Assembly (NCBI GenBank): GCA_964036195.1
Contig: OZ038450.1
Span: forward strand, 1,924,701 to 1,988,700
Direction of reading: 5' to 3'
Source: Sphaerolaimus hirsutus
Taxonomy: Eukaryota; Nematoda; Chromadorea; Monhysterida; Sphaerolaimidae
Length of the DNA stretch: 64,000 nucleotides
Part shown: positions 1-64,000 of the stretch, piece after piece
Layout: every line of letters starts with the position of its first letter
Position numbering within the stretch: position 1 is the stretch's first letter
Program-made: the position numbers and the translations under genes
Notes under the pieces: generated by a model
Database searches by the model: none
Seen by the model: the letters and a program-made list of their open reading frames with translations, nothing else
Told to the model about the DNA's origin: nothing

Positions 1-1037
1 ACAGTAATGAGTTCAGAATTTTGAATATTTTAATGTTCTATGGCCTTCCAAGATTTTACTCAGACTCACCAGCACATTTTTTTCTTCTGATACTCCATTT
101 GAATTTGATGTATTTAATTGTGTTTTGCATTTATAGGGCATTTTAAATAGATAGATTTTTTTGATAGATGTTTTTTGTTGTGAAATAAAAATTTATAAAC
201 TTCAAAATGACTCAAAATTCTAAAATTTATGAAGTTCACAAGTTTTGAAATTTTTTCAGAGTTTTAAAATTCAGTTCAGAAATGTTATCAGAAATATACA
301 AAAATTGAAAAATTGAAAACTTGAAATCAAATCAAATCTAAATTTGTAAATACATAAACTTTCTCTATTTTTATTTTGTTTATTTCTAATTCAATTTGAT
401 TTTAATTTAATTCAAGTTTGAAAAGTGATGAAAATTTAAAAAATTAAATAATCAATTTGAGTAATCAGGAAGATTTGAAAATTGAAAATTTTAATTTGAA
501 AATTCTCAAACTATTTTCAAAAAAATATTTGTAAAGTGATTTGAGAAAAAACACTTAAAAATCAAAATACTTTTTCCAGAGGGTTTGCTAAAACACCTGT
601 GACACACAATACAATTGCCATCACAAATATTTATGTAAATACAATCTGTAGCACACATGAATAAATAAAGCACATTTCAAGTGTCACCTACATGTCATTC
701 ACACTTACACATCAAAAGTTCACAAACTATGCACTAATTGCATAACAGATGTGGAGGTCACAGTACACCATGTAAAGCATAGCATATTAAGTTACAATAT
801 CTGCAGTAGACAGTGGGATGTGAAGTATAGCACTGTGGTGGAATGTAAAGTGTGCAGAAAGTAGGGGATGTCAGATTTCTCCACAGAATGTAAACTAATG
901 CGCTATAGGATGTAAAGTGAAGCAGTGCGGGATGGAAACTAGAGCTTTTGGACAGAATGTAAAGTAGCTAGAATGTAAAGTGGTCTGGCTTCCTCTTGGC
1001 CTTAGGCATTATTTTTATCGTTGTTCACTTTTTACGG
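1..1037. other. AT-rich non-coding stretch
   Basis: The first kilobase is AT-rich, with runs such as aaattgaaaa and many stops in all frames. No ORF of note, RNA gene or TIR structure is visible. From about 1003 it becomes copy A of the dispersed repeat that recurs at 5211. Confidence 0.6.
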
Positions 1038-1046
1038 CCACCGGTT

Positions 1047-1719
1047 GACTCTGCATCACTTCACAAATTTGACAGTTGACAACTAGGGAAACATGACAGT
1101 TGACAACTAAAAATATGAAACTTCACAAGTAAAATATCACATTTCCGCTCACTTGACAACTAGATCCCAACCAAATAATTGCGCTCACTTGACAACTAAT
1201 TATTCCAACTTTCACAAGTAAAATATCACATTTCTGCTCACTTCACAACTTAAAATTATGTTCCAACATTCACAAGTAATAATTAATATGATATCCACAC
1301 TCACTTGACAAGTTCATATCTTATTGCAACTTTCACAAGTAGATGAACTCAACAACTATGTAACAGATGCCACATGCACATGGCAAACATTTAACATTTT
1401 CATCAAGTGTGCAAACATTGTAGCATAAATCAAAGGCAACTTCCAATATGCACAGTCTATAATGCAAACAGTGCCTGCCTGCGTCTGCTCCACACATGAT
1501 GCAACATCGTTTCCTGTCTTGTCAATTTGGTGTCAATCAAAAATGTCAATCAATAAGCCAACAAAAAAGAATAAGTTAGTTGTCAAGTGAGCGCAATTAT
1601 TTGGTTGGGATCTAGTTGTCAAGTGTCACATTAGCACTTGTGAAGTTTCATATTTTTAGTTGTCAACTGTCATGTTTTCCCTAGTTGTCAACTGTCAAAG
1701 TTGTCACGTGAGCATGGCC
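1047..1719. mobile_element. MULE-like fold-back MITE with 9-bp TSD
   Basis: A 673-bp insertion is bracketed by CCACCGGTT at 1038-1046 and 1720-1728. Copy B at about 5254 has a single CCACCGGTT, so it is the empty site. The arms (about 1065-1180 and 1575-1700) are long inverted repeats built around TTGACAACTA. Terminal bases match only loosely. A 9-bp TSD with long TIRs points to the Mutator-like superfamily. No transposase is present. Confidence 0.7.
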
Positions 1720-1763
1720 CCACCGGTTTTACATTTTTACACATTTGTGGCATGCTGCTCCCT

Positions 1764-2116
1764 CACAGCAAAAAAATGGGTGTGTGAATGCGCGGTGAAG
1801 CGTCGGGAAGTGTCTTCACGCTGACACTTCCCGACGCTTCACCAAGCATGTTGGCGCTTCCACACACATCACGAAAATCTGCGTGAAAGCACTTCACGCT
1901 TCCTTATATGGCGCTCCCACACACATATACGTACGGTAATTGTGTGGAAGCGCCAAGTGGCTTCCACATTTTGGATGCGCGTGAAGCTAGGTGAAGCGTG
2001 TAGAAGACACTTCACCGAGATTTTCGTGATGTTGGTAGAAGAGCGTGTGGAAGCGCGCCGCTTCACGCGCATCCAGGTCGCTTCCACATGCTTCACAGAT
2101 CCATTTTTCTGCTGTG
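1764..2116. mobile_element. CACTA-like MITE
   Basis: A 353-bp insertion begins CACAGCAAAAAAATGG and ends in the inverted counterpart (CCATTTTTCTGCTGTG). It is flanked by CCT at 1761-1763 and 2117-2119. Copy B lacks it (around 5298). CAC ends and a 3-bp TSD fit the CACTA/EnSpm group. The interior is made of short alternating motifs (gtgaagcg, gtggaagcg and their complements), which create overlapping ORFs that are not genes. Confidence 0.65.
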
Positions 2117-2119
2117 CCT

Positions 2120-3309
2120 GTTCCTCTTTTGAGCTACACATCGTGTTGCAAGGATTTCATTCGTTTTTTTTCCATCGAGTTCCAAAGAGCCAAAATTGCA
2201 CCTCTTATTAGAGCATACCTCCTAATAGATGTAATATGATATAATCAATGGTTATAAATATGTAGATTATCGAACAGCGTGTGAATATTTGGTTCTCAAA
2301 AGTATGCCAGGGTTCAATTGGCATATGCGGAACTTAGAAACCATTTTAGAAGTGAGAAATAAAAATGTTAGAAGTGTGAAGTCGAAAAATTAAAAGCAAA
2401 GTAAATTGAGAAGTGAGAGGTTAGAAAAGTAAAGTTCACATTGCTTTGAACTTTTGACTTCTCACTTTTATGCTCGCTTCTCATTTTACTTTTCTTAAAC
2501 TGTTTACTTCTCCACTTGCAGAATTGGAACCAGACAGCGAGTAGGCATGTAGCCAGCCAGATATTTCGGCCTTGCTAGCATCTGCCACATAGCTTTTTGC
2601 AGTACAGAATCACACCCATGTCTCTGTGACACCACTCCTTCCACCTTTTCCCCGGCCAGGTGCACCAGCTCGCATCCACGCAGGCACCTGGTCAAGACGA
2701 GGTATAGTTTGTGAAATAATTCTTCACATGGACGCTTTTTGTACGTGTATTTACACAGGAAATGTGCCAATTGATACTGGCGGCGCGTGCCAATTCACAC
2801 AGTGTTCACACATTCAAACACATTGTGTTGCTGACATGACTGCCCCGCAGCCATTGAATAAATCGGAGGTGGCATTTTAGGGGGGTCCCCAGTGTTTGGT
2901 GTCATTCCATTATGTTGTACGTTGACCGATTTTGTTGGGGTTTGGGGTCGGGCTACAACCAATTTTGTGTTTCCTCGAACAATCCCCCACTCCCGAGATA
3001 AGGGAGTTCTATAGACACGTGGTCATTTTACATGGCCGATCTGCCTTATTGATTTTGACTCAGTAGCTCGACCATTTCTGCGCCATTGTGGATAGTTTAG
3101 CACTTAAAGTGATCGGGAAAACCTGCACACTCCATTTCTGTGGTCATATCGCGTTTGTCGCTTTAACACGGGTTTTTTGACCACGAAATTTTTTTCTGAA
3201 CATGCTATCATATACAGGGTGGCCCTCGTCAGTCACACGGATTCATTTTAACACGTTTCATTCACAGGCTCCCAACACGTCAATTTTACATGAAAACTGC
3301 TCAAATTGG
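2120..3309. other. Non-coding part of repeat copy A
   Basis: Only repeat copy A sequence is seen (matching 5299-6165 and 7643-8240). A mariner-like end (CAGGGTGGCCC) starts at about 3217, and its inverted partner (GGGCCACCCTG) lies at about 8443-8453 in copy B. No supportable gene. Confidence 0.5.
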
Positions 3310-3590
3310 CAGAATTGTTAAAAGAAATGTACCTTTCTCAAAGTAAATGTAAACATAAAGTATTTTTATTTTACTCATAGCTGAGTTCAGAAAACGTAAA
3401 GTATTTTATTTTTACTTTTACACTGCGTAAAACACGCGTAAAATACTTTTTTTTTCCAGAGAAAACGTAAAAACGAGTATTTTTTCCAGGGAAAACGTAA
3501 AAAGGGGTATTTTTTCTCACTGAAAAAGTGAGTATTTTTCACGCGAAAATAACGTAAAAATGATGGTTCTTTCAAGTTAGGGTCTGAAAT

Positions 3591-4051
3591 GGGCCAGGCC
3601 TCCTATGCACAAATGCCTGGTATGCACAAACGCCCGGTACGCTTAAAATTGTGCCCGCCACGCACATCTGCCCGGTACTTACATGGCTGATGATCTTTGC
3701 GTACCCGACAGATGGTCACTAATGTTATTGCACAGCTTTTTCACTTCACTGATATCTGAAAATCACTTGAAAAAGTGTCAAGTGAAAAAAAACGGTCAAA
3801 AATGGCCATTATCCACCTTTTTTTCACTTGACACTTTTTCAAGTGATGTGCAAGTATATGTGAAGTGACAAAAAGTAAATTAATGTCATTACACAACTTT
3901 TTTTCACTTCACTCACAAGTGTGAAGTGAAAAACATGCTCAAAATGTAATGTAATGTTATTTCGTATCGGGCAGATGTGCGTGGCGGGCACAATTTTGTA
4001 CGTACCGGGCGTTTGTGCGTACCAGGCATTTGTGCGTACAAGTGCACCGCC
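3591..4051. mobile_element. Nested fold-back MITE with 8-bp TSD
   Basis: Flanked by TCTGAAAT at 3583-3590 and 4052-4059. The arms (about 3605-3680 and 3963-4042) share the reverse-complementary blocks GCACAAATGCCTGGTA and CGGGCAGATGTGCGTGGCGG. The interior has a second palindrome around aagtgtcaagtgaaaaa. Family unassigned. No ORF. Confidence 0.65.
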
Positions 4052-4142
4052 TCTGAAATACATCAATAATGTGTTTTTCTATCCTGATTAATATTTCTTG
4101 GAAAAATCGTCTGGCAAAATACTATTATCTGCCCCTTTGGCG

Positions 4143-4295
4143 CACACACGCTAGTTGACATCGACACCAAATGTCAACTGGTTCTGTTCCCAATTCAAAG
4201 CTTGCATTTCAACGTCGTTCGTCGACTCGTCAGCATGCTTTGAATCGGGATTGGCACCAGTTGACGTTTGGTGTCGATGTCAACTAGCGTGTGTG
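4143..4295. mobile_element. Short palindromic MITE
   Basis: A 153-bp palindrome: the left arm 4143-4181 begins CACACACGCTAGTTGACATC and the right arm 4257-4295 is its near-exact reverse complement. The spacer is about 75 bp. No clear TSD was found. Confidence 0.55.
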
Positions 4296-4453
4296 GGCCC
4301 TTTAAAGAACGTTTTCTGTACTCGCGGGCTTTCAAAAAGTGCGCGAGTAAGTGAGTACCGGTATTTTTTTTCGGGAGGAAACGTAAACGTATTTATCCAG
4401 TACGCGTTTACGCGTATTTTTTGAGTAAACGTAAATACGTTTCAACAACTGTG

Positions 4454-5407
4454 CAAATTTGGTATGGAAGTAGATAAGTGTATTATACCCCATTTGTTGG
4501 TTTAAGTGCACGGTTTTGTATCGCAAAATTTCATGTCGGAACGTGAAGCACAGTTTCACATGTGTTTGTGTCCAATTGTGTCCCTTGTCCATGCTGTGCA
4601 TATGGTTCAAGAGCAACAACAAAATGTTGAACTTTCAAGATGCCGTGAAGTTTACTAATCAGCAGCGCTTCCTCGTAGCTGATGGTTCGATGAGACTGAG
4701 CAAAATTTTTAATCGTTTGCGTATTGTCATGGATAATGGCAGTTGTTATGTGGAGTGATGTTGCTTTGCATATTATGTGATCAATGTTAAAATTTAGCGA
4801 CATGTGTGCACTTAACATACTAAATGCGGTACATTTATCTACTGCCATGCCAAATTTGGAGTATTTTTATGAAGAATTGGTGCTTTGGTAGACTATTGAA
4901 ACTGTGCGCCTGGCTCGGTCACGTTCAAACATGTATAACACTGCGCTTCTCGTTCCGACATAAAATTTTGCATTATGGAACTGTGCACTCAACACAATAA
5001 GTCGGGTACATTTATCTATCTCCATACCAAATTTTTCATTAATAGCTCTGACCTCAAACCCCAACATAATCCAACGGCATCAAAATTGGACAAAGGACAA
5101 GAATCTGAAAGGCAACAAAAGTGTGATGGATCCCAGCCTACTGTTTCTCTACGGTGAAAAGTCCCAACTATTCTGCACGGTAGTGTATTTGGAGCTGTAC
5201 TGGGTGCCTCTTGGCTTTGGGCATTATTTTTATCGTTGTTGACTTTTTACAGCCACCGGTTTTACATTTTTACACGTTTGTGGCATGCTGCCCCCTGTTC
5301 CTCTTTTGAGCTACACATCGTGTTGCAAGGATTTTATGCGTTTTTATCCATCGAATTCCAAAGAGCCAAAATTGCACCTCTTATTAGAGCATACCTCCTA
5401 GTGGATG
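4454..5407. other. Non-coding; diverged repeat units
   Basis: Several diverged copies of a short unit (around 4470, 4830 and 5007) with the core TACATTTATCTA and CCAAATTT. Antisense ORFs here (4531-4848, 4867-5067) are made of those units and match no family I recognise. Copy B of the dispersed repeat starts near 5211. Confidence 0.45.
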
Positions 5408-5828
5408 CAGGGCCGTATCCAGGGGGGGGCGGGGGGGGGGGCTGCAGCCCCCCCCCCCTCCCGGGGCGAGACCAAAAAGTGACCGGAAAACGAGACTTTT
5501 TCAACGTCAGCGTAAAAAATTTTGCGCGCGAGCGCGCATTCTTCACCAGGATTCGGATTTGCTCCATGTGGCCACAAATCGTTATAAATACACTCAATGT
5601 TGTGTTTTTTGCTGTTTTGTATGTATATTTACATACATATACAGCATTCCATGGCGCTGACGCCAACGCCATTTGCGCCATGGGGTGGCGCCTACTGATG
5701 GCGCCAGCGCCATGGCGCCATTCCGTCACTATGTAGCTAAAATTTTAGGGGGGGGGGGCTGAGCCCCCCCCTCGCCGGCCTCCGTGAACAAGCAGCCCCC
5801 CCGCTCAAAAATCCTGGATACGTCCCTG
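5408..5828. mobile_element. hAT MITE with G-tract interior, 8-bp TSD
   Basis: Terminal CAGGGCCGTATCCAGG is mirrored by CCTGGATACGTCCCTG. The TSD is AGTGGATG at 5400-5407 and 5829-5836. Repeat copy A (about 2216-2224) is uninterrupted. CAGGG ends and an 8-bp TSD are hallmarks of non-autonomous hAT elements. The interior includes G8-G9 runs and a GCGCCA-rich block. Confidence 0.8.
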
Positions 5829-6167
5829 AGTGGATGTAATATGATATAATCAATGGTTATAAATATTTATGTAGATTATTGAACAGCGTGTGAATCTTTG
5901 GTTCTCAAAAGTATGCCAGGGGTCAATTCGCAGGTGCGGAACTTAGAAACCATTTTAGAAGTGAGAAATAAAAAGGTTAGAAGTGTGAAGTAAAAAATTA
6001 AAAGCAAAGTAAATTGAGAAGTGAAGGGTTAGAAAAGTAAAGTTCACATTGCTTTGAACTTTTGATTTCTCATTTCTCTGCTCACTTCTCATTTTACTTT
6101 TCTTGAACTGTTTACTTCTCCACTTGCAGAATTGGAACCAGACAGGTAGTATGCATGTAGCCACATA

Positions 6168-7640
6168 AACACCTTCCCGATCAAGTCCGGCCGCCTATTT
6201 TTTTTTCACTTCGCAGGCCATATCTCCAGTTGCGGGAGGGGTGGAAAACTAAAACTTGGGTGGTATAAGGGCGCAACCCCCCACTACCACACATGAATAA
6301 ATGGGGCAGCGACGACTCACTATAGAGGGGGTTGCCATATATGTGAAAAAAGTTTGCAGTGTTTTCACTGTCCCGCACAGGTCCGGCCCCCGGTTGATTT
6401 CTTACACTGCGGGTCCCGTATCTCCAGCTGTGGGAGGGGTATAGATCTAAAATTTTTGGGGGTGTGTCGCCAACACCCCTTCCCTACTATACACTGGCCA
6501 GGCGGTTTTTGGCAACTCACCACAGTGTGGGGTGCAAAGTTAAAATTTATTAAAATGTTACTGTCCCTCACAAGTCCAGCATCCAATTGAATTTCAAAAA
6601 TGGACACTTTTGTGTTGTTTTAACACTACTGTGGTTGACAATGTGAAATGAGCATGAAATATCCTCTAAAAAATATCTTATATGACCTAAAACTGGCCAC
6701 CACATGAACCCCTTCCCCCAAGTGGGTGACAAAAAAATCACTTTTTACAACTTTTTTATTAGACACTTGAACAGCTGGTTTACAATAATTTATAGGGGAG
6801 GGTTAAAGGTCTCAAGTTGTGTAAAAAATCTTACCTCAAAAATGCCTTCATAAGAAAATTTGCTGGGGGTGAATTTCAAATTGTAAAAATAACATCATTG
6901 CAGGAACAAAAATAGGCAAAATTCACAATTTGAAATTCACCCCCAGCAAGTTTTCTTATGAAGGCATTTTTGAGGTAAGGTTTTTTACACAATTTGAAAC
7001 CTTTAACCCTCCTCTATAAATCATTGTAAACCAGCAGTTCAAGTGTCTGATGAAAAAGTTGTAAAAAGTGATTTTTTTGTCACCCACTTGGGGGGAGGGG
7101 TTCATGTGGTGGGCAGTTTTAGGTCAGATAAGATATTTTTTAGAGGATATTTCATGCTTATTTCACATTGTCAACCACATAAGTGTTAAAACAACACAAA
7201 AGTCTCCATTTTTTGAAATTCAATTGGATGCTGGACTTGTGAGGGACAGTAACATTTTAATAAATTTTAAACTTTGCACCCCACACTGTGGTGAGTTGCC
7301 AAAGACCGCCTGGCCAGTGTATAGTAGGGGAGGGGTGTTGGCGACACATCCCCAAAATTTTAGATTTATACCCCTCCCACAGGTGGAGGTACGGCACCCA
7401 CAGTGAAAGAAATCAGTGGGGGCCGGACCTGTGTGGGACACTAAAAAAGCTGCAAATTTTTTTTGCACTGGGCGACCCACCCTGTAGGGGGTCGCCGCGA
7501 CCCCTTCAATTCATGCGAAGTAGAGGGGGGTTGCGCCAATATCTACCCCAAGTTTCAGCTTCTGGCGCGTCCTAGAACAGGAGATAGGACGTCAGAAGTA
7601 ATAAAAAAAATGGGGGGCCGGACTTGATCGGGAAGGTGTT
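6168..7640. mobile_element. Full-length palindromic (fold-back) element, TA TSD
   Basis: Terminal AACACCTTCCCGATCAAG is mirrored at the right end. TA lies on both sides (6166-6167, 7641-7642), and repeat copy A lacks the insertion. The two arms, about 720 bp each, are inverted copies along nearly their whole length, meeting around 6900 with a spacer of some 40 bp. No ORF is conserved between arms. A TA target suggests Tc1/mariner-type mobilisation. Confidence 0.75.
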
Positions 7641-8483
7641 TATTGAGGCCTTGCTAGCATGTGCCACATAAATTTTTGCAATAGAGAATCACAGTGACGT
7701 AATGCCTGCACCCGTAGCCCTTCCATATGGGACCGCACCAGCTCGCATCCACGCAGCCACCTAGTCAAGATAAGGTACCGTATTTCTTTCAATAGAACGG
7801 CATACCTCCAATAGAACGGCATGTTTTGGCACTTTTTTACACACATGAAAATAATAGAACGGCAGCCTCCAATAGAACGGCAGGTAAAAAGTTGGCATTT
7901 TACGGGGTCTCCAGTGTTTGGTGTCATCCCATTCCGTTGTACGTTGGCCGATTTTGATGCCCTTCTAGTATTTATGTTGGGGTTTGGGGTCGGGCTACAA
8001 CCAATTTTGTGTTTCCTCGAACAATGCCTCAGTCCCAAGATAAGGGGGGTCTATAGACACGTGGTCATTTTACATGGCCGATCTGCCTAAATGATTTTGA
8101 AGCTCACTAACTCTCCCATTTCTGTGCCGATTTGGATCAATTAGCACTTAATGATCGGGAAAACCGGCACACTCCATTTATGTGGTCAGATATGTGATGT
8201 CTAAATCGCGTTTGCCGATTTTACACGGTTTTCTGGCAGGGCAAAGAGTTTTCTGCAGTGGTTATGTGGAATGACGTTGTTTTGCATATGATGTGATAAA
8301 TGTCAAAATTTAGCGATACGGATGTGTTCGCTTAACATACTAAATGGGGTACATTTATCTACCGCCATGCCAAATTTGGAGTATTTTTATGAAGAATTGG
8401 TGCTTTGGTAGACAATTGAAATCGTGCGCCTGACATGGGCCACCCTGTACTTTAGACAGCGGAAATTCATATAGGTACCATAA

Positions 8484-8924
8484 GGCCGTGTTTACACGGA
8501 TTTCGTGTGACGACAAAAAATGTGTGTCGTCACAGACATTTTTTTGATGAAAATTGCAAATTTTATGTGTGTGACGACAAATCGGCCTCGTTATCAAATA
8601 TCAACCACTTTGTTGTCCTGTCAGATTCTGCGTGTGACGACAATCTGTGATCGTCACACTGTCGCAGCGTGAAAATCGAGTTTTTTCAGATTTGTCGGAA
8701 AGCTGTCGGAAGGCCTGGCGGAATAAAAAAAATTCAACGGTCTATACCTGAGCCAATTGAACTGAGTCAATGACTGAGCCAATTGAACTGAAATTACACA
8801 CACATATACACCTAAGTATGATATATACTCAACCATTTTTACTCGTTAATATGGAACTTTATTCTGGAGTTATGGAACTTTAAAAAAAGATTTGTCGTAG
8901 CCATGAAATCCGTGTAAACGCCGC
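8484..8924. mobile_element. TIR MITE (GGCCGTGTTTACACGG)
   Basis: The left end GGCCGTGTTTACACGGATTTC is mirrored by GAAATCCGTGTAAACGCCGC on the right. ATAA (or TAA) lies at both edges (8480-8483, 8925-8928), compatible with a Harbinger-type 3-bp target. The interior repeats GTGTGACGACAA. No coding capacity. Confidence 0.55.
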
Positions 8925-9766
8925 ATAAAATTAGTTCAATCACTGCAGAAGTATGTGGGAGCACATGGCTGGATATTATGTACTTAATACATTAGCATAC
9001 ACTAGCTTATTATTACACTGTAGCATGAATAAATGCAAGCTTTTACACTGAAATGTCACAAAATCCATGAAAACACCAATGGTAATGTGTATGGCAAATT
9101 GTGCGCTTGCGTGTCAAAATTGCAAAATACCTAGTGCAAGTCTATCAAAATTTTGCGTTTCGGTTTTTAAGTTAAAATCAGTTTCCACCCTGTGATAAAA
9201 AAGTCAGATTTGAAAAAGTCAGTTAAAAAATCAAGTGCCAACCCTAATGGCACCTCCACTTAGACATACAGGTTTTGGGCTGTTTTTTGTGCTCATGAAA
9301 CAACAGAATAGCACCCTCCAATTTAATGACACCTCCAATAGAACGGCAGGTAGAGATGACGTTTGGAGTGTGCCAAATGCCAAAAATGGATGGTGAGAAC
9401 TTCAAAGCAGAGTTGGTCAATTTTCCAACTTGATTCAAAGTATACGTAAATGTAAAGTATTTTTTTACTCACCCATGAGCATGGTTGGTTTTAGTAAAAT
9501 TCTTTTTACTAAAATTGTATTTTATTTTTATTAAAATTGTATTTTATTTTAATTTTATTCATGTATCATTTTATTTTATTTTATTCTGAAATGCCATTAA
9601 TAAATACAAATGAACCCATTTTACAAAAAATTTTACAAATATTTTACAAAAATTTACAAAACTCGGAATCTTGGATGCAAGGCCATCAACAATGTGCACA
9701 CTAGAAGCGTGTAGATGAATACAAACAAATTAATGTAGACTTGTGACACGGGTGGCGACATAAATA
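8925..9766. other. AT-rich non-coding stretch
   Basis: No gene. Contains AATAGAACGGCA-type repeats near 9305-9350, a CAGAGTTGG start near 9411, and a TTTTA-rich block at 9480-9600 resembling the interior of the hAT element at 27393. Probably decayed TIR elements, but no matching pair of ends was found. Confidence 0.4.
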
Positions 9767-10184
9767 CCGTATTTCCTCGAATAACCCCCTCCCCCTTGAA
9801 TACCCCCCCCCCCCCGTCGAACTACCCCCAGGTGTTTTCGGGCTGAGGAAACAATAACCCCCCTCAAAATACCCCCGTCTGGATGATGTACATCTGTATG
9901 CAGTGTACATTATGTATTATTGCTGCCAATTTTCATCGCAGATGCACATACACGCTACTATGTCTACAGATGTACGTCTATATACCGATATGTCTGAATT
10001 ATCTATATTCTCGCGTTTATTACCGGTTTTGGGTGTGAAAACACGTACTCTTTACTATGAAATTCACGAAAATTTCTGATGAAATAATAACCCCCCCTCG
10101 CATAATTCCCCCCTCGAATAATTCCCCCCTCAAAATTTCCACTCTGAAAAATAAACCCCCTATGGGTATTTCAAGGAAATACGG
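9767..10184. mobile_element. Poly-C TIR element, TA TSD
   Basis: Begins CCGTATTTCCTCGAATAACC and ends in the inverse (...GGTATTTCAAGGAAATACGG). TA lies on both sides (9765-9766, 10185-10186). The interior alternates C5-C13 runs with CTCGAAT motifs. Other members: 10954-11323, 11324-11537, 14717-15149, 25702-26035 and 51761-52195. Confidence 0.7.
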
Positions 10185-10753
10185 TAGGTATATATATCTT
10201 GAATTCTGACCATCACAGGGCCGCATAGATATGTAGCTAATTGTTCCTCCTGTGGGAAAGATAGCTAAAATTTGTTTGTTTGTTGTTGTTGTTGTTGTAT
10301 TTTTGGGGGGGGGGGCTTGCGAGGTTCAATACATATTTAGGCTTTTTAAAGGTATGGAACAATAAAATGGGAAGAAACTCACATACCTATGGGCTGTCGG
10401 GGAAAGTTCGCTCCGTCTTCCCTTGGATGGTGGGGATTGTGAGTTTGAGTCGGTGTATATGAGCTGGAATTACGCTCAACGTACAATTCACAAAAAAAGT
10501 TTACCGCGACCTTGATACATAAAAGTGGATGATACATCCATACTACTCCTACTATGTTTCCAGCCGATTTACATTGAAATTTCATCGAAAAATCGAAAAC
10601 CACGGAACGCTGGATCGTGCACGTTGAGTTTTGAACATTATTGAGAGATAAATCAGCACTGCATCGACTTTTACGTAATCAATTTTGTGGTAAAAAATTA
10701 TGCTTGGATAAATCCAGCTTATATACGCCGGCTGAATGCCCACTGATCGTCCA
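10185..10753. other. Non-coding stretch before the gap
   Basis: A short (TTG)n tract at about 10275-10300 and a G10 run. Nothing else is recognised. The predicted ORF running into the N tract is not supported. Confidence 0.4.
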
Positions 10754-10953
10754 NNNNNNNNNNNNNNNNNNNNNNNNNNNNNNNNNNNNNNNNNNNNNNN
10801 NNNNNNNNNNNNNNNNNNNNNNNNNNNNNNNNNNNNNNNNNNNNNNNNNNNNNNNNNNNNNNNNNNNNNNNNNNNNNNNNNNNNNNNNNNNNNNNNNNNN
10901 NNNNNNNNNNNNNNNNNNNNNNNNNNNNNNNNNNNNNNNNNNNNNNNNNNNNN
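10754..10953. other. Assembly gap (200 N)
   Basis: Exactly 200 unknown bases. The gap ends inside a poly-C TIR element, so a C-run or near-identical repeat copy is the likely cause. The true length is unknown. Confidence 0.99.
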
Positions 10954-11323
10954 CCCCCCTAAATTTCGGCTGAGGAAATAATAAACCCCCCCCTCGAAAT
11001 ACCCCCCCTAGAATTGAGTGTAACGTGAACGTACATGACAATACCGCAGTTTGTGATCTGTACTATGCAGAACAAAACGTTAAAACTGATGATTAAGTGA
11101 CGTTAGGGAAGGGTTTTTGTGTATATACAGTAATATATGCCTATAAACACATATAAATCTATGTGATTGTTTGATTTTTCTACGTCTGCGTATGGGGAAT
11201 TTCCGAAAATTTCTGGCGAAATAATTAGACCCCCCCTCGAATAAACCCCCCCCTCGAATTATCCCCCCCTCAAATTTGCTGGCGAAATAATATACCCCCT
11301 GGGGGTATTTCGAGGTAATACGG
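10954..11323. mobile_element. Poly-C TIR element, left end in gap
   Basis: The right end GGTAATACGG is followed by TA at 11324-11325. The interior matches the element at 14717-15149 closely. The left terminus is hidden in the N tract. Confidence 0.6.
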
Positions 11324-11537
11324 TATAAACACTGTTCTATAACGTGATTCCGACATTGTTTTAACGTGTGTTCTTGCACTACGCAGAACACAAACACCTG
11401 GATTCGTCATGTACGTTCTCTTTTACACTCAATCATGGGGGGGGGGTATTTCGAGGGGGGGGGTGATTGTTTTCATATTGGTCTCGAGAGGTGGGGGGAG
11501 GGGGTCAAACGAGGGGGGGTATTTCGAGGAAATACGG
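11324..11537. mobile_element. Partial poly-C TIR element, inverted
   Basis: Ends GAGGAAATACGG before TA at 11538-11539. The interior is the reverse complement of the block seen at 10985-11060. The second copy of the segmental duplication reads gga-TA-cctatcc at this point, as expected for a TA target. The far end has been lost against the neighbouring element. Confidence 0.5.
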
Positions 11538-11765
11538 TACCCTATCCATTCAACACACGTGGATAAATATCACCATTGTCCTTTGTTGGGCTTTTGCTAT
11601 TATTTTTTATGATGACAAAATAAATAAAGCTGTTGAATTGCTTCTTCAAGTAGTAATAATATTTGGCTAAGATGCTTTCATAAAAACTCATAAAAACTAT
11701 TATTTCTGTAGTTCATGTGGTGCTTAACAGTACTGGGGCTCACAGATGTGGATGCGGTGCAGAGA

Positions 11766-11773
11766 TATATAAA
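11766..11773 (+). promoter_or_regulatory. TATA box of secreted-peptide gene, copy 1
   Basis: TATATAAA lies 93 bp upstream of the ATG at 11859. The same box, with the same spacing, is at 53493-53500 in copy 2. A start site some 25-30 bp downstream would give a 5' leader of about 60 nt. Confidence 0.65.
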
Positions 11774-11858
11774 GGCATGCTTTTACTAAGATTTTCAAAG
11801 ATAACCAATACATCCATCCAGCACGAAACAAACCCAAGTGCCCGCCAAACCTGCGAAC

Positions 11859-11930
11859 ATGCACAAAGTGTGCCTACTGGTGCTGTTGGCTGTCTCCACA
11901 GTCTATGTGGAGACTGTCAAAATCAATAGT
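11859..11930 (+). CDS. Signal-peptide exon of small secreted cysteine-rich peptide, copy 1
   Basis: ATG opens 24 codons ending at a GTTAGT splice donor (11931). The product starts with MHK followed by a hydrophobic core (VCLLVLLAVSTVY), a typical secretory signal peptide, then a short polar stretch. Read-through past the donor stops within two codons. The donor is phase 0, as is the acceptor before 27176, so the two exons join in frame to give about 95 residues. In copy 1 the intron has grown to about 15 kb through transposon insertion; in copy 2 it is about 3.4 kb. The family is not recognised. A small secreted peptide such as a defence, venom-like or matrix factor is only a guess from its shape. 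Confidence 0.6.
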
Positions 11931-12074
11931 GTTAGTTAAAAGATGGGGTACATACCGTATTACCTTAAAGTAACCCCCCTCGAAATGCCCCCGGTCTGAG
12001 CGACGCGGAGAAATAATAAACCCCCTCGAAATAACCACAATCTGGAATGGTGTACATCATGTATGCAATGCATA

Positions 12075-13331
12075 AACTGGTGGACAATATAAATGGAAAA
12101 TTCACAAAATAACATTTTAAAAATCACACAAGCAAGCCATCAGGCTGTCACTTAGTGTGAGGGTGCCCCAAAGTATATACTATATATAACCAAAGTGGCA
12201 CCCCCTCAGGCCACCCTTGTTGCTGAAAATATTTTTTTTCCACTTTTTTTCTGGTCAATATAAATGGAAAATCCATACAAATTTTTGTTCAGGCCAGAAT
12301 TTGATTTATTTATAAAATGGGTTGGGGATGGTTTAGGCCACTGATTTTTTGGGACATATGAGATGGTAACTTCCTGCAACTATTCCACCCCCTCACAACC
12401 AACGCAATCCTTACACCAAAATTTTGCTGAAGATCAAACCTGAAATATTTTTTTGAACAAAATATATATTGGAACTAATGTGTCTAACACAGCCCCAGGC
12501 TTATGATACAGCACATGGTGGCCAGGACTGGCTTCCTAAGTGTCATGAGCAACATGTGGCTGGTCCTGCACCACATTGTTACACGAAGATTGCATTTATG
12601 GCAATCAGTGGAAATACCACTGTTCAAAGACAGCATTTCCGTAAAAGCGTGACCGGCCTCTGCAGCATCTGCATGCAAATCATTTAATGCTAGTGCCCAT
12701 TGAATTCAGGCAACAATTATCTGTTAAACATATACCAGGGGACAACTGGAAATGTGTCCTGTATTTTGTGTAAATGGGCCAGACAGATGAAGAGGTCATT
12801 CCCAGAAGTGTAAATTTGTGGTTTTTGCAATCACAATCAAAATGTTTGCACTTATAAAGTTCTTAATATGTTTGAATGTCATGAAGTGGCTGATATCTGC
12901 AAATTAGGATGGATTTTTGTGAGGCAGCAGCAGTGTGGGGACAGCAGCGGGTAAAAATCACCCTGCAACCTATGTGCGGCTCTGAACGAGCCATTAGTGA
13001 TTTTTTTCCATCAAAAAATTGCCAGCACAAGCGTATCCAATGCTTGTGTTGGCAGCATGCCAAAAATGGCAGCGCGCTTTCCCGCAGCAATATTCTGTGT
13101 GGGATTCCAAAATTTTCCATTTATATTGGCCAGAAAAAAAATCGGAAAAAATATATAGAAGGCTGTCACGGCTAACCAGGGGGGTGCTGGGGGGTGCCAT
13201 TTGGGGACAATGTAAAGAAATGTTGGCCCCACATTCACACAAAATTTTAGCTAGATTGGGCTGATCATTTGCACATGAGAATATTTCGAAAATTTATGTA
13301 GTCAATTTTCCATTTAAATTGTCCACCAGTT
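12075..13331. mobile_element. TIR element AACTGGTGG, TA TSD, empty site known
   Basis: Starts AACTGGTGGACAATATAAAT and ends with the inverse (ATTTAAATTGTCCACCAGTT). TA is at 12073-12074 and 13332-13333. Duplication copy 2 reads ATGCA-TA-TGATG at this point, the exact empty site. Subterminal blocks are also inverted. A partial relative starts at 58696. No transposase is seen. Confidence 0.8.
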
Positions 13332-13333
13332 TA

Positions 13334-14272
13334 TGATGTATTAATTGCCGCCAAATTGAATCGCAGCCACACATATAATACTATACTCGGGTTACTTTAT
13401 GCCGTACATTTTTCCGGAGGAAACAGTCGTACATCGTAAATTTTCGCCGCTGTCCATCTCGTTCCAGTGTGTAATACAGAAAAAATTATCTGAAATATTC
13501 GATCGATTGATTCCATATTGTGTGCGAGTTCGATGCGTCATCGGAACGGAATATTCCCTGATTCTAAAGGCCATTTTCTAAACGTTTCACCGCACGGTGA
13601 AATAGTTTTGTGTTATACCATGGCCCTACACACACTAGTTTTCACCGTGACTTGTGTGAAAACTGAAATGGCGACATGGCGACATCCAGCCTACTCTTAT
13701 TGTATGCTTTATGTGTTCTAGTTATCAAATTTTCAAATTTTTACTTTTATTTATTCAAATTCAAATTTATTTGAAATTAAATGATTTAACTGTGTTCATT
13801 AATTTGCATTTGAAAAAATTTCAGTTTTCACACGAAGTCACGGTGAAAACTAGTGTGTGAGGCACAATATTTCTGGATCAGGAAACGCGACATATTTACT
13901 TGAAAATGTAGGGTCGGCCGGCATACCGGCAAATGGTATTCGTTTCTTAATTTTTTTTGTGAAAGGTCGGTCCTTAAAGTTTTCAATTTGACTTAGATAT
14001 TTGATTTTGATAAAAAAGGTACATAAATATTTGCGTAGGTAGAGTATCATGTTTGCTGAGTATAGTCTGTGTAGATATATTACTTTTTATGTACAAATAT
14101 ATCCAGTTTGGTCTCATTTATAAGCAGTTTTGGGTAAGTTATGGCTTTTTTTGTTAATACGATCCTTCACGAAATTTTCGGATGAAATTATAACCCCCCC
14201 CCCCCCCTTGAATAAGGCCCCCTCGAATTAAACCCCCTCAAAATTTGCTGTCAAGATATTTAACCCCAGGCT
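13334..14272. other. Non-coding duplication segment with MITE
   Basis: Shared with 53808-55075. Holds a palindromic MITE at 13627-13861 with arms ACACTAGTTTTCACCGTGAC / GTCACGGTGAAAACTAGTGT. The same MITE is at 54093-54327, so its insertion predates the duplication. ORFs across this region are not conserved as coding sequence. Confidence 0.5.
13627..13861. mobile_element. Palindromic MITE (copy in both duplicates)
   Basis: Inverted arms of about 42 bp containing ACTAGTTTTCACCGTGACTT enclose an AT-rich core of about 150 bp. The 54093-54327 copy is nearly identical. Confidence 0.55.
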
Positions 14273-15955
14273 CCAGATTTAATTGGGCAGACAAATTTTT
14301 GCCCTCCCTGCCCGGCACCTGACACGCCCGTCACGCCTGCCAGGCACCTGACACGACCAAGCACCTGCCAGACGTGCCCTCACTCATGCCAGATTTGCCC
14401 GAAAAATGGCTAACGAGATTTAATTGTGACGGCAATTGCACGTCTGTCAGGCAGAATAAAAAAGAAAAAGAATATTCCACCCTGCAGCCTCGGAGGTGCA
14501 GGGTGGGTGATTTTCCATGAAAATTCACAGGCTGTAAATATTTTTTTGAATTTTATTTTGGGACAAACACGTTCAAATAATATAATATTGAAGTTTAATT
14601 TATATGAAGTATAATGGGCTCAAGACGGATAGCATCGTCTCGGATGACGATAACAATGCACTTTGAAACACAAATTTTAACCACCAAATAAAAAAACGCC
14701 ATCTAGGAATATGATACCGTATTACCTCGAATTAACCCCCCCCCCTTGAATTAACCCCCCCCCCTCGAAATACCCCCCCTAAATTTCGGCTGAGGAAAAA
14801 ATAAACCCCCCCCCTCGAAATACCCCCCTAAAATTGAGTGTAACGTGAACATACATGACAGATACCGCAGTTTGTGATCTGTACAATGCAGAACACACGT
14901 TAAAACTGATGATTAAGTGACGTTAGGGAAGGGTTTTTGTGTATATACAGTTATATATGCCTATAAACACATATACATCTATGTAATTGTTTGATTTTTC
15001 TACGTCTGCGTATGGGGAATTTCCGAAAATTTCTGGCGAAATAATAGACCCCCCCCCCCCTCGAATAACCCCCCCCCCTCGAATTATCCCCCCCTCAAAT
15101 TTTGCAGGCGAAATAATAAACCCCCTGGGGGTATTTCGAGGTAATACGGTAGTTGAATATTGGAGAAGTAGCAGCACTTCCTGTGGGCCGGTGTGTTTGT
15201 GCTTTCGCCCAGCGATCCGATGTTACTGTGTTCGGTCCCGCTAACTGGCCCCTGATATTTTTGCATTTTTTTGGAAATGACCGATCAGTCAGAACCATTA
15301 ATGTTTAAACAATAGACATAGACTGGCGAATAGACATAACAAAGACAATAGGAAACGCCGTATGGCGCTTACTATTCAACTAACATATTTGTAGATTATG
15401 TTTTTTTGTATTTTGAATGGTTGAAATTTGTGGCTTTTTATTGTATGTATTGTATTGTATTTAATTTAGCGATTTTCCACCATGTTTTGCTCAAACTGGC
15501 TGAAATTTGCTCCATTTTGCCTATTTTCACCTTCATAATTGCTATTTTTGTCTATATGCATGGTTATATACCTACTTGTTAGCGTTTTTTAGCGATTACG
15601 AAATTTTGGCTGGCTGCCAATTACATACGTGGTATCTTCCATTTTTCTTTTTTTTAGTTTTCAGGAGCAAATTTCCGCCCAACTCGCCCGTCGCGCCAGG
15701 CACCTGACAGCTGCCGCCTGGCACGCAATTAAATCTCGGTCTGACTGGCAGTCGGGCGGCGGCTGTCAGGTGCCTGGCGCGACGGGCGGGTCCGGCGGGA
15801 TTTTACTCCCGATAATAAAAAGAAAAATCGGACATACCTCTTATGAATACTTGGCAGCTGGCCAAAACTTTCTAAAACGCCATAAATATAAAAAAATTGC
15901 CAGACACGCCCGTCATGTCCTCCCTCTCAGGGATAATCTGCCCAATTAAATCTGG
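14273..15955. mobile_element. TIR insertion (CCAGATTTAATTGGGCAG) in duplication copy 1
   Basis: The left end CCAGATTTAATTGGGCAG (14273-14290) is mirrored by CTGCCCAATTAAATCTGG (15938-15955). Duplication copy 2 lacks it and jumps from the equivalent of 14270 to that of 16600. Inside are a poly-C element (14717-15149) and a palindrome at about 15665-15795 built of CGCGCCAGGCACCTGACAG arms. No coding capacity. Confidence 0.6.
14717..15149. mobile_element. Poly-C TIR element, TA TSD
   Basis: CCGTATTACCTCGAATTAAC at the left and GAGGTAATACGG at the right, with TA at 14715-14716 and 15150-15151. The interior of C8-C10 runs is nearly the same as 10954-11323. Confidence 0.7.
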
Positions 15956-15960
15956 GGCCT

Positions 15961-16600
15961 GGGGCCAGATTTAATACTCCCTACAGATTTGTAGGGTAGG
16001 GCGTACGCCCGACAGATTTTTGAAAGTTTAGCCACATCGACGCACATGCACCGAGAGCAAGGCGGTTCGTAAAATATACGAAACCATTCCTTAAGGTCGC
16101 CGATATTGCAATATGACGTATATCACTTCGATTTTGGCCCGGAAATCACGATTTCGTCATTTCTTGGCCGTCTGTCAATTCGTTTTTTATTGTATTTTGT
16201 CGGGCGGGTTACTCGCAAAAGTCGCGCTTTTGTGTAGGCAGGTGGTCACTTTTTTAGTGTTCACTGTCTGCAACCAAAACCATGAGGGCAGCGACAAGAA
16301 AGAAATGCATGCACGAGCGTACAAAAGCGCGACTTATGCGAGTAACCTGCCCGACAAAATAAAATAAAAAACGAAATGGCAGACGGCCAAGAAATGACGA
16401 AATCGTGATTTCCGAGCCAAAATCGAAGCGATATACGTCATATTGCAATATCGGCGACCTTAAGGGATAGTTTCGTGTATTTTATGAACCGCCTTGCTCT
16501 CGGTGCATGTGCGTCGATGCGGCTAAACTTAAAAAAATCTATCGGGCGTACGCCCTACCCTACAAATATGTAGGGAGTATTAAATCTGGCCCCTGGCCCC
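15961..16600. mobile_element. Fold-back element with 270-bp arms
   Basis: Left arm about 15961-16230, right arm about 16319-16600. The right arm read in reverse complement repeats the left almost base for base, including TAGGGTAGGGCGTACGCCCG and TGACGTATATC. The loop is about 90 bp. Absent from duplication copy 2. Can form a long hairpin. Confidence 0.7.
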
Positions 16601-17557
16601 ACATTTAATTCGCCCTACAAATATTTGTAAGTTATGCCCAGCCCATGCCCGAGACGACCTACATGCAAGTAGGACAATTGAGGCGTTTGGTTCCGTAAGG
16701 ACCAGAGTGAAAAAAATTGTGTTAAGTGCGAATCTGACGTATACCTATATATGTTTTTATTCTCGAAAAAAATTATTTCAATATCTCATACAGTTCCCGA
16801 GATACAGAGATACTGATTTTTGAAAAAAATGGAATTTTGCATCCAAAACCTGTTATCTCCAGCCCAAAAGAGGTGAATTTGCACCCGAAACCTGCTATCT
16901 CCACAGAAAAAAGTTTGCATCCAAAACCCATTATAAATTTCATACAGATAGAGCAGAATCCCCATACAAAAATGTATTTTGAACTCGAAACCAGTTAAGG
17001 AACAAATCTATATTACGAATGTTGATGTGATGTCAAATGGCTATAACTTTGACCATATTTGCCAGCCAGAGGGTTGTAAAAATGGAAAATGTAGAGAAAT
17101 TCATGGCCTTTTCGAAAAGTTTTTGGCAAGCATTGTCACTCAAAGCATGCTGGCTCGGAACAATGTCAAAGTTTCAAATCCAATTTTAACGACATTGAAA
17201 AACTTGGAGATAACAGGTTTTGGAACCAAAATCCCCAATTCCTCATACAAATTATGATGAGTTATGCACATAATGCACCCGACAAATCAAATTTGCAATT
17301 CAATTCGCACATTTTGTCAGAAGCGTGGGTGACAAAATAAAAATGAAAATAAAATTCTGCCCTACAGCCAAATTCTAAAGTGAGGTGAAAAATCGACAAA
17401 CATTTGACTACGTTTTCGTTTCATTAGATACTTATGTCTCAAATTTGAAATTGAACAATGGATTCCGCATTTCGTTTCACACTTGATTTCATTCAGTCCG
17501 ACCTTTGAACAGGAGCGAAAAAGTCTGATAGAAAAATCTACTGTGCGTGAAAAATAC
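16601..17557. other. Non-coding duplication segment
   Basis: Matches 55085-56050. No ORF is preserved in both copies, and no RNA or TIR structure was found. Confidence 0.5.
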
Positions 17558-17756
17558 TGCCAACGTGTGAAATCGCGAACTGGCAAAAAACCAGTGAACT
17601 CCAAAAAAGAGAACCCAAAAATAACCTGCAAGTAAAGGGAATGTGTGATACACATAAAACGGCCTTATAAATAATCACTTGAAATATGAAAGTTGTGGGT
17701 TCACGCCACCCGCACATGCACACCCGCCTAGCGATCAAAATACCCGTGACGCTACA
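17558..17756 (-). repeat. 3' LTR of minus-strand element
   Basis: 199 bp, about 90% identical by eye to 22890-23088. On the minus strand it begins TGTAGCGTCACGGG. The other edge could be at 17566 instead, because GCCAACGTG is shared by chance or by rearrangement. Confidence 0.75.
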
Positions 17757-17989
17757 CCCCCCCCCCATGACGACCAAAGGGAGGTCAAACAAACAAGCAT
17801 GCGCTTAGTGTGGTACTAACCCCTAATGAAAAAAAGGGGGTAAAAAATTCTCAGTGAAATTTACATCAAATTTGCTACTTGAAAACAAATGAAATCTTTG
17901 CAAATATTCTGATAAAACATTAGAAAAATAAATACTTGAATAAATAAATAAAACTTCAAACTAGAAAAACTAGACAAATTGCAAAAAAT

Positions 17990-18429
17990 GTGGCTAGACA
18001 AATAGCAAAAATGCGGCTTTACATAAATATCCTACTCACTCAAGTCATAGATCAAAATGCGGCGACTTTTGCCAGACTTGTGACTTTTTCTGGCCTTGCG
18101 TTTGCAGTGCTTTTTGGGCGCGGGCGGCGCCTCCGGGGGGGGGGGGGTGTGGCTGTTCCGGTGTCGCCACTGAGCTGCGCGGGGGCTGGGGCGGTACCGG
18201 CACCGCGGCGGCTTGCGGTGGGTGGTGCGGAATCTGAATTTGCGCGCCCTTATTAAGCATGTGACACAAAAGTACGCGGCGCGGAAAAGGTACCTGCAGG
18301 ACAGCGGGCTACATGACATCTACAGGCACCTGCGCCGATGCCGCATGGGCAACATTGTCCTGAATCTGCGGCGGATGCACGGAGACCAGCATACTTTTGG
18401 GGCGCGCATGAATGAAGCCAAACGTGATG
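17990..18429 (-). pseudogene. Possible continuation of post-pol ORF, proline-rich
   Basis: Downstream of the coiled-coil ORF, minus-strand frames remain open for short stretches (18269-18045, 18319-18032) and are rich in proline and basic residues. They may be the frame-shifted tail of the ORF at 18430-19458, but could also be chance in GC-rich DNA. Confidence 0.25.
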
Positions 18430-19458
18430 TCATATGAGGCTTCCTGCGGCTCGACGCGCTGCACCGCGGCCCTGGCCGCCAAACAACGCGGAACGGCATC
18501 CAACCAACGCGACCATCTGGCCTGCCAACGCCGCGACTCGGCGTTGGCTGATCAACCACTCCAGGATGATGCCCTCGGTCAAGTTGGACATGTCCGCCGA
18601 CTTGCCCGCGAGCATCTGGTTCGCGTCCGTTAACACCTGCACCGTAGCGCGGAGCTGCTGCATGCCGGCGCGCTCTAAATCGAGCTCTACTTTCAAGCGG
18701 CGAATATCACACTGGAGCTCCGTTTCACAGGCCTCCACCGCGCTTTCTAACTGACCCTTTTCCACCTTTAGCTGGGCTTCTTGGTTGAGTGCGTCGCGCA
18801 GCAGCGGCAGCGCTTCCGTTGGCGTCGCTTCGAGTTTCAGGATGGCTTGCTCCAGCAAGGCATTTTTTTTGCGCAGCGCCACAATCTCCTGGCGAGCTGA
18901 AATCAAAGCAGTATTTTGCCGCTCGGCTAAATCTATGCATGATCGCAACCTGTCCGCATGGCGCCTGTCACCTACGATACCGTGGGCTAATGGGTTAAAT
19001 GCCTTGCAAAAAATAACTTCGCATTCTGGGTTGCGGATTGGTGCAGCGGGGAGTCGGGGTAGTTTTTCAGGCACTAATCGCACATCTTTCCCATAATTTA
19101 CCGGTGGGCCAAATGCTTCATGAAAAACCGGAATTTTAGACCTTTCTAGCTTACTGCTGGTGTGAACTCTGACGTAATCCCAACCTAAAGTGTCTGAAAA
19201 AAGTGCACCTGCGCTGGGATTTACTTTCTCGGCTGCGGCCGTGCGGTCGGCGTTTGATGTAGCTTGTGGCGGCGCCTCTTGTCGCGGCTGTTTGCGGGCT
19301 GGCGAGCTCCAGCAGGTCGGGCGCTTTGTTGACAAGCGTCCGTCGGAAGGCTGCGTGGCTCCGAGCGTGTGTCGCTGGCGCTCACCGCTCGCAAAGGGTT
19401 CTGAAGGTGTACCTGTTTGCACCTGAGTTACCACTTTTCTATGCGAGAGTGGGCTCAC
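18430..19458 (-). CDS. Post-pol ORF of minus-strand retroelement, coiled-coil protein
   Basis: An open frame of 342 codons, GC-rich compared with its surroundings. It lies after the integrase remnant and before the 3' LTR, where an env or accessory ORF would sit. The first ~110 residues are low-complexity and polar. Residues ~170-310 are Ala/Leu/Glu/Gln/Lys-rich with heptad-like spacing, suggesting a coiled coil. No signal peptide, membrane segment or envelope-like cysteines are seen. Upstream short frames (19730-19455, 20080-19757) may be its 5' part broken by frameshifts. Function unknown; it could be an accessory structural protein or a host-derived insert. Confidence 0.45.
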   Translation of the reverse strand: MSPLSHRKVVTQVQTGTPSEPFASGERQRHTLGATQPSDGRLSTKRPTCWSSPARKQPRQEAPPQATSNADRTAAAEKVNPSAGALFSDTLGWDYVRVHTSSKLERSKIPVFHEAFGPPVNYGKDVRLVPEKLPRLPAAPIRNPECEVIFCKAFNPLAHGIVGDRRHADRLRSCIDLAERQNTALISARQEIVALRKKNALLEQAILKLEATPTEALPLLRDALNQEAQLKVEKGQLESAVEACETELQCDIRRLKVELDLERAGMQQLRATVQVLTDANQMLAGKSADMSNLTEGIILEWLISQRRVAALAGQMVALVGCRSALFGGQGRGAARRAAGSLI

Positions 19459-19756
19459 TTCGATCCACCACGCTGGCCATTTGTGCAGCTTTTTGCGCAG
19501 CGTTGATCGCTGCGCCGCGTATCTGCGCTGGAGTTTTCTCGCCTGTCGACGCCACTGTACTTGCGCGGCGTTACCTGTGCGTCAACCTCGCTGCCAAAAA
19601 AGGCTCTCCACGGCAGTAACTGACCATTTCCAGTCGCTGGCACTGCTGGCGGTGGCGCCACCGGTGGCGCCATTGGACCCGGCGCTGCTGGTGCCAACGC
19701 TCTGACTTCCAAAACCGCTTGTTCGCTCATTAGTGACGCTTGCTTGGCAAGCCGTC

Positions 19757-20100
19757 TTAGCGCGTTCTGGTTCTGTTGCAGCGCTCGTCCGTGAGGCCGC
19801 GTTTCCGGGCCTCATGCAGCGCCACCATCTGGTCCAATACCTGTTCCAAGGTTGCCATCGGACCTGATTGGGTTTTTGTCACTGTTGAGTCATGTTTCCA
19901 CGTGCTGGCACTGAGCCAAAACTTTCCCTGCGGCGAGCTCACCGAATAGTGTTGCGGTTGGTTGGGGGCGTCACTCATGCCTGCTCGGAAATGCAATTTA
20001 GCTGCTTTTTGTAGATAGTCTGCGTCGATCTGCGTGGAAAAACAGTTTTGATTGATTGTATGCGCCACTGGCTGACTCTGGCCAGTTGTGCCTACACTCG
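19757..20100 (-). pseudogene. Junction region between integrase remnant and post-pol ORF
   Basis: A minus-strand open frame continues from the integrase C-terminus (residues SLVPAEKF) into a stretch with no family resemblance, with a possible start MSDAPNQP at about 19980. Probably the N-terminal part of the accessory ORF, now out of frame with 18430-19458. Confidence 0.35.
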
Positions 20101-20597
20101 TATTTTTATTAAATTTTTCAGCTGGTACGAGTGAGTCGATAGGCACCCTTTGTACTCGCCCTGCAATTTCCAGCAACGCTACTGATTTATCAATTCCTAC
20201 AACTTCGTGTGGCCCTGTAAACAGCGGTTGCAGTTTTTTTCAACTGACATTCCCCATTTCTGCTGTTTATACACTTTGTCCCCGATGTTTGCTTTGTTCC
20301 TAATTAATTTATATTTTGCCATTCGATATCACTGCTGTGCATTTCGAAGGCAATTTCGGGCTTTTGTCCACAGTTCTGCTAATTTCCCTGGTCTCTCAAC
20401 TAGTTTTGGAATATTGTCGGCAATTGTGGACAATGTTTTCTGTAACCTAGCACTGTGGCTTAGCGTTCTCTGTGACGATGGTTGATTTGTGCTAATTCCT
20501 GTGTCATCTGTTTTTCTCTGTTCGATTTTCCCCAAAATGGAAGGGACATAGCCAAAAAGAAGCTCGAATGGTGCGTGTGCTATGTCTCGGTTATAGG
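20101..20597 (-). pseudogene. Integrase C-terminal remnant
   Basis: The minus-strand reading begins with the APFELLFGYVPSIL signature, equivalent to the conserved SPFELLYG block after the integrase catalytic core. It then continues through a basic region to a GPHEVV segment near 20200, reminiscent of GPY/F-type C-terminal modules. A stop (about 20326) and a frameshift break it. The catalytic core is missing: the sequence jumps from gag directly to this block across a short MITE. Confidence 0.6.
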
Positions 20598-20742
20598 TAG
20601 GGTGTCAAAGTTCCATTTTCCGTTTTCCGTTTCCGTTTTCCGCAGGCAAATTTTTTCTGTTTTCCGTTCCGTTTTCCGGACGCTGATACAATTTTTCCGT
20701 TTCCGTTTCCGTTTTCCGTAGAAAATTTTTGTTGACACCCTA
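20598..20742. mobile_element. hAT-type micro-element (TAGGGTGTCAA) inside the retroelement
   Basis: TAGGGTGTCAA at the left, TTGACACCCTA at the right. The interior is tandem CCGTTTT/CCGTTTCC. Same family as 60636-62599. The flanking octamers differ (GTTATAGG and GTCAACAC), so there is no TSD. Since gag lies on one side and integrase C-terminus on the other, recombination between two insertions that deleted the pol core explains both facts. Confidence 0.65.
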
Positions 20743-22512
20743 GTCAACACCCATAAAATTTATCGTCGCGACTGGGTCGGGTTCACCCAGTTGTGCACAT
20801 CTGTGCTTAAATTCTATGTCTTGAGTCCATGAGGCTATTGGGCACCAGTCATTGATGTCAGCCTCTTCTTCCAGCTCGCTGATGGACGCATCCCAGTCAT
20901 TGTGCGGGAGGTCTTCCGGGGCGCAACTCGCCACTCTGTCCTCACCTTGATACGCCATTCCCATTTCCTGGCATTTCTTTTTCATTGATGCGATCGCATC
21001 ATTTTCCGTTTTACCTTTTTGTGCTAACGCCTTTCTGATGCTCTCCGCTCTTTCAGGGCGGAATTGCGTGGAACTTGGGTTTACGTAGCACTTTGACAGG
21101 TCATGCGGCATTGGTTCCCTGTGCATGAAATGAGTGCACCATTGTCCCGTATGCGTTCTGGGGTCAAATGTCGCTTTGGCTTCTGGTTCCCCTGCTGAGG
21201 TGCTTTGAGCCCTATAATTGGTGCTCCAATTTGGGCGTCTTTCCCTCTGCTCCTCTCGCATCTGTACCCTGTTTTTCTGAATTTCAATTCTAGCGGCCTC
21301 CATCATGGATACCGCCGTGTCTAAATCACATGATTTCTCCTGCCACCGCTGTCTCCATGTGTACCAGCATGATGCTGGCAACAATTTTACTACTTCAATG
21401 AACAATTTGTCACCGATCATTCTTTCTCGGTCTTTGTCCGACATTGTGTCGTTGACATGGTGAAATGCGATGCTCAGTTTGGTCTGTAGTTGTACTATTG
21501 AGTGCCCTGGTTTGGCTTTGAGTGCGTACCAGTCTGTGACCGTGTACAACCAGTGGTCCACCCTGTAAATGTGCATTAGTCTATTGATGACGAAAAGCGG
21601 GTCGTGGCGTCGGTCTGCTCGGACCGCTTGGTACCGCTCCTGAACTTCCCATGTTAGGCAGTGGACAACAACTTAAATCCAGAACATTTGTTGATGGGCG
21701 TCTGGCACTCCAATCGCCTGTTGGGTGATCCCGTGGAGCCACCACTTAAATGGTCCCGTCGTCGCGTTGGATTCACCATCGAATTGCTGTTGCTTTTTCG
21801 CCGCCCCCACTACATGCCCCGCGCCCATTTTGTCGCGGGCTGTGGTTAGCAGTGTGGCTTGTGACAGGGATTGCATGTGGTCTGCGGGTGTTACTACGAA
21901 CAATTCAATGTATTGGATGACTTGATTCAGCAGTGTGTCTCGTCTCAACATTGCTAGGTGATCCTCGGTTTCCAATTTCCAGTGGTCCGTGTTTGTGCTG
22001 ACCGGCATTGCTGGTTTTATGTCTGGCGGGGGATTTGGGGTGTATGATGATGATCCCTGCATCTGCAACAGGTGTGCAATGTCTGCCTGCTGCCGCTGTA
22101 ATGTGGATTGCTGATGTTTCATCGTTGTTTGTACCAGCTGGATTAACTCGTCCACTCTGTTTGCCGTGTCTGCGTCGTCCTCTGCTGATTCCATTGGATC
22201 GCCTGCATTATCTGCGTCTCCTTCTGGGTCGTCAATTGACAATGTGTCGCTGGTCACAAAATATGCCGCCGCCATGCTCTGTAGTGCTTTTGCGAGGTTC
22301 TTTGCGGTTAACTCTGCTGGGTTTTTGATTTTGGGCCATGACACCTGTCTTTTGGCCAGCAGTTTGAACATGATAAACACCAGGGCCGCGCGTTTCCGAC
22401 CCGCCAATAGTTCTGTGACTTTCTCTGTGAATTGGCTGTTTGTCAGCTGCATTTTGCTTGCCATTTTGTGTGTTTTCTCACTTTCTGGGCTAAAGAAACT
22501 CTCGTCACTCAT
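20743..22512 (-). pseudogene. gag of minus-strand retroelement (one stop)
   Basis: Minus-strand ATG at 22512 opens a frame to a TAA (plus 21673-21675), then continues in the same frame to the MITE junction at 20742, where the element supplies a TAG. Total about 590 codons. The first 280 residues include an acidic linker and a Gln-rich helix. The stretch after the stop (a WYTWRQRW block and LKAKPGHSIVQLQTKL) resembles the helical capsid region of Ty3-type Gag. No classic CCHC knuckle is seen, though a Cys/His cluster (CTHFMHREPMPHDLSKC) may be a degenerate one. Likely inactive. Confidence 0.55.
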
Positions 22513-22889
22513 TGACTACTTTTGTGCTCCATGAGCTTCTCACTCAGGCGCCCTGACTGCGCGCAGTACCTTCAGCCGACGCTCAGCCGGGTGGACCACC
22601 CTGTGTAACTCTGCGCAAAAAATGGGGCTTTCAACTGAAAAACTAGGCGCGTTTTCAGTTCGGTACGATCACCATGTTGAGCCCACGGCTCTACGAATGT
22701 CACTACCTGCCCGTGCACCACGAGCGGACTGCCTAGCACGTTCTGGACCTTGACGGAAAAGCGCCAAGTCCGGTCATAAGTGCTCTTCTCGATGTGTGAA
22801 AAACGTTCAGTGAGCGTGATTCTACTTGGACTTGGGATGGAGATTGGTTTCTGAGAACGTTTTCTAAAGTCTAAAACCTGGTCGCTTCA

Positions 22890-23088
22890 TGCCAACGTGC
22901 AAAATCGTGAACTGGAAAAAAAACAGTGAACTCCAAAAAAGAGAACCCAAAAATAACCTGCAAGTAAAGTGAATGCGTGATACACATAAAACAGCTTTAT
23001 AAATAATCACTTGAAATATGAAAGTTGCGGGTTCACGCCACCTGCACGTGCACACCCGCCTAGCAATCAAAATACCCGTGACGCTACA
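22890..23088 (-). repeat. 5' LTR of minus-strand element
   Basis: Partner of 17558-17756, identical length. On the minus strand, TGGCATGAAGCGACC just inside the LTR edge is a possible primer-binding site start (TGG), not matched to a tRNA. Confidence 0.75.
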
Positions 23089-23723
23089 ATTTTCTTTTTG
23101 TATTTTGTAAACATTTTTGTAAATAATGCGCCTGAAATCGGGCAGCCTCCTGACAAATTGATTACGGTTGCCCTACACCCGAGGTCGAGAGCGGCCTCCT
23201 GACACGCAACTGACAGAGTTGCGAAAGTGTATTTACACTTACCCAAAATACCCGGGTAGATGGGTATTTATATTCACACTTACACTTACACTTTCATAAA
23301 ATACCTGTACACTTTTTTACACTTTCCTGGGCAATATACCCGGATACAGAAAGTGTATTTTTGTTCTTTCAGATGGCCCTGTTTTGAGCATTTGAGAAAG
23401 CATAAAACAGGGTCATGTACAAAAAATAACTGTACAGTGCACACATGCAGTGATGCATTGAATGTAGAAAATATGGCATATCCATATGTACAAGTGTGCA
23501 CTAGCTCCAACCCTTGATCAGTACTCATGGTATTCTACAGTTTCATCATACTTTTGTTAAAAGGACAAGATCAATGGAAATTCACCTGCTGGACAGTGGC
23601 TTTTGCATTGACATTTGCTGCATGTCCATTCTTGCATTTAAACAGTGTGTATCACATTGTTTAATCAGTAAAATATCAACACTGAATTGCTTACCGAGTA
23701 AAAAATAAATACTTATATTTACA
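23089..23723. other. Duplication segment with TTACAC-repeat element
   Basis: Matches 56350-56992. Contains CAGAGTTGCGAAAGTGTATT at about 23213, the left end of a TTACAC-rich hAT-type element related to 31095-49492, already present before duplication. No gene. Confidence 0.5.
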
Positions 23724-24292
23724 CTAGCAGGATTCTCTCCGACCTTCGGTCGGGTTTTGTAGTGTTCTTATCCTACAAAAAAGCATTTTTTCAAATTTGT
23801 TAGATGCAGGTGTTTAATTTAAGGGTGGAGGGTGTAATGCATATATTCAACAGAGTGCATATTTCAAATCAAAGGCAATCAAAAACCCACAAATGCAACA
23901 TTTAACAATTTCTAATTTATTAGCCCCAGGGGATCTATTTTAAGGCTTACAGTAATGTAGAGTCAAAATGGAGTGCATATTTTAAATCAGTGCAATTAGA
24001 AACCTACAAAATGCATCATTTCACAATTTGAAATTTTTGGCCCTAGGGGTTCATTATCAGGGTTACAGTAATGTAGTGTCAGAATGGAATGCATATTTGA
24101 AATCAGTGCATGAAAATACTCACAAATGCATCATTTCACAAATTGAAAGTTTTTGGCCCCAGGGGTTCATTTTCAGGGTTACAGTAATGTAGTGTCAGAA
24201 TGGAATGCATATTTGAAATCAGTGCATGAAAATACTCACAATTGCATCATTTCACAAATTGAAAGTTTTTGGCCCCAGGGGTTCATTTTCAG

Positions 24293-24913
24293 TAGGGTTC
24301 AAACGGGATCCCGATCCCGATCCCGGATCCCGTGAAATTCCGGGATTTACCAGTCCCGATCCCGATCCCGATCCCGAAACCCCAATCCCGATCCCGATCC
24401 CGATCCCGAAATCTCAAAAATACCAATCCCGATCCCGATCCCGATCCCGAAAGTTTTCAAATCCCGATCCCGATCCCGAGAAACTCCCAAGTCCGGGATC
24501 CCGATCCCGGAAAAATTAGTGGAAATTATAAAAAGTGAAATAATGACGTTTTTGCATGCAAAAAAGTGGATGCAAACCCCCAGCGTCAATTTTATGCCAC
24601 TTTTCTGGCATCCAACAGTGTTTTGAGACCTTTATGAACAACTGTGAATGCCAGAAAAATGGCCAAAATATCTATCCCTAGAACCCAATCCCGATCCCGG
24701 AAAAATGCCTATCCCAATCCCGATCCCGATCCCGTGACCCCAATCCCGGCCAATCCCGATCCCGATCCCGATCCCGAAATCTCAAAAAACCAATCCCGAT
24801 CCCGATCCCGATCCCGAAACCCCAATCCCGATCCCGATCCCGATCCCGAAATCTCAAAAAGTGAATCCCGATCCCGATCCCGATCCCGAAAAGTCAATCC
24901 CGTTTGAACCCTA
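24293..24913. mobile_element. hAT-type MITE made of GATCCC repeats, 8-bp TSD
   Basis: TIRs TAGGGTTCAAACGGGAT / ATCCCGTTTGAACCCTA. The TSD ATTTTCAG is at 24285-24292 and 24914-24921. Neighbouring satellite units supply the empty site. The interior is almost entirely (GATCCC)n blocks separated by short A-rich spacers, with a unique core at about 24500-24690. A diverged fragment is seen at 28980-29030. Confidence 0.85.
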
Positions 24914-25701
24914 ATTTTCAGGTTTATGGTAATGTAGTGTCAAAATGGAGTGAGTATTTCAAATCAGTGCAATTAGAAACCCACAAATGCATCATTTCAC
25001 TATTTGAAATTTTTGGCCCCAGGGGTTAAATTTCAGGGTTACAGTAATGTAGTGTCAGAGTGGAGTGTATATTTGAAATCAATGCAATCAGAAACTTAAA
25101 AATGAATGATTGAACAAATTGAAAATTTTTGGCCCCAGGGGTTCATTTTCAGGGTTATGGTATTGTTGTGTCAAAATGGAGTGCATATATCAAATCAGTG
25201 CAATTTTTAAAGCTCTGGGCATTATACTTAAAGGTTATGGTAATGTAGAGTCAAAATGGAGTGCATATTTGAAATCAGTGCAATCAGAAACCCAAAAATG
25301 CATTATTTCACAAATTCAAAGTTTTTGGCCCCAGGGGTTCATTTTCAGGGTTATGGGAATGTGGTGTCAAAATGGAGTCCATATATCAAATCAGTGCAAG
25401 TAGAAACCCAAAAATGCATTATTTCACAAATTGAAAGTTTTTGGCCCCAGGGGTTCATTTTCAGGGTTATGGTAATGTAGTGTCAAAATGGATTGCATAT
25501 ATCAAATCAGTGCAATTTCTAATTTTTCAAGCTCTGGGCATTATACTTAAAGGTTATGGTAATGTAGAGTCAAAATGGAGTGCATATTTGAAATCAGTGC
25601 AATTAGAAACCCAGAATGCATCATTTCACAAATTGAAAGTTTTTGGCCCCAGGGGTTCATTTTCAGGGTTATGGTAATGTAGTGTCAAAATGGAGTGCAT
25701 A

Positions 25702-26035
25702 CTGTATTTGCTTGAATAATCCCCCTGGGGGATTATTATTTTGCCAGACTTTTTTGAGGGGGGAACTATTCAAGTGTGGGAAGTGTTCGAGGGGGGGAAT
25801 TATTCTTTTGTCCGACAGAATGTTTGAGCATTTTTCTATAAAGTGATTTTACAAAATGCACTTGTTTAACACAAAAACGTGCCATTTTTGTTAAAATTTG
25901 GCATAACTAATTGTTGAAATATCTTCATGGGGGGATTACTCGAGGGGGGAATTATTATTTCCTCACTCGTCTTGCAGGGGGGGAATTATTTGAGGGGGAA
26001 TTATTTAAGGGGGGGGACTATTCAAGCAAATACGG
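25702..26035. mobile_element. Poly-C-family TIR element, TA TSD, in satellite
   Basis: CTGTATTTGCTTGAATAAT at the left and ATTCAAGCAAATACGG at the right, with TA at 25700-25701 and 26036-26037. The satellite unit normally reads GCA-TATATC here, so the TA duplication is directly visible. Contains G6-G8 runs. Confidence 0.8.
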
Positions 26036-27175
26036 TATATCAAATCAGTGCAATTAGAAACTCAAAAATGCATTATTTCACAACTTGAAATTTTTTGGCC
26101 CCAGGGTTTCATTTTCAGGGTTATGGTAATGTAGTGTCAAAATGGATTGCATATATCAAATCAGTGCAATTTCTAATTTTTTAAGCTCTGGGCATTTTAC
26201 TTGAAGGTTATGGTAATGTAGAGTCAAAATGGAGTGCATATTTGAAATCAGTGCAATCAGAAACCCAAAAATGCATTTTTTAACAAATTCAAAGTTTTTG
26301 GCCCCAGGGGTTCATTTTCAGGGTTATGGTAATGTGGTGTCAAAATGGAGTGCATATATCAAATCAGTGCAAGTAGAAACCCAAAAATGCATTATTTCAC
26401 AAATTGAAAGTTTTTGGCCCCAGGTGTTCATTTTCAGGGTTATGATAATGTAGTGTCAAAATGGAGTGCATATATCAAATCAGTGCAATTAGAAAGCCAC
26501 AATGCATCACTTCACAATTTGAATGTTTTGGCCCCAGGGGTTCAATTTCATGGTTATGGTAATGCACTGTCAGAATGGAGTGCATATTTCAAATCATTGT
26601 AATCAGAAACCCACAAATGCATCATTTCACAATTTTTATTTTTTAGCCCCAGGGGCCTCACTTAAGGGTTATGGTAATGTTATTGTCAACTCCCATAAAC
26701 TCAGCCCCTAATTTGGTAAACTCACATCAACTCAACTCCCATAAACTCAGCCTCTAATTTGTAAACTTTTGTCAACACAGCTCCTTATTTTTAAACTTCA
26801 GTCAACTCAACCCTAATTTATATACACCTGTCAACTCAAACCTGAATTGTAAACTCAACCCTTAAAAACTCAAGTCAACCCCCTATACATGTGCAATTGC
26901 ATTCTTGGAAAGCTACTCTGCCATATGTGAACCCTGTTTGTCAGGATTGTAAAGGGATCGTGTTTGTAAAGGGCATTTTGTACTGATAAAAAATGTCCAC
27001 TTTGTGTGTAAAAACACACACGAATCGGGCAGAAGCAGAAACGTCCTATCTTTTACGTTGGAGTATACTTTCCACACAAATAAATAGTGGCTTTATAATA
27101 TGGTATTGATATACTTCAAAAAAAGTTCAGTAATTCTAACAACTCAGCATTGAATGCACACAAACACACGCGCAG

Positions 27176-27391
27176 AAGTGCCTGGATTGCACGTACGCCG
27201 CCATCCAAAAAAACTACATCTTCGTCAAGACGCCCATTTACAAGTGCGAGCTGGTATGGCATCGGACGGCGATGAAGTACTGCGTTCCCTCGGTGTGCAA
27301 GAGCGCGAAGGAATCGCACGGCAGCAGCATGTGCGCCGCCATCAAGTCCAAGGTCAGACTGGCCACGCCGCATTGTAGTTACTCGTTGTGA
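27176..27391 (+). CDS. Cysteine-rich exon of secreted peptide, copy 1
   Basis: After the acceptor ACACGCGCAG the frame reads 71 codons to TGA (27389-27391). It encodes a small basic protein starting KCLDC, with cysteines also in YKCELVW, KYCVPSVCK, MCAAIK and TPHC: eight Cys in all, even-numbered and suited to disulfides. Phase 0 matches exon 1 at 11859-11930. The hAT MITE at 27393 duplicates GTTGTGAT, which overlaps the TGA. Downstream of the MITE (28352-28446), another Cys-rich stretch is open in a different frame, so the original C-terminus may have been longer. Copy 2 has a truncated version (57058-57151). Not assigned to a known family. Confidence 0.55.
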   Translation, partial: KCLDCTYAAIQKNYIFVKTPIYKCELVWHRTAMKYCVPSVCKSAKESHGSSMCAAIKSKVRLATPHCSYSL

Positions 27392-27392
27392 T

Positions 27393-28351
27393 CAGGGTTG
27401 GTTTTATAAAAATCATTTGTATACAAATTGTATAAAAATTGTATAAAAATGTATTTTATTTGTATTTTATTCTTGTTTCATTTTATTTTATTTTATTTTA
27501 TTCCAAAATCATAATAAAATAATAAAATGGAACCATTTTACAAAAATTTTACAAATATGTACAGAAATTTTACAAAAAATCAGAATCTTGCATGCAAAGC
27601 CAGAAAAACTTTATCATTAGACCTAAACATGAAAACTGGGTGACAAATCTTTCCATTACTTTGCAGAACTTACATGCAGTAGGTAGTTGCATGCAATAGG
27701 TAGCAAGTGTAAAGTAACAATTATTGATAATAATGGTTTGCATTTTCAGTAGGAGTACTGGAGTGTGCGGGGACATTTGTAAAATGTCATGCAAAGTGTC
27801 AATTGTCATGCAGTGTCAATAGTGTATCCGAATCTTGTGTTTTTGTATCCAAATCTTATGTTTTTGTATCCAGATCTTATTTTTTTTGTATCCAAATGTT
27901 GACATAAGATTTGGATACAGAACCGTCAACAAGATTCAGATACAAAACAAGATTTGAATACAATTTGCTTGACAGTTGCCACTTTAATTGTTATTTGTCA
28001 TGACAATTGACACTTTACTTCACATTTGTCATGACAATTGATGCTTTACATGACATTTCATATGACATTTGACACTTTACAGGGCTTGGGACTGATCCAG
28101 CTCCATGGATAAACATGTTGAACCAGAAGCAAGAAAAAAATTTTTTTACAAAAATTATGAATTTTTATACAATTTTTACAAAAATATGAATTTGTATACA
28201 ATTTTACAAAAATTTTACAAAAATTCAAATTTTTATACAATTTTTATTTTTATTTTGAAATTTTCCATTTTATTTTATTTTATTTTATTCTCAAATTTTC
28301 CATTTTATTTTTATTTTATTTTTATTTTTTTCTGAGATTTTGCCAACCCTG
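27393..28351. mobile_element. hAT MITE with TTTTA-rich interior, 8-bp TSD
   Basis: CAGGGTTGG...CCAACCCTG, with GTTGTGAT at 27385-27392 and 28352-28359. The interior is dominated by TTTTATTTTATT and TACAAAAATTT motifs, with a 27820-28090 block of diverged TGACA/ATCCAAATCTT repeats. No transposase. It inserted on top of the stop codon of the secreted-peptide exon. Confidence 0.9.
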
Positions 28352-28446
28352 GTTGTGATCACATCAGTTGAACATCACACTCATTTGAGAGTGCACAAGT
28401 TGCACGTCGGCTGCAAATGTGCCAACGACTGTGGAGTGGACTGTTA
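28352..28446 (+). pseudogene. Cys-rich coding remnant beyond the MITE
   Basis: A frame open from the right TSD copy ends with GCKCANDCGVDC then TAA (28444-28446). It is one base out of register with the exon at 27176-27391, so it is either a separate exon end, a frameshifted C-terminus or a coincidence. Its four closely spaced cysteines suggest it belonged to the peptide gene. Confidence 0.35.
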
Positions 28447-28650
28447 AGTTTTTTTGTCAGAAAACCCGGAAAGATCTCAAAACTGTAAACTAATCGTCAT
28501 TACCTCAGCTCAGACACAGACCACAAATTTTTTTCAAGATTTTTGCATATTTCTAGATACAGTCCCAAATCACCACCCCCACAAGTTTTGTTTTGCCCAG
28601 CGGGTAGTGCAAATGCAGAACAATCTGTAGTAAATACGTGCGTGGATATA

Positions 28651-29226
28651 CAGGGTGCGGTAATTTAGACGGACGCTCTAGATTTCGAATAACTCGTCAC
28701 TGGGTGGTCGGAGTAATGTCAAATTTTAGGTCAACATTAACAACTAAATAGGAAAGAATCCCTGAAAATATAGCTGCGATAGCTCCACTCGTTCTCAAGT
28801 TATTCATGAAAAAACACCAATAATTTTCGCTTTACCTTGCTTTACAACCAACTACGCAAGCGTCTGCCGATTTCCTTATCGGTAAGGCGCGGGTTAGTGA
28901 CATGCGGCGGCATGTCAAATGCGCACGCATTTTGACATGCCGCAGCGAAAATAAAGGGAGAAAAAACAGAAAAAAAACAATCCCGATCCCGACCCACTCC
29001 CGAAAGGTGGATTCCGTTTGAAACCTATCACGGGGTGGTATGGTAGTAAAGTGACAATTATGCGTTTGCATGAATCACTTGAGCACGAGTGGAGCTATCG
29101 CAGCCACATTTTCAGGGATCCTTTCCTATTTATTTGTTCATGTTGGCCTAAAATTTGACGTTAATCCGACCACCCAGTGACGAGTTATTCGAAATCTTGA
29201 GCGTCCGTTTAAATTGCCGCACCCTG
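28651..29226. mobile_element. Palindromic mariner-like MITE, TA TSD
   Basis: CAGGGTGCGGTAATTTAGAC at the left is mirrored on the right (GTTTAAATTGCCGCACCCTG). TA lies at 28649-28650 and 29227-29228. The arms also share GCGATAGCTCCACTCG inverted. The centre (28980-29030) holds a fragment of the GATCCC element. Copy 2 retains only the right half, beginning near 57152, because of its deletion. Confidence 0.7.
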
Positions 29227-29228
29227 TA

Positions 29229-31015
29229 CATACACGTCAGGGAATGCCCGATTTCTAGATATTTTTCACCAAATACTCTGCAATCATTTGCACACAGATG
29301 GACTGTCCAAAGTATTGGAGTCATAAATGTCTAAAGATGATCGGTTATTATTTACCGGACTGAACTGGGTGTTGGTTACTGAACCACACTACTGAACTGA
29401 TCAAACTAGGGATGTTGTCATGCATGATTGATGCATAAAGAATAAAGTGGTTGTTTACAAATTATTTGTATGGGCTAATTGTATTTATGTATGAACCTGA
29501 AATGTGATTTTGCAGATTGATGACAACAAATAAATACTTTACTTTATTGTGTCACTCCATCAGAAGTACCATAAACTGTATAAAAATACAACTGTCACAC
29601 TGTTGTTGTCAGCACCTTCTTAGGTGTCGCACTATTGGAGATTTCATTTCATTTCATTTCAACATTCTACCACAACTGGCGATGCGCGTCAAGGGTACAA
29701 AATCACACAACGGAGATGTCGCATTATTGTAGAGTGATGCATTTTATTTTTCCTCAAATCATAAACTTCGCTGTCCACATAACTCAAATGTGATCATGAC
29801 TCTAAAGTGATAAACATCGATCTTGCGAACTGCCCAGGGGCTCTTGCGAACTGCCAGCCGCCATGTCCAAAAGCGCGGAATCTGCGCTTCCGCAGATTGC
29901 GAATCGTTACGTTGCTTTTTCTCAGGGGTGGCATTATTGTGGAGTGTCGCTATTAGAGAGTGTTGTACTATACTCACACAAGCGTGTCGCACTATTGGAG
30001 ATGTCACATTATTGGAGACCTGTCACATTATTAGAGAATTTACGGTATTGAGTATTGATGTGAAAAGCGCCAGAACTTTGACGCCAAGCGCCAAAAACGC
30101 CATGGCGCTTTTCCAATAGTGTAAGCTTGCTTGACATCGAACCCGCTTGGCATGTAGACCCGCAAGACCACCTAAAGGCCCCCTAAAGACCCTAAAGACA
30201 AATCGCAAGACCCCCTAACGATCGCTAAATTTTGCTCCATTTTGTCAATTTTGCCATACACACTACCATGCATAACAGTTGGCACTTTTCACCACTAGGA
30301 AACAGGAGACTTTTTGTCCACCACACTTTTGTTGCTCCCCCTTCTTTGCCCATACAAAACAAAAATGAGCTCAATATCTCATTCCAATCAAAAGTTATGA
30401 GACTTCAAACTTAACAGTGGCATCCAAATTCCTTATGTTGATTTTACTGGGATTTCCAACAAACAAATATTGTTTTTGAACATGCCAACATATACTTTAG
30501 AGGATTCATATTGCAGAAATTGTTTTGATAATATCACGTTCCAATCAAAAGTTATAGCACTGCAAACTTCCATCTACATACAAAATAACTAAATACAAAA
30601 TAACATACTTCCATACAAAATAATTGCACATTACATATTCACAGTTGAGCCACGTTTTATGGCTAATAGAGCAAAACTGAAATCTGCAATTCACACACCA
30701 AATAGTCCCACTGACTAGTCTGCCTACTTCCATTTTCCAGTGGCTGGCAATGGATGCAAAACTGCAGCTGAAACAAAAGCATGCCACAGTGTCACATATT
30801 CATAACAATCTGCTGTTCATGCTAAACCATTTTTTGCCATGCTCACATACATACATATTTAAGCTATCATACATACATATTTAAGCCCCAGCGACCCCCC
30901 CCCAAAAAAAATTTTCAGCTATCTTTCGCTCTGGAGGAGGTATTTATGATTTGCTATTTATGATACCCCCGCGAGTTTCAAGACCTTGTAAACCCCTGCT
31001 CTTTTCTGACCCATA
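29229..31015. other. Non-coding duplication end and fold-back arm
   Basis: 29229-30577 matches copy 2. It contains repeated CACTATTGGAGA / ACATTATTGGAGA units ending in ATTTACGGTA at about 30050, and a GCGCCA-rich block at 30065-30110. A splice-acceptor-like TTTTGCAG with AATAAA 14 bp later (29515-29534), conserved in copy 2, may be a terminal exon. 30860-31000 is an inverted copy of 50100-50235. No supportable protein gene. Confidence 0.4.
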
Positions 31016-32091
31016 CCGTATTTCTCCGATCAAAGCACCCGCCGTTCAAAGCTCCCGGGGTGCTATGCTGTGCAATATGTTCCGTGTAAAGCACCAGAGT
31101 TGCGAAAGCGTATTTACGCTTACCTGAAATACCTGGGTAAATGGGTATTTATACTTACGCTTACTCTTACGCTTTCATAAAATACCCGTACGCTTTTTTA
31201 CGCTTTCCCGGCCAAAATACCCGTACGCTTTTTTACGCTTTCCCGGCCAAAATTGTAGGTAGAAATATGGCTAACTAATCATGCGTAAAAACGTAACGAC
31301 AATTTTGCGCAGACACTCCGACGACTCGAGAACGACCATGTGCGACCGAATGACGACCCGCGGTGCACAGGGAAGTCACAGTGAACGTGCGGTTCGCTGT
31401 GCACTGCAAATCCGCCAACGAAGCCGCAGCCCCAGGACGGTACGCCCGAATGGACACTACTGCGGCCATGAATTTATTAATTATTTCTTTTCCGTTAATT
31501 ACGTAATTACTTCCCGTGTGATGATAATTTTTTCATTTCATGTTTCATTAATTAAGCTAATTAGGTTACCCGCATTTTTTTGTTAAGTTAATTAAGTGAT
31601 TTCTTTCGTTTTTTTTGAATTGCATTTCCCAATATGTACTTTCGAATGTTATGATTTTTAGGTTTTATCAAATTTACATTTTAACCAAAAGGGTGCAGTG
31701 TCTGGGAATGGGTTAGAAAGGCTTTAATGTTTCTAGCTAAGCTAAAAGGTGTTGACTCTGTTAAATGCTTAGCCGCCCCGATAGATAACATTCAGAAAAT
31801 TCCCCGACCAAGTGCATTTTTATTTAGGACTAGGTAATGGGTGGAAAAGTGGCAAACGGCAATTATTGTCGGCACGCAACTGCAAGGCACATGCAGAGCA
31901 CAGTTTACAGTGAAGAGCACAGCAGTGCCAATTAATTATTCCCATCACCCAGGGTGATTGGTGAACTCACAAGTGCTAGTGTCTTGTGGCGTGTGTTCAG
32001 GCCCGAAGTTTCCAACCCTTACCCGGCAATGCGATAACCTTGAACAACCCCCGCCAATGAGCGTTCTTTCTGTGGCCTTGGTCGGGCGCGC

Positions 32092-32099
32092 TATAAAAA
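32092..32099 (+). promoter_or_regulatory. LTR TATA box
   Basis: TATAAAAA about 35 bp after a CCAAT motif (32054-32058). The identical box is at 47956 in the 3' LTR. A second AT-rich box (32450-32455) is less likely. Confidence 0.6.
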
Positions 32100-32540
32100 T
32101 ATTTTCCACCTAAAGGGGCGCAGGTTGATAACACGTGTCACACCACCTGCTCTCGACTGTACCGTAACCTCTGAATAGAAACCCAGTTCCCGACACTCAC
32201 CTACGAGATAAATTGTATTTTAATTACGTCATTGGTAATTACAGTTACTTTACGCTTGGTTTGACCCATATTTTACCCGCTTTATTTAATTAGATAATTT
32301 TCCCGCATTTGATTAATTTACTTGTGCCTTGTACGTTATGTTTACAGTTTTCCAGTGATCATTGATTACGCCTTATTAATTCGCTTATTATGGTTAATTG
32401 TTGTGTCTTTGATTTAGTATTCATTTCGTTTATGGTAGATTTTGGTGATTATAAAACGCGCTGATTTTACATTTTTTCACCCACTAGAGGCTATACGACT
32501 CACTTGAGCTATTGTGAAATTGACTCTGACTACATCGCTA

Positions 32541-32546
32541 AATAAA
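32541..32546 (+). promoter_or_regulatory. LTR polyadenylation signal
   Basis: AATAAA about 450 bp downstream of the TATA box, repeated at 48405-48410 in the 3' LTR, where it would end the genomic RNA. Confidence 0.5.
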
Positions 32547-32936
32547 GTTCCCGTGAAACCAACTTGGTCCCCCTGAAGCATACTAACTGCTTGAATTTTA
32601 ATTTGAATTTTATTAATTTCGGCTTTTCATTAATTACGGCTTTTTAACAATTAATCGAAGTAAACCGCCGGCAGCAGTTACGAAAGGGATTGGTAAGTTG
32701 CCGTGTCCGTCCTCAGGAACTGTCAGGACCCCAAGGGGTACTGGCGCCGTTCCTGATTTGCGTGTAAACATCCCCGTACCATAAAACCAATTATTTATTT
32801 AATTAAGCACGCAAGTGGAAGCGCAAAGGGACCGGAATTTGCAATTCTCTGCCGCAGCAAAATTCGACGAGTGGCGTATTTTTGTGGTAAAAACGGAAAA
32901 TAGTAAAATTAGTAAAAACGTAAAATATCTGACAAC

Positions 32937-32954
32937 TGGTAGCGTAGCGAGTGG
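32937..32954 (+). promoter_or_regulatory. Candidate primer-binding site
   Basis: TGGTAGCGTAGCGAGTGG begins two bases after the 5' LTR, the usual PBS position. Only the first eight bases are compatible with a tRNA acceptor end that I recall (Leu-like); the tRNA is not identified. Confidence 0.45.
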
Positions 32955-33049
32955 TTTCCTAAGCAAGCCATAAAGTTTTCTGTCTGGGGCGCCTGATCAA
33001 CGCCTCTACAAAAAACGGCTTCACGGATAACGAGTCACCCCAAAGGGAA

Positions 33050-36000
33050 TTGAGATCGAGGGGGCCAGCAAGCTTACAAGGGGACACCATAGAACAAGTT
33101 TGGCACGCTGCATTGGAGAAGCAAAAACAAGCACGAAGGCGCGCGCGACAACAGAAGGCTGGGCAAGAAGTGGACGCACAACTTGCTGCAGCTGAGAGTC
33201 AAGCAGGAGACAGTGAGTCGAACGATTCGGTTAACCCTGAAACAGAAGCGCCGGAAGCGCTAGAGGAGAGTGAAAGTCAACGCTGGTCTGGACAGACAGC
33301 TGAGGACACCCCGGTAATTAGGTTATCAACGGTTGAAGGTGCAGGGCCTGCGCCAGACAGTTTCAGTCAGTGGAAAACGCCAGCTGTACCGACAGCGGCA
33401 CGGCAGCTAACGTCCAGCGCAGAAGCTGAAGAAGCGCCTGGGACAAGCAGACAAACTGCAGGAAAGGAAGCAGGTAAGACAGGTAAGTGGTCTAAGCTTC
33501 GGAGGACATTGGGTTGGAGCGCGGGCAGCTCATCCATATCGCCTGGAGTGCGATCGGGTTCTGAAGTCGGTTCAGACGGATACGTTGGTGACAGCGAGCC
33601 TCTAGGGCAGCCGTCGATTCAACGTGATTATCCTGTGATTGCAGCTGAGCTTGGAGCTACTGCAGATCAATTTCCCGTGATTGAAAATACCGTAGAGGAA
33701 TTATTGGAGACAGCGGCGCAGAGTGGAGACACTTCCCCGGCGCTGCAGTTAAGCCCCCCGAAGAGCACTTCGACGCCGAGAGACGTGTCAGGCAACAGCA
33801 GTCGGAATTTATCGAGCGACCAGTCGAGATCGCAGAGCGCAACTGCAAAGGCTAGACGCCAGTTAATTAAGACCGAATTTTCAAGTAACCCCCCCGTGAT
33901 AATTATTAGCGGTCCCGCTAGCAGAATGACAAACAATGGCGCAAACCAGACGGCGGCCCCGGCACTGGAAGACAAATACGCGAATGTCAATAATGCTAAT
34001 TTAATTTACCAAGCTACCATAATGGACCTGGACCCGGTGCAAACAACGCCAACCTGTGCACAATGGACACCTAAAAAGGCATGTGCAGCTGCAAAGAAAT
34101 GGGCAAACATGATGAGTCAGGCGAGACCGGTTGGTGCTTTCTCACAGAATGGTGAACCAGGGGATTTGCGTATGGTGGCGCTAATTAAAACTGCTATGAA
34201 TTTATGGGGAAGTGACCCAGTCAATGAGGTACCTAGGGTGGAACATTACTTGAGGGAATTTGAAGAGCACCACAGCTTACATGGCGATGATATAGTTGAC
34301 CTGACGACGGCGTACCAGCAGCATAATCAAGCCCTACAAAATCAAAATGCGACGCTGGGAGGAAATTCACCGGCCAGTGGCCAGCAGCCAATAGTGCTGA
34401 CCAATGGTCAAGCAGCGCCTTTACAGTCATCAACGGTACCAGCGGCGCCCCCGTCGGCAGCTGGAACGAACCAGGTGAGAACTGTTACGCAGCGGCGCGC
34501 TCGATCCCGTTCGCCAGCATCCTCCAGGAGCTCGTCGGCTACATCTGAAGTGGCGCGGCCCACAGACCCGGGACAAAATTGGCAATTAGAGCAGAGTAAT
34601 GCGGCAGTCATCACAGCCTTAGCACAACAATGTGGATATTTTCGCGGCAAGCCAAATGAGGGTTTCAGGGACTGGAGAAGGAGCTGGGACACGGTATGTG
34701 ATGCGCTGCGCATAAAATTACAGGAGCGGAAGCCGCTGGTGAAATTGTTTCTGAAGGGCAGTGCCAGAGCCATTTTCAACACGCGGTACAGAGAATTGCG
34801 CGACCTGAACTACAAGGACATGATGCAAGCACTGGAAAAGTTCTATGAAAATCCGAATGACAAACATCATGCACAGAGAGAGATTTTTGAGACGCGACAG
34901 GGCGCAGATGAGTCGGTACTGGAATGGGCGGTACGTTTGGAAAAGTTGATAAAACGCGCCTATCCCGGCATGGGTCATGAAAAACGAGGTGACACATGCA
35001 TGATAAAATTTCATGGAGGGCTGAGAAATGAAATTCGGCGCAATGTACCTGTCACGGCGTCTATCACTTGGAAAGAGATGGTTGACAACGCACGCGCACA
35101 AGAGAGCTTTCTGGAAGCAGAACAGAGCCAGAATAAGGGAGAAAAATCCAAACAGGATGTGGTTGCCAGCGCTACAGACAAGGTAATGGACAGGTTGATG
35201 GCGTTAAACATGCCCGCCATGGCTGGACTGCCGTCCCAGGCCGACAAGACGTTAGAGACAATGGAACAGAAAATGACTGAGAGTGTTGCCAAATTCGACT
35301 CTGTGCACCAAGAGATAGCGAAGAAATTAGCGCAACTGGGCGCGTTGGAAGGTAAACTTTTGGGATTGAATAGGGACCCCCCTAAATTGCCCCCACGAAA
35401 ATTTGACAAAGGATGTTGGGAATGTGGCTCTGAAGAGCATATCAGATATGAGTGCCCCAAACTAACCCCAGAACAAAGGGAACAGTATTTCAAAAGGAGC
35501 CGCGGCGGCGGAGCATCCAGAGGAAATGGACGTGGGCGCGGCGGAGGACAACGTGGTGGCTATCAGGGAAATAATCAAGCCCAAGCGATGCAGCCAGGTA
35601 TGGTGCCCATGCAATACGCATATCCGCAGTGGCAACCAGCGCAGCCGATGCCGGTACAACCAGCGCAGACGGTACAGAGGGCTGGCGATATGAACATGCA
35701 ACCGCAAATGATGGCTTATCAAACGCCGCCAGCTAACTGGATGGCTATGGGACCGGATGGGCGCATGCAACAATATAACATGCAACCGGTACAGGTAAGT
35801 AACCCCCACGTAGAGTCGCTGAACCCCACGCGAGTGTCCAGTACGACTGGAATGACCATGCATGTGCGCGAAGATGATCGCTGCATGATGATACGTCCCG
35901 TTAATAAATTAATCCCTGTGATGCAAGGCTTGGAATTAGAGGATGAGGAACCTGACGAACTGGTTCCAGAGTCACCCGAAGAGCAGCAGCGCACTACTGG

Positions 36001-39000
36001 AATGCATGTGCTCGCGCAGGAGCGGGAATTCTGGATCAAACCGTGGGCATACATGCGAACTGAAAAAGGTTACTTGTTTCGAACTACTTGGCTGGCCTTT
36101 CTATGCAGGATTGGAATGCATGATTTGAGAGAAACGGACTGTACGTTGTGGCCTAATTGCCCTGCAGACGACCACTCGGACACGCTGACTGAGGTGCCCT
36201 TGGACGTGCTCATGAATATCAGTCTGGACCCGTTTTTGTACGCCACGCCGGCCGCCCTGCCGCCGCGTACTGGCTCCAGCAACCAGATAGACAGGTATAT
36301 GGGTTTTCTGTCTACTGAGGAAGGGGTGCGCCCCGCGCCGCGCGCATATTCAGAACCCCCCTACATGCCCCAGGTCGCACAGTCGCTGTTTTTTGTGTTG
36401 GCAATTGGATTAATTATAATGGGATTAGCCTTACTACCGGGCGCGGGCGCGACTACCATGCCCTCGTTTCCATTGTTATGCAGTGACTTGACGGATCACT
36501 ACGATTTATACACGTACCCCCCCCTACCAAATTGCACGGCCATTGTTGACACTACGGCGTCATTAGAACGGCCACGAAAATTGACACTGACAATATACAA
36601 GCGAAACATGGTAGAATATCGCGCGGCAGCGCACAGGTGTGTGGCCTCTACCCGAACGGCAAGGACGTATCAGAACTTCTGGGGCGACGTAACGCTGGAA
36701 ACATTTGATTCCAACCCCCGAGCTGTGGGCGCCGCTGAGTGCGAAGGCATGATTAAATATCATAAATGCAACAATGGGCCCATGACCCCTGTAAGAGATC
36801 TGGACAACGCATGGGACACCCAATACCCCACCAATGTTAGCTACTCAGGACATGGATTGTACTGTTGCAAATGGGTGAGTGAAACGACGCCACACTGTGG
36901 GCTGTTTCGAGGGGAAGTACGAATGAGATATGGAGCCAACACCATGCAAAGCACGCTGGGTGAGGTTAGTAAGTGCAATTACGAAATGGGCGCATGCACG
37001 CTAGAGGACGGCAGCCAATTAACATGGAAACCGAACCCGAAGGCGGAATGCCCTTATGAAAAATGGCGTGAAATGCATGGACGCATTAGACAGGACATCT
37101 GGCTAGCCGATGATCATACACTATCACTGTCCTTCAGAGCACATGAAGAGGTTGAGTCATGCGGCATTAAATTATGGAAATCGGACCAGGATATTGTCGT
37201 GGCGCCATTTGAGAAGGCAGTGATTCGAAGCGTCAGACAAAAACGAGCGCAAGGTCGACCCACGCTGGGAATAGTGAGCGCAGGCCAATTAGCAGCCAGC
37301 ATGCAGGCGGTATACGAAACAGCAGAACAAACCATGCGCGCACAGGCCGTAGCCACCTGCAAGAATGTGCAACACTTCCAAGAATTTGTGCGCCTGGCTA
37401 TGAGCGAACACGCAACTACGACAGCCCGATGGTACATGAATGATAACGAAATAATTGCCAAACCCGCGCCGGACGGATTTTTGGTTCACAAATGTTTTGC
37501 GGTAAAAACATACGAGATCATGAAAGAGAAGAAGTCTCCAGAATGCTACGAAACAGTACCTGTGCAAGTTAGTGTACACGGGCAGAATGTGACGTTGCAC
37601 ATGAATAGGTTGACAAACATTTTGCATTTTCAAGCGATCCCGGGCTCATGCACCAATGCGCACAATCGTGTGGTAATGTTAAATGGACAGTGGTACAAAT
37701 ATCTACCGGAAGTCGGCGGCCTGGAACATTTACCTATGTATAACACACACAGTTTCCCGCAGAAATGGCAACAGGAAAAAGTCAGGGATGTGCATCATCA
37801 GATTTTTGCCGCCACGACTATGTACAACTTGTCAGAATTATTGCCGACGACCACCCTGAATGACGTATGGCATGCATATTCAATCGTGCGGCAAATTACG
37901 CAGGGGGCGGAGCCGAGAGTGGAATCACACATGCAAAGACATCGAACCTTGGCAAAATCGGTATTAGCGCTGGGATGGTGGGATTTTGACACCTGGCGCA
38001 CCTGGCTACAAGTATGGATCTATCTGATATGTGCACTGGTCACCATGCAGTATTTACTAGCCGCGCTCATGGCTGCAGCGCCGGAAACGGCCGTGACGTT
38101 GGTGAACAGGGCAAAGGAAAAAATCAAAAGGCGACCAAAGACAGAAGAAAAGTCCAATATCATTGTCGAATTGGCTGAGGACCGCCCTAGCGAACAGGTA
38201 AAGGTAAGAACGGTAATTAACCCGTGCGTGGGAATGCCAAGTGGCATGCCCGCACTCACGGGCGCGCGTCGTTTTCCCGCTATACAATACAGTATCAACA
38301 GAAAATGCGATCTGGAAGAAGAATCAGTATGCATGATCACTTTCTCAACGGAAGAAAGGGATAACATACATCAAGTAGCCAATCGACGTGAAGAGATCGT
38401 GCATGTGTATTACAGCCCATCCATTACCATAACCATCGATGGGAGAGAATATCGAAGATGTCTACTGGACACAGGCGCCATGCGTTCATTATGTAACAGA
38501 GACGTGCTGATGCGACACAAGGAAAAGGCTACTAAGCATGACGAAGTTTCACCTATTGGAGCCCTTAGGTGTGCAGCAGACTCGAAACTTTTGGTATTGG
38601 GACAAATGGAAGTACCGGTAACCATGGGAAACCACACCTTCGGGATTGTGTTTCAGGCAGTGAACGGATTAGCTGGTGAAATTCTAATTGGTGCAGATGT
38701 TTTACGGCACATGGTAGTAGACCTACCCGCAAGGGAATTACGAATCCCTACGGCTAATGCGATCATTCCCTTTGATAACCCAGACCCGGAAGTGCAGCAG
38801 CGCAGAATTTACGCTATTGTGAATGAAAAAATAGAAATTCTGGCTAGACATGAAGCGCTAGTGGCGGCGAAATTATCTGCCCCCATGGATGAAAAGTTAT
38901 TTACGGTCATGGGATTGGATACGGTAGGCGAACGCTGTGGAGTTATGGCTGCTTCAGCGGCGTATGAAACCAGTGCCCCCGTGTTTCAGGTGAGATGTGC

Positions 39001-39646
39001 AAATGTACGAAATCAGCCCGTAGTGCTACAGGTAGGACAGCGCATTGCGGTGGTCGAACCAGTGGATTGCGTGCTGAAGGTGAAACCTGGAGACCCCCCC
39101 GCTGAATGGGTGAAGCAGTGCTATGACAGAGATGTGTGTCGACAGGTTCAAGCGACTGAACCTCCCCCCAAAGTAGCCGAAGACAAATTAGGACCCCCAC
39201 TGCAAGTTGCATGTCCGGATGGACACGTGATGGAATTCACCGTGCCAGAAACTTTGACGGACGAACGCAGAGAGGAACTGAAAAAGGTGATTTTGCAGTA
39301 CAAAGAAGCTTTTGCCCGACATAAGTATGACATCGGCTACAGCGAATTAGTGGACTACCGGTTGCAATTAGTGGACAAAAAGCCAATTGCATGCAGAATG
39401 TACCGGTTGAGTCTGGATGATCAGCAATACTTAGAAAATCATTTGAGATGCCTCATCGAGCACGACATTGTGGAACCCAGTACGAGCCCGTATTGTGCCC
39501 CCACGTTGGTGGTATCCAAACCGGATGGATCGAAGCGGATGGTAATTGATTACAGACGCCTGAACGCTGTTTTGCACGCTCCCCAATTCCCGTTACCCTG
39601 CTTAGATGAAACAGTTGAATCTTTATGTAGCTGCAAGTATTTTTAG
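33050..39646 (+). CDS. ORF1: Gag - envelope-like glycoprotein - protease - RT N-terminus
   Basis: A continuous frame of about 2200 codons. The start is uncertain: the frame is open from 32963 (stop TAA at 32960), 33050 is only a UUG, and the first AUG is at 33926 (residue 293). Residues ~1-500 are polar and low-complexity; ~520-700 look like a helical Gag capsid. A CCHC knuckle (C789, C792, H797, C802) is followed by an RGG-rich basic tail and a Met/Gln/Pro-rich linker. ~1109-1136 is a hydrophobic segment with a signal-peptidase-like GAGA end. ~1137-1650 is a Cys-rich ectodomain. ~1651-1677 is a second membrane segment. An aspartic protease has DTGA at D1807. RT starts at ~2095 (KPDGSKRMVIDYRRLN). 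The frame ends in a TAG at a T run inside RT and continues in ORF2. Processing by the element's own protease is inferred. Confidence 0.85.
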   Translation: MRSRGPASLQGDTIEQVWHAALEKQKQARRRARQQKAGQEVDAQLAAAESQAGDSESNDSVNPETEAPEALEESESQRWSGQTAEDTPVIRLSTVEGAGPAPDSFSQWKTPAVPTAARQLTSSAEAEEAPGTSRQTAGKEAGKTGKWSKLRRTLGWSAGSSSISPGVRSGSEVGSDGYVGDSEPLGQPSIQRDYPVIAAELGATADQFPVIENTVEELLETAAQSGDTSPALQLSPPKSTSTPRDVSGNSSRNLSSDQSRSQSATAKARRQLIKTEFSSNPPVIIISGPASRMTNNGANQTAAPALEDKYANVNNANLIYQATIMDLDPVQTTPTCAQWTPKKACAAAKKWANMMSQARPVGAFSQNGEPGDLRMVALIKTAMNLWGSDPVNEVPRVEHYLREFEEHHSLHGDDIVDLTTAYQQHNQALQNQNATLGGNSPASGQQPIVLTNGQAAPLQSSTVPAAPPSAAGTNQVRTVTQRRARSRSPASSRSSSATSEVARPTDPGQNWQLEQSNAAVITALAQQCGYFRGKPNEGFRDWRRSWDTVCDALRIKLQERKPLVKLFLKGSARAIFNTRYRELRDLNYKDMMQALEKFYENPNDKHHAQREIFETRQGADESVLEWAVRLEKLIKRAYPGMGHEKRGDTCMIKFHGGLRNEIRRNVPVTASITWKEMVDNARAQESFLEAEQSQNKGEKSKQDVVASATDKVMDRLMALNMPAMAGLPSQADKTLETMEQKMTESVAKFDSVHQEIAKKLAQLGALEGKLLGLNRDPPKLPPRKFDKGCWECGSEEHIRYECPKLTPEQREQYFKRSRGGGASRGNGRGRGGGQRGGYQGNNQAQAMQPGMVPMQYAYPQWQPAQPMPVQPAQTVQRAGDMNMQPQMMAYQTPPANWMAMGPDGRMQQYNMQPVQVSNPHVESLNPTRVSSTTGMTMHVREDDRCMMIRPVNKLIPVMQGLELEDEEPDELVPESPEEQQRTTGMHVLAQEREFWIKPWAYMRTEKGYLFRTTWLAFLCRIGMHDLRETDCTLWPNCPADDHSDTLTEVPLDVLMNISLDPFLYATPAALPPRTGSSNQIDRYMGFLSTEEGVRPAPRAYSEPPYMPQVAQSLFFVLAIGLIIMGLALLPGAGATTMPSFPLLCSDLTDHYDLYTYPPLPNCTAIVDTTASLERPRKLTLTIYKRNMVEYRAAAHRCVASTRTARTYQNFWGDVTLETFDSNPRAVGAAECEGMIKYHKCNNGPMTPVRDLDNAWDTQYPTNVSYSGHGLYCCKWVSETTPHCGLFRGEVRMRYGANTMQSTLGEVSKCNYEMGACTLEDGSQLTWKPNPKAECPYEKWREMHGRIRQDIWLADDHTLSLSFRAHEEVESCGIKLWKSDQDIVVAPFEKAVIRSVRQKRAQGRPTLGIVSAGQLAASMQAVYETAEQTMRAQAVATCKNVQHFQEFVRLAMSEHATTTARWYMNDNEIIAKPAPDGFLVHKCFAVKTYEIMKEKKSPECYETVPVQVSVHGQNVTLHMNRLTNILHFQAIPGSCTNAHNRVVMLNGQWYKYLPEVGGLEHLPMYNTHSFPQKWQQEKVRDVHHQIFAATTMYNLSELLPTTTLNDVWHAYSIVRQITQGAEPRVESHMQRHRTLAKSVLALGWWDFDTWRTWLQVWIYLICALVTMQYLLAALMAAAPETAVTLVNRAKEKIKRRPKTEEKSNIIVELAEDRPSEQVKVRTVINPCVGMPSGMPALTGARRFPAIQYSINRKCDLEEESVCMITFSTEERDNIHQVANRREEIVHVYYSPSITITIDGREYRRCLLDTGAMRSLCNRDVLMRHKEKATKHDEVSPIGALRCAADSKLLVLGQMEVPVTMGNHTFGIVFQAVNGLAGEILIGADVLRHMVVDLPARELRIPTANAIIPFDNPDPEVQQRRIYAIVNEKIEILARHEALVAAKLSAPMDEKLFTVMGLDTVGERCGVMAASAAYETSAPVFQVRCANVRNQPVVLQVGQRIAVVEPVDCVLKVKPGDPPAEWVKQCYDRDVCRQVQATEPPPKVAEDKLGPPLQVACPDGHVMEFTVPETLTDERREELKKVILQYKEAFARHKYDIGYSELVDYRLQLVDKKPIACRMYRLSLDDQQYLENHLRCLIEHDIVEPSTSPYCAPTLVVSKPDGSKRMVIDYRRLNAVLHAPQFPLPCLDETVESLCSCKYF
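36374..38085 (+). other. Envelope-like glycoprotein domain within ORF1
   Basis: Residues ~1109-1678 of ORF1 have type-I membrane glycoprotein layout: signal-like hydrophobic segment, long Cys-rich ectodomain, membrane anchor (WIYLICALVTMQYLLAA) and a basic cytoplasmic tail. N-glycosylation sequons are seen (NCT, NVS, NVT, NLS), and a furin-like RQKR at 1396-1399 could split it into two subunits, as in many fusion proteins. The family is not identified; relation to errantiviral, chuviral or other glycoproteins is untested. It lies between Gag and protease in one open frame, whereas env normally follows pol. Splice-donor-like CAG|GTAAGT (35795) and AAG|GTAAGA (38204) bracket it, so differential splicing is possible. 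Confidence 0.65.
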
Positions 39647-42353
39647 CAGTGCCGATATAAATCAAGCTTTCTATAACATTGCTTTGCATCCAGATGATCG
39701 ACACATCACGTCATTTAGAAATGTTTTTGGACAATTTCAACTGAAACGTTTACCCATGGGATTAAAATGCTCACCTAGTTTAGCGCAGCGCTGTTTTGAA
39801 TTAGCTATGGCCGGTTTAATACATCGAAATGTATTATTATACATCGACGATTTACTGATTTATAGTGCAACCTGGGAAACACATTTATATGACATAGGAC
39901 AGGTGTTAGAAAGACTAATTAGGAATAATTTCAAAATTAGTCCGAAAAAGTGTTTTTTCGCACGCGTCACAGCTGTACGCTTTCTAGGATTTATGATTGG
40001 CCGTGACGGCGTGTGCGTACCAGATGATAAACGGCACATAATTCAGGACTGGCCGGTACCCACTACCGTAAAAGAGGTAAAAGGATTTCTGGGAGCTATC
40101 GGTTTTTTCAGACGCATGATTCACAGATGCGCAGAGCTAGCTGTACCCTTGTCAAATCTCACGCGTACGGGACCAAGAGAAAATTACAATAGCGACACCC
40201 CGGTGGATTTGACATCGAAACCCAAGGCACTGGAAGCTTTCCATAAGCTCAAGGAAGCATTGTTAGGAAGCCCATGTCTGCAATTTCCCGATCCTAAACG
40301 TATGTTTATAATTATCACGGACGCCTCTAAAATTGCTGTTGCAGGCGTGCTAGCACAACGAGCAGAGGACAGGAAAATACTACATGCATGTGCCTTTTAT
40401 AGCCGGAAGTTAGGTGCAACCCAAAGCAAATGGCCAGCGATTTCCCTGGAAGCGTGTGCAATCTACGAAAGCATACGTAATTGGCATTGTTATCTGGCGG
40501 GACGGCCCTTTGAAGTCTGGACTGACGCCAAGAGTATTTCGTGGGTAAAGAATCCTAATTTAGAGACTACCCCGCACGCCATGCTGCACAAGTTCGCTTT
40601 AGCAATTACGCCGTACCAAATCACGTTCAAACACTTGAGGGGAAAAAGCAATGAACTAGCTGATGCATTGTCTAGAAGACAAGACGCACCAGTGGTATTT
40701 GACGAGAAAAAGGACCTGGATGAGGCTTTTGAGCAGTTTGCACAAGTTACGTGCCGTGAAATCGCTATCCCGCACGATAAGCAGGTTACGGTAGCTGCGG
40801 CGAACAGGGCAGCGTACCAGCCAATCAGCGTAAATGAGGAGGCGGAGTTTCTGCGACCAATCAGCGACCGGACGTGCGGGCGAAAAGAGGCGGAGTCACC
40901 CGGGCTGCGAGAGCGGCAGCGGAATGCGGAAGCACCTGGAACTGGAACAATGGCTGGTGGTTCAGGCGCCGGAAATGGAGTTGTTTCGGGTCTAACGAGT
41001 GCAGCTAAGCGCAGTACAATCATGGCACTACCTCCAATGACTTCGGTTGACAAATTGAAGCGACTACAAGCAGAAGAACCATACATAGCCACAACTATAG
41101 AAGTGTGTCGCGCAGATAATTTTTACAGCGCCGCGCCGTATTTTATTGACCAATACGGTTTGTTACGTCGCCAAGCGGGAACGTCCCAGATACCAGGTAT
41201 ACAGTTATACGACCCCGTATGTATCCCATCGGAATTAGTCCCATTCGTATTAGAATTAGCGCACAATCACCCCACGGCGGGCCATTTAGGAATAATAAAA
41301 ACATTTGAAAGATTACAGGAATTCGCGTGGTTCCCAGGAATGCGGCCAGAAAGTGCGCGCTGGGTTGCCACCTGCCCTTCGTGCAACGCCAAGAAAGGTC
41401 TCAGAGCGGCAATGCGAACTCAAATGGTGTGCCGCCAGGTAGCCAAAAGGCCAGGTGATGTGATAGCAGTAGACGCAATAGGACCTTTACTAACCACGAA
41501 ACGCAGAAACCGACATGTGTTAGTATTTGTTGATCAGTGCACACGTTTTGGAATTGCTGTGCCCGTTCCCGACATAAAACAAGACACAGTATCATTTGCA
41601 TTTCTGTTGCACATTTTGCCTATATTTAGTGTGCCGGCCATTATACTCAGTGATAACGCCCCTAGCTTTACCGAGGGCACTTTTGCCAAGCTTCTACAAT
41701 ATTTGAACGCGACCCAACATACATCATTTGCGCACACCCCCAAGAGCAACGGAATGGTGGAACGTAGGAATGGTGTTCTGATGGAAATAGTATCACACTA
41801 CGTAAATCGTACACATGACGATTGGGACATACATTTAGGCGCCGCTGTACACGCGTACAATACATCGAAACACCCTTCCTTGCAAACCACCCCCTATGCG
41901 TTGCTATTTGGCAAGCCTGCTGCGTCCATGTGGGAGCGTATGATCGAGCCTCCCCCTGACAACGAGGCATTGCCCTCATTGCCGCATAAGCGCGCTCTTA
42001 TAAATGAATTAGGCGCGCGTCTGACCACAGCACGCGAAGCAGCGCACACCGCTTTAGCAAAGGCGCAGCAAAAAGAGCAATTTTACGCCAATCGCCGTGC
42101 GCGCCGATTGAATGTGCAACGCGGGCAAGCGGTACGCGTATACACGCCGCGTATTACTCAGTTGACGGGCCCTAGTAAGAAATTCGCGCCTCGCTTTATC
42201 GGCCCGTATGAGTGCATTGATTATGCCCACCCATTAGTGACTTTATTCAACAATATTAATAAGAAAATTTATGTAGTTCATGCAGATCGTTGCAAGGCAA
42301 CCAGTGAATATTTAATTCCCCCTTCTTACAGTGAATTATACGGCGACAACTAA
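39606..42353 (+). CDS. ORF2: RT (remainder) - RNase H - integrase
   Basis: Frame +1 relative to ORF1, overlapping it at 39606-39646; the AUG at 39606 is not a natural start. RT continues from the DINQAF block through the LPMGLKCSP and YIDD (79-82) motifs and the LGF primer-grip region. RNase H has its D (ITDAS ~239), E (SLEACAIYES ~282), D (WTDAKS ~306) and a final D in ELADAL. After a low-complexity spacer, integrase shows an HHCC zinc region (from ~552), catalytic D623, D683 and E719 with 35 residues between the last two, and a GPYECID module near 865. All catalytic residues are present. The order RT-RNase H-integrase with the GPY tail fits Ty3/gypsy. Confidence 0.9.
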   Translation: MKQLNLYVAASIFSSADINQAFYNIALHPDDRHITSFRNVFGQFQLKRLPMGLKCSPSLAQRCFELAMAGLIHRNVLLYIDDLLIYSATWETHLYDIGQVLERLIRNNFKISPKKCFFARVTAVRFLGFMIGRDGVCVPDDKRHIIQDWPVPTTVKEVKGFLGAIGFFRRMIHRCAELAVPLSNLTRTGPRENYNSDTPVDLTSKPKALEAFHKLKEALLGSPCLQFPDPKRMFIIITDASKIAVAGVLAQRAEDRKILHACAFYSRKLGATQSKWPAISLEACAIYESIRNWHCYLAGRPFEVWTDAKSISWVKNPNLETTPHAMLHKFALAITPYQITFKHLRGKSNELADALSRRQDAPVVFDEKKDLDEAFEQFAQVTCREIAIPHDKQVTVAAANRAAYQPISVNEEAEFLRPISDRTCGRKEAESPGLRERQRNAEAPGTGTMAGGSGAGNGVVSGLTSAAKRSTIMALPPMTSVDKLKRLQAEEPYIATTIEVCRADNFYSAAPYFIDQYGLLRRQAGTSQIPGIQLYDPVCIPSELVPFVLELAHNHPTAGHLGIIKTFERLQEFAWFPGMRPESARWVATCPSCNAKKGLRAAMRTQMVCRQVAKRPGDVIAVDAIGPLLTTKRRNRHVLVFVDQCTRFGIAVPVPDIKQDTVSFAFLLHILPIFSVPAIILSDNAPSFTEGTFAKLLQYLNATQHTSFAHTPKSNGMVERRNGVLMEIVSHYVNRTHDDWDIHLGAAVHAYNTSKHPSLQTTPYALLFGKPAASMWERMIEPPPDNEALPSLPHKRALINELGARLTTAREAAHTALAKAQQKEQFYANRRARRLNVQRGQAVRVYTPRITQLTGPSKKFAPRFIGPYECIDYAHPLVTLFNNINKKIYVVHADRCKATSEYLIPPSYSELYGDN
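39640..39646 (+). other. Frame change inside RT at a T5 run
   Basis: ORF1 reaches TTT TAG at 39641-39646, while conserved RT sequence carries on in the +1 frame from the same point. Either a one-base insertion in a homopolymer (mutation or assembly error) or an unusual programmed shift. The usual place for retroelement frameshifting is before protease or RT, not inside the RT fingers/palm, so a lesion is more likely. Confidence 0.75.
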
Positions 42354-42579
42354 AATTGATTAATTAGCTGATTAATTAGCCGTTACGACCATCGCCGTCG
42401 CGTCAAACAACACGGAACCAGGTATAACAGGTATGAAGTGTGTGTGAAAGTGTGCGTGTGTTTTTAGGAAGCTCGTGCACCCCTTTTGCCCACGGGCAAC
42501 TGGACCGCACGAGTTCTTATTACTTTCCCCGTTCATAAAACTTCGTAATTAATTATTTTATCACATTGTTATAATTATA
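42354..42579 (+). promoter_or_regulatory. ORF3 leader with acceptor-like site and hairpin
   Basis: No coding sequence. GTGTGTTTTTAG (ending 42467) resembles a splice acceptor that could join the LTR donor at 32693 to make a subgenomic ORF3 mRNA. Immediately after it, CTCGTGC (42472-42478) and GCACGAG (42507-42513) can pair, enclosing an inner TTGCCC/GGGCAA stem. The ORF3 AUG follows in a good context (ATAATGG). Confidence 0.45.
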
Positions 42580-45500
42580 ATGGCTTCGGCCTCTCGCAAA
42601 CGCCCATTTGAAGGTGCAGACGCCCCGCCCATTAAATCCAAGGAGACAAATACACATGGTGCCTGCGGCGGCGGAACCATCCCCCCGCGACAACTTTACC
42701 GCGCGCAGCAGATGCAAAATGGACCGGAAATCTACCCCAGCAGAGGGAAATTCGAAGGTTGGGTAGATAGGGTGTATATTGACTCGGGCGCCGACGGGCA
42801 TGTTGAGTATCAGTGCCATGTGAGAATTTCTGAGCAGACGATGGCGATACTCAGCGAAAACGAGCAGTGGGTGAATGCGGATGAAGCCTATCCGTATTTT
42901 TATTATTCGAACAAGCGGGCCAAGGCGGCTAGGGACAAACGGACCACCCAGCTGGTGGATTTGTGCGCGAGAATTCAGAAACAACACCCCTCGATGTTCC
43001 TGCCCCTGGTGCGCCACGGGATGCGTTTCTCGGCGACCGCAATCGCACAAAAAATAGAAAATCCCCGGTACTGGGAGTTTACCGGCGCCGCAATATGGGG
43101 TAATCAGACAAAGTGCCCCTTAAACGTTGCCGCCCCCGTGGTCGTGAGTACGCAGGGCACGCGGCGCGTCACTCAAGCGGCACGTACATTGACGCGCGGC
43201 GACACTTCCGGCTACCAGCCCTACACGAGCGACTGGAAAACGGCGCGGCTGCGAGCGGCCTTCACGCCGTCGAATTACACAAATCTGGAACCGCTGGGCG
43301 CGGCGGAGCGGGGCGATGCCGGGCCGGAAAAGTTGGTCATCTTACACAGAGAATATGTAAGTGACAGTAGAGTGGAAAATTTGAGTGCGGGACAGTTGGG
43401 GTTGGCCCACGTCGAGTATCACGACTTGAATGATCTGGACGTGTTTGGCGACGAATTCTACGGCCATGTGTACGGGCTGCAGGTCGCCACGGCCGAGGAC
43501 ATCAGCACAACGGGCATCCAGCCAGACACAGAGAACCGAGACAACATGAACGCGTTTCTCAGGTATAAATTGGGCATTTTAGCAGCGGCCCATTGCTATA
43601 ACGAGTCATTTTTGCGGTTTCGGGCGAAACGCGCAACGGATGTGTGCGCACATGTGTCCTGGGAGCACACGCCGCAGGGCACTGCATGCGATATTATGGT
43701 GCGCCGCCCGGACCCAGAAGAATTGCAAGCTGACACTTTCGAAGGACCAGAAGAGCAGCGCGTGCGTTTGCTGGAGCAGGTGAACACGCAGACACAGCTG
43801 TTGAACCAGGCGACGCCCATGTCGGTGTTGAGCTTGGTGCTGGCCAGACCGGACGAAGACAAACCAGCGGCGGGCAGCCCCAATCTATCAGTCAGAATTA
43901 CCAGCGTGGAATCAGAGCCAACCACTACAATGCTGCGTGCGAAGTTGGACATGGCGGCGTCGCAATCAGCACTGCCCCGAACCCTGGAGAGTGGAAGATA
44001 CATGGTGCGCGGCTCGAACGACTCGCCCAATTACGACCGAACCATGCGGTCGCTGCAAGCCGCCCTGAACAAAGCGCCGGTCGGCTGGGTGCCAAAAGTG
44101 GTTCAGGGGTCAAAAGTACTCACCCTGGAGGCGCAAATCCAATTAGCTGTGATATTGAATTTGCGTCTGCTGGATGACGAAACTGACTGGGCACTCATTA
44201 GCCGCGAGGCTAATGAGTTGTACGAATCATTGTTCAGAGGAAAAAACGAACAAATGATTCAGGCCAAATTAGGTGAGTTTTTGCCGCAGCAGGGGCAGGT
44301 AGAAGTTTTAGGAGCTGTGATCACAGCCGTGCGAATGCGCAAACCCCTTTTGATTATGTGTGACTCGCCTTTCGGGTCCGGGAAGACGACCACACAAAAT
44401 CAACTGGCGTATGTGTGTTCACGCGGCTATAACTATTATAACTCAAGACCCAGGGTGCGCGCGGGCTCCGACTTGCCATCGGACAAGCAGCCGAACGCCA
44501 AATACCATTCGACGCTCATCACGTGCACGGTCAACTCGGCAGCTGACGAAGGCGCGCGCAGGGCCCTGACCAATCTGAATAAATTAGGGCAGCGGGATAT
44601 TTTTGGGGCTTTAGAAGTTTTATTGCGGGAGCGCGCGAAATGGACCGCTATGGCTGATACGCCATTTTCTGAAATGCAAAAACTGGAGGGTTTTGAAGAA
44701 TTTTTGAAATTAAGAGCGGCATTTCCGGTGCGCGTTTTGAGTCCCATGTGGGAAACTGACCCCACTTATAACACCACCCCCGCGACCCAATTGCCAACCC
44801 TGCACACCCTAGCACAGCGAACCGGCCACAACATCGTCCGCCTCAGCCCCGAATGGACGGCAGCGCTGGAAAAGTACGACGGCGCCAAGAAGGACTACGA
44901 ACTGGTGGACGAAATCATCAACAACTGCACGGACGACGCCGTCATACGCGCGCAGCTGACCGAACAGGTGCCCTTTCTCACCGCCGACGATGGAGACGAG
45001 CAGCCATTCGATGACTTCGAGGCAGGCGTGGCGGGCGCCCGGGCTGGTGAGGCTAGTTTAGCTGATCAGGGATTTTGGGGTAAGGTGCTACGTAGGGCGC
45101 TGTCTAAATATGTCAGGGCTACGGTCAGGCTGCACCGGGTGTTCTTGGAGGTGGTGCAGCCCGGTCAAATCCATGTCACTTTAGACTCCGCCCACGACGC
45201 CCGTATAAAAAGTGTGACTGCGTGTGCGGTAATTATTGACAAAGCGTCTTTGGCGTCTGACGCTGCAGTAATTAGCGTGGTTCAGGCGGCTCAGCTCCCA
45301 GTGAACGGCATGCTACTTCTATTTGGAGACAGTAAACAATTGACGCGTATGATTCGCGTGCAAGACTGGGTGGAGCCTGTCCTGAAACCCGACCCCACCC
45401 TCATTGATAGGCTCACACAATACCAACTATGCCCCGTGGTTCACTTGGAAACAGTGTTCCGCGGGCATCGCCAGCTCATTCAGGCCAACTCAGTGGCGGC

Positions 45501-46551
45501 GTACAACGGACTGCTACGCGCCTACAACGACACCGCAGCGCACGGCGCCACCATGTTGCCCGCGCCTGGCGACTTCGAGGATGGCGTCATGCTGTCGTCG
45601 ACGTTGGTGCACCAGGGCTGCGAATCAAAAGAGGGCATGTCCATTATCAACAAGAAGGAGCTGCGCATCATCCTGCACCTGTACGACTACCTCTTGGCCA
45701 CGGTGAAAGAAGATCCCACCCTGCCCTGGGCAGATCTCACAGATCCCGCTAGTTTGCTAATTGTGTGTTTTTATGCGGCGCAGGCGCGCGCCCTAATTAG
45801 TCGACTAGTAGCCCATACAGAACACGACGCGGCCTACTGGGCCACCCGCGTAATTACTGCCGACAAAGCACAGGCCCGGGAAGCGGAAGTGGTCATCATT
45901 TCCTGCGTGCGCGGCAGCCCGCCAACCGACTCCGCCCAGCTGGATGCCGATCCCAAGAAGGCGTACGGTAGAGTTGGATTTGTAGCGGAGTTGCCCCGGG
46001 GAAACGTAGCCACCTCCCGCGCCAAATGTGTGCGCATCGTGGTGGCCAACGCCGAGACCATGTTGTGGTCAACCTTTTTCCACCGGTTTCTGACGGTCGA
46101 GCACAAAGCCGACCGGATTTACTCTTACGAGTCAGGCCAAATTTGGGGAAACGTGTTGGGATTTTGGCCTCCGGAATGGCGCCCGCGGGCCGACTTGAAA
46201 GAACTAGTCGGACCGGACAGATACCCGGCCCTCGAAGAAGAACTGCAGGCGGAATGTTTGTCTGACATTGAAACCGCCACCGCGGGCTCTGACTCCTCCG
46301 CAGACGCGCGGGAGGAGGGTGTGCCGGTGTTGGAGGAAGTGGTGCCCGTTGTCGAACCAGTTTACCGCCCTAATGAAGAATATTCCCCCATTAGCAACGA
46401 CATGGCGGCCATGGCACTGCAGAACGTAGCCGAGCCCCCCTCGCCGCCGCCCGAGCACCACGACGCGGTCGAGGCCATCCCACTGCCACCGGAGGAGGCT
46501 CCAGCGCAACAGGTAGAACACCACATGGAAAATGGTAATTGTGAAAATTGA
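42580..46551 (+). CDS. ORF3: Upf1-like superfamily 1 helicase (1323 aa)
   Basis: A clean ATG-to-TGA frame. Residues 1-590 match nothing I recognise. From ~590 the SF1 motifs appear in order: motif I FGSGKTT (G599-K602), motif II IIDKAS (D887), motif III FGDSKQL (916-921), a LETVFRGH block (~954) as in the RecD/Upf1 motif IV region, motif V around EAEVVIIS, and motif VI RGNVATSRAK (1140-1149, R1147). This arrangement is typical of Upf1/DNA2-type helicases. The Walker B acid normally read as DE is DK here (K888), which should impair ATP hydrolysis unless compensated. The last ~100 residues are acidic and proline-rich. The GC-rich codon use matches ORF1, so it belongs to the element. Its role is unknown; unwinding or remodelling element RNA or escaping host RNA surveillance are possibilities only. 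Confidence 0.8.
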   Translation: MASASRKRPFEGADAPPIKSKETNTHGACGGGTIPPRQLYRAQQMQNGPEIYPSRGKFEGWVDRVYIDSGADGHVEYQCHVRISEQTMAILSENEQWVNADEAYPYFYYSNKRAKAARDKRTTQLVDLCARIQKQHPSMFLPLVRHGMRFSATAIAQKIENPRYWEFTGAAIWGNQTKCPLNVAAPVVVSTQGTRRVTQAARTLTRGDTSGYQPYTSDWKTARLRAAFTPSNYTNLEPLGAAERGDAGPEKLVILHREYVSDSRVENLSAGQLGLAHVEYHDLNDLDVFGDEFYGHVYGLQVATAEDISTTGIQPDTENRDNMNAFLRYKLGILAAAHCYNESFLRFRAKRATDVCAHVSWEHTPQGTACDIMVRRPDPEELQADTFEGPEEQRVRLLEQVNTQTQLLNQATPMSVLSLVLARPDEDKPAAGSPNLSVRITSVESEPTTTMLRAKLDMAASQSALPRTLESGRYMVRGSNDSPNYDRTMRSLQAALNKAPVGWVPKVVQGSKVLTLEAQIQLAVILNLRLLDDETDWALISREANELYESLFRGKNEQMIQAKLGEFLPQQGQVEVLGAVITAVRMRKPLLIMCDSPFGSGKTTTQNQLAYVCSRGYNYYNSRPRVRAGSDLPSDKQPNAKYHSTLITCTVNSAADEGARRALTNLNKLGQRDIFGALEVLLRERAKWTAMADTPFSEMQKLEGFEEFLKLRAAFPVRVLSPMWETDPTYNTTPATQLPTLHTLAQRTGHNIVRLSPEWTAALEKYDGAKKDYELVDEIINNCTDDAVIRAQLTEQVPFLTADDGDEQPFDDFEAGVAGARAGEASLADQGFWGKVLRRALSKYVRATVRLHRVFLEVVQPGQIHVTLDSAHDARIKSVTACAVIIDKASLASDAAVISVVQAAQLPVNGMLLLFGDSKQLTRMIRVQDWVEPVLKPDPTLIDRLTQYQLCPVVHLETVFRGHRQLIQANSVAAYNGLLRAYNDTAAHGATMLPAPGDFEDGVMLSSTLVHQGCESKEGMSIINKKELRIILHLYDYLLATVKEDPTLPWADLTDPASLLIVCFYAAQARALISRLVAHTEHDAAYWATRVITADKAQAREAEVVIISCVRGSPPTDSAQLDADPKKAYGRVGFVAELPRGNVATSRAKCVRIVVANAETMLWSTFFHRFLTVEHKADRIYSYESGQIWGNVLGFWPPEWRPRADLKELVGPDRYPALEEELQAECLSDIETATAGSDSSADAREEGVPVLEEVVPVVEPVYRPNEEYSPISNDMAAMALQNVAEPPSPPPEHHDAVEAIPLPPEEAPAQQVEHHMENGNCEN

Positions 46552-46676
46552 TACGAAACAATTTTTGTCAAAAAACCAGTTATCAAAGTTTCAATGTAAT
46601 GATTCATGCACAACTTCTTGTCATCAGGAGAAACAGACAACCTTGTAACAAAAACCAGTAATTAAAAACATACTTG

Positions 46677-46806
46677 TTAATATTCCATGAAAACAATTAG
46701 AAAATCTTGTCGACGATCAATTTTCACACGCACGGACTGCGACATGTCGGTCGAGCAGGTAACTTGAATGTTGATTCCAAACTGCCCATCCAACAGCGGC
46801 ACGATG
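46677..46806 (-). CDS. Antisense gene, exon 2
   Basis: Second exon of the minus-strand gene described at 46871-47028. Starts after a TTATTTCACAG acceptor; a TACTAAT branch-point-like motif lies about 15 nt upstream (plus 46823-46829). Forty-three codons ending FMEY and TAA at plus 46677-46679. Predicted beta-rich, no membrane segment. Confidence 0.6.
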
Positions 46807-46870
46807 CTGTGAAATAACACAGATTAGTAGTCTGATTAATTAGTTTCCAAAAGAAAAAACTTTTTCTCAC

Positions 46871-47028
46871 ATCGAGCCCTGAGCGGGAACCAAAATTTCG
46901 AAGTTTCGAGCACAAAAAGCCGGCACGGCAGAAAGCTGATGCCATAATTCGAATGAAGACGAGCCATATTTGCACCCCCAGGGCATGTGACTGCCACAGC
47001 CGTCCACCGAAAAATGCAGAGAAGGCAT
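46871..47028 (-). CDS. Antisense spliced gene in the LTR element, exon 1
   Basis: On the minus strand, ATG at 47028 starts 52 codons plus two bases ending at a GTGAGA donor. The intron is 64 nt (46807-46870) with GT-AG ends, a TACTAAT branch motif and a pyrimidine-rich acceptor. Retention gives an immediate TGA, while splicing keeps frame and adds 43 codons (95 residues total). The product begins MPSLHFSVDGCG, has several Cys and Trp, and is not recognised. The frame is open further upstream to a TAA at 47101-47103, so another exon or start is possible. It lies between ORF3 and the 3' LTR, tail-to-tail with the helicase ORF. An antisense LTR promoter is inferred, not seen. Confidence 0.6.
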
Positions 47029-47117
47029 GATTTTTGAATAACCAAAAAACGGCGCAAACACTTTTTCTGAACATGTCGTTTTTAGCCCGGAGGTAAAAAA
47101 TTAATGGCTGGTGGGAT

Positions 47118-48798
47118 TGTAGGTAGAAATATGGCTAACTAATCATGCGTAAAAACGTAACGACAATTTTGCGCAGACACTCCGACGACTCGAGAACGAC
47201 CATGTGCGACCGAATGACGACCCGCGGTGCACAGGGAAGTCACAGTGAACGTGCGGTTCGCTGTGCACTGCAAATCCGCCAACGAAGCCGCAGCCCCAGG
47301 ACGGTACACCCGAATGGACACTACTGCGGCCATGAATTTATTAATTATTTCTTTTCCGTTAATTACGTAATTACTTCCCGTGTGATGATAATTTTTTCAT
47401 TTCATGTTTCATTAATTAAGCTAATTAGGTTACCCGCATTTTTTTGTTAAGTTAATTAAGTGATTTCTTTCGTTTTTTTTTAATTGCATTTCCCAATATG
47501 TACTTTCGAATGTTATGATTTTTAGGTTTTATCAAATTTACATTTTAACCAAAAGGGTGCAGTGTCTGGGAATGGGTTAGAAAGGCTTTAATGTTTCTAG
47601 CTAAGCTAAAAGGTGTTGACTCTGTTAAATGCTTAGCCGCCCCGATAGATAACATTCAGAAAATTCCCCGACCAAGTGCATTTTTATTTAGGACTAGGTA
47701 ATGGGTGGAAAAGTGGCAAACGGCAATTATTGTCGGCACGCAACTGCAAGGCACATGCAGAGCACAGTTTACAGTGAAGAGCACAGCAGTGCCAATTAAT
47801 TATTCCCATCACCCAGGGTGATTGGTGAACTCACAAGTGCTAGTGTCTTGTGGCGTGTGTTCAGGCCCGAAGTTTCCAACCCTTACCCGGCAATGCGATA
47901 ACCTTGAACAACCCCCGCCAATGAGCGTTCTTTCTGTGGCCTTGGTCGGGCGCGCTATAAAAATATTTTCCACCTAAAGGGGCGCAGGTTGATAACACGT
48001 GTCACACCACCTGCTCTCGACTGTACCGTAACCTCTGAATAGAAACCCAGTTCCCGACACTCACCTACGAGATAAATTGTATTTTAATTACGTCATTGGT
48101 AATTACAGTTACTTTACGCTTGGTTTGACCCATATTTTACCCGCTTTATTTAATTAGATAATTTTCCCGCATTTGATTAATTTACTTGTGCCTTGTATGT
48201 TATGTTTACAGTTTTCCAGTGATCATTGATTACGCCTTATTAATTCGCTTATTATGGTTAATTGTTGTGTCTTTGATTTAGTATTCATTTCGTTTATGGT
48301 AGATTTTGGTGATTATAAAACGCGCTGATTTTACATTTTTTCACCCACTAGAGGCTATACGACTCACTTGAGCTATTGTGAAATTGACTCTGACTACATC
48401 GCTAAATAAAGTTCCCGTGAAACCAACTTGGTCCCCCTGAAGCATACTAACTGCTTGAATTTTAATTTGAATTTTATTAATTTCGGCTTTTCATTAATTA
48501 CGGCTTTTTAACAATTAATCGAAGTAAACCGCCGGCAGCAGTTACGAAAGGGATTGGTAAGTTGCCGTGTCCGTCCTCAGGAACTGTCAGGACCCCAAGG
48601 GGTACTGGCGCCGTTCCTGATTTGCGTGTAAACATCCCCGTACCATAAAACCAATTATTTATTTAATTAAGCACGCAAGTGGAAGCGCAAAGGGACCGGA
48701 ATTTGCAATTCTCTGCCGCAGCAAAATTCGACGAGTGGCGTATTTTTGTGGTAAAAACGGAAAATAGTAAAATTAGTAAAAACGTAAAATATCTGACA
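47118..48798 (+). repeat. 3' LTR
   Basis: Same length as the 5' LTR; differences seen by eye correspond to 5' LTR positions near 31443, 31617 and 32333. TATA at 47956, AATAAA at 48405. The bases before it (ggctggtggga) are a weak polypurine tract. Confidence 0.9.
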
Positions 48799-48802
48799 AA
48801 AT

Positions 48803-49973
48803 ACCCGGGTACTAAAGGCGTAAAAAAGCTTTTCACACGGTTCAGTTTTACACTATTGAAAAAGCATAAAACCATAAAAAAGAGTGAACTAAACTGCTTA
48901 CCAAAAAAATTACTGCGTGGGTGCAGTAATGTGCTGGAAATAGTGGCACATTTATAAATTGTGTCGCAGCATGAATATCTTGCTAATACTGTGTCGTCGA
49001 GCAAAATCGTGGCTTCAGATAAGAAATTTTGGGCTGAAAATGGATTCCAACGACGATGTTGTCGCCGTCGACAGCACTAACTCCAAGTTGGAAGATAAAA
49101 AGATGACTTAATGTGTTTCTTCTAATAGATCGGCAGCCTCCAATAGAACGGCACCTCCCATATAACGGCAGGCAAAAAAAGTTGATGAAAAAAATTGAAC
49201 GGTGCTCTCCTATTATAAAAAAAACGGTAAGTGTCGCTGCAGATGAATTGCCAAACAACAGATGAGGGCAGACTACTAAGTGGACATCCGAAAAATGTCG
49301 CTGAGAGCTCGATTTGGAAAGAATTCACTGAGAAAACGTCTCTTAAAAAATTTTTACGCTTACGCTTTTATTTACGCTTTCCCAGGTATTTTAAAAATAC
49401 CTTACGCTTTAAGTATCCATACTGAAAATTTGAAAAGTGTATTTACGCTTACGCTTACGCTTTCCAAAAATACCGGTATTTTAACAACTCTGTAAAGCAC
49501 ACAGGTGCTTTACTTTTCATCCAAAAAAATATGGTGGTCATCTGTAGGTAAGTGTAAACAATATTGTCACAATGAAAACCATCTGTTTCATAAGACTTTT
49601 TTGGCATCGCGCGTGGCGTTTAGCACACGTGTGCCTATTTAATTGCATAGAATGCCGCGCAGCGTTCTTTTCGCACAGATATGCCTATCTAATTGCGTAT
49701 GGCGCGGCGTTCATTTGCGTGCTGCAGTGAAATCAAACACTTCTGGTGTAATTCACCAGGGCAACTTCGCAAGTGGTGGCGCTTGAGTTCAAAGATTAGT
49801 GGGGCATGGGATTGCATCATTACTTAAGTATATCTATAGCTATCAAAGAAAACATAGTATAACACCCGGTGATTTGCATTGCACCAGGGTGCTATAAATG
49901 GCACTTAAAAAATTGTTTGAAAATTGCTCCAATTTTGTAAAGCACGCGGGGTGCTTTGATCGGAGAAATACGG
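48803..49973. other. Right-hand remains of the nested host elements
   Basis: 48803-49492 completes the TTACGC hAT-type element, with an inner AATAGAACGGCA block at 49110-49250. 49493-49973 completes the outer TA element. The short ORFs here are not conserved elsewhere. No gene. Confidence 0.5.
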
Positions 49974-50793
49974 TAGTGCCAAGCGCCAATGGCGCCAGAG
50001 CAAAATGGCGCCGAGCACCAGAAGCGCAATTGAATGGGAAATGCTTAAATGACACACAAAAATAGGGCCTACGTGCCTATTGGCATGTAAACCATTTGGT
50101 CGTCTAGACAATGGATCAGGAGTTTCCAAGGTTTTGAAACTCGCGGCAGCTTCATAAATAGCAAATCCCTCCTCCGGATAGATAGATAGCTGAAAAAAAT
50201 TGTGTGGGGCTTGCTGGGGGCTGGGGCTAAAATATATATGATATGGCAAAATTGACAGATGGAGCAAAATTTAGCGATTTTTGGTACAAATTGGGGAAAA
50301 ATGCTCAAACTTTGCTCCAAATAGGTACCTAAAGTCGGCGGACATTTCACCCTACAAAATCGGAGAGTTAGAATTTGCTCATGAATAGAGCGAACAACGA
50401 AACTTGTGTCCCACGCGGACGCTAGAAATTGAAAAAGAAAATCATATTAAAAGAAAAATGGACGTTTCGCTGCGTCCGTGTGTGCCGCGCCCTAGTTATC
50501 TACATTTTCAACGTTGCTCGTAAAGAATTTGACTGTTCAAACTACCGTTTTACTGTTCAAACTAACGTTTTTGTTTTTATTTTATTTTTCATTCGTTGGC
50601 TCTATTCCAACAGAAGAGAACTTGGCAGCCGGCCAAAATTTCGAAATCCGCTATTAATATGAGTAAAATAGGCTCACAATAGTTATATAACCATGTATAT
50701 AAACAAAAATAACGATTATGAAGGTGGAAATTGGCAAAGCGAAGCAAATTTTAACGATTTTTAGCTAAATGTCAGTTTTCACTCTCATTTGTA
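49974..50793. other. Inverted-repeat arm, non-coding
   Basis: 50100-50290 is the reverse complement of sequence at 30225-30260 plus 30860-31000, including agctatctatc and the TTTGCTCCAT block, so an older fold-back element surrounds the nest. 50680-50770 is inverted relative to 15470-15560. A GCGCCA-rich block is at 49978-50030. No gene. Confidence 0.45.
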
Positions 50794-51702
50794 CATGGTT
50801 CGGCTGAAAAGTCCCCGGGCAGTGCTCGCCATTCGCGCTAGGGGTAAGCTACGGTCATAAAATTTTGACAGGTTAAAATATCAGGTGTTTTGAGTTTTCA
50901 CCCAAAATTTTACTTCTCTAGCTCCACTCACTCAGGAACTGTGGGGGTTACAATTTCGGTCATTTTGTACTGATGTACAAATGGTGCTCTAGCTACATGC
51001 TGCTTTAAGTTGTGATCATGAAACTTTGGCTAGTGTAAGCCACCAGTGTTGGCAATGTGCTGTTAGTATTCAACACTTTCATACACATTATTTCTTCAGG
51101 TAAAATTAATATGCAGATCAGGGTGATGTGCAAGAAACGTGGGAACTGTGATGGATGTTTTTGGTGATCATCTGAGATCATGTTGTATTGCAGTGATTTT
51201 AATGTTGTTTTGTAATGTGCAGTAAATGAATTATGTGGTTGAAATTTCCCTATGTTTCATTACTAATGTGTAGTGGACACATTACCTGTGTTCAACAGCA
51301 GTGAGTAGACTCCAAGGGGGGGCTATTTTGAGAAGGAGAGGCAGAATGATGAATTTGGTACTGAAAGTAGTGACAGTAATGACAACATGGACTAGACTTA
51401 TGAAATCATAGCTAATGTTGGTTAGTGCTGGCACGTTGCCAACACTGGTGGCTCACACTAGCCAAAGTTTCATGATCACAACTTAAAGCAGCATTGAGCT
51501 AGACCTAGAGCATCATTTGTACATCAGTACAAAATGACCGAAATTGTAACCCCCACATTCCGCATTGGGTGGAGCTCGAGGGGTGAAATTTTGGGTGAAA
51601 ACTCAAAACACCTGTTATCTTAACCTGTCAAAGTTTTATGACTGTAGCTTAACCCTAGCGCGAATGGCGAGCACTGCCCGGGGACTTTTCAGCCGGACCA
51701 AG
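50794..51702. mobile_element. Fold-back mariner-like MITE, TA TSD
   Basis: CATGGTTCGGCTGAAAAGTC at the left is mirrored by GACTTTTCAGCCGGACCAAG. TA lies at 50792-50793 and 51703-51704. The arms run about 260 bp (50794-51060, 51440-51702) and include GGCAGTGCTCGCCATTCGCG inverted. The centre of about 380 bp has no ORF. Confidence 0.7.
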
Positions 51703-51760
51703 TATAATTCGCAACTGGTAACTGGGATAGGGGCCAAGTTTTCATACGTGACCTGATCTA

Positions 51761-52195
51761 CCGTATTTCCTCGAAATACCCCCGGGAGGTTTATTGTTTC
51801 AGAGTGAGAATTTTGAGGGGGGTTAAACGAGGGGGGGGGAGTATTTCGAGGGGGGGGGGGGTTATTATTTCGCCAGAAATTTTTTGAAATCCCAGTACTA
51901 AAATGTAGTCTGAAACGTACGCAGACGTCGAAAAATGCAACAAGAATCGCCATTTATAAGACTCTAAAGACATTTATAAGTGTGTAGACGTACAAACACT
52001 GTTCTCACATAACAGAGTCATCGTTTTTAACGTGTATTCTGCATTGTCGGGATGACAAACCACAGCCTTTGTCATTTACGTTCTCTATACACTAAATTTT
52101 GGGGGGGGGTATTTCGAGGGGGGGTTTATAAGTTCATAGTGTCCATTTTGAGGGGGGTATTTCGAGGGGGGGGGGGGTATTTCGAGGAAATACGG
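51761..52195. mobile_element. Poly-C/G TIR element, TA TSD
   Basis: CCGTATTTCCTCGAAATACC at the left, TTTCGAGGAAATACGG at the right, TA at 51759-51760 and 52196-52197. The interior has G8-G10 runs and the conserved AACGTA/ACGTTCTC block of the family. Confidence 0.7.
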
Positions 52196-52197
52196 TA

Positions 52198-53267
52198 TTC
52201 CAATCGTTAAAATATTGCATCACAATTCCTAATAATGCCGTCATGCACTCTCCACTGGAGAGATTGACACAAATGTTTGTAGGGCGATACGTCTGCTGAC
52301 TTTAGATAGCTGAGCGATTTGTAGCCTCGGGATAAATAGCTAGCTGAGCAGCCTTCCCCAATGGGACCCCCACAACGGATCTACATGCCAAGCGGGTTAG
52401 ATGCCAAGCAAGCCTACGCCATAAACATCATGTATGCATTGTACCGTATTACCTCGAATTTACCCAGCCTTGAATTAACCCCCCCCCCCCCTAAAATGGG
52501 CTGTGTAAAAAATACACCCCCCCCCCCCTCGAAATACCCCCCTCCGGAATGATGTAAATCATGTATGCCACGTACATGATGTAGTTATCACTGCTAATTT
52601 GCATCCCAGCAACACATAGACTAGGTTGTGTAGCTACTAGTGATGTAAAAGCGCCATGGCGCTGGCGCCTGGCGCTAGCGCCAAAGCAAAAAGCGCCATG
52701 GCGCTTTTGGCGCTTGACGCTTTTTTGCTGTGGCGCCATTGGCGCTTGGCGCTGTGCTATGGAAAAGCGCCATGGCGCCATTGGCGCTTGGAGCTGGCGT
52801 TTTAAAAAGCGCCAAAAAAGCGCCAAGGAGTTCGAAAAATCGATTATTATTTTATGTAAAAAGACATTGCGTACAAAAATTTTCACAATTAGATGTGTTA
52901 CTGTACGTGCATTCCAGGAAGAACAAACACGCCACTTCATATTTCGAAACTGGGGAATTATTCGAGCAAACCCAGACCCCGAACCCCAACATACTCGAAG
53001 GGCATCAAAATCGGCCATGTACAACATAATGGGACGCATGATGTATGTGTATGTGCGATCGCAAAAAATTAAACTTATTTCGTTTACAACCTAACAAATT
53101 TTATATTATTTTCGTTTGTGGTGATTTTCTCATTTATGCACATGTTCAAATCGAGAAATATTCTGTGCCTTTGTCAAGCTGCCGTCATTATTTTTATGCA
53201 AGTGCCCAAATGGAAAATGTTTTTCATCTTTCTCTTTGTAAGTATTTGTCATTATCATTTATGGATA
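52198..53267. other. Non-coding; poly-C fragment and GCGCCA block
   Basis: A poly-C element start (CCGTATTACCTCGAATTTAC) at 52444 has no matching right end. 52640-52830 is a dense array of GCGCCA/TGGCGC palindromes following TAGTGATGTAAAAGCGCC. 52375-52415 is inverted relative to 30123-30170. 52930-53010 matches repeat copy A/B inverted. The ORFs are by-products of the GCGCCA array. Confidence 0.45.
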
Positions 53268-53492
53268 CCTATCCATTCAACACATGTGGATAAATATCAC
53301 CATTGCCCTTTATTGGGCTTTTGCTATTATTTTTTATGATGACAAAATAAATAAAGCTGTTGAATTGCTTCTTCAAGTAGTAATAATATTTGGCTACGAT
53401 GCTTTCATAAAAACTCATAAAAACTATTATTTCTGTAGTTCATGTGGTGCTTAACAGTACTGGGGCTCACAGATGTGGATGCGGTGCAGAGA

Positions 53493-53500
53493 TATATAAA
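53493..53500 (+). promoter_or_regulatory. TATA box of secreted-peptide gene, copy 2
   Basis: TATATAAA, 93 bp upstream of the ATG at 53586, as in copy 1. Confidence 0.6.
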
Positions 53501-53585
53501 GGCATGCTTTTACTAAGATTTTCAAAGATAACCAATACATCCATCCAGCACGAAACAAACCCAAGTCCCCGCTAAACCTGCGAAC

Positions 53586-53657
53586 ATGCACAAAGTGTGC
53601 CTACTGGTGCTGTTGGCTGTCTCCACAGTCTATGTGGAGACTGTCAAAATCAATAAT
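53586..53657 (+). CDS. Signal-peptide exon of secreted peptide, copy 2
   Basis: Twenty-four codons identical to 11859-11930 except for the last residue (Asn instead of Ser). Same GTTAGT donor (53658). The intron to the next exon is about 3.4 kb. The downstream exon is truncated, so this copy probably makes an altered peptide or none. Confidence 0.55.
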
Positions 53658-53658
53658 G

Positions 53659-56600
53659 TTAGTTAAAAGATGGGGTACATACCGTATTACCTTAAAGTAA
53701 CCCCCCTCGAAATGCCCCCCGGTCTGAGCGACGCGGAGAAATAATAAACCCCCTCGAAATAACCACAATCTGGAATGGTGTACATCATGTATGCAATGCA
53801 TATGATGTATTAATTGCCGCCAAACTCAATCGCAGCCACACATATTATACTATACTCGGGTTACTTTATGCCGTACATTTTTCCGGAGGAAACAGTCGTA
53901 CATCGTAAATTTTCGCCGCTGTCCATCTCGTTCCAGTGTGTAATACAGAAAAAAATTATCTGAAATATTCGATCGATTGAGACCATATTGTGTGCGAGTT
54001 CGATGCGTAGTCGGAACGGAATATTCCCTGATTCTAAAGGCCATTTTCTAAACGCTTCGCCGCACGGTGAAATAGTTTTGTACCAATGGCCCTACACACA
54101 CTAGTTTTCACCGTGACTTGTGTGAAAACTGAAATGGCGACATGGCGACATCCAGCCTACTCTTATTGTATACTTTATGTGTTCTAGTTATCAAATTTTC
54201 AAATTTTAACTTTTATTAATTCAAATTCAAATTTATTTGAAATTAAATGATTTAACCGTGTTCATTCATTTGCATTTGAAAAAATTTCAGTTTTCACACG
54301 AAGTTACGGTGAAAACTAGTGTGTGTGGGCACAATATTTCTGGATCAGGAAATGCGACAAATTTACTTGAAAATGTAGGGTCGGCCGGCATACCGGCAAA
54401 TGGTATTCGTTTGTTTATTTTTTTTGTGAAAGGTCGGTCCTTAAATTTTTCAATTTGACTTAGATATTTGATTTTGATAAAAAAGGTACATAAATATTTG
54501 CGTAGGTAGAGTATCATGTTTGCTGAGTATAGTCTGTGTAGATATATTCCTTTATACCGTATTACCTCGAATTAACCCCCCCCCCCCTTGAATTAACCCC
54601 CCCCCCTCGAAATACCCCCCCTAAATTTCGGCTGAGGAAATAATAAACCCCCCCCCCCTCGAAATACCCCCCCCCCTAAGATTGAGTGTAACGTGAACGT
54701 ACATGACAAATACCGCAGTTTGTGATCTGTACAATGCAGAACACACGTTAAAACTGCTGATTAAGTGACGTTAGGGAATGGTTTTTGTGTATATACAGTT
54801 ATATATGAGTATAAACACATATACATCAATGTAATTGTTCGATTTGTCTACGTCCGCGTATGGGGAATTTCCGAAAATTTCTGGCGAAATAATAGACCCC
54901 CCCCTATATCCAGTATATATCCAGTTTGGTCACATTTATAAGCAGTTTTGGGTAAGTTATGGCTTTTTTTGTTAATACGATCCTTCACGAAATTTTCGGA
55001 TGAAATTATAACCCCCCCCCTGAATAAGGCCCCCTCGAATTAAACCCCCTCAAAATTTGCTGGCAAAATATTTAACCCCTGGCCCCACATTTAATTCGCC
55101 CTACAAATATTTGTAAGTTATGCCCAGCCCATGCCCGAGACGGCCTACATGCAAGTAGGACAATTGAGGCGTTTGGTTCCGTAAGGACCAAAGTGAAAAA
55201 AATTGAGTTAAGTGCGAATCTGACGTATACCTATGTGTTTTTATTCTCAAAACAAATTATTTGAATATCTCATACAGTTCCCGAGATACAGAGATACTCA
55301 TTTTTGAAAAAAATGGAATTTTGCATCCGAAACCTGTTATCTCCAGCCCAAAAGAGGTGAATTTGCACCCGAAACCTGCTATCTCCACAGAAAAACGTTT
55401 GCATCCAAAACCCATTATAAATTTAGTACAGATGGAGCAGAATCCCCATACAAAAATGCATTTTGAACTCGAAACCCGTTAAGGAACAAATCTATATTAC
55501 GAATGTTGATGTGATGTCAATCAAATGGCTATAACTTTGACCATATTTGCCAGCCAGAGGGTTGTAAAAATGGAAAATGTAGAGAAATTCATGGCCTTTT
55601 CGAACAGTTTTTGGCAAGCATTGTCACTCAAAGCATGCTGGCTCGGAACAATGTCAAAGTTTCAAATCCAATTTTGACGACATTGAAAAACTTGGAGATA
55701 ACAGGTTTTGGAACCAAAATCCCCAATTCCTCATACAAATTATGATGAGTTATGCACATAATGCACCCGACAAATCAAATTTGCAATTCAATTCGCACAT
55801 TTTGTCGGAAGCGTGGGTGACAAAATAAAAATGAAAAAAAATTCTGCCCTACAGCCAAATTGTAAAGTGAGGTGAAAAATCGACAAACATTTGACTACGT
55901 TTTCGTTTCATTAGATACTTATGTCTCAAATTTGAAATTGAACAATGGATTCCGCATTTCGTTTCACACTTGATTTCATTCAGTCCGACCTTTGAACAGG
56001 AGCGAAAAAGTCTGATAAAAAAATCTACTGTGCGTGAAAAATACTGCCAACTTCACGCTTTTTTCATGATGTTCTTGGGATACTAAAAAATATTCAATAG
56101 AGTGGCCAGTAAAAATTTAATGAACAAAATAGACTGGTAATCTTCTATAAGAAGAACACGGTATTCAGAGGAGGAACGAAACACACTGCACGTGCATTTT
56201 ATACCCAAGCTGTGAGAAGTGGGTGCCAGCGGCGGGACGCGCTTATTTCACACCGTAAAACACATTGGCACACTGTCATCAACCCGATAGTCAAATCTGT
56301 ATAGCGATTTGTTCAGGCATAGTTAGGTGTTTATTCACCTCATTCGGGAACACAACATTTTCTTTTTATATTTTGTAAACATTTTCGTAAATAATGCGCC
56401 CGAAATCGGGCAGCCTCCCGACAAATTGATTACGGTTGCCCTACACCCGAGGTCGAGAGCGACCTCCCGACACGCAACTGACAGAGTAGCGAAAGTGTAT
56501 TTACACTTACCCAAAATACCCGGGTAGATGGGTATTTATATTCACACTTACACTTACACTTTCATAAAATACCTGTACACTTTTTTAACACTTTCCTGGG

Positions 56601-57057
56601 CAAAATACCCGGATACAGAAAGTGTATTTTTGTTCTTTCAGATGGCCCTGTTTTGAGCATTTGAGAAAGCATAAAACAGGGTCATGTACAAAAAATAACT
56701 GTACAGTGCACACATGCAGAGATGCATTGAATGTAGAAAATATGGCATATCCATATGTACAAGTGTGCACTAGCTCCAACCCTTGATCAGTACTCATGGT
56801 ATTCTACAGTTACATCATACTTTTGTAAAAAGGACAAGATCAATGGAAATTAACCTGCTGGACAGTGGCTTTTGCATTGACATGTGCTGCATGTCCATTC
56901 TTGCATTTAAACAGTGTGTATCACATTGTTTAATCAGTAAAATATCAACACTGAATTGCTTACCGAGTAAAAAATAAATACTTATATTTACATACACTTC
57001 AAAAAAGTTCAGTAATTCTAACAACTCAGCATTGAATGCACACAAACACACGCGCAG
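53659..57057. other. Intron of copy 2 gene, transposon remnants
   Basis: Contains a truncated poly-C element (54557-54903), the palindromic MITE (54093-54327), a TTACAC hAT-type start (about 56480), and about 300 bp (56051-56349) absent from copy 1, where the LTR retroelement sits instead. The Helitron empty site is at 56992/56993. No other gene. Confidence 0.5.
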
Positions 57058-57151
57058 AAGTGCCTGGATTGCACGCTCGCCGCCATCCAAAAACACAAAA
57101 TCTTCGTCAAGACGCCCATTTACAAGTGCGAGCTGGTGTGGCATCGGACGG
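57058..57151 (+). pseudogene. Truncated cysteine-rich exon, copy 2
   Basis: Begins KCLDC after the same CGCGCAG acceptor and keeps 31 codons up to WHRT, then runs into the right half of a mariner-like MITE because of a deletion equal to 27272-29040. The fused frame stays open for some 40 more codons of MITE sequence. Compared with copy 1 it has three amino-acid changes (Y/L, N/H, Y/K) in about 25 residues, more than the surrounding non-coding sequence differs. Confidence 0.5.
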
Positions 57152-58695
57152 ATGGTAGTAAAGTGACAATTACGCGTTTGCATGAATCACCTGAGCACGA
57201 GTGGAGCTATCGCAGCCACATTTTCAGGGATCCTTTCCTATTTATTTTTTCATGTTGGCCTAAAATTTGACGTTAATCCGACCACCCAGTGACGAGTTAT
57301 TCGAAATCTTGAGCGTCCGTTTAAATTGCCGCACCCTGTACATACACGTCAGGGAATGCCCGATTTCTAGATATTTTTCACCAAATACTCTGCAATCATT
57401 TGCACACAGATGGACTGTCCAAAGTATTGGAGTCATAAATGTCTAAAGATGATCGGTTATTATTTACCGGACTGAACTGGGTGTTGGTTACTGAACCACA
57501 CTACTGAACTGATCAAACTAGGGATGTTGTCATGCATGATTGATGCATAAAGAATAAAGTGGTGGTTTACAAATTATTTGTATGGGCTAATTGTATTTAT
57601 GTATGAACCTGAAATGTGATTTTGCAGATTGATGACAACAAATAAATACTTTACTTTATTGTGTCACTCCATCAGAAGTACCATAAACTGTATAATAATA
57701 CAAGTGTCACACTATTGTTTTCAGCACCTTCTTAGGTGTCGCACTATTGGAGATTTCATTTCATTTCATTTCAACATTCTACCACAACTGGCGATGCGCG
57801 TCAAGGGTACAAAATCACACAACGGAGATGTCGCATTATTGGAGAGTGATGCATTTTATTTTTCCGCAAATCATAAACTTCGCTGTCCACATAACTCAAA
57901 TGTGATCATGACTCTAAAGTGATAAACATCGATCTTGCGAACTGCCCAGGGGCTCTTGCGAACTGCCAGCCGCCATGTCCAAAAGCGCGGAATCTGCGCT
58001 TCCGCAGATTGCGACATCGTTACGTTGTTTTTTCTCAGGGGTGGCATCATTGTGGAGTGTCGCTATTAGAGAGTGTTGTACTATACTCACACAAGCGTGT
58101 CGCACTATTGGAGATGTCACATTATTGGAGACCTGTCACATTATTAGAGAATTTACGGTATTGAGTATTGGTGTGAAAAGCGCCAGAACTTTGACGCCAA
58201 GCGCCAAAAACGCCATGGCGCTTTTCCAATAGTGTAAGCTTGCTTGACATCGAACCCGCTTGGCATGTAGACCCGCAAGACCACCTAAAGGCCCCCTAAA
58301 GACCCTAAAGACAAATCGCAAGACCCCCTAAAGATCGCTAAATTTTGCTCCATTTTGTCAATTTTGCCATACACACTACCATGCATAATAGTTGGCACTT
58401 TTCACCACTAGGAAACAGGAGACTTTTTGTCCACCACACTTTTGTTGCTCCCCCTTCTTTGCCCATACAAAACAAAAATGAGCTCAATATCTCATTTGAA
58501 TCAAAAGTTATGAGACTTCAAACTTAACAGTGGCATCCAAATTCCTTATGTTGATTTTACTGGGGTTTCCAACAAACAAATTTTGTTTTTGAACATGCCA
58601 ACATATACTTTAGAGGATTCATATTGCAGAAATTGTTTTGATAATATCACGTTCCAATCAAAAGTTATAGCACTGCAAACTTCCATCTACCTAAA
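57152..58695. other. Non-coding duplication segment, copy 2
   Basis: Equivalent to 29041-30577, with the same CACTATTGGAGA repeats and GCGCCA block. The AATAAA-containing candidate terminal exon is also present (about 57626-57650). No protein gene supported. Confidence 0.45.
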
Positions 58696-59040
58696 CTGGT
58701 GGCAAATATAAATGGGAAATCAGGTACCTCATTATTCATAACTATCTCACAGGGAAACGTGCAGCCAAATTTGGCTGCCATTTGATGTGGGGCTGCCCAC
58801 AACATTTGCCTACATATATGCCAAGTGGCACCCCCTGGCACCCCCCTGTTCTGCTGCTACAGATTGATGAATGTTTTTTTCCAATTTTCTTCCCGGCAAA
58901 TATAAATGGGAATTTTCAAAAAACACACAAAATACAGCTGCAGTAAAGTGCACAGCCGATTTTTTTGTGTGCTCCCAACACGAGCAATGAATGCACTTGT
59001 GTTGGGTCCATTTCAAATATAATAAAAATTACTTATAGCT
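58696..59040. mobile_element. Partial AACTGGTGG element
   Basis: Starts AACTGGTGGCAAATATAAAT after TA and shares internal blocks (AAGTGGCACCCCCT, TATAAATGG) with 12075-13331. No right end found before the Penelope-like element. Confidence 0.5.
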
Positions 59041-59663
59041 TTCCCACAGCCATATTTTGACTGCTGGTAAGTTGGGAGTATAATTTGGCCCCTGGTCCAC
59101 TCACACCCACAAGCAGGCATGGACCACAAAAACATGACAACAATGATTTTAAACTTTGTGATAATCAAAATTGTAGTTGTGATTGAAAAATTGTGATTTT
59201 CAATTTTCTGGGCATGGCCACTTCATTTGTTTATCCTAGTCACACTAGATACAGGGCACATTGCCTATTGGCCCCTATAGGTTTTTATCAAATAATTAGT
59301 GTCCACATTGGATGGGCACAAGTATTTGTTTATTTGTGTCAAGACACTGCAGGCACCAGACATGCTGTCAGGCGAGTGCCCCCTCTACGCAGGGCCATTT
59401 TTATCATTGGCTATAAAAAATACTTGAATGCAAAAATGGAGCCCAGGAGCAGCCATATGTTGCCTAATTCTGGCCCCCGTGTGCTCCATGAATGGCTTGT
59501 GATAGTGGATTGTTCACTTTTTCAAACCTGCGTTTTTCTCCAAAAAAATTTCATGTTTGATCAACAACGCCACCATTATGTGGGGCTTCCGGGGGTTCTG
59601 ACTGGGTAGAAAAGTTGCACATGATTACAATCTACCAATTTTATACCTTTGTAGGAAAACTAA
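59041..59663. other. Non-coding stretch
   Basis: No gene, RNA or clear repeat recognised. The ORF at 59193-59609 has no family resemblance. Confidence 0.35.
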
Positions 59664-59725
59664 GCAGGTTTCGTCCCCCTTCACAGACCTGCATCCCGTT
59701 ACAGTGCGGGACTCATCAGTGTGAA
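59664..59725 (-). ncRNA. Hammerhead-ribozyme-like core downstream of Penelope-like RT
   Basis: On the minus strand: UUCACA, CUGAUGA (plus 59713-59719), GUCCC; later GCAGG-UC followed by UGUGAA; then GGGAC, GAAA (plus 59669-59672), CCUGC. All three hammerhead helices (I UUCACA/UGUGAA, II GUCCC/GGGAC, III CCUGC/GCAGG) and both conserved core strands are present within 62 nt. Penelope-like elements are known to carry hammerheads. However, the strand order here (CUGAUGA, cleavage strand, GAAA) is not the standard circular order, so it may be a rearranged or inactive copy. Confidence 0.4.
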
Positions 59726-60243
59726 CACCGCCGGGACTTACAAATACACAAAATTTACCTAAACTCACTCAAACGAGACCGACCCGAAAAAAGTGAAACA
59801 AAATGCCAACCGAATTCTGTCCATTGCCTTGCGGCGTTGTATTCGCTGAAGACATGCGCGCGCGTTTGAAAGCCTGTCGATCGTTCTGATTAGATCCTCC
59901 GCGATGCGTGAATGGCGGCCTTCCCACTGGAAGTGTGCCAACTTTAGAGCAAAAGACAATCAGACTTCAAACTTCAAACTTATAAACTGCACTTAAATAA
60001 ACCAACTTTCAGCGTTTCGTAAGTGCACGACAACCTTTGCCAGCTACTGGTTTCGGCGTAGTCCTAACCAGCAATGGATTTGTGTCCAAGAAGCGACACG
60101 AAATTGCACACGCTGCGGTGATTTTTTTCTTTTAAATTTACAAAGCGACACTCGTACGCCAAAATGTCCGGGAAGTGACCATACATTCAAAAAATACCGT
60201 ATTGTATTAATTTATAACCCATTGATGTTGGAGGCGACAAATG
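59726..60243. other. 3' flank of Penelope-like element
   Basis: Non-coding between the RT stop and the hammerhead-like core. No GIY-YIG endonuclease frame follows the RT on the minus strand. Confidence 0.4.
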
Positions 60244-60627
60244 TCAGTTTAACGCATACTTAAGAGTATTTTCCAGACTTTTTCTGGAATATAGACCTAT
60301 CTTTTTAGCTAGCAAACTTTTGCGTTCCACGACATTTTTTATCGCCTCCAGCAACCACTTTACCTCATAGCCTTCATTCAGAAGCTCATGAAAATACAGT
60401 TTTAATACAGGTAGAAATTGATCAGGACCAGAACTTGTTCTAGCGATTCTTATCAGTGCCCCAAAAATAGTATTTTTGAGTAAACGTATGGAAACATTTG
60501 AGTCCTTATGTATGTATTTAACCACTTTAAAGTTAAACAGTCTCCTCTTATCGAAATTTTTGTATGTCAGAGTGTCACCTCCAAAATTTAATTCCAAATC
60601 CAAAAATGGACAAGTGCCAGAACTTGG
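60244..60627 (-). CDS. Penelope-like RT, C-terminal segment
   Basis: Continuation of the RT at 62608-64000 after the inserted element. It includes the FLDLELNF strand, a YKNFDKRRLFNF block and a thumb-like helix region, ending at plus 60244. Frame and TSD show that it joins the upstream part without loss. No endonuclease domain follows, so the element is either endonuclease-lacking or has the endonuclease at its N-terminus (as in permuted Naiad-type elements), beyond the window. Confidence 0.65.
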   Translation of the reverse strand, partial: PSSGTCPFLDLELNFGGDTLTYKNFDKRRLFNFKVVKYIHKDSNVSIRLLKNTIFGALIRIARTSSGPDQFLPVLKLYFHELLNEGYEVKWLLEAIKNVVERKSLLAKKIGLYSRKSLENTLKYALN

Positions 60628-60635
60628 GTCAGATG

Positions 60636-62599
60636 TAGGGTGTCAAATTTCCGTTTCCGTTTTCCGTTTCCGCCTTTCCGCAGGAAAATTTTTTACCTTT
60701 CCGTTTTCCGTTCTCCGGCAGCCGAAAAATTTTTACCTTTCCGTTTTCCGTTTTCCGGCAGCCGAAAAATTTTTACCTTTCCGTTTTCCATTTTCCGGCA
60801 GCTGAAAATTTTTTACCTTTCCGTTTCCGTTTTTCCGGCCCATTTTTCCGTTTTCCGGCTGAAAATTTTTTACCTTTCCGTTTCCGTTTTACCAGGCCAT
60901 TTTTCCATTTTCTGGCTAGATTTTCAGTTTTCTGGCATTTTTCCATTGTTTTTCCAATCTGTATTTATCTTCAATTGGCTCATCCCATTGTGTTGTTTTT
61001 GTCTCTTGGAGCAGCATTGACAACTGGGATTTCAGGGTCAGTGAAACAGGTGCTGTGAACCCAATTGGGTCATATACTGACACCAATAATTTATTCAAGT
61101 TTCGTCTGGTTGGTGTTGTGATGCTGTCAATTTGCAATTTTGGTGTTGATATTGCCAGCATGTCCATTCGGTGATTTTATTTCATGCCCGTTACTGCGAC
61201 AATTTTATTCACCTTTGGACTCCTGTTGTTTTCTGCTATTTCATTCATGACTGATCTGGAGTTTGACAGCCATTCCCTCATGTTCATAGAACATTGGTTA
61301 AATAAAGCTTTGACTTTGTAATATAGTTCTAAAGCTTCAACTTCATTCGTGACACTCATGATGAAGTTATCCATGTAAATGTTGTTTATTATCATCGCCA
61401 ACTGGTTTTGTTCCCCTTCATTTTCTTCATATTCATTCATGTTGTTTATTGTCACATTAAAATGGTATTTTATGACTGCTCCCAAAATTGCTGGGCTGCA
61501 GACAACTCCAAACAGTACGCATTCAAAACGAAGTACTATTAAGTTACTTTCAGTTACTGGTTTTGAGGCATCTTTCAGCCAGAAAAATTGTGTGTAGTCT
61601 CTAGCTTGGTCATGCAATCCTATTTGCAAAAATGCATTTTCAATATCGGCAATTAATGCTAGATTGCCTGCCCTGAACCTCAGGAGTAGGCCCAGTGCTA
61701 ATGGTGTTGTAATTGGTCCTCTAAAAAGGCACTTGTTGAAACTGGGCTTACCTGCCGACCCATTGTACACGATTCTGCATGATGTCGATTTGCCCGGCGT
61801 GATTACTGGCTGGTGTGGCAGGTAATGAATCCCCTTGTTGTCTGTTTTGTAGTCACAGATCTCAATTATTCCCTTTTCTAGTTGGTTGTCTAAAACTTTC
61901 CAGTATTGTTCGAATAAGTTTGGATCTTTGTTGAATCTTCTTATCAGTGATTTAAACTGCACCAAGGCTTCTGCTTTTCCTGTGGGCAGGTCACTGATAC
62001 TCTCTTTATACGGCCAGTCAATATAGTATCGTTTGTTGTTGTCATTGAATTTTATGCTATTTATTATCATCTCCTTTGCAATGTTGTCATCAATTGCGAA
62101 TGGGTCATCAGTGATTCCCACTGCTTCTAGACTGTGAAATTGTCGTAGTGTTTCCTTTCCTATGGCTACTTTTTGATGATTTTTTGTTGGTTCAGTTAAG
62201 CGTGAACTACAAGTGAAGTTGCAGGCATGATCCATAGTTGCAGAATGTACAGCTACCACAATCAAAGCCAAACAGGCAAACCTGCATGCAGGTTTTTCTT
62301 CTGCAAATTTGTCTATTACCGTGCTAATTTCACTTTATTTTTTTCCGTTTCCGTGAAAATTTTGCTTTCCGTTTTCCGTTTTCCGGCATTTCATTTTTCC
62401 GTTTTCCGTTTTCCGGCCGACAATTTTTTTTTACCTTTCCGTTTTCCGTTTTCCGCTGAGTGAAAATTTTTTACCTTTCCGTTTTCCGTTTTCCGGCAGA
62501 AATTTTTTTTTTACCTTTCCGTTTTCCGTTTTCCGTAAAGTGAAAAAAATTTACCTTTCCGTTTTCCGTTTTCCGTAAAAAAATTTTTTTGACACCCTA
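60636..62599. mobile_element. hAT-type CCGTTTT element carrying a BEL/Pao fragment
   Basis: TAGGGTGTCAAATTTCCG at the left and TTTTTTTGACACCCTA at the right. The TSD GTCAGATG is at 60628-60635 and 62600-62607. Subterminal regions are tandem CCGTTTTCCG / GGCAGCCGAAAA repeats (60650-60910, 62340-62590), and the middle holds 1.35 kb of BEL/Pao pol with no LTRs. Small siblings without cargo exist (20598-20742). The layout matches Pack-type transposons that have captured foreign coding DNA; nested insertion of a fragment is the alternative. Confidence 0.8.
60916..62271 (-). pseudogene. BEL/Pao retrotransposon pol fragment
   Basis: Minus-strand frame with BEL/Pao RT landmarks: YYIDWPYK, GIIEICDY, HYLPHQPVI, CRIVYNGSAGKPSFN, LLLRFRAGNLALIADIENAF (RT motif with catalytic D), LFGVVCSPAIL, and NIYMDNFI in place of the usual YVDD-type box. 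One TAA (plus 61177-61179) interrupts the frame, after which it continues in the same frame with the SVYDPIGFTAPV block. Protease, most of gag, RNase H and integrase are absent. Both ends merge into CCG-rich repeats of the carrier element. Confidence 0.8.
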
Positions 62600-62607
62600 G
62601 TCAGATG

Positions 62608-64000
62608 CCATTTCCAGGCAGAGCGCAGGTGGATATATTTGTTTTGCATCTTGCAGAAAGCCGTCAAAATTAACTATCAAACAATCATCTATGTATCTAA
62701 ATATGTTATTAGCCTTCCAAATTTCTGGAAGATTCTTATTATCCTGCACATATTTATATTCTAACATAGACAAAGTAATGTTTGCCAGAGCCGGAGAGTG
62801 TGCACCCCCCGCGGGGATACCACATTTCTGCTGAAAAAGCTGCCCTGCAAATTCCACGAAATTTTCCACCATGCCCAGTTCTAGGCACTCTAACATTTCT
62901 ATCCGCGTAAGAGTTATCAGCGCACGTTTCTTTGCAAAATTGTCAACTGAAATATGGCGTGTAAACACATTTATATAGTCAGTTTTCACCAACAAACTAA
63001 GTGCCATTTTCAGACTATCCATAATAATCTTAAAGGGTAATGTAGGGAATAATGTTGTAAAGTCAGCAGTGTATGCGATCGAAACTTTTTGATTTTGCCA
63101 TTTTTCCAGCCAACCTATAGCCTCCATGGTGCTTTCCACCATCCAATAGGCTCTCACGTTACTACGCTCATAAATTGTTGAGCAATAGCACCGTAGCATA
63201 TTAAGTAAACTTTGCAAGATGTTGGAACACAATAAACATAACGGTTTGGTGCTGGATTTTTTGGCACCACTCACAAATCTAAACTTGTATGGGGATTTAT
63301 GTAGCTTGGCAGTCCAGAACAATAAAGGCACTGTATCACTAAAGTATTGAGTACTGTAGTTATACTTTTTACAAATATTCCGATGCCTTTGCATCAGCGA
63401 TGCAAATTCGGCGCCCTTTGAGCCAACCAACCTATAAGTTTTGCTCTCAGAAAACTGACATGTTTCTGGCACAAAGCCAAGCTCCTCTCCCAGTACCTTA
63501 TAATAGAGTTTTTCACATACAAATGTGACATTGGCTGCGGCTTTATCAACCGGTACCATTATAATACCCTTTTGTAACTCAGACAATTTATTCCATGTCT
63601 CCCCTGAAACACTATCTCCCAATGCAGCAACAGGTAGTCTAAAAACATGATCCCTACACGCCCTCTTAAATTGAGCAATGAAATTTTGCACGAAATCTCT
63701 TCTACCGGACTTTTTAACTAGGTGAGTCGCAAGTGTACCCACGCTGCAAACCAGTTCATTATAAACTTTAGTTCTATCTTCCTGCTGTGGTAATCTAAAT
63801 TTATTACCCTTTTCCAGCAATGAACACAACTCAACATCATTACTGATACCACACTGTCCGGTAAAAACATGTCCATAATGTGTATGAACATAACTGGTTT
63901 CCAAGCGCAACCCACATTTGCACTCACCTTCCAAAATTCGACGGAATTCTTCAAACTTCAAAAATCGCAACCGCTTTGTGTAGTTACAAAAGCGCAAAAA
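62608..64000 (-). CDS. Penelope-like RT, N-terminal and core (runs off window)
   Basis: The minus-strand frame is open from the window edge to the inserted element. Visible blocks: HTHYGHVFTG and SLLEKGNKFR (N-terminal signature of many animal Penelope-like elements), IIMVPVDKAAANV (equivalent of the DKG motif), LLFWTAKLHKSPYKFRFVSG (the KxHK block), ADFTTLFPTLP, CGIPAGGAHSPALAN (RT motif 4) and FRYIDDCLIV with the catalytic DD. It ends at the hAT-type insertion and resumes at 60627. The start may be beyond 64000. Family knowledge: Penelope-like elements prime at target sites and often carry hammerheads. Confidence 0.75.

What the first reader, a model, noticed from the sequence alone, without database searches (positions are those of the whole stretch)
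31254..48798. Giant LTR retroelement combining Gag, env-like protein, Pol and an SF1 helicase
A complete TSD-flanked element of 17.5 kb encodes a 1323-codon Upf1-like helicase in addition to gag, env-like and pol functions. I know of no standard Ty3/gypsy or retrovirus family with a helicase of this type. Codon use and position (between pol and 3' LTR) indicate it is part of the element.
Basis: partly seen in the sequence, partly recalled or inferred. Interest (0 to 1): 0.92.

Follow-up and report, generated by a model that had tools for sequence, protein, structure and literature searches.

The report
Giant retroelement carrying its own helicase
A young, high-copy, 17.5-kb retrovirus-like element in an unidentified eukaryote's genome carries, besides its usual genes and a virus-type entry protein, a gene for a large helicase-like protein that evolution has kept intact, which is not a normal part of such elements.

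Summary
Window 31254-48798 is a complete LTR element: 1681-bp LTRs with 3 differences, TG..CA ends, 4-bp TSD AAAT. It encodes Gag, an envelope-like fusion glycoprotein in frame between Gag and protease, RT-RNaseH-IN, and a separate 1323-codon ORF3 with an SF1 Upf1/IGHMBP2-type helicase domain. An integrase tag matches 188 places; of the 100 listed, 99 carry ORF3 sequence at the expected place. ORF3 is under strong purifying selection: pN/pS 0.03 in the helicase core, and 0.06 in 15 other copies with pooled synonymous divergence of 0.28. Of 20 further copies, 17 have matching TSDs. The ORF1/ORF2 switch lies inside RT, at UUU UAG C, the same in 21 of 21 copies. In-frame Env has a precedent in planarian Burro elements (PMC6431247); the helicase has none in the listings and passages I saw, which come from an open-licence library without Repbase. 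What the helicase does is inferred, not shown. The window copy's helicase motif II is altered; the seven other copies compared have the canonical motif. The host was not identified.

The parts
31250..31253 (.). Target site duplication, 5' copy (AAAT)
   Evidence: Sequence
31254..32934 (+). 5' LTR, 1681 bp, TG..CA
   Evidence: first 300 bases
32937..32954 (+). Candidate primer binding site beginning TGG, 2 nt after the LTR; the tRNA was not identified
   Evidence: sequence; inference
33050..39646 (+). ORF1: Gag - Env - protease - N-terminal part of RT; frame open from 32963, first in-frame ATG at 33926
34739..34978 (+). Gag capsid-like domain (Retrotrans_gag/PNMA)
35411..35461 (+). CCHC zinc knuckle (below cut-off)
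36386..36442 (+). Hydrophobic segment 1 (signal sequence/anchor before the Env ectodomain)
   Evidence: hydropathy; inference
36938..37714 (+). Envelope-like fusion glycoprotein, PF24664 Monjiviricetes_fusion; furin-like RQKR at residue 1396
38024..38080 (+). Hydrophobic segment 2 (Env membrane anchor)
   Evidence: inference
38423..38710 (+). Aspartyl protease-like region (DTGA at 38468), profile matches below cut-off
39641..39647 (+). Shift site UUU UAG C: +1 change of frame inside RT, 38-nt overlap of the ORF1 and ORF2 frames
39606..42353 (+). ORF2: rest of RT, RNaseH, H2C2 and rve integrase, GPY motif
42580..46551 (+). ORF3: 1323-aa protein with an SF1 Upf1-like helicase domain (motif I at 44374, II at 45238, III at 45325, V at 45859, VI at 46009; motif assignments recalled); motif II altered in this copy
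47118..48798 (+). 3' LTR, 1681 bp
48799..48802 (.). Target site duplication, 3' copy (AAAT)

Best explanation
It is a recently active giant Ty3/Gypsy-type retroelement, retrovirus-like in build, that has taken in two foreign modules: a mononegavirus-type fusion glycoprotein placed in frame between Gag and protease, and an SF1B-like helicase as a separate 3' gene. Proposed working: full-length RNA is translated into a Gag-Env-PR polyprotein. Two hydrophobic segments would thread Env across the membrane while Gag and Pol stay in the cytosol. A +1 shift at UUU UAG inside RT makes the lesser Gag-Env-Pol product. ORF3 is made as its own protein and works as an ATP-driven helicase on the element's own long RNA or cDNA. 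Shown: anatomy, copy number, TSDs, the conserved frame change, and purifying selection on ORF3. Inferred: membrane topology, frameshifting in cells, and the helicase's activity and substrate. I put the identification (an element-borne, selected helicase-type gene) at about 0.93, and 'acts on the element's own long RNA/cDNA' at about 0.45.
For: LTRs and TSD; domains; ORF3 profile hits AAA_12 8e-25, IGHMBP2-family helicase 3.3e-13 (below that model's cut-off), PDB '5'-3' RNA helicase-like protein' 4.4e-6 with copy L003. 99 of 100 listed integrase-tag copies carry ORF3 sequence. pN/pS of ORF3 is 0.064 over 8 copies, core 0.033; syn 119.5 to non 29.5, binomial p 2.8e-47. In 15 copies not picked by ORF3 match, pooled pS is 0.276 and pN/pS 0.059. 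ORF2 0.043 in 21 copies and an ORF1 piece 0.026 in 18. Shift site the same in 21 of 21. In 12 of 19 relatives the match to the ORF1 tail runs to its last residue; in 10 of those 12 the ORF2 match begins at residue 9 or 10 (P0015 at 6, P0009 at 3), as a join at residue 14 requires. 98 of 148 scored copies have an open frame of at least 1310 codons at the helicase.
Against: One genome only. No relative of ORF3 among the 7993 best word-sharing candidates scored in each of two protein searches, nor in IMG/VR. No expression data. Motif I sits in a stretch that no profile covers, and the structure model was unusable (pLDDT 35.5). No stable RNA structure follows the shift site (z 0.06). Giant elements with no reported helicase exist (Burro, Ogre; passages of PMC6431247), so size alone does not require one. 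The 8 ORF3 copies were picked by best protein match, which lowers pN. In the ORF1 piece, 3 of 20 copies are interrupted.
Confidence: 0.8

Rival explanations
1. ORF3 is a counter-defence protein: a mimic of host Upf1/MOV10/ZNFX1-type helicases that shields element RNA from nonsense-mediated decay or small-RNA silencing. The unspliced RNA, with its first stop about 9 kb before the 3' end, would be a natural decay target.
For: Closest profiles are Upf1-like; ORF1 stops at 39646, far from the 3' LTR; ORF3 is a separate protein, so need not enter particles. The decay logic is from general knowledge.
Against: In the core, selection is as strong as on RT/IN (0.033 in 8 copies; ORF2 0.070 in the same 8 copies, 0.043 in 21), with no sign of arms-race change; no direct test.
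Confidence: 0.3
2. ORF3 is a passenger host gene transduced by chance and not needed.
For: Codon use of ORF3 differs from ORF2, which fits an outside origin.
Against: pN/pS of 0.03-0.06 across copies with synonymous divergence up to 0.47; ORF3 sequence in 99 of 100 listed copies.
Confidence: 0.03
3. The ORF1/ORF2 frame change is a disabling mutation inherited from one master copy, and the copies move in trans.
For: All 21 copies share it.
Against: Both frames remain under strong purifying selection on either side of the site (0.026 and 0.043); the ORF1 piece is open in 17 of 20 copies despite length differences; the site has the form of a shifty stop (recalled).
Confidence: 0.12
4. Assembly or annotation artefact (a host helicase gene next to an element).
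For: None found.
Against: ORF3 lies inside matching LTRs and TSDs and recurs with the same spacing at unlinked sites.
Confidence: 0.01

Closest known systems
Burro / GYPSM1 giant Gypsy-like retroelements of planarians (PMC6431247, passages)
   Same: Env in frame between gag and pol, similar to mononegavirus fusion glycoproteins; giant polyprotein; Gypsy-type pol
   Different: Burro is over 30 kb, with BIR, ankyrin, BCL2-like, MATH and dUTPase motifs reported; none of these matched here at E 0.1. A midasin-like AAA ATPase region is reported for a Dugesia relative, but no helicase for Burro among the three 'helicase' places in that text. Sequence relationship not tested.
Bdelloid rotifer Vesta/Juno/TelKA elements with captured ORF3 (PMC5408684, passages)
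   Same: Extra ORF3 downstream of pol, in part with a non-Env enzymatic function
   Different: Functions named in the passages are DEDDy exonuclease, GDSL esterase and env-like; the only 'helicase' in that text is in a reference title
Anakin, BEL/Pao element with a chuvirus glycoprotein (PMC7642597, passages)
   Same: LTR element with an Env from a chuvirus, the virus group that PF24664 points to (link recalled)
   Different: BEL/Pao pol; the word helicase does not occur in that text
Orchid Ty3/Gypsy elements with an AlkB RNA demethylase (PMC9289625, search listing only; PMC12786077, passages)
   Same: Gypsy element that gained an RNA-modifying enzyme domain
   Different: Demethylase, not helicase; plants
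Upf1-like SF1B helicases (UPF1, IGHMBP2, Sen1; group name recalled)
   Same: AAA_12 domain; motif-like strings in the usual order
   Different: No other domain recognised; 288 residues between motifs I and II, longer than I recall for UPF1; element-borne

Membership tests
Ty3/Gypsy (Metaviridae) | Order PR-RT-RNaseH-IN between LTRs | tested here: met
   (PR below cut-off)
Ty3/Gypsy (Metaviridae) | TG..CA ends, 4-6 bp TSD | tested here: met
   4-bp TSD in window and 17 of 20 further copies
Ty3/Gypsy (Metaviridae) | Position in RT phylogeny | not tested
   No named reference set; the 19 protein hits have RT/RNaseH/IN-type domains, up to 34% identity
Burro-type giant elements | Env in frame between Gag and PR | tested here: met
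   definition from PMC6431247
Burro-type giant elements | BIR/ankyrin/BCL2/dUTPase modules, over 30 kb | tested here: not met
   17.5 kb; no such Pfam match at E 0.1
Burro-type giant elements | Sequence homology to Burro | not testable with these tools
   No Burro sequence at hand
SF1B Upf1-like helicase | AAA_12 domain | tested here: met
   E 8e-25, 88 bits against a cut-off of 27
SF1B Upf1-like helicase | AAA_11 domain | tested here: inconclusive
   Below cut-off and C-terminal part only: 7e-4 in L003 copy, 0.065 in the window copy
SF1B Upf1-like helicase | Motifs I-VI | tested here: inconclusive
   Motif-like strings in order (names recalled); motif II altered in window copy, canonical in 7 others; motif V diverged
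SF1B Upf1-like helicase | 5'-3' ATP-driven unwinding | not testable with these tools
   -
Troyka | CG..CG ends, 3-bp TSD | tested here: not met
   TG..CA, 4 bp (definition)
Anakin (BEL/Pao) | BEL/Pao pol | tested here: not met
   Gypsy-type domain matches and a GPY motif (GPF/Y as a Gypsy mark from passages of PMC12440569)
Retrovirus (infectious) | Particles or transfer between cells | not testable with these tools
   Only Env anatomy seen

The most novel reading that the evidence does not exclude
A reverse-transcribing lineage in which an SF1B helicase is an essential replication gene, an independent parallel to the Upf1-like helicase of large-genome nidoviruses (that parallel recalled, not tested), allowing or stabilising a 17.5-kb retroelement genome; combined with a membrane-spanning Gag-Env-Pol polyprotein and a +1 shifty stop inside RT.
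Probability: 0.3. Interest if true: 0.92.

Novelty: new variant of a known kind. Interest (0 to 1): 0.78.

Why it matters
Retroelements and retroviruses are generally thought to lean on host helicases (recalled). A stable, selected, element-encoded SF1 helicase makes it testable whether long reverse-transcribed genomes need one, or whether the element is fighting RNA surveillance. The build also shows, next to Burro, a second giant element with env inside the Gag-Pol polyprotein, in a genome that seems to hold more of them.

Tried and rejected
Structure: AlphaFold2 of ORF3 residues 474-1207 without relatives gave pLDDT 35.5 and was not searched further. Relatives of ORF3 elsewhere: none found (each scoring 7993 candidates; IMG/VR); of Env in IMG/VR: none. 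PDB sequence search with Env gave only insignificant CD44 matches. RNA structure after the shift site: none beyond chance. The genome search with PF13086 and an ORF3 DNA tag did not complete. Rejected: passenger gene, assembly artefact, disabled frame (see rivals). An earlier count said 18 of 20 TSDs; the recount is 17 of 20. One search's ORF3 figures are void (three copies in the wrong orientation) and were redone.

Literature: nine full-text searches around the subject, seven of them with a helicase term (all but 25 and 63); I saw the listings (at most 25 papers each), not every paper that matched. Read in passages: PMC6431247, PMC5408684, PMC12440569 (also abstract and outline), PMC7642597, PMC11410931, PMC12786077, PMC7264820, PMC12220107. 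The S. mediterranea genome paper is not held. Repbase was not available.
Full report
Observation. The element fills window 31254-48798. Its two LTRs are 1681 bp with 3 differences, start TG and end CA, and are flanked by AAAT. The 5' flank is a 35-bp tandem repeat, 31179-31253. ORF1 (33050-39646), ORF2 (39606-42353) and ORF3 (42580-46551) are open. Pfam finds Gag capsid, a mononegavirus-class fusion glycoprotein just over its cut-off, RT, RNaseH and integrase, and AAA_12 in ORF3; protease is below cut-off but has DTGA.

A family, not a one-off. The ORF3 protein has 35 scored matches at 99-100% identity, out of 614 candidates. AAA_12 has 150 scored of 454 candidates. Of these I read 148 as this element's (97.8 bits or less, profile span 4 or 5 to 194) and two as host genes (146.6 and 177.7 bits, partial profile, one with stops inside); that reading is by eye. 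Of the 148, 98 lie in an open frame of at least 1310 codons. An integrase 58-mer matches 188 places with up to 3 mismatches, with no match to the reversed control; 100 are listed, all exact.

Is ORF3 constant? Of those 100, 83 pair with a listed AAA_12 on the same strand 2.6-5.1 kb away (start to start); 74 of these are in the two main spacing classes, one per strand. For the other 17, I fetched 601 bp at the expected junction. Sixteen contain ORF3 sequence at 86-99% identity: L071 has 236 nt and then ORF1 sequence, L082 reaches only 29 nt because the piece lies off, L075 and L084 show inner ORF3 sequence. L087 has the spacer only. Seen from the other side, of 105 listed AAA_12 on the same seven contigs, 22 have no listed integrase tag nearby; as 88 tags were not listed, this says little. 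Limits: the 100 are the first listed, on C1-C4, C6, C7 and C9; the other 88 were not examined; ORF3 sequence is not an intact gene.

Independent insertions. I took 20 of the 34 other places, from the top of that list and leaving out small contigs. Full 5' LTRs were found in 20 and 3' LTRs in 19. Seventeen have identical 4-bp flanks; one runs into N, one mismatches, and one lacks a 3' LTR in the fetched piece. LTR pairs differ at 0-8 sites, 4 of 19 pairs at none; one pair also has 4 gap positions. Between copies, 5' LTRs are 92.6-99.7% identical. So the family is young and diverse.

Selection. pN/pS: ORF2 0.043 (21 copies; 0.070 in the 8 used for ORF3); ORF1 38300-39643 0.026 (18 copies; c2, c9 and c10, interrupted there, were left out). 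ORF3: 0.064 in 8 copies; core 541-1200 0.033, N part 0.084, tail 0.205. Because those 8 were chosen by protein match, I repeated it on the 17 junction pieces, which were not: 15 could be aligned; pooled pS 0.276, pN 0.016, ratio 0.059, single copies up to pS 0.47; two had a stop and five had indels. So ORF3 has been kept as a protein for a long time. The stretch of ORF1 before its first ATG is constrained too (0.126 overall in 21 copies, one of which, c6, is open for only 132 codons).

Frame change. ORF1 ends inside RT, and the ORF2 frame opens 38 nt earlier. In 21 of 21 copies the sequence at the switch is the same, UAU UUU UAG C. The ORF1 side is interrupted further upstream in 3 of 20 copies. 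In 12 of the 19 relatives, the match to the ORF1 tail runs to its last residue; in 10 of those 12 the match to ORF2 begins at its residue 9 or 10 (P0015 at 6, P0009 at 3), with an overlap in the relative. This fits a +1 step at UUU UAG that joins ORF1's last residue to ORF2 residue 14 and gives a normal RT. A stop codon next to the slipping codon is as in antizyme-type +1 sites (recalled). No structured stimulator was seen.

Env. Two hydrophobic segments flank the glycoprotein, with RQKR and 4 N-glycosylation sequons in the stretch scanned. An even number of spans would leave Gag and Pol on the same side of the membrane; this is inference. Elsewhere in this genome, 68 scored matches (of 1557 candidates) to the same fusion-protein family lie in open frames of up to 6806 aa; 46 of 68 are at least 2000 aa, and none lies within 25 kb of the 148 listed ORF3-type helicases. 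That capped list did not bring up this element's own Env. A sampled 8.6-kb piece of one (L070) shows PR-RT-RNaseH-IN downstream of Env in one frame, and no helicase match in the 2139 residues seen; its RT-RNaseH region is 29% identical to ours over 347 residues. The host thus seems to carry several Burro-like families; I did not sort them.

Helicase. Best matches: AAA_12, IGHMBP2-family helicase (E 3.3e-13, below that model's cut-off), PDB 'RNA helicase-like protein' entries (4.4e-6), then UPF1 entries at 0.03-0.19. In the window copy, motif II departs from the canonical acidic pair; the seven other copies compared have it, and the AAA_11 match of the one scanned, L003, is better. So the window copy may be impaired in this one protein.

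Literature. Burro supplies the env precedent (PMC6431247, passages). In the listings of nine full-text searches (seven with a helicase term) and in the passages read I saw no LTR element with a helicase gene. The library holds open-licence papers only, and Repbase was not available, so earlier description cannot be excluded.

Verdict. A real, recently active, helicase-bearing giant Gypsy-type element; new variant of a known kind. The mechanism of the helicase is open: action on the element's own long RNA or cDNA, or defence against RNA surveillance, are the two live readings.

Noticed in passing
G000 outside the window, e.g. C1:17083501 (L070), C251:27319-50243: Other matches to the Monjiviricetes-type Env family in open frames up to 6806 aa, apparently further giant families (68 of 1557 candidates scored)
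   Followed up: partly
window 32963-33925: ORF1 is open and under purifying selection upstream of its first ATG, so translation may start at a non-AUG codon or after splicing
   Followed up: partly
window 41394-41844: Synonymous divergence among 21 copies falls from about 0.14-0.20 in most of RT/RNaseH to about 0.03 in the integrase core: recombination between subfamilies or a hidden RNA element
   Followed up: no
window 45238-45249: Helicase motif II altered in the window copy only, among 8 copies compared
   Followed up: yes
window 31179-31253: The 5' flank of the insertion is a 35-bp tandem repeat of about two copies
   Followed up: no
window 61180-62334 and 62600-64000, - strand: Two further RT fragments (RVT_1 matches below cut-off)
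   Followed up: no
window 18433-22515, - strand: Several long open frames without Pfam match (four scanned), part of the stretch GC-rich; perhaps a degraded element
   Followed up: no
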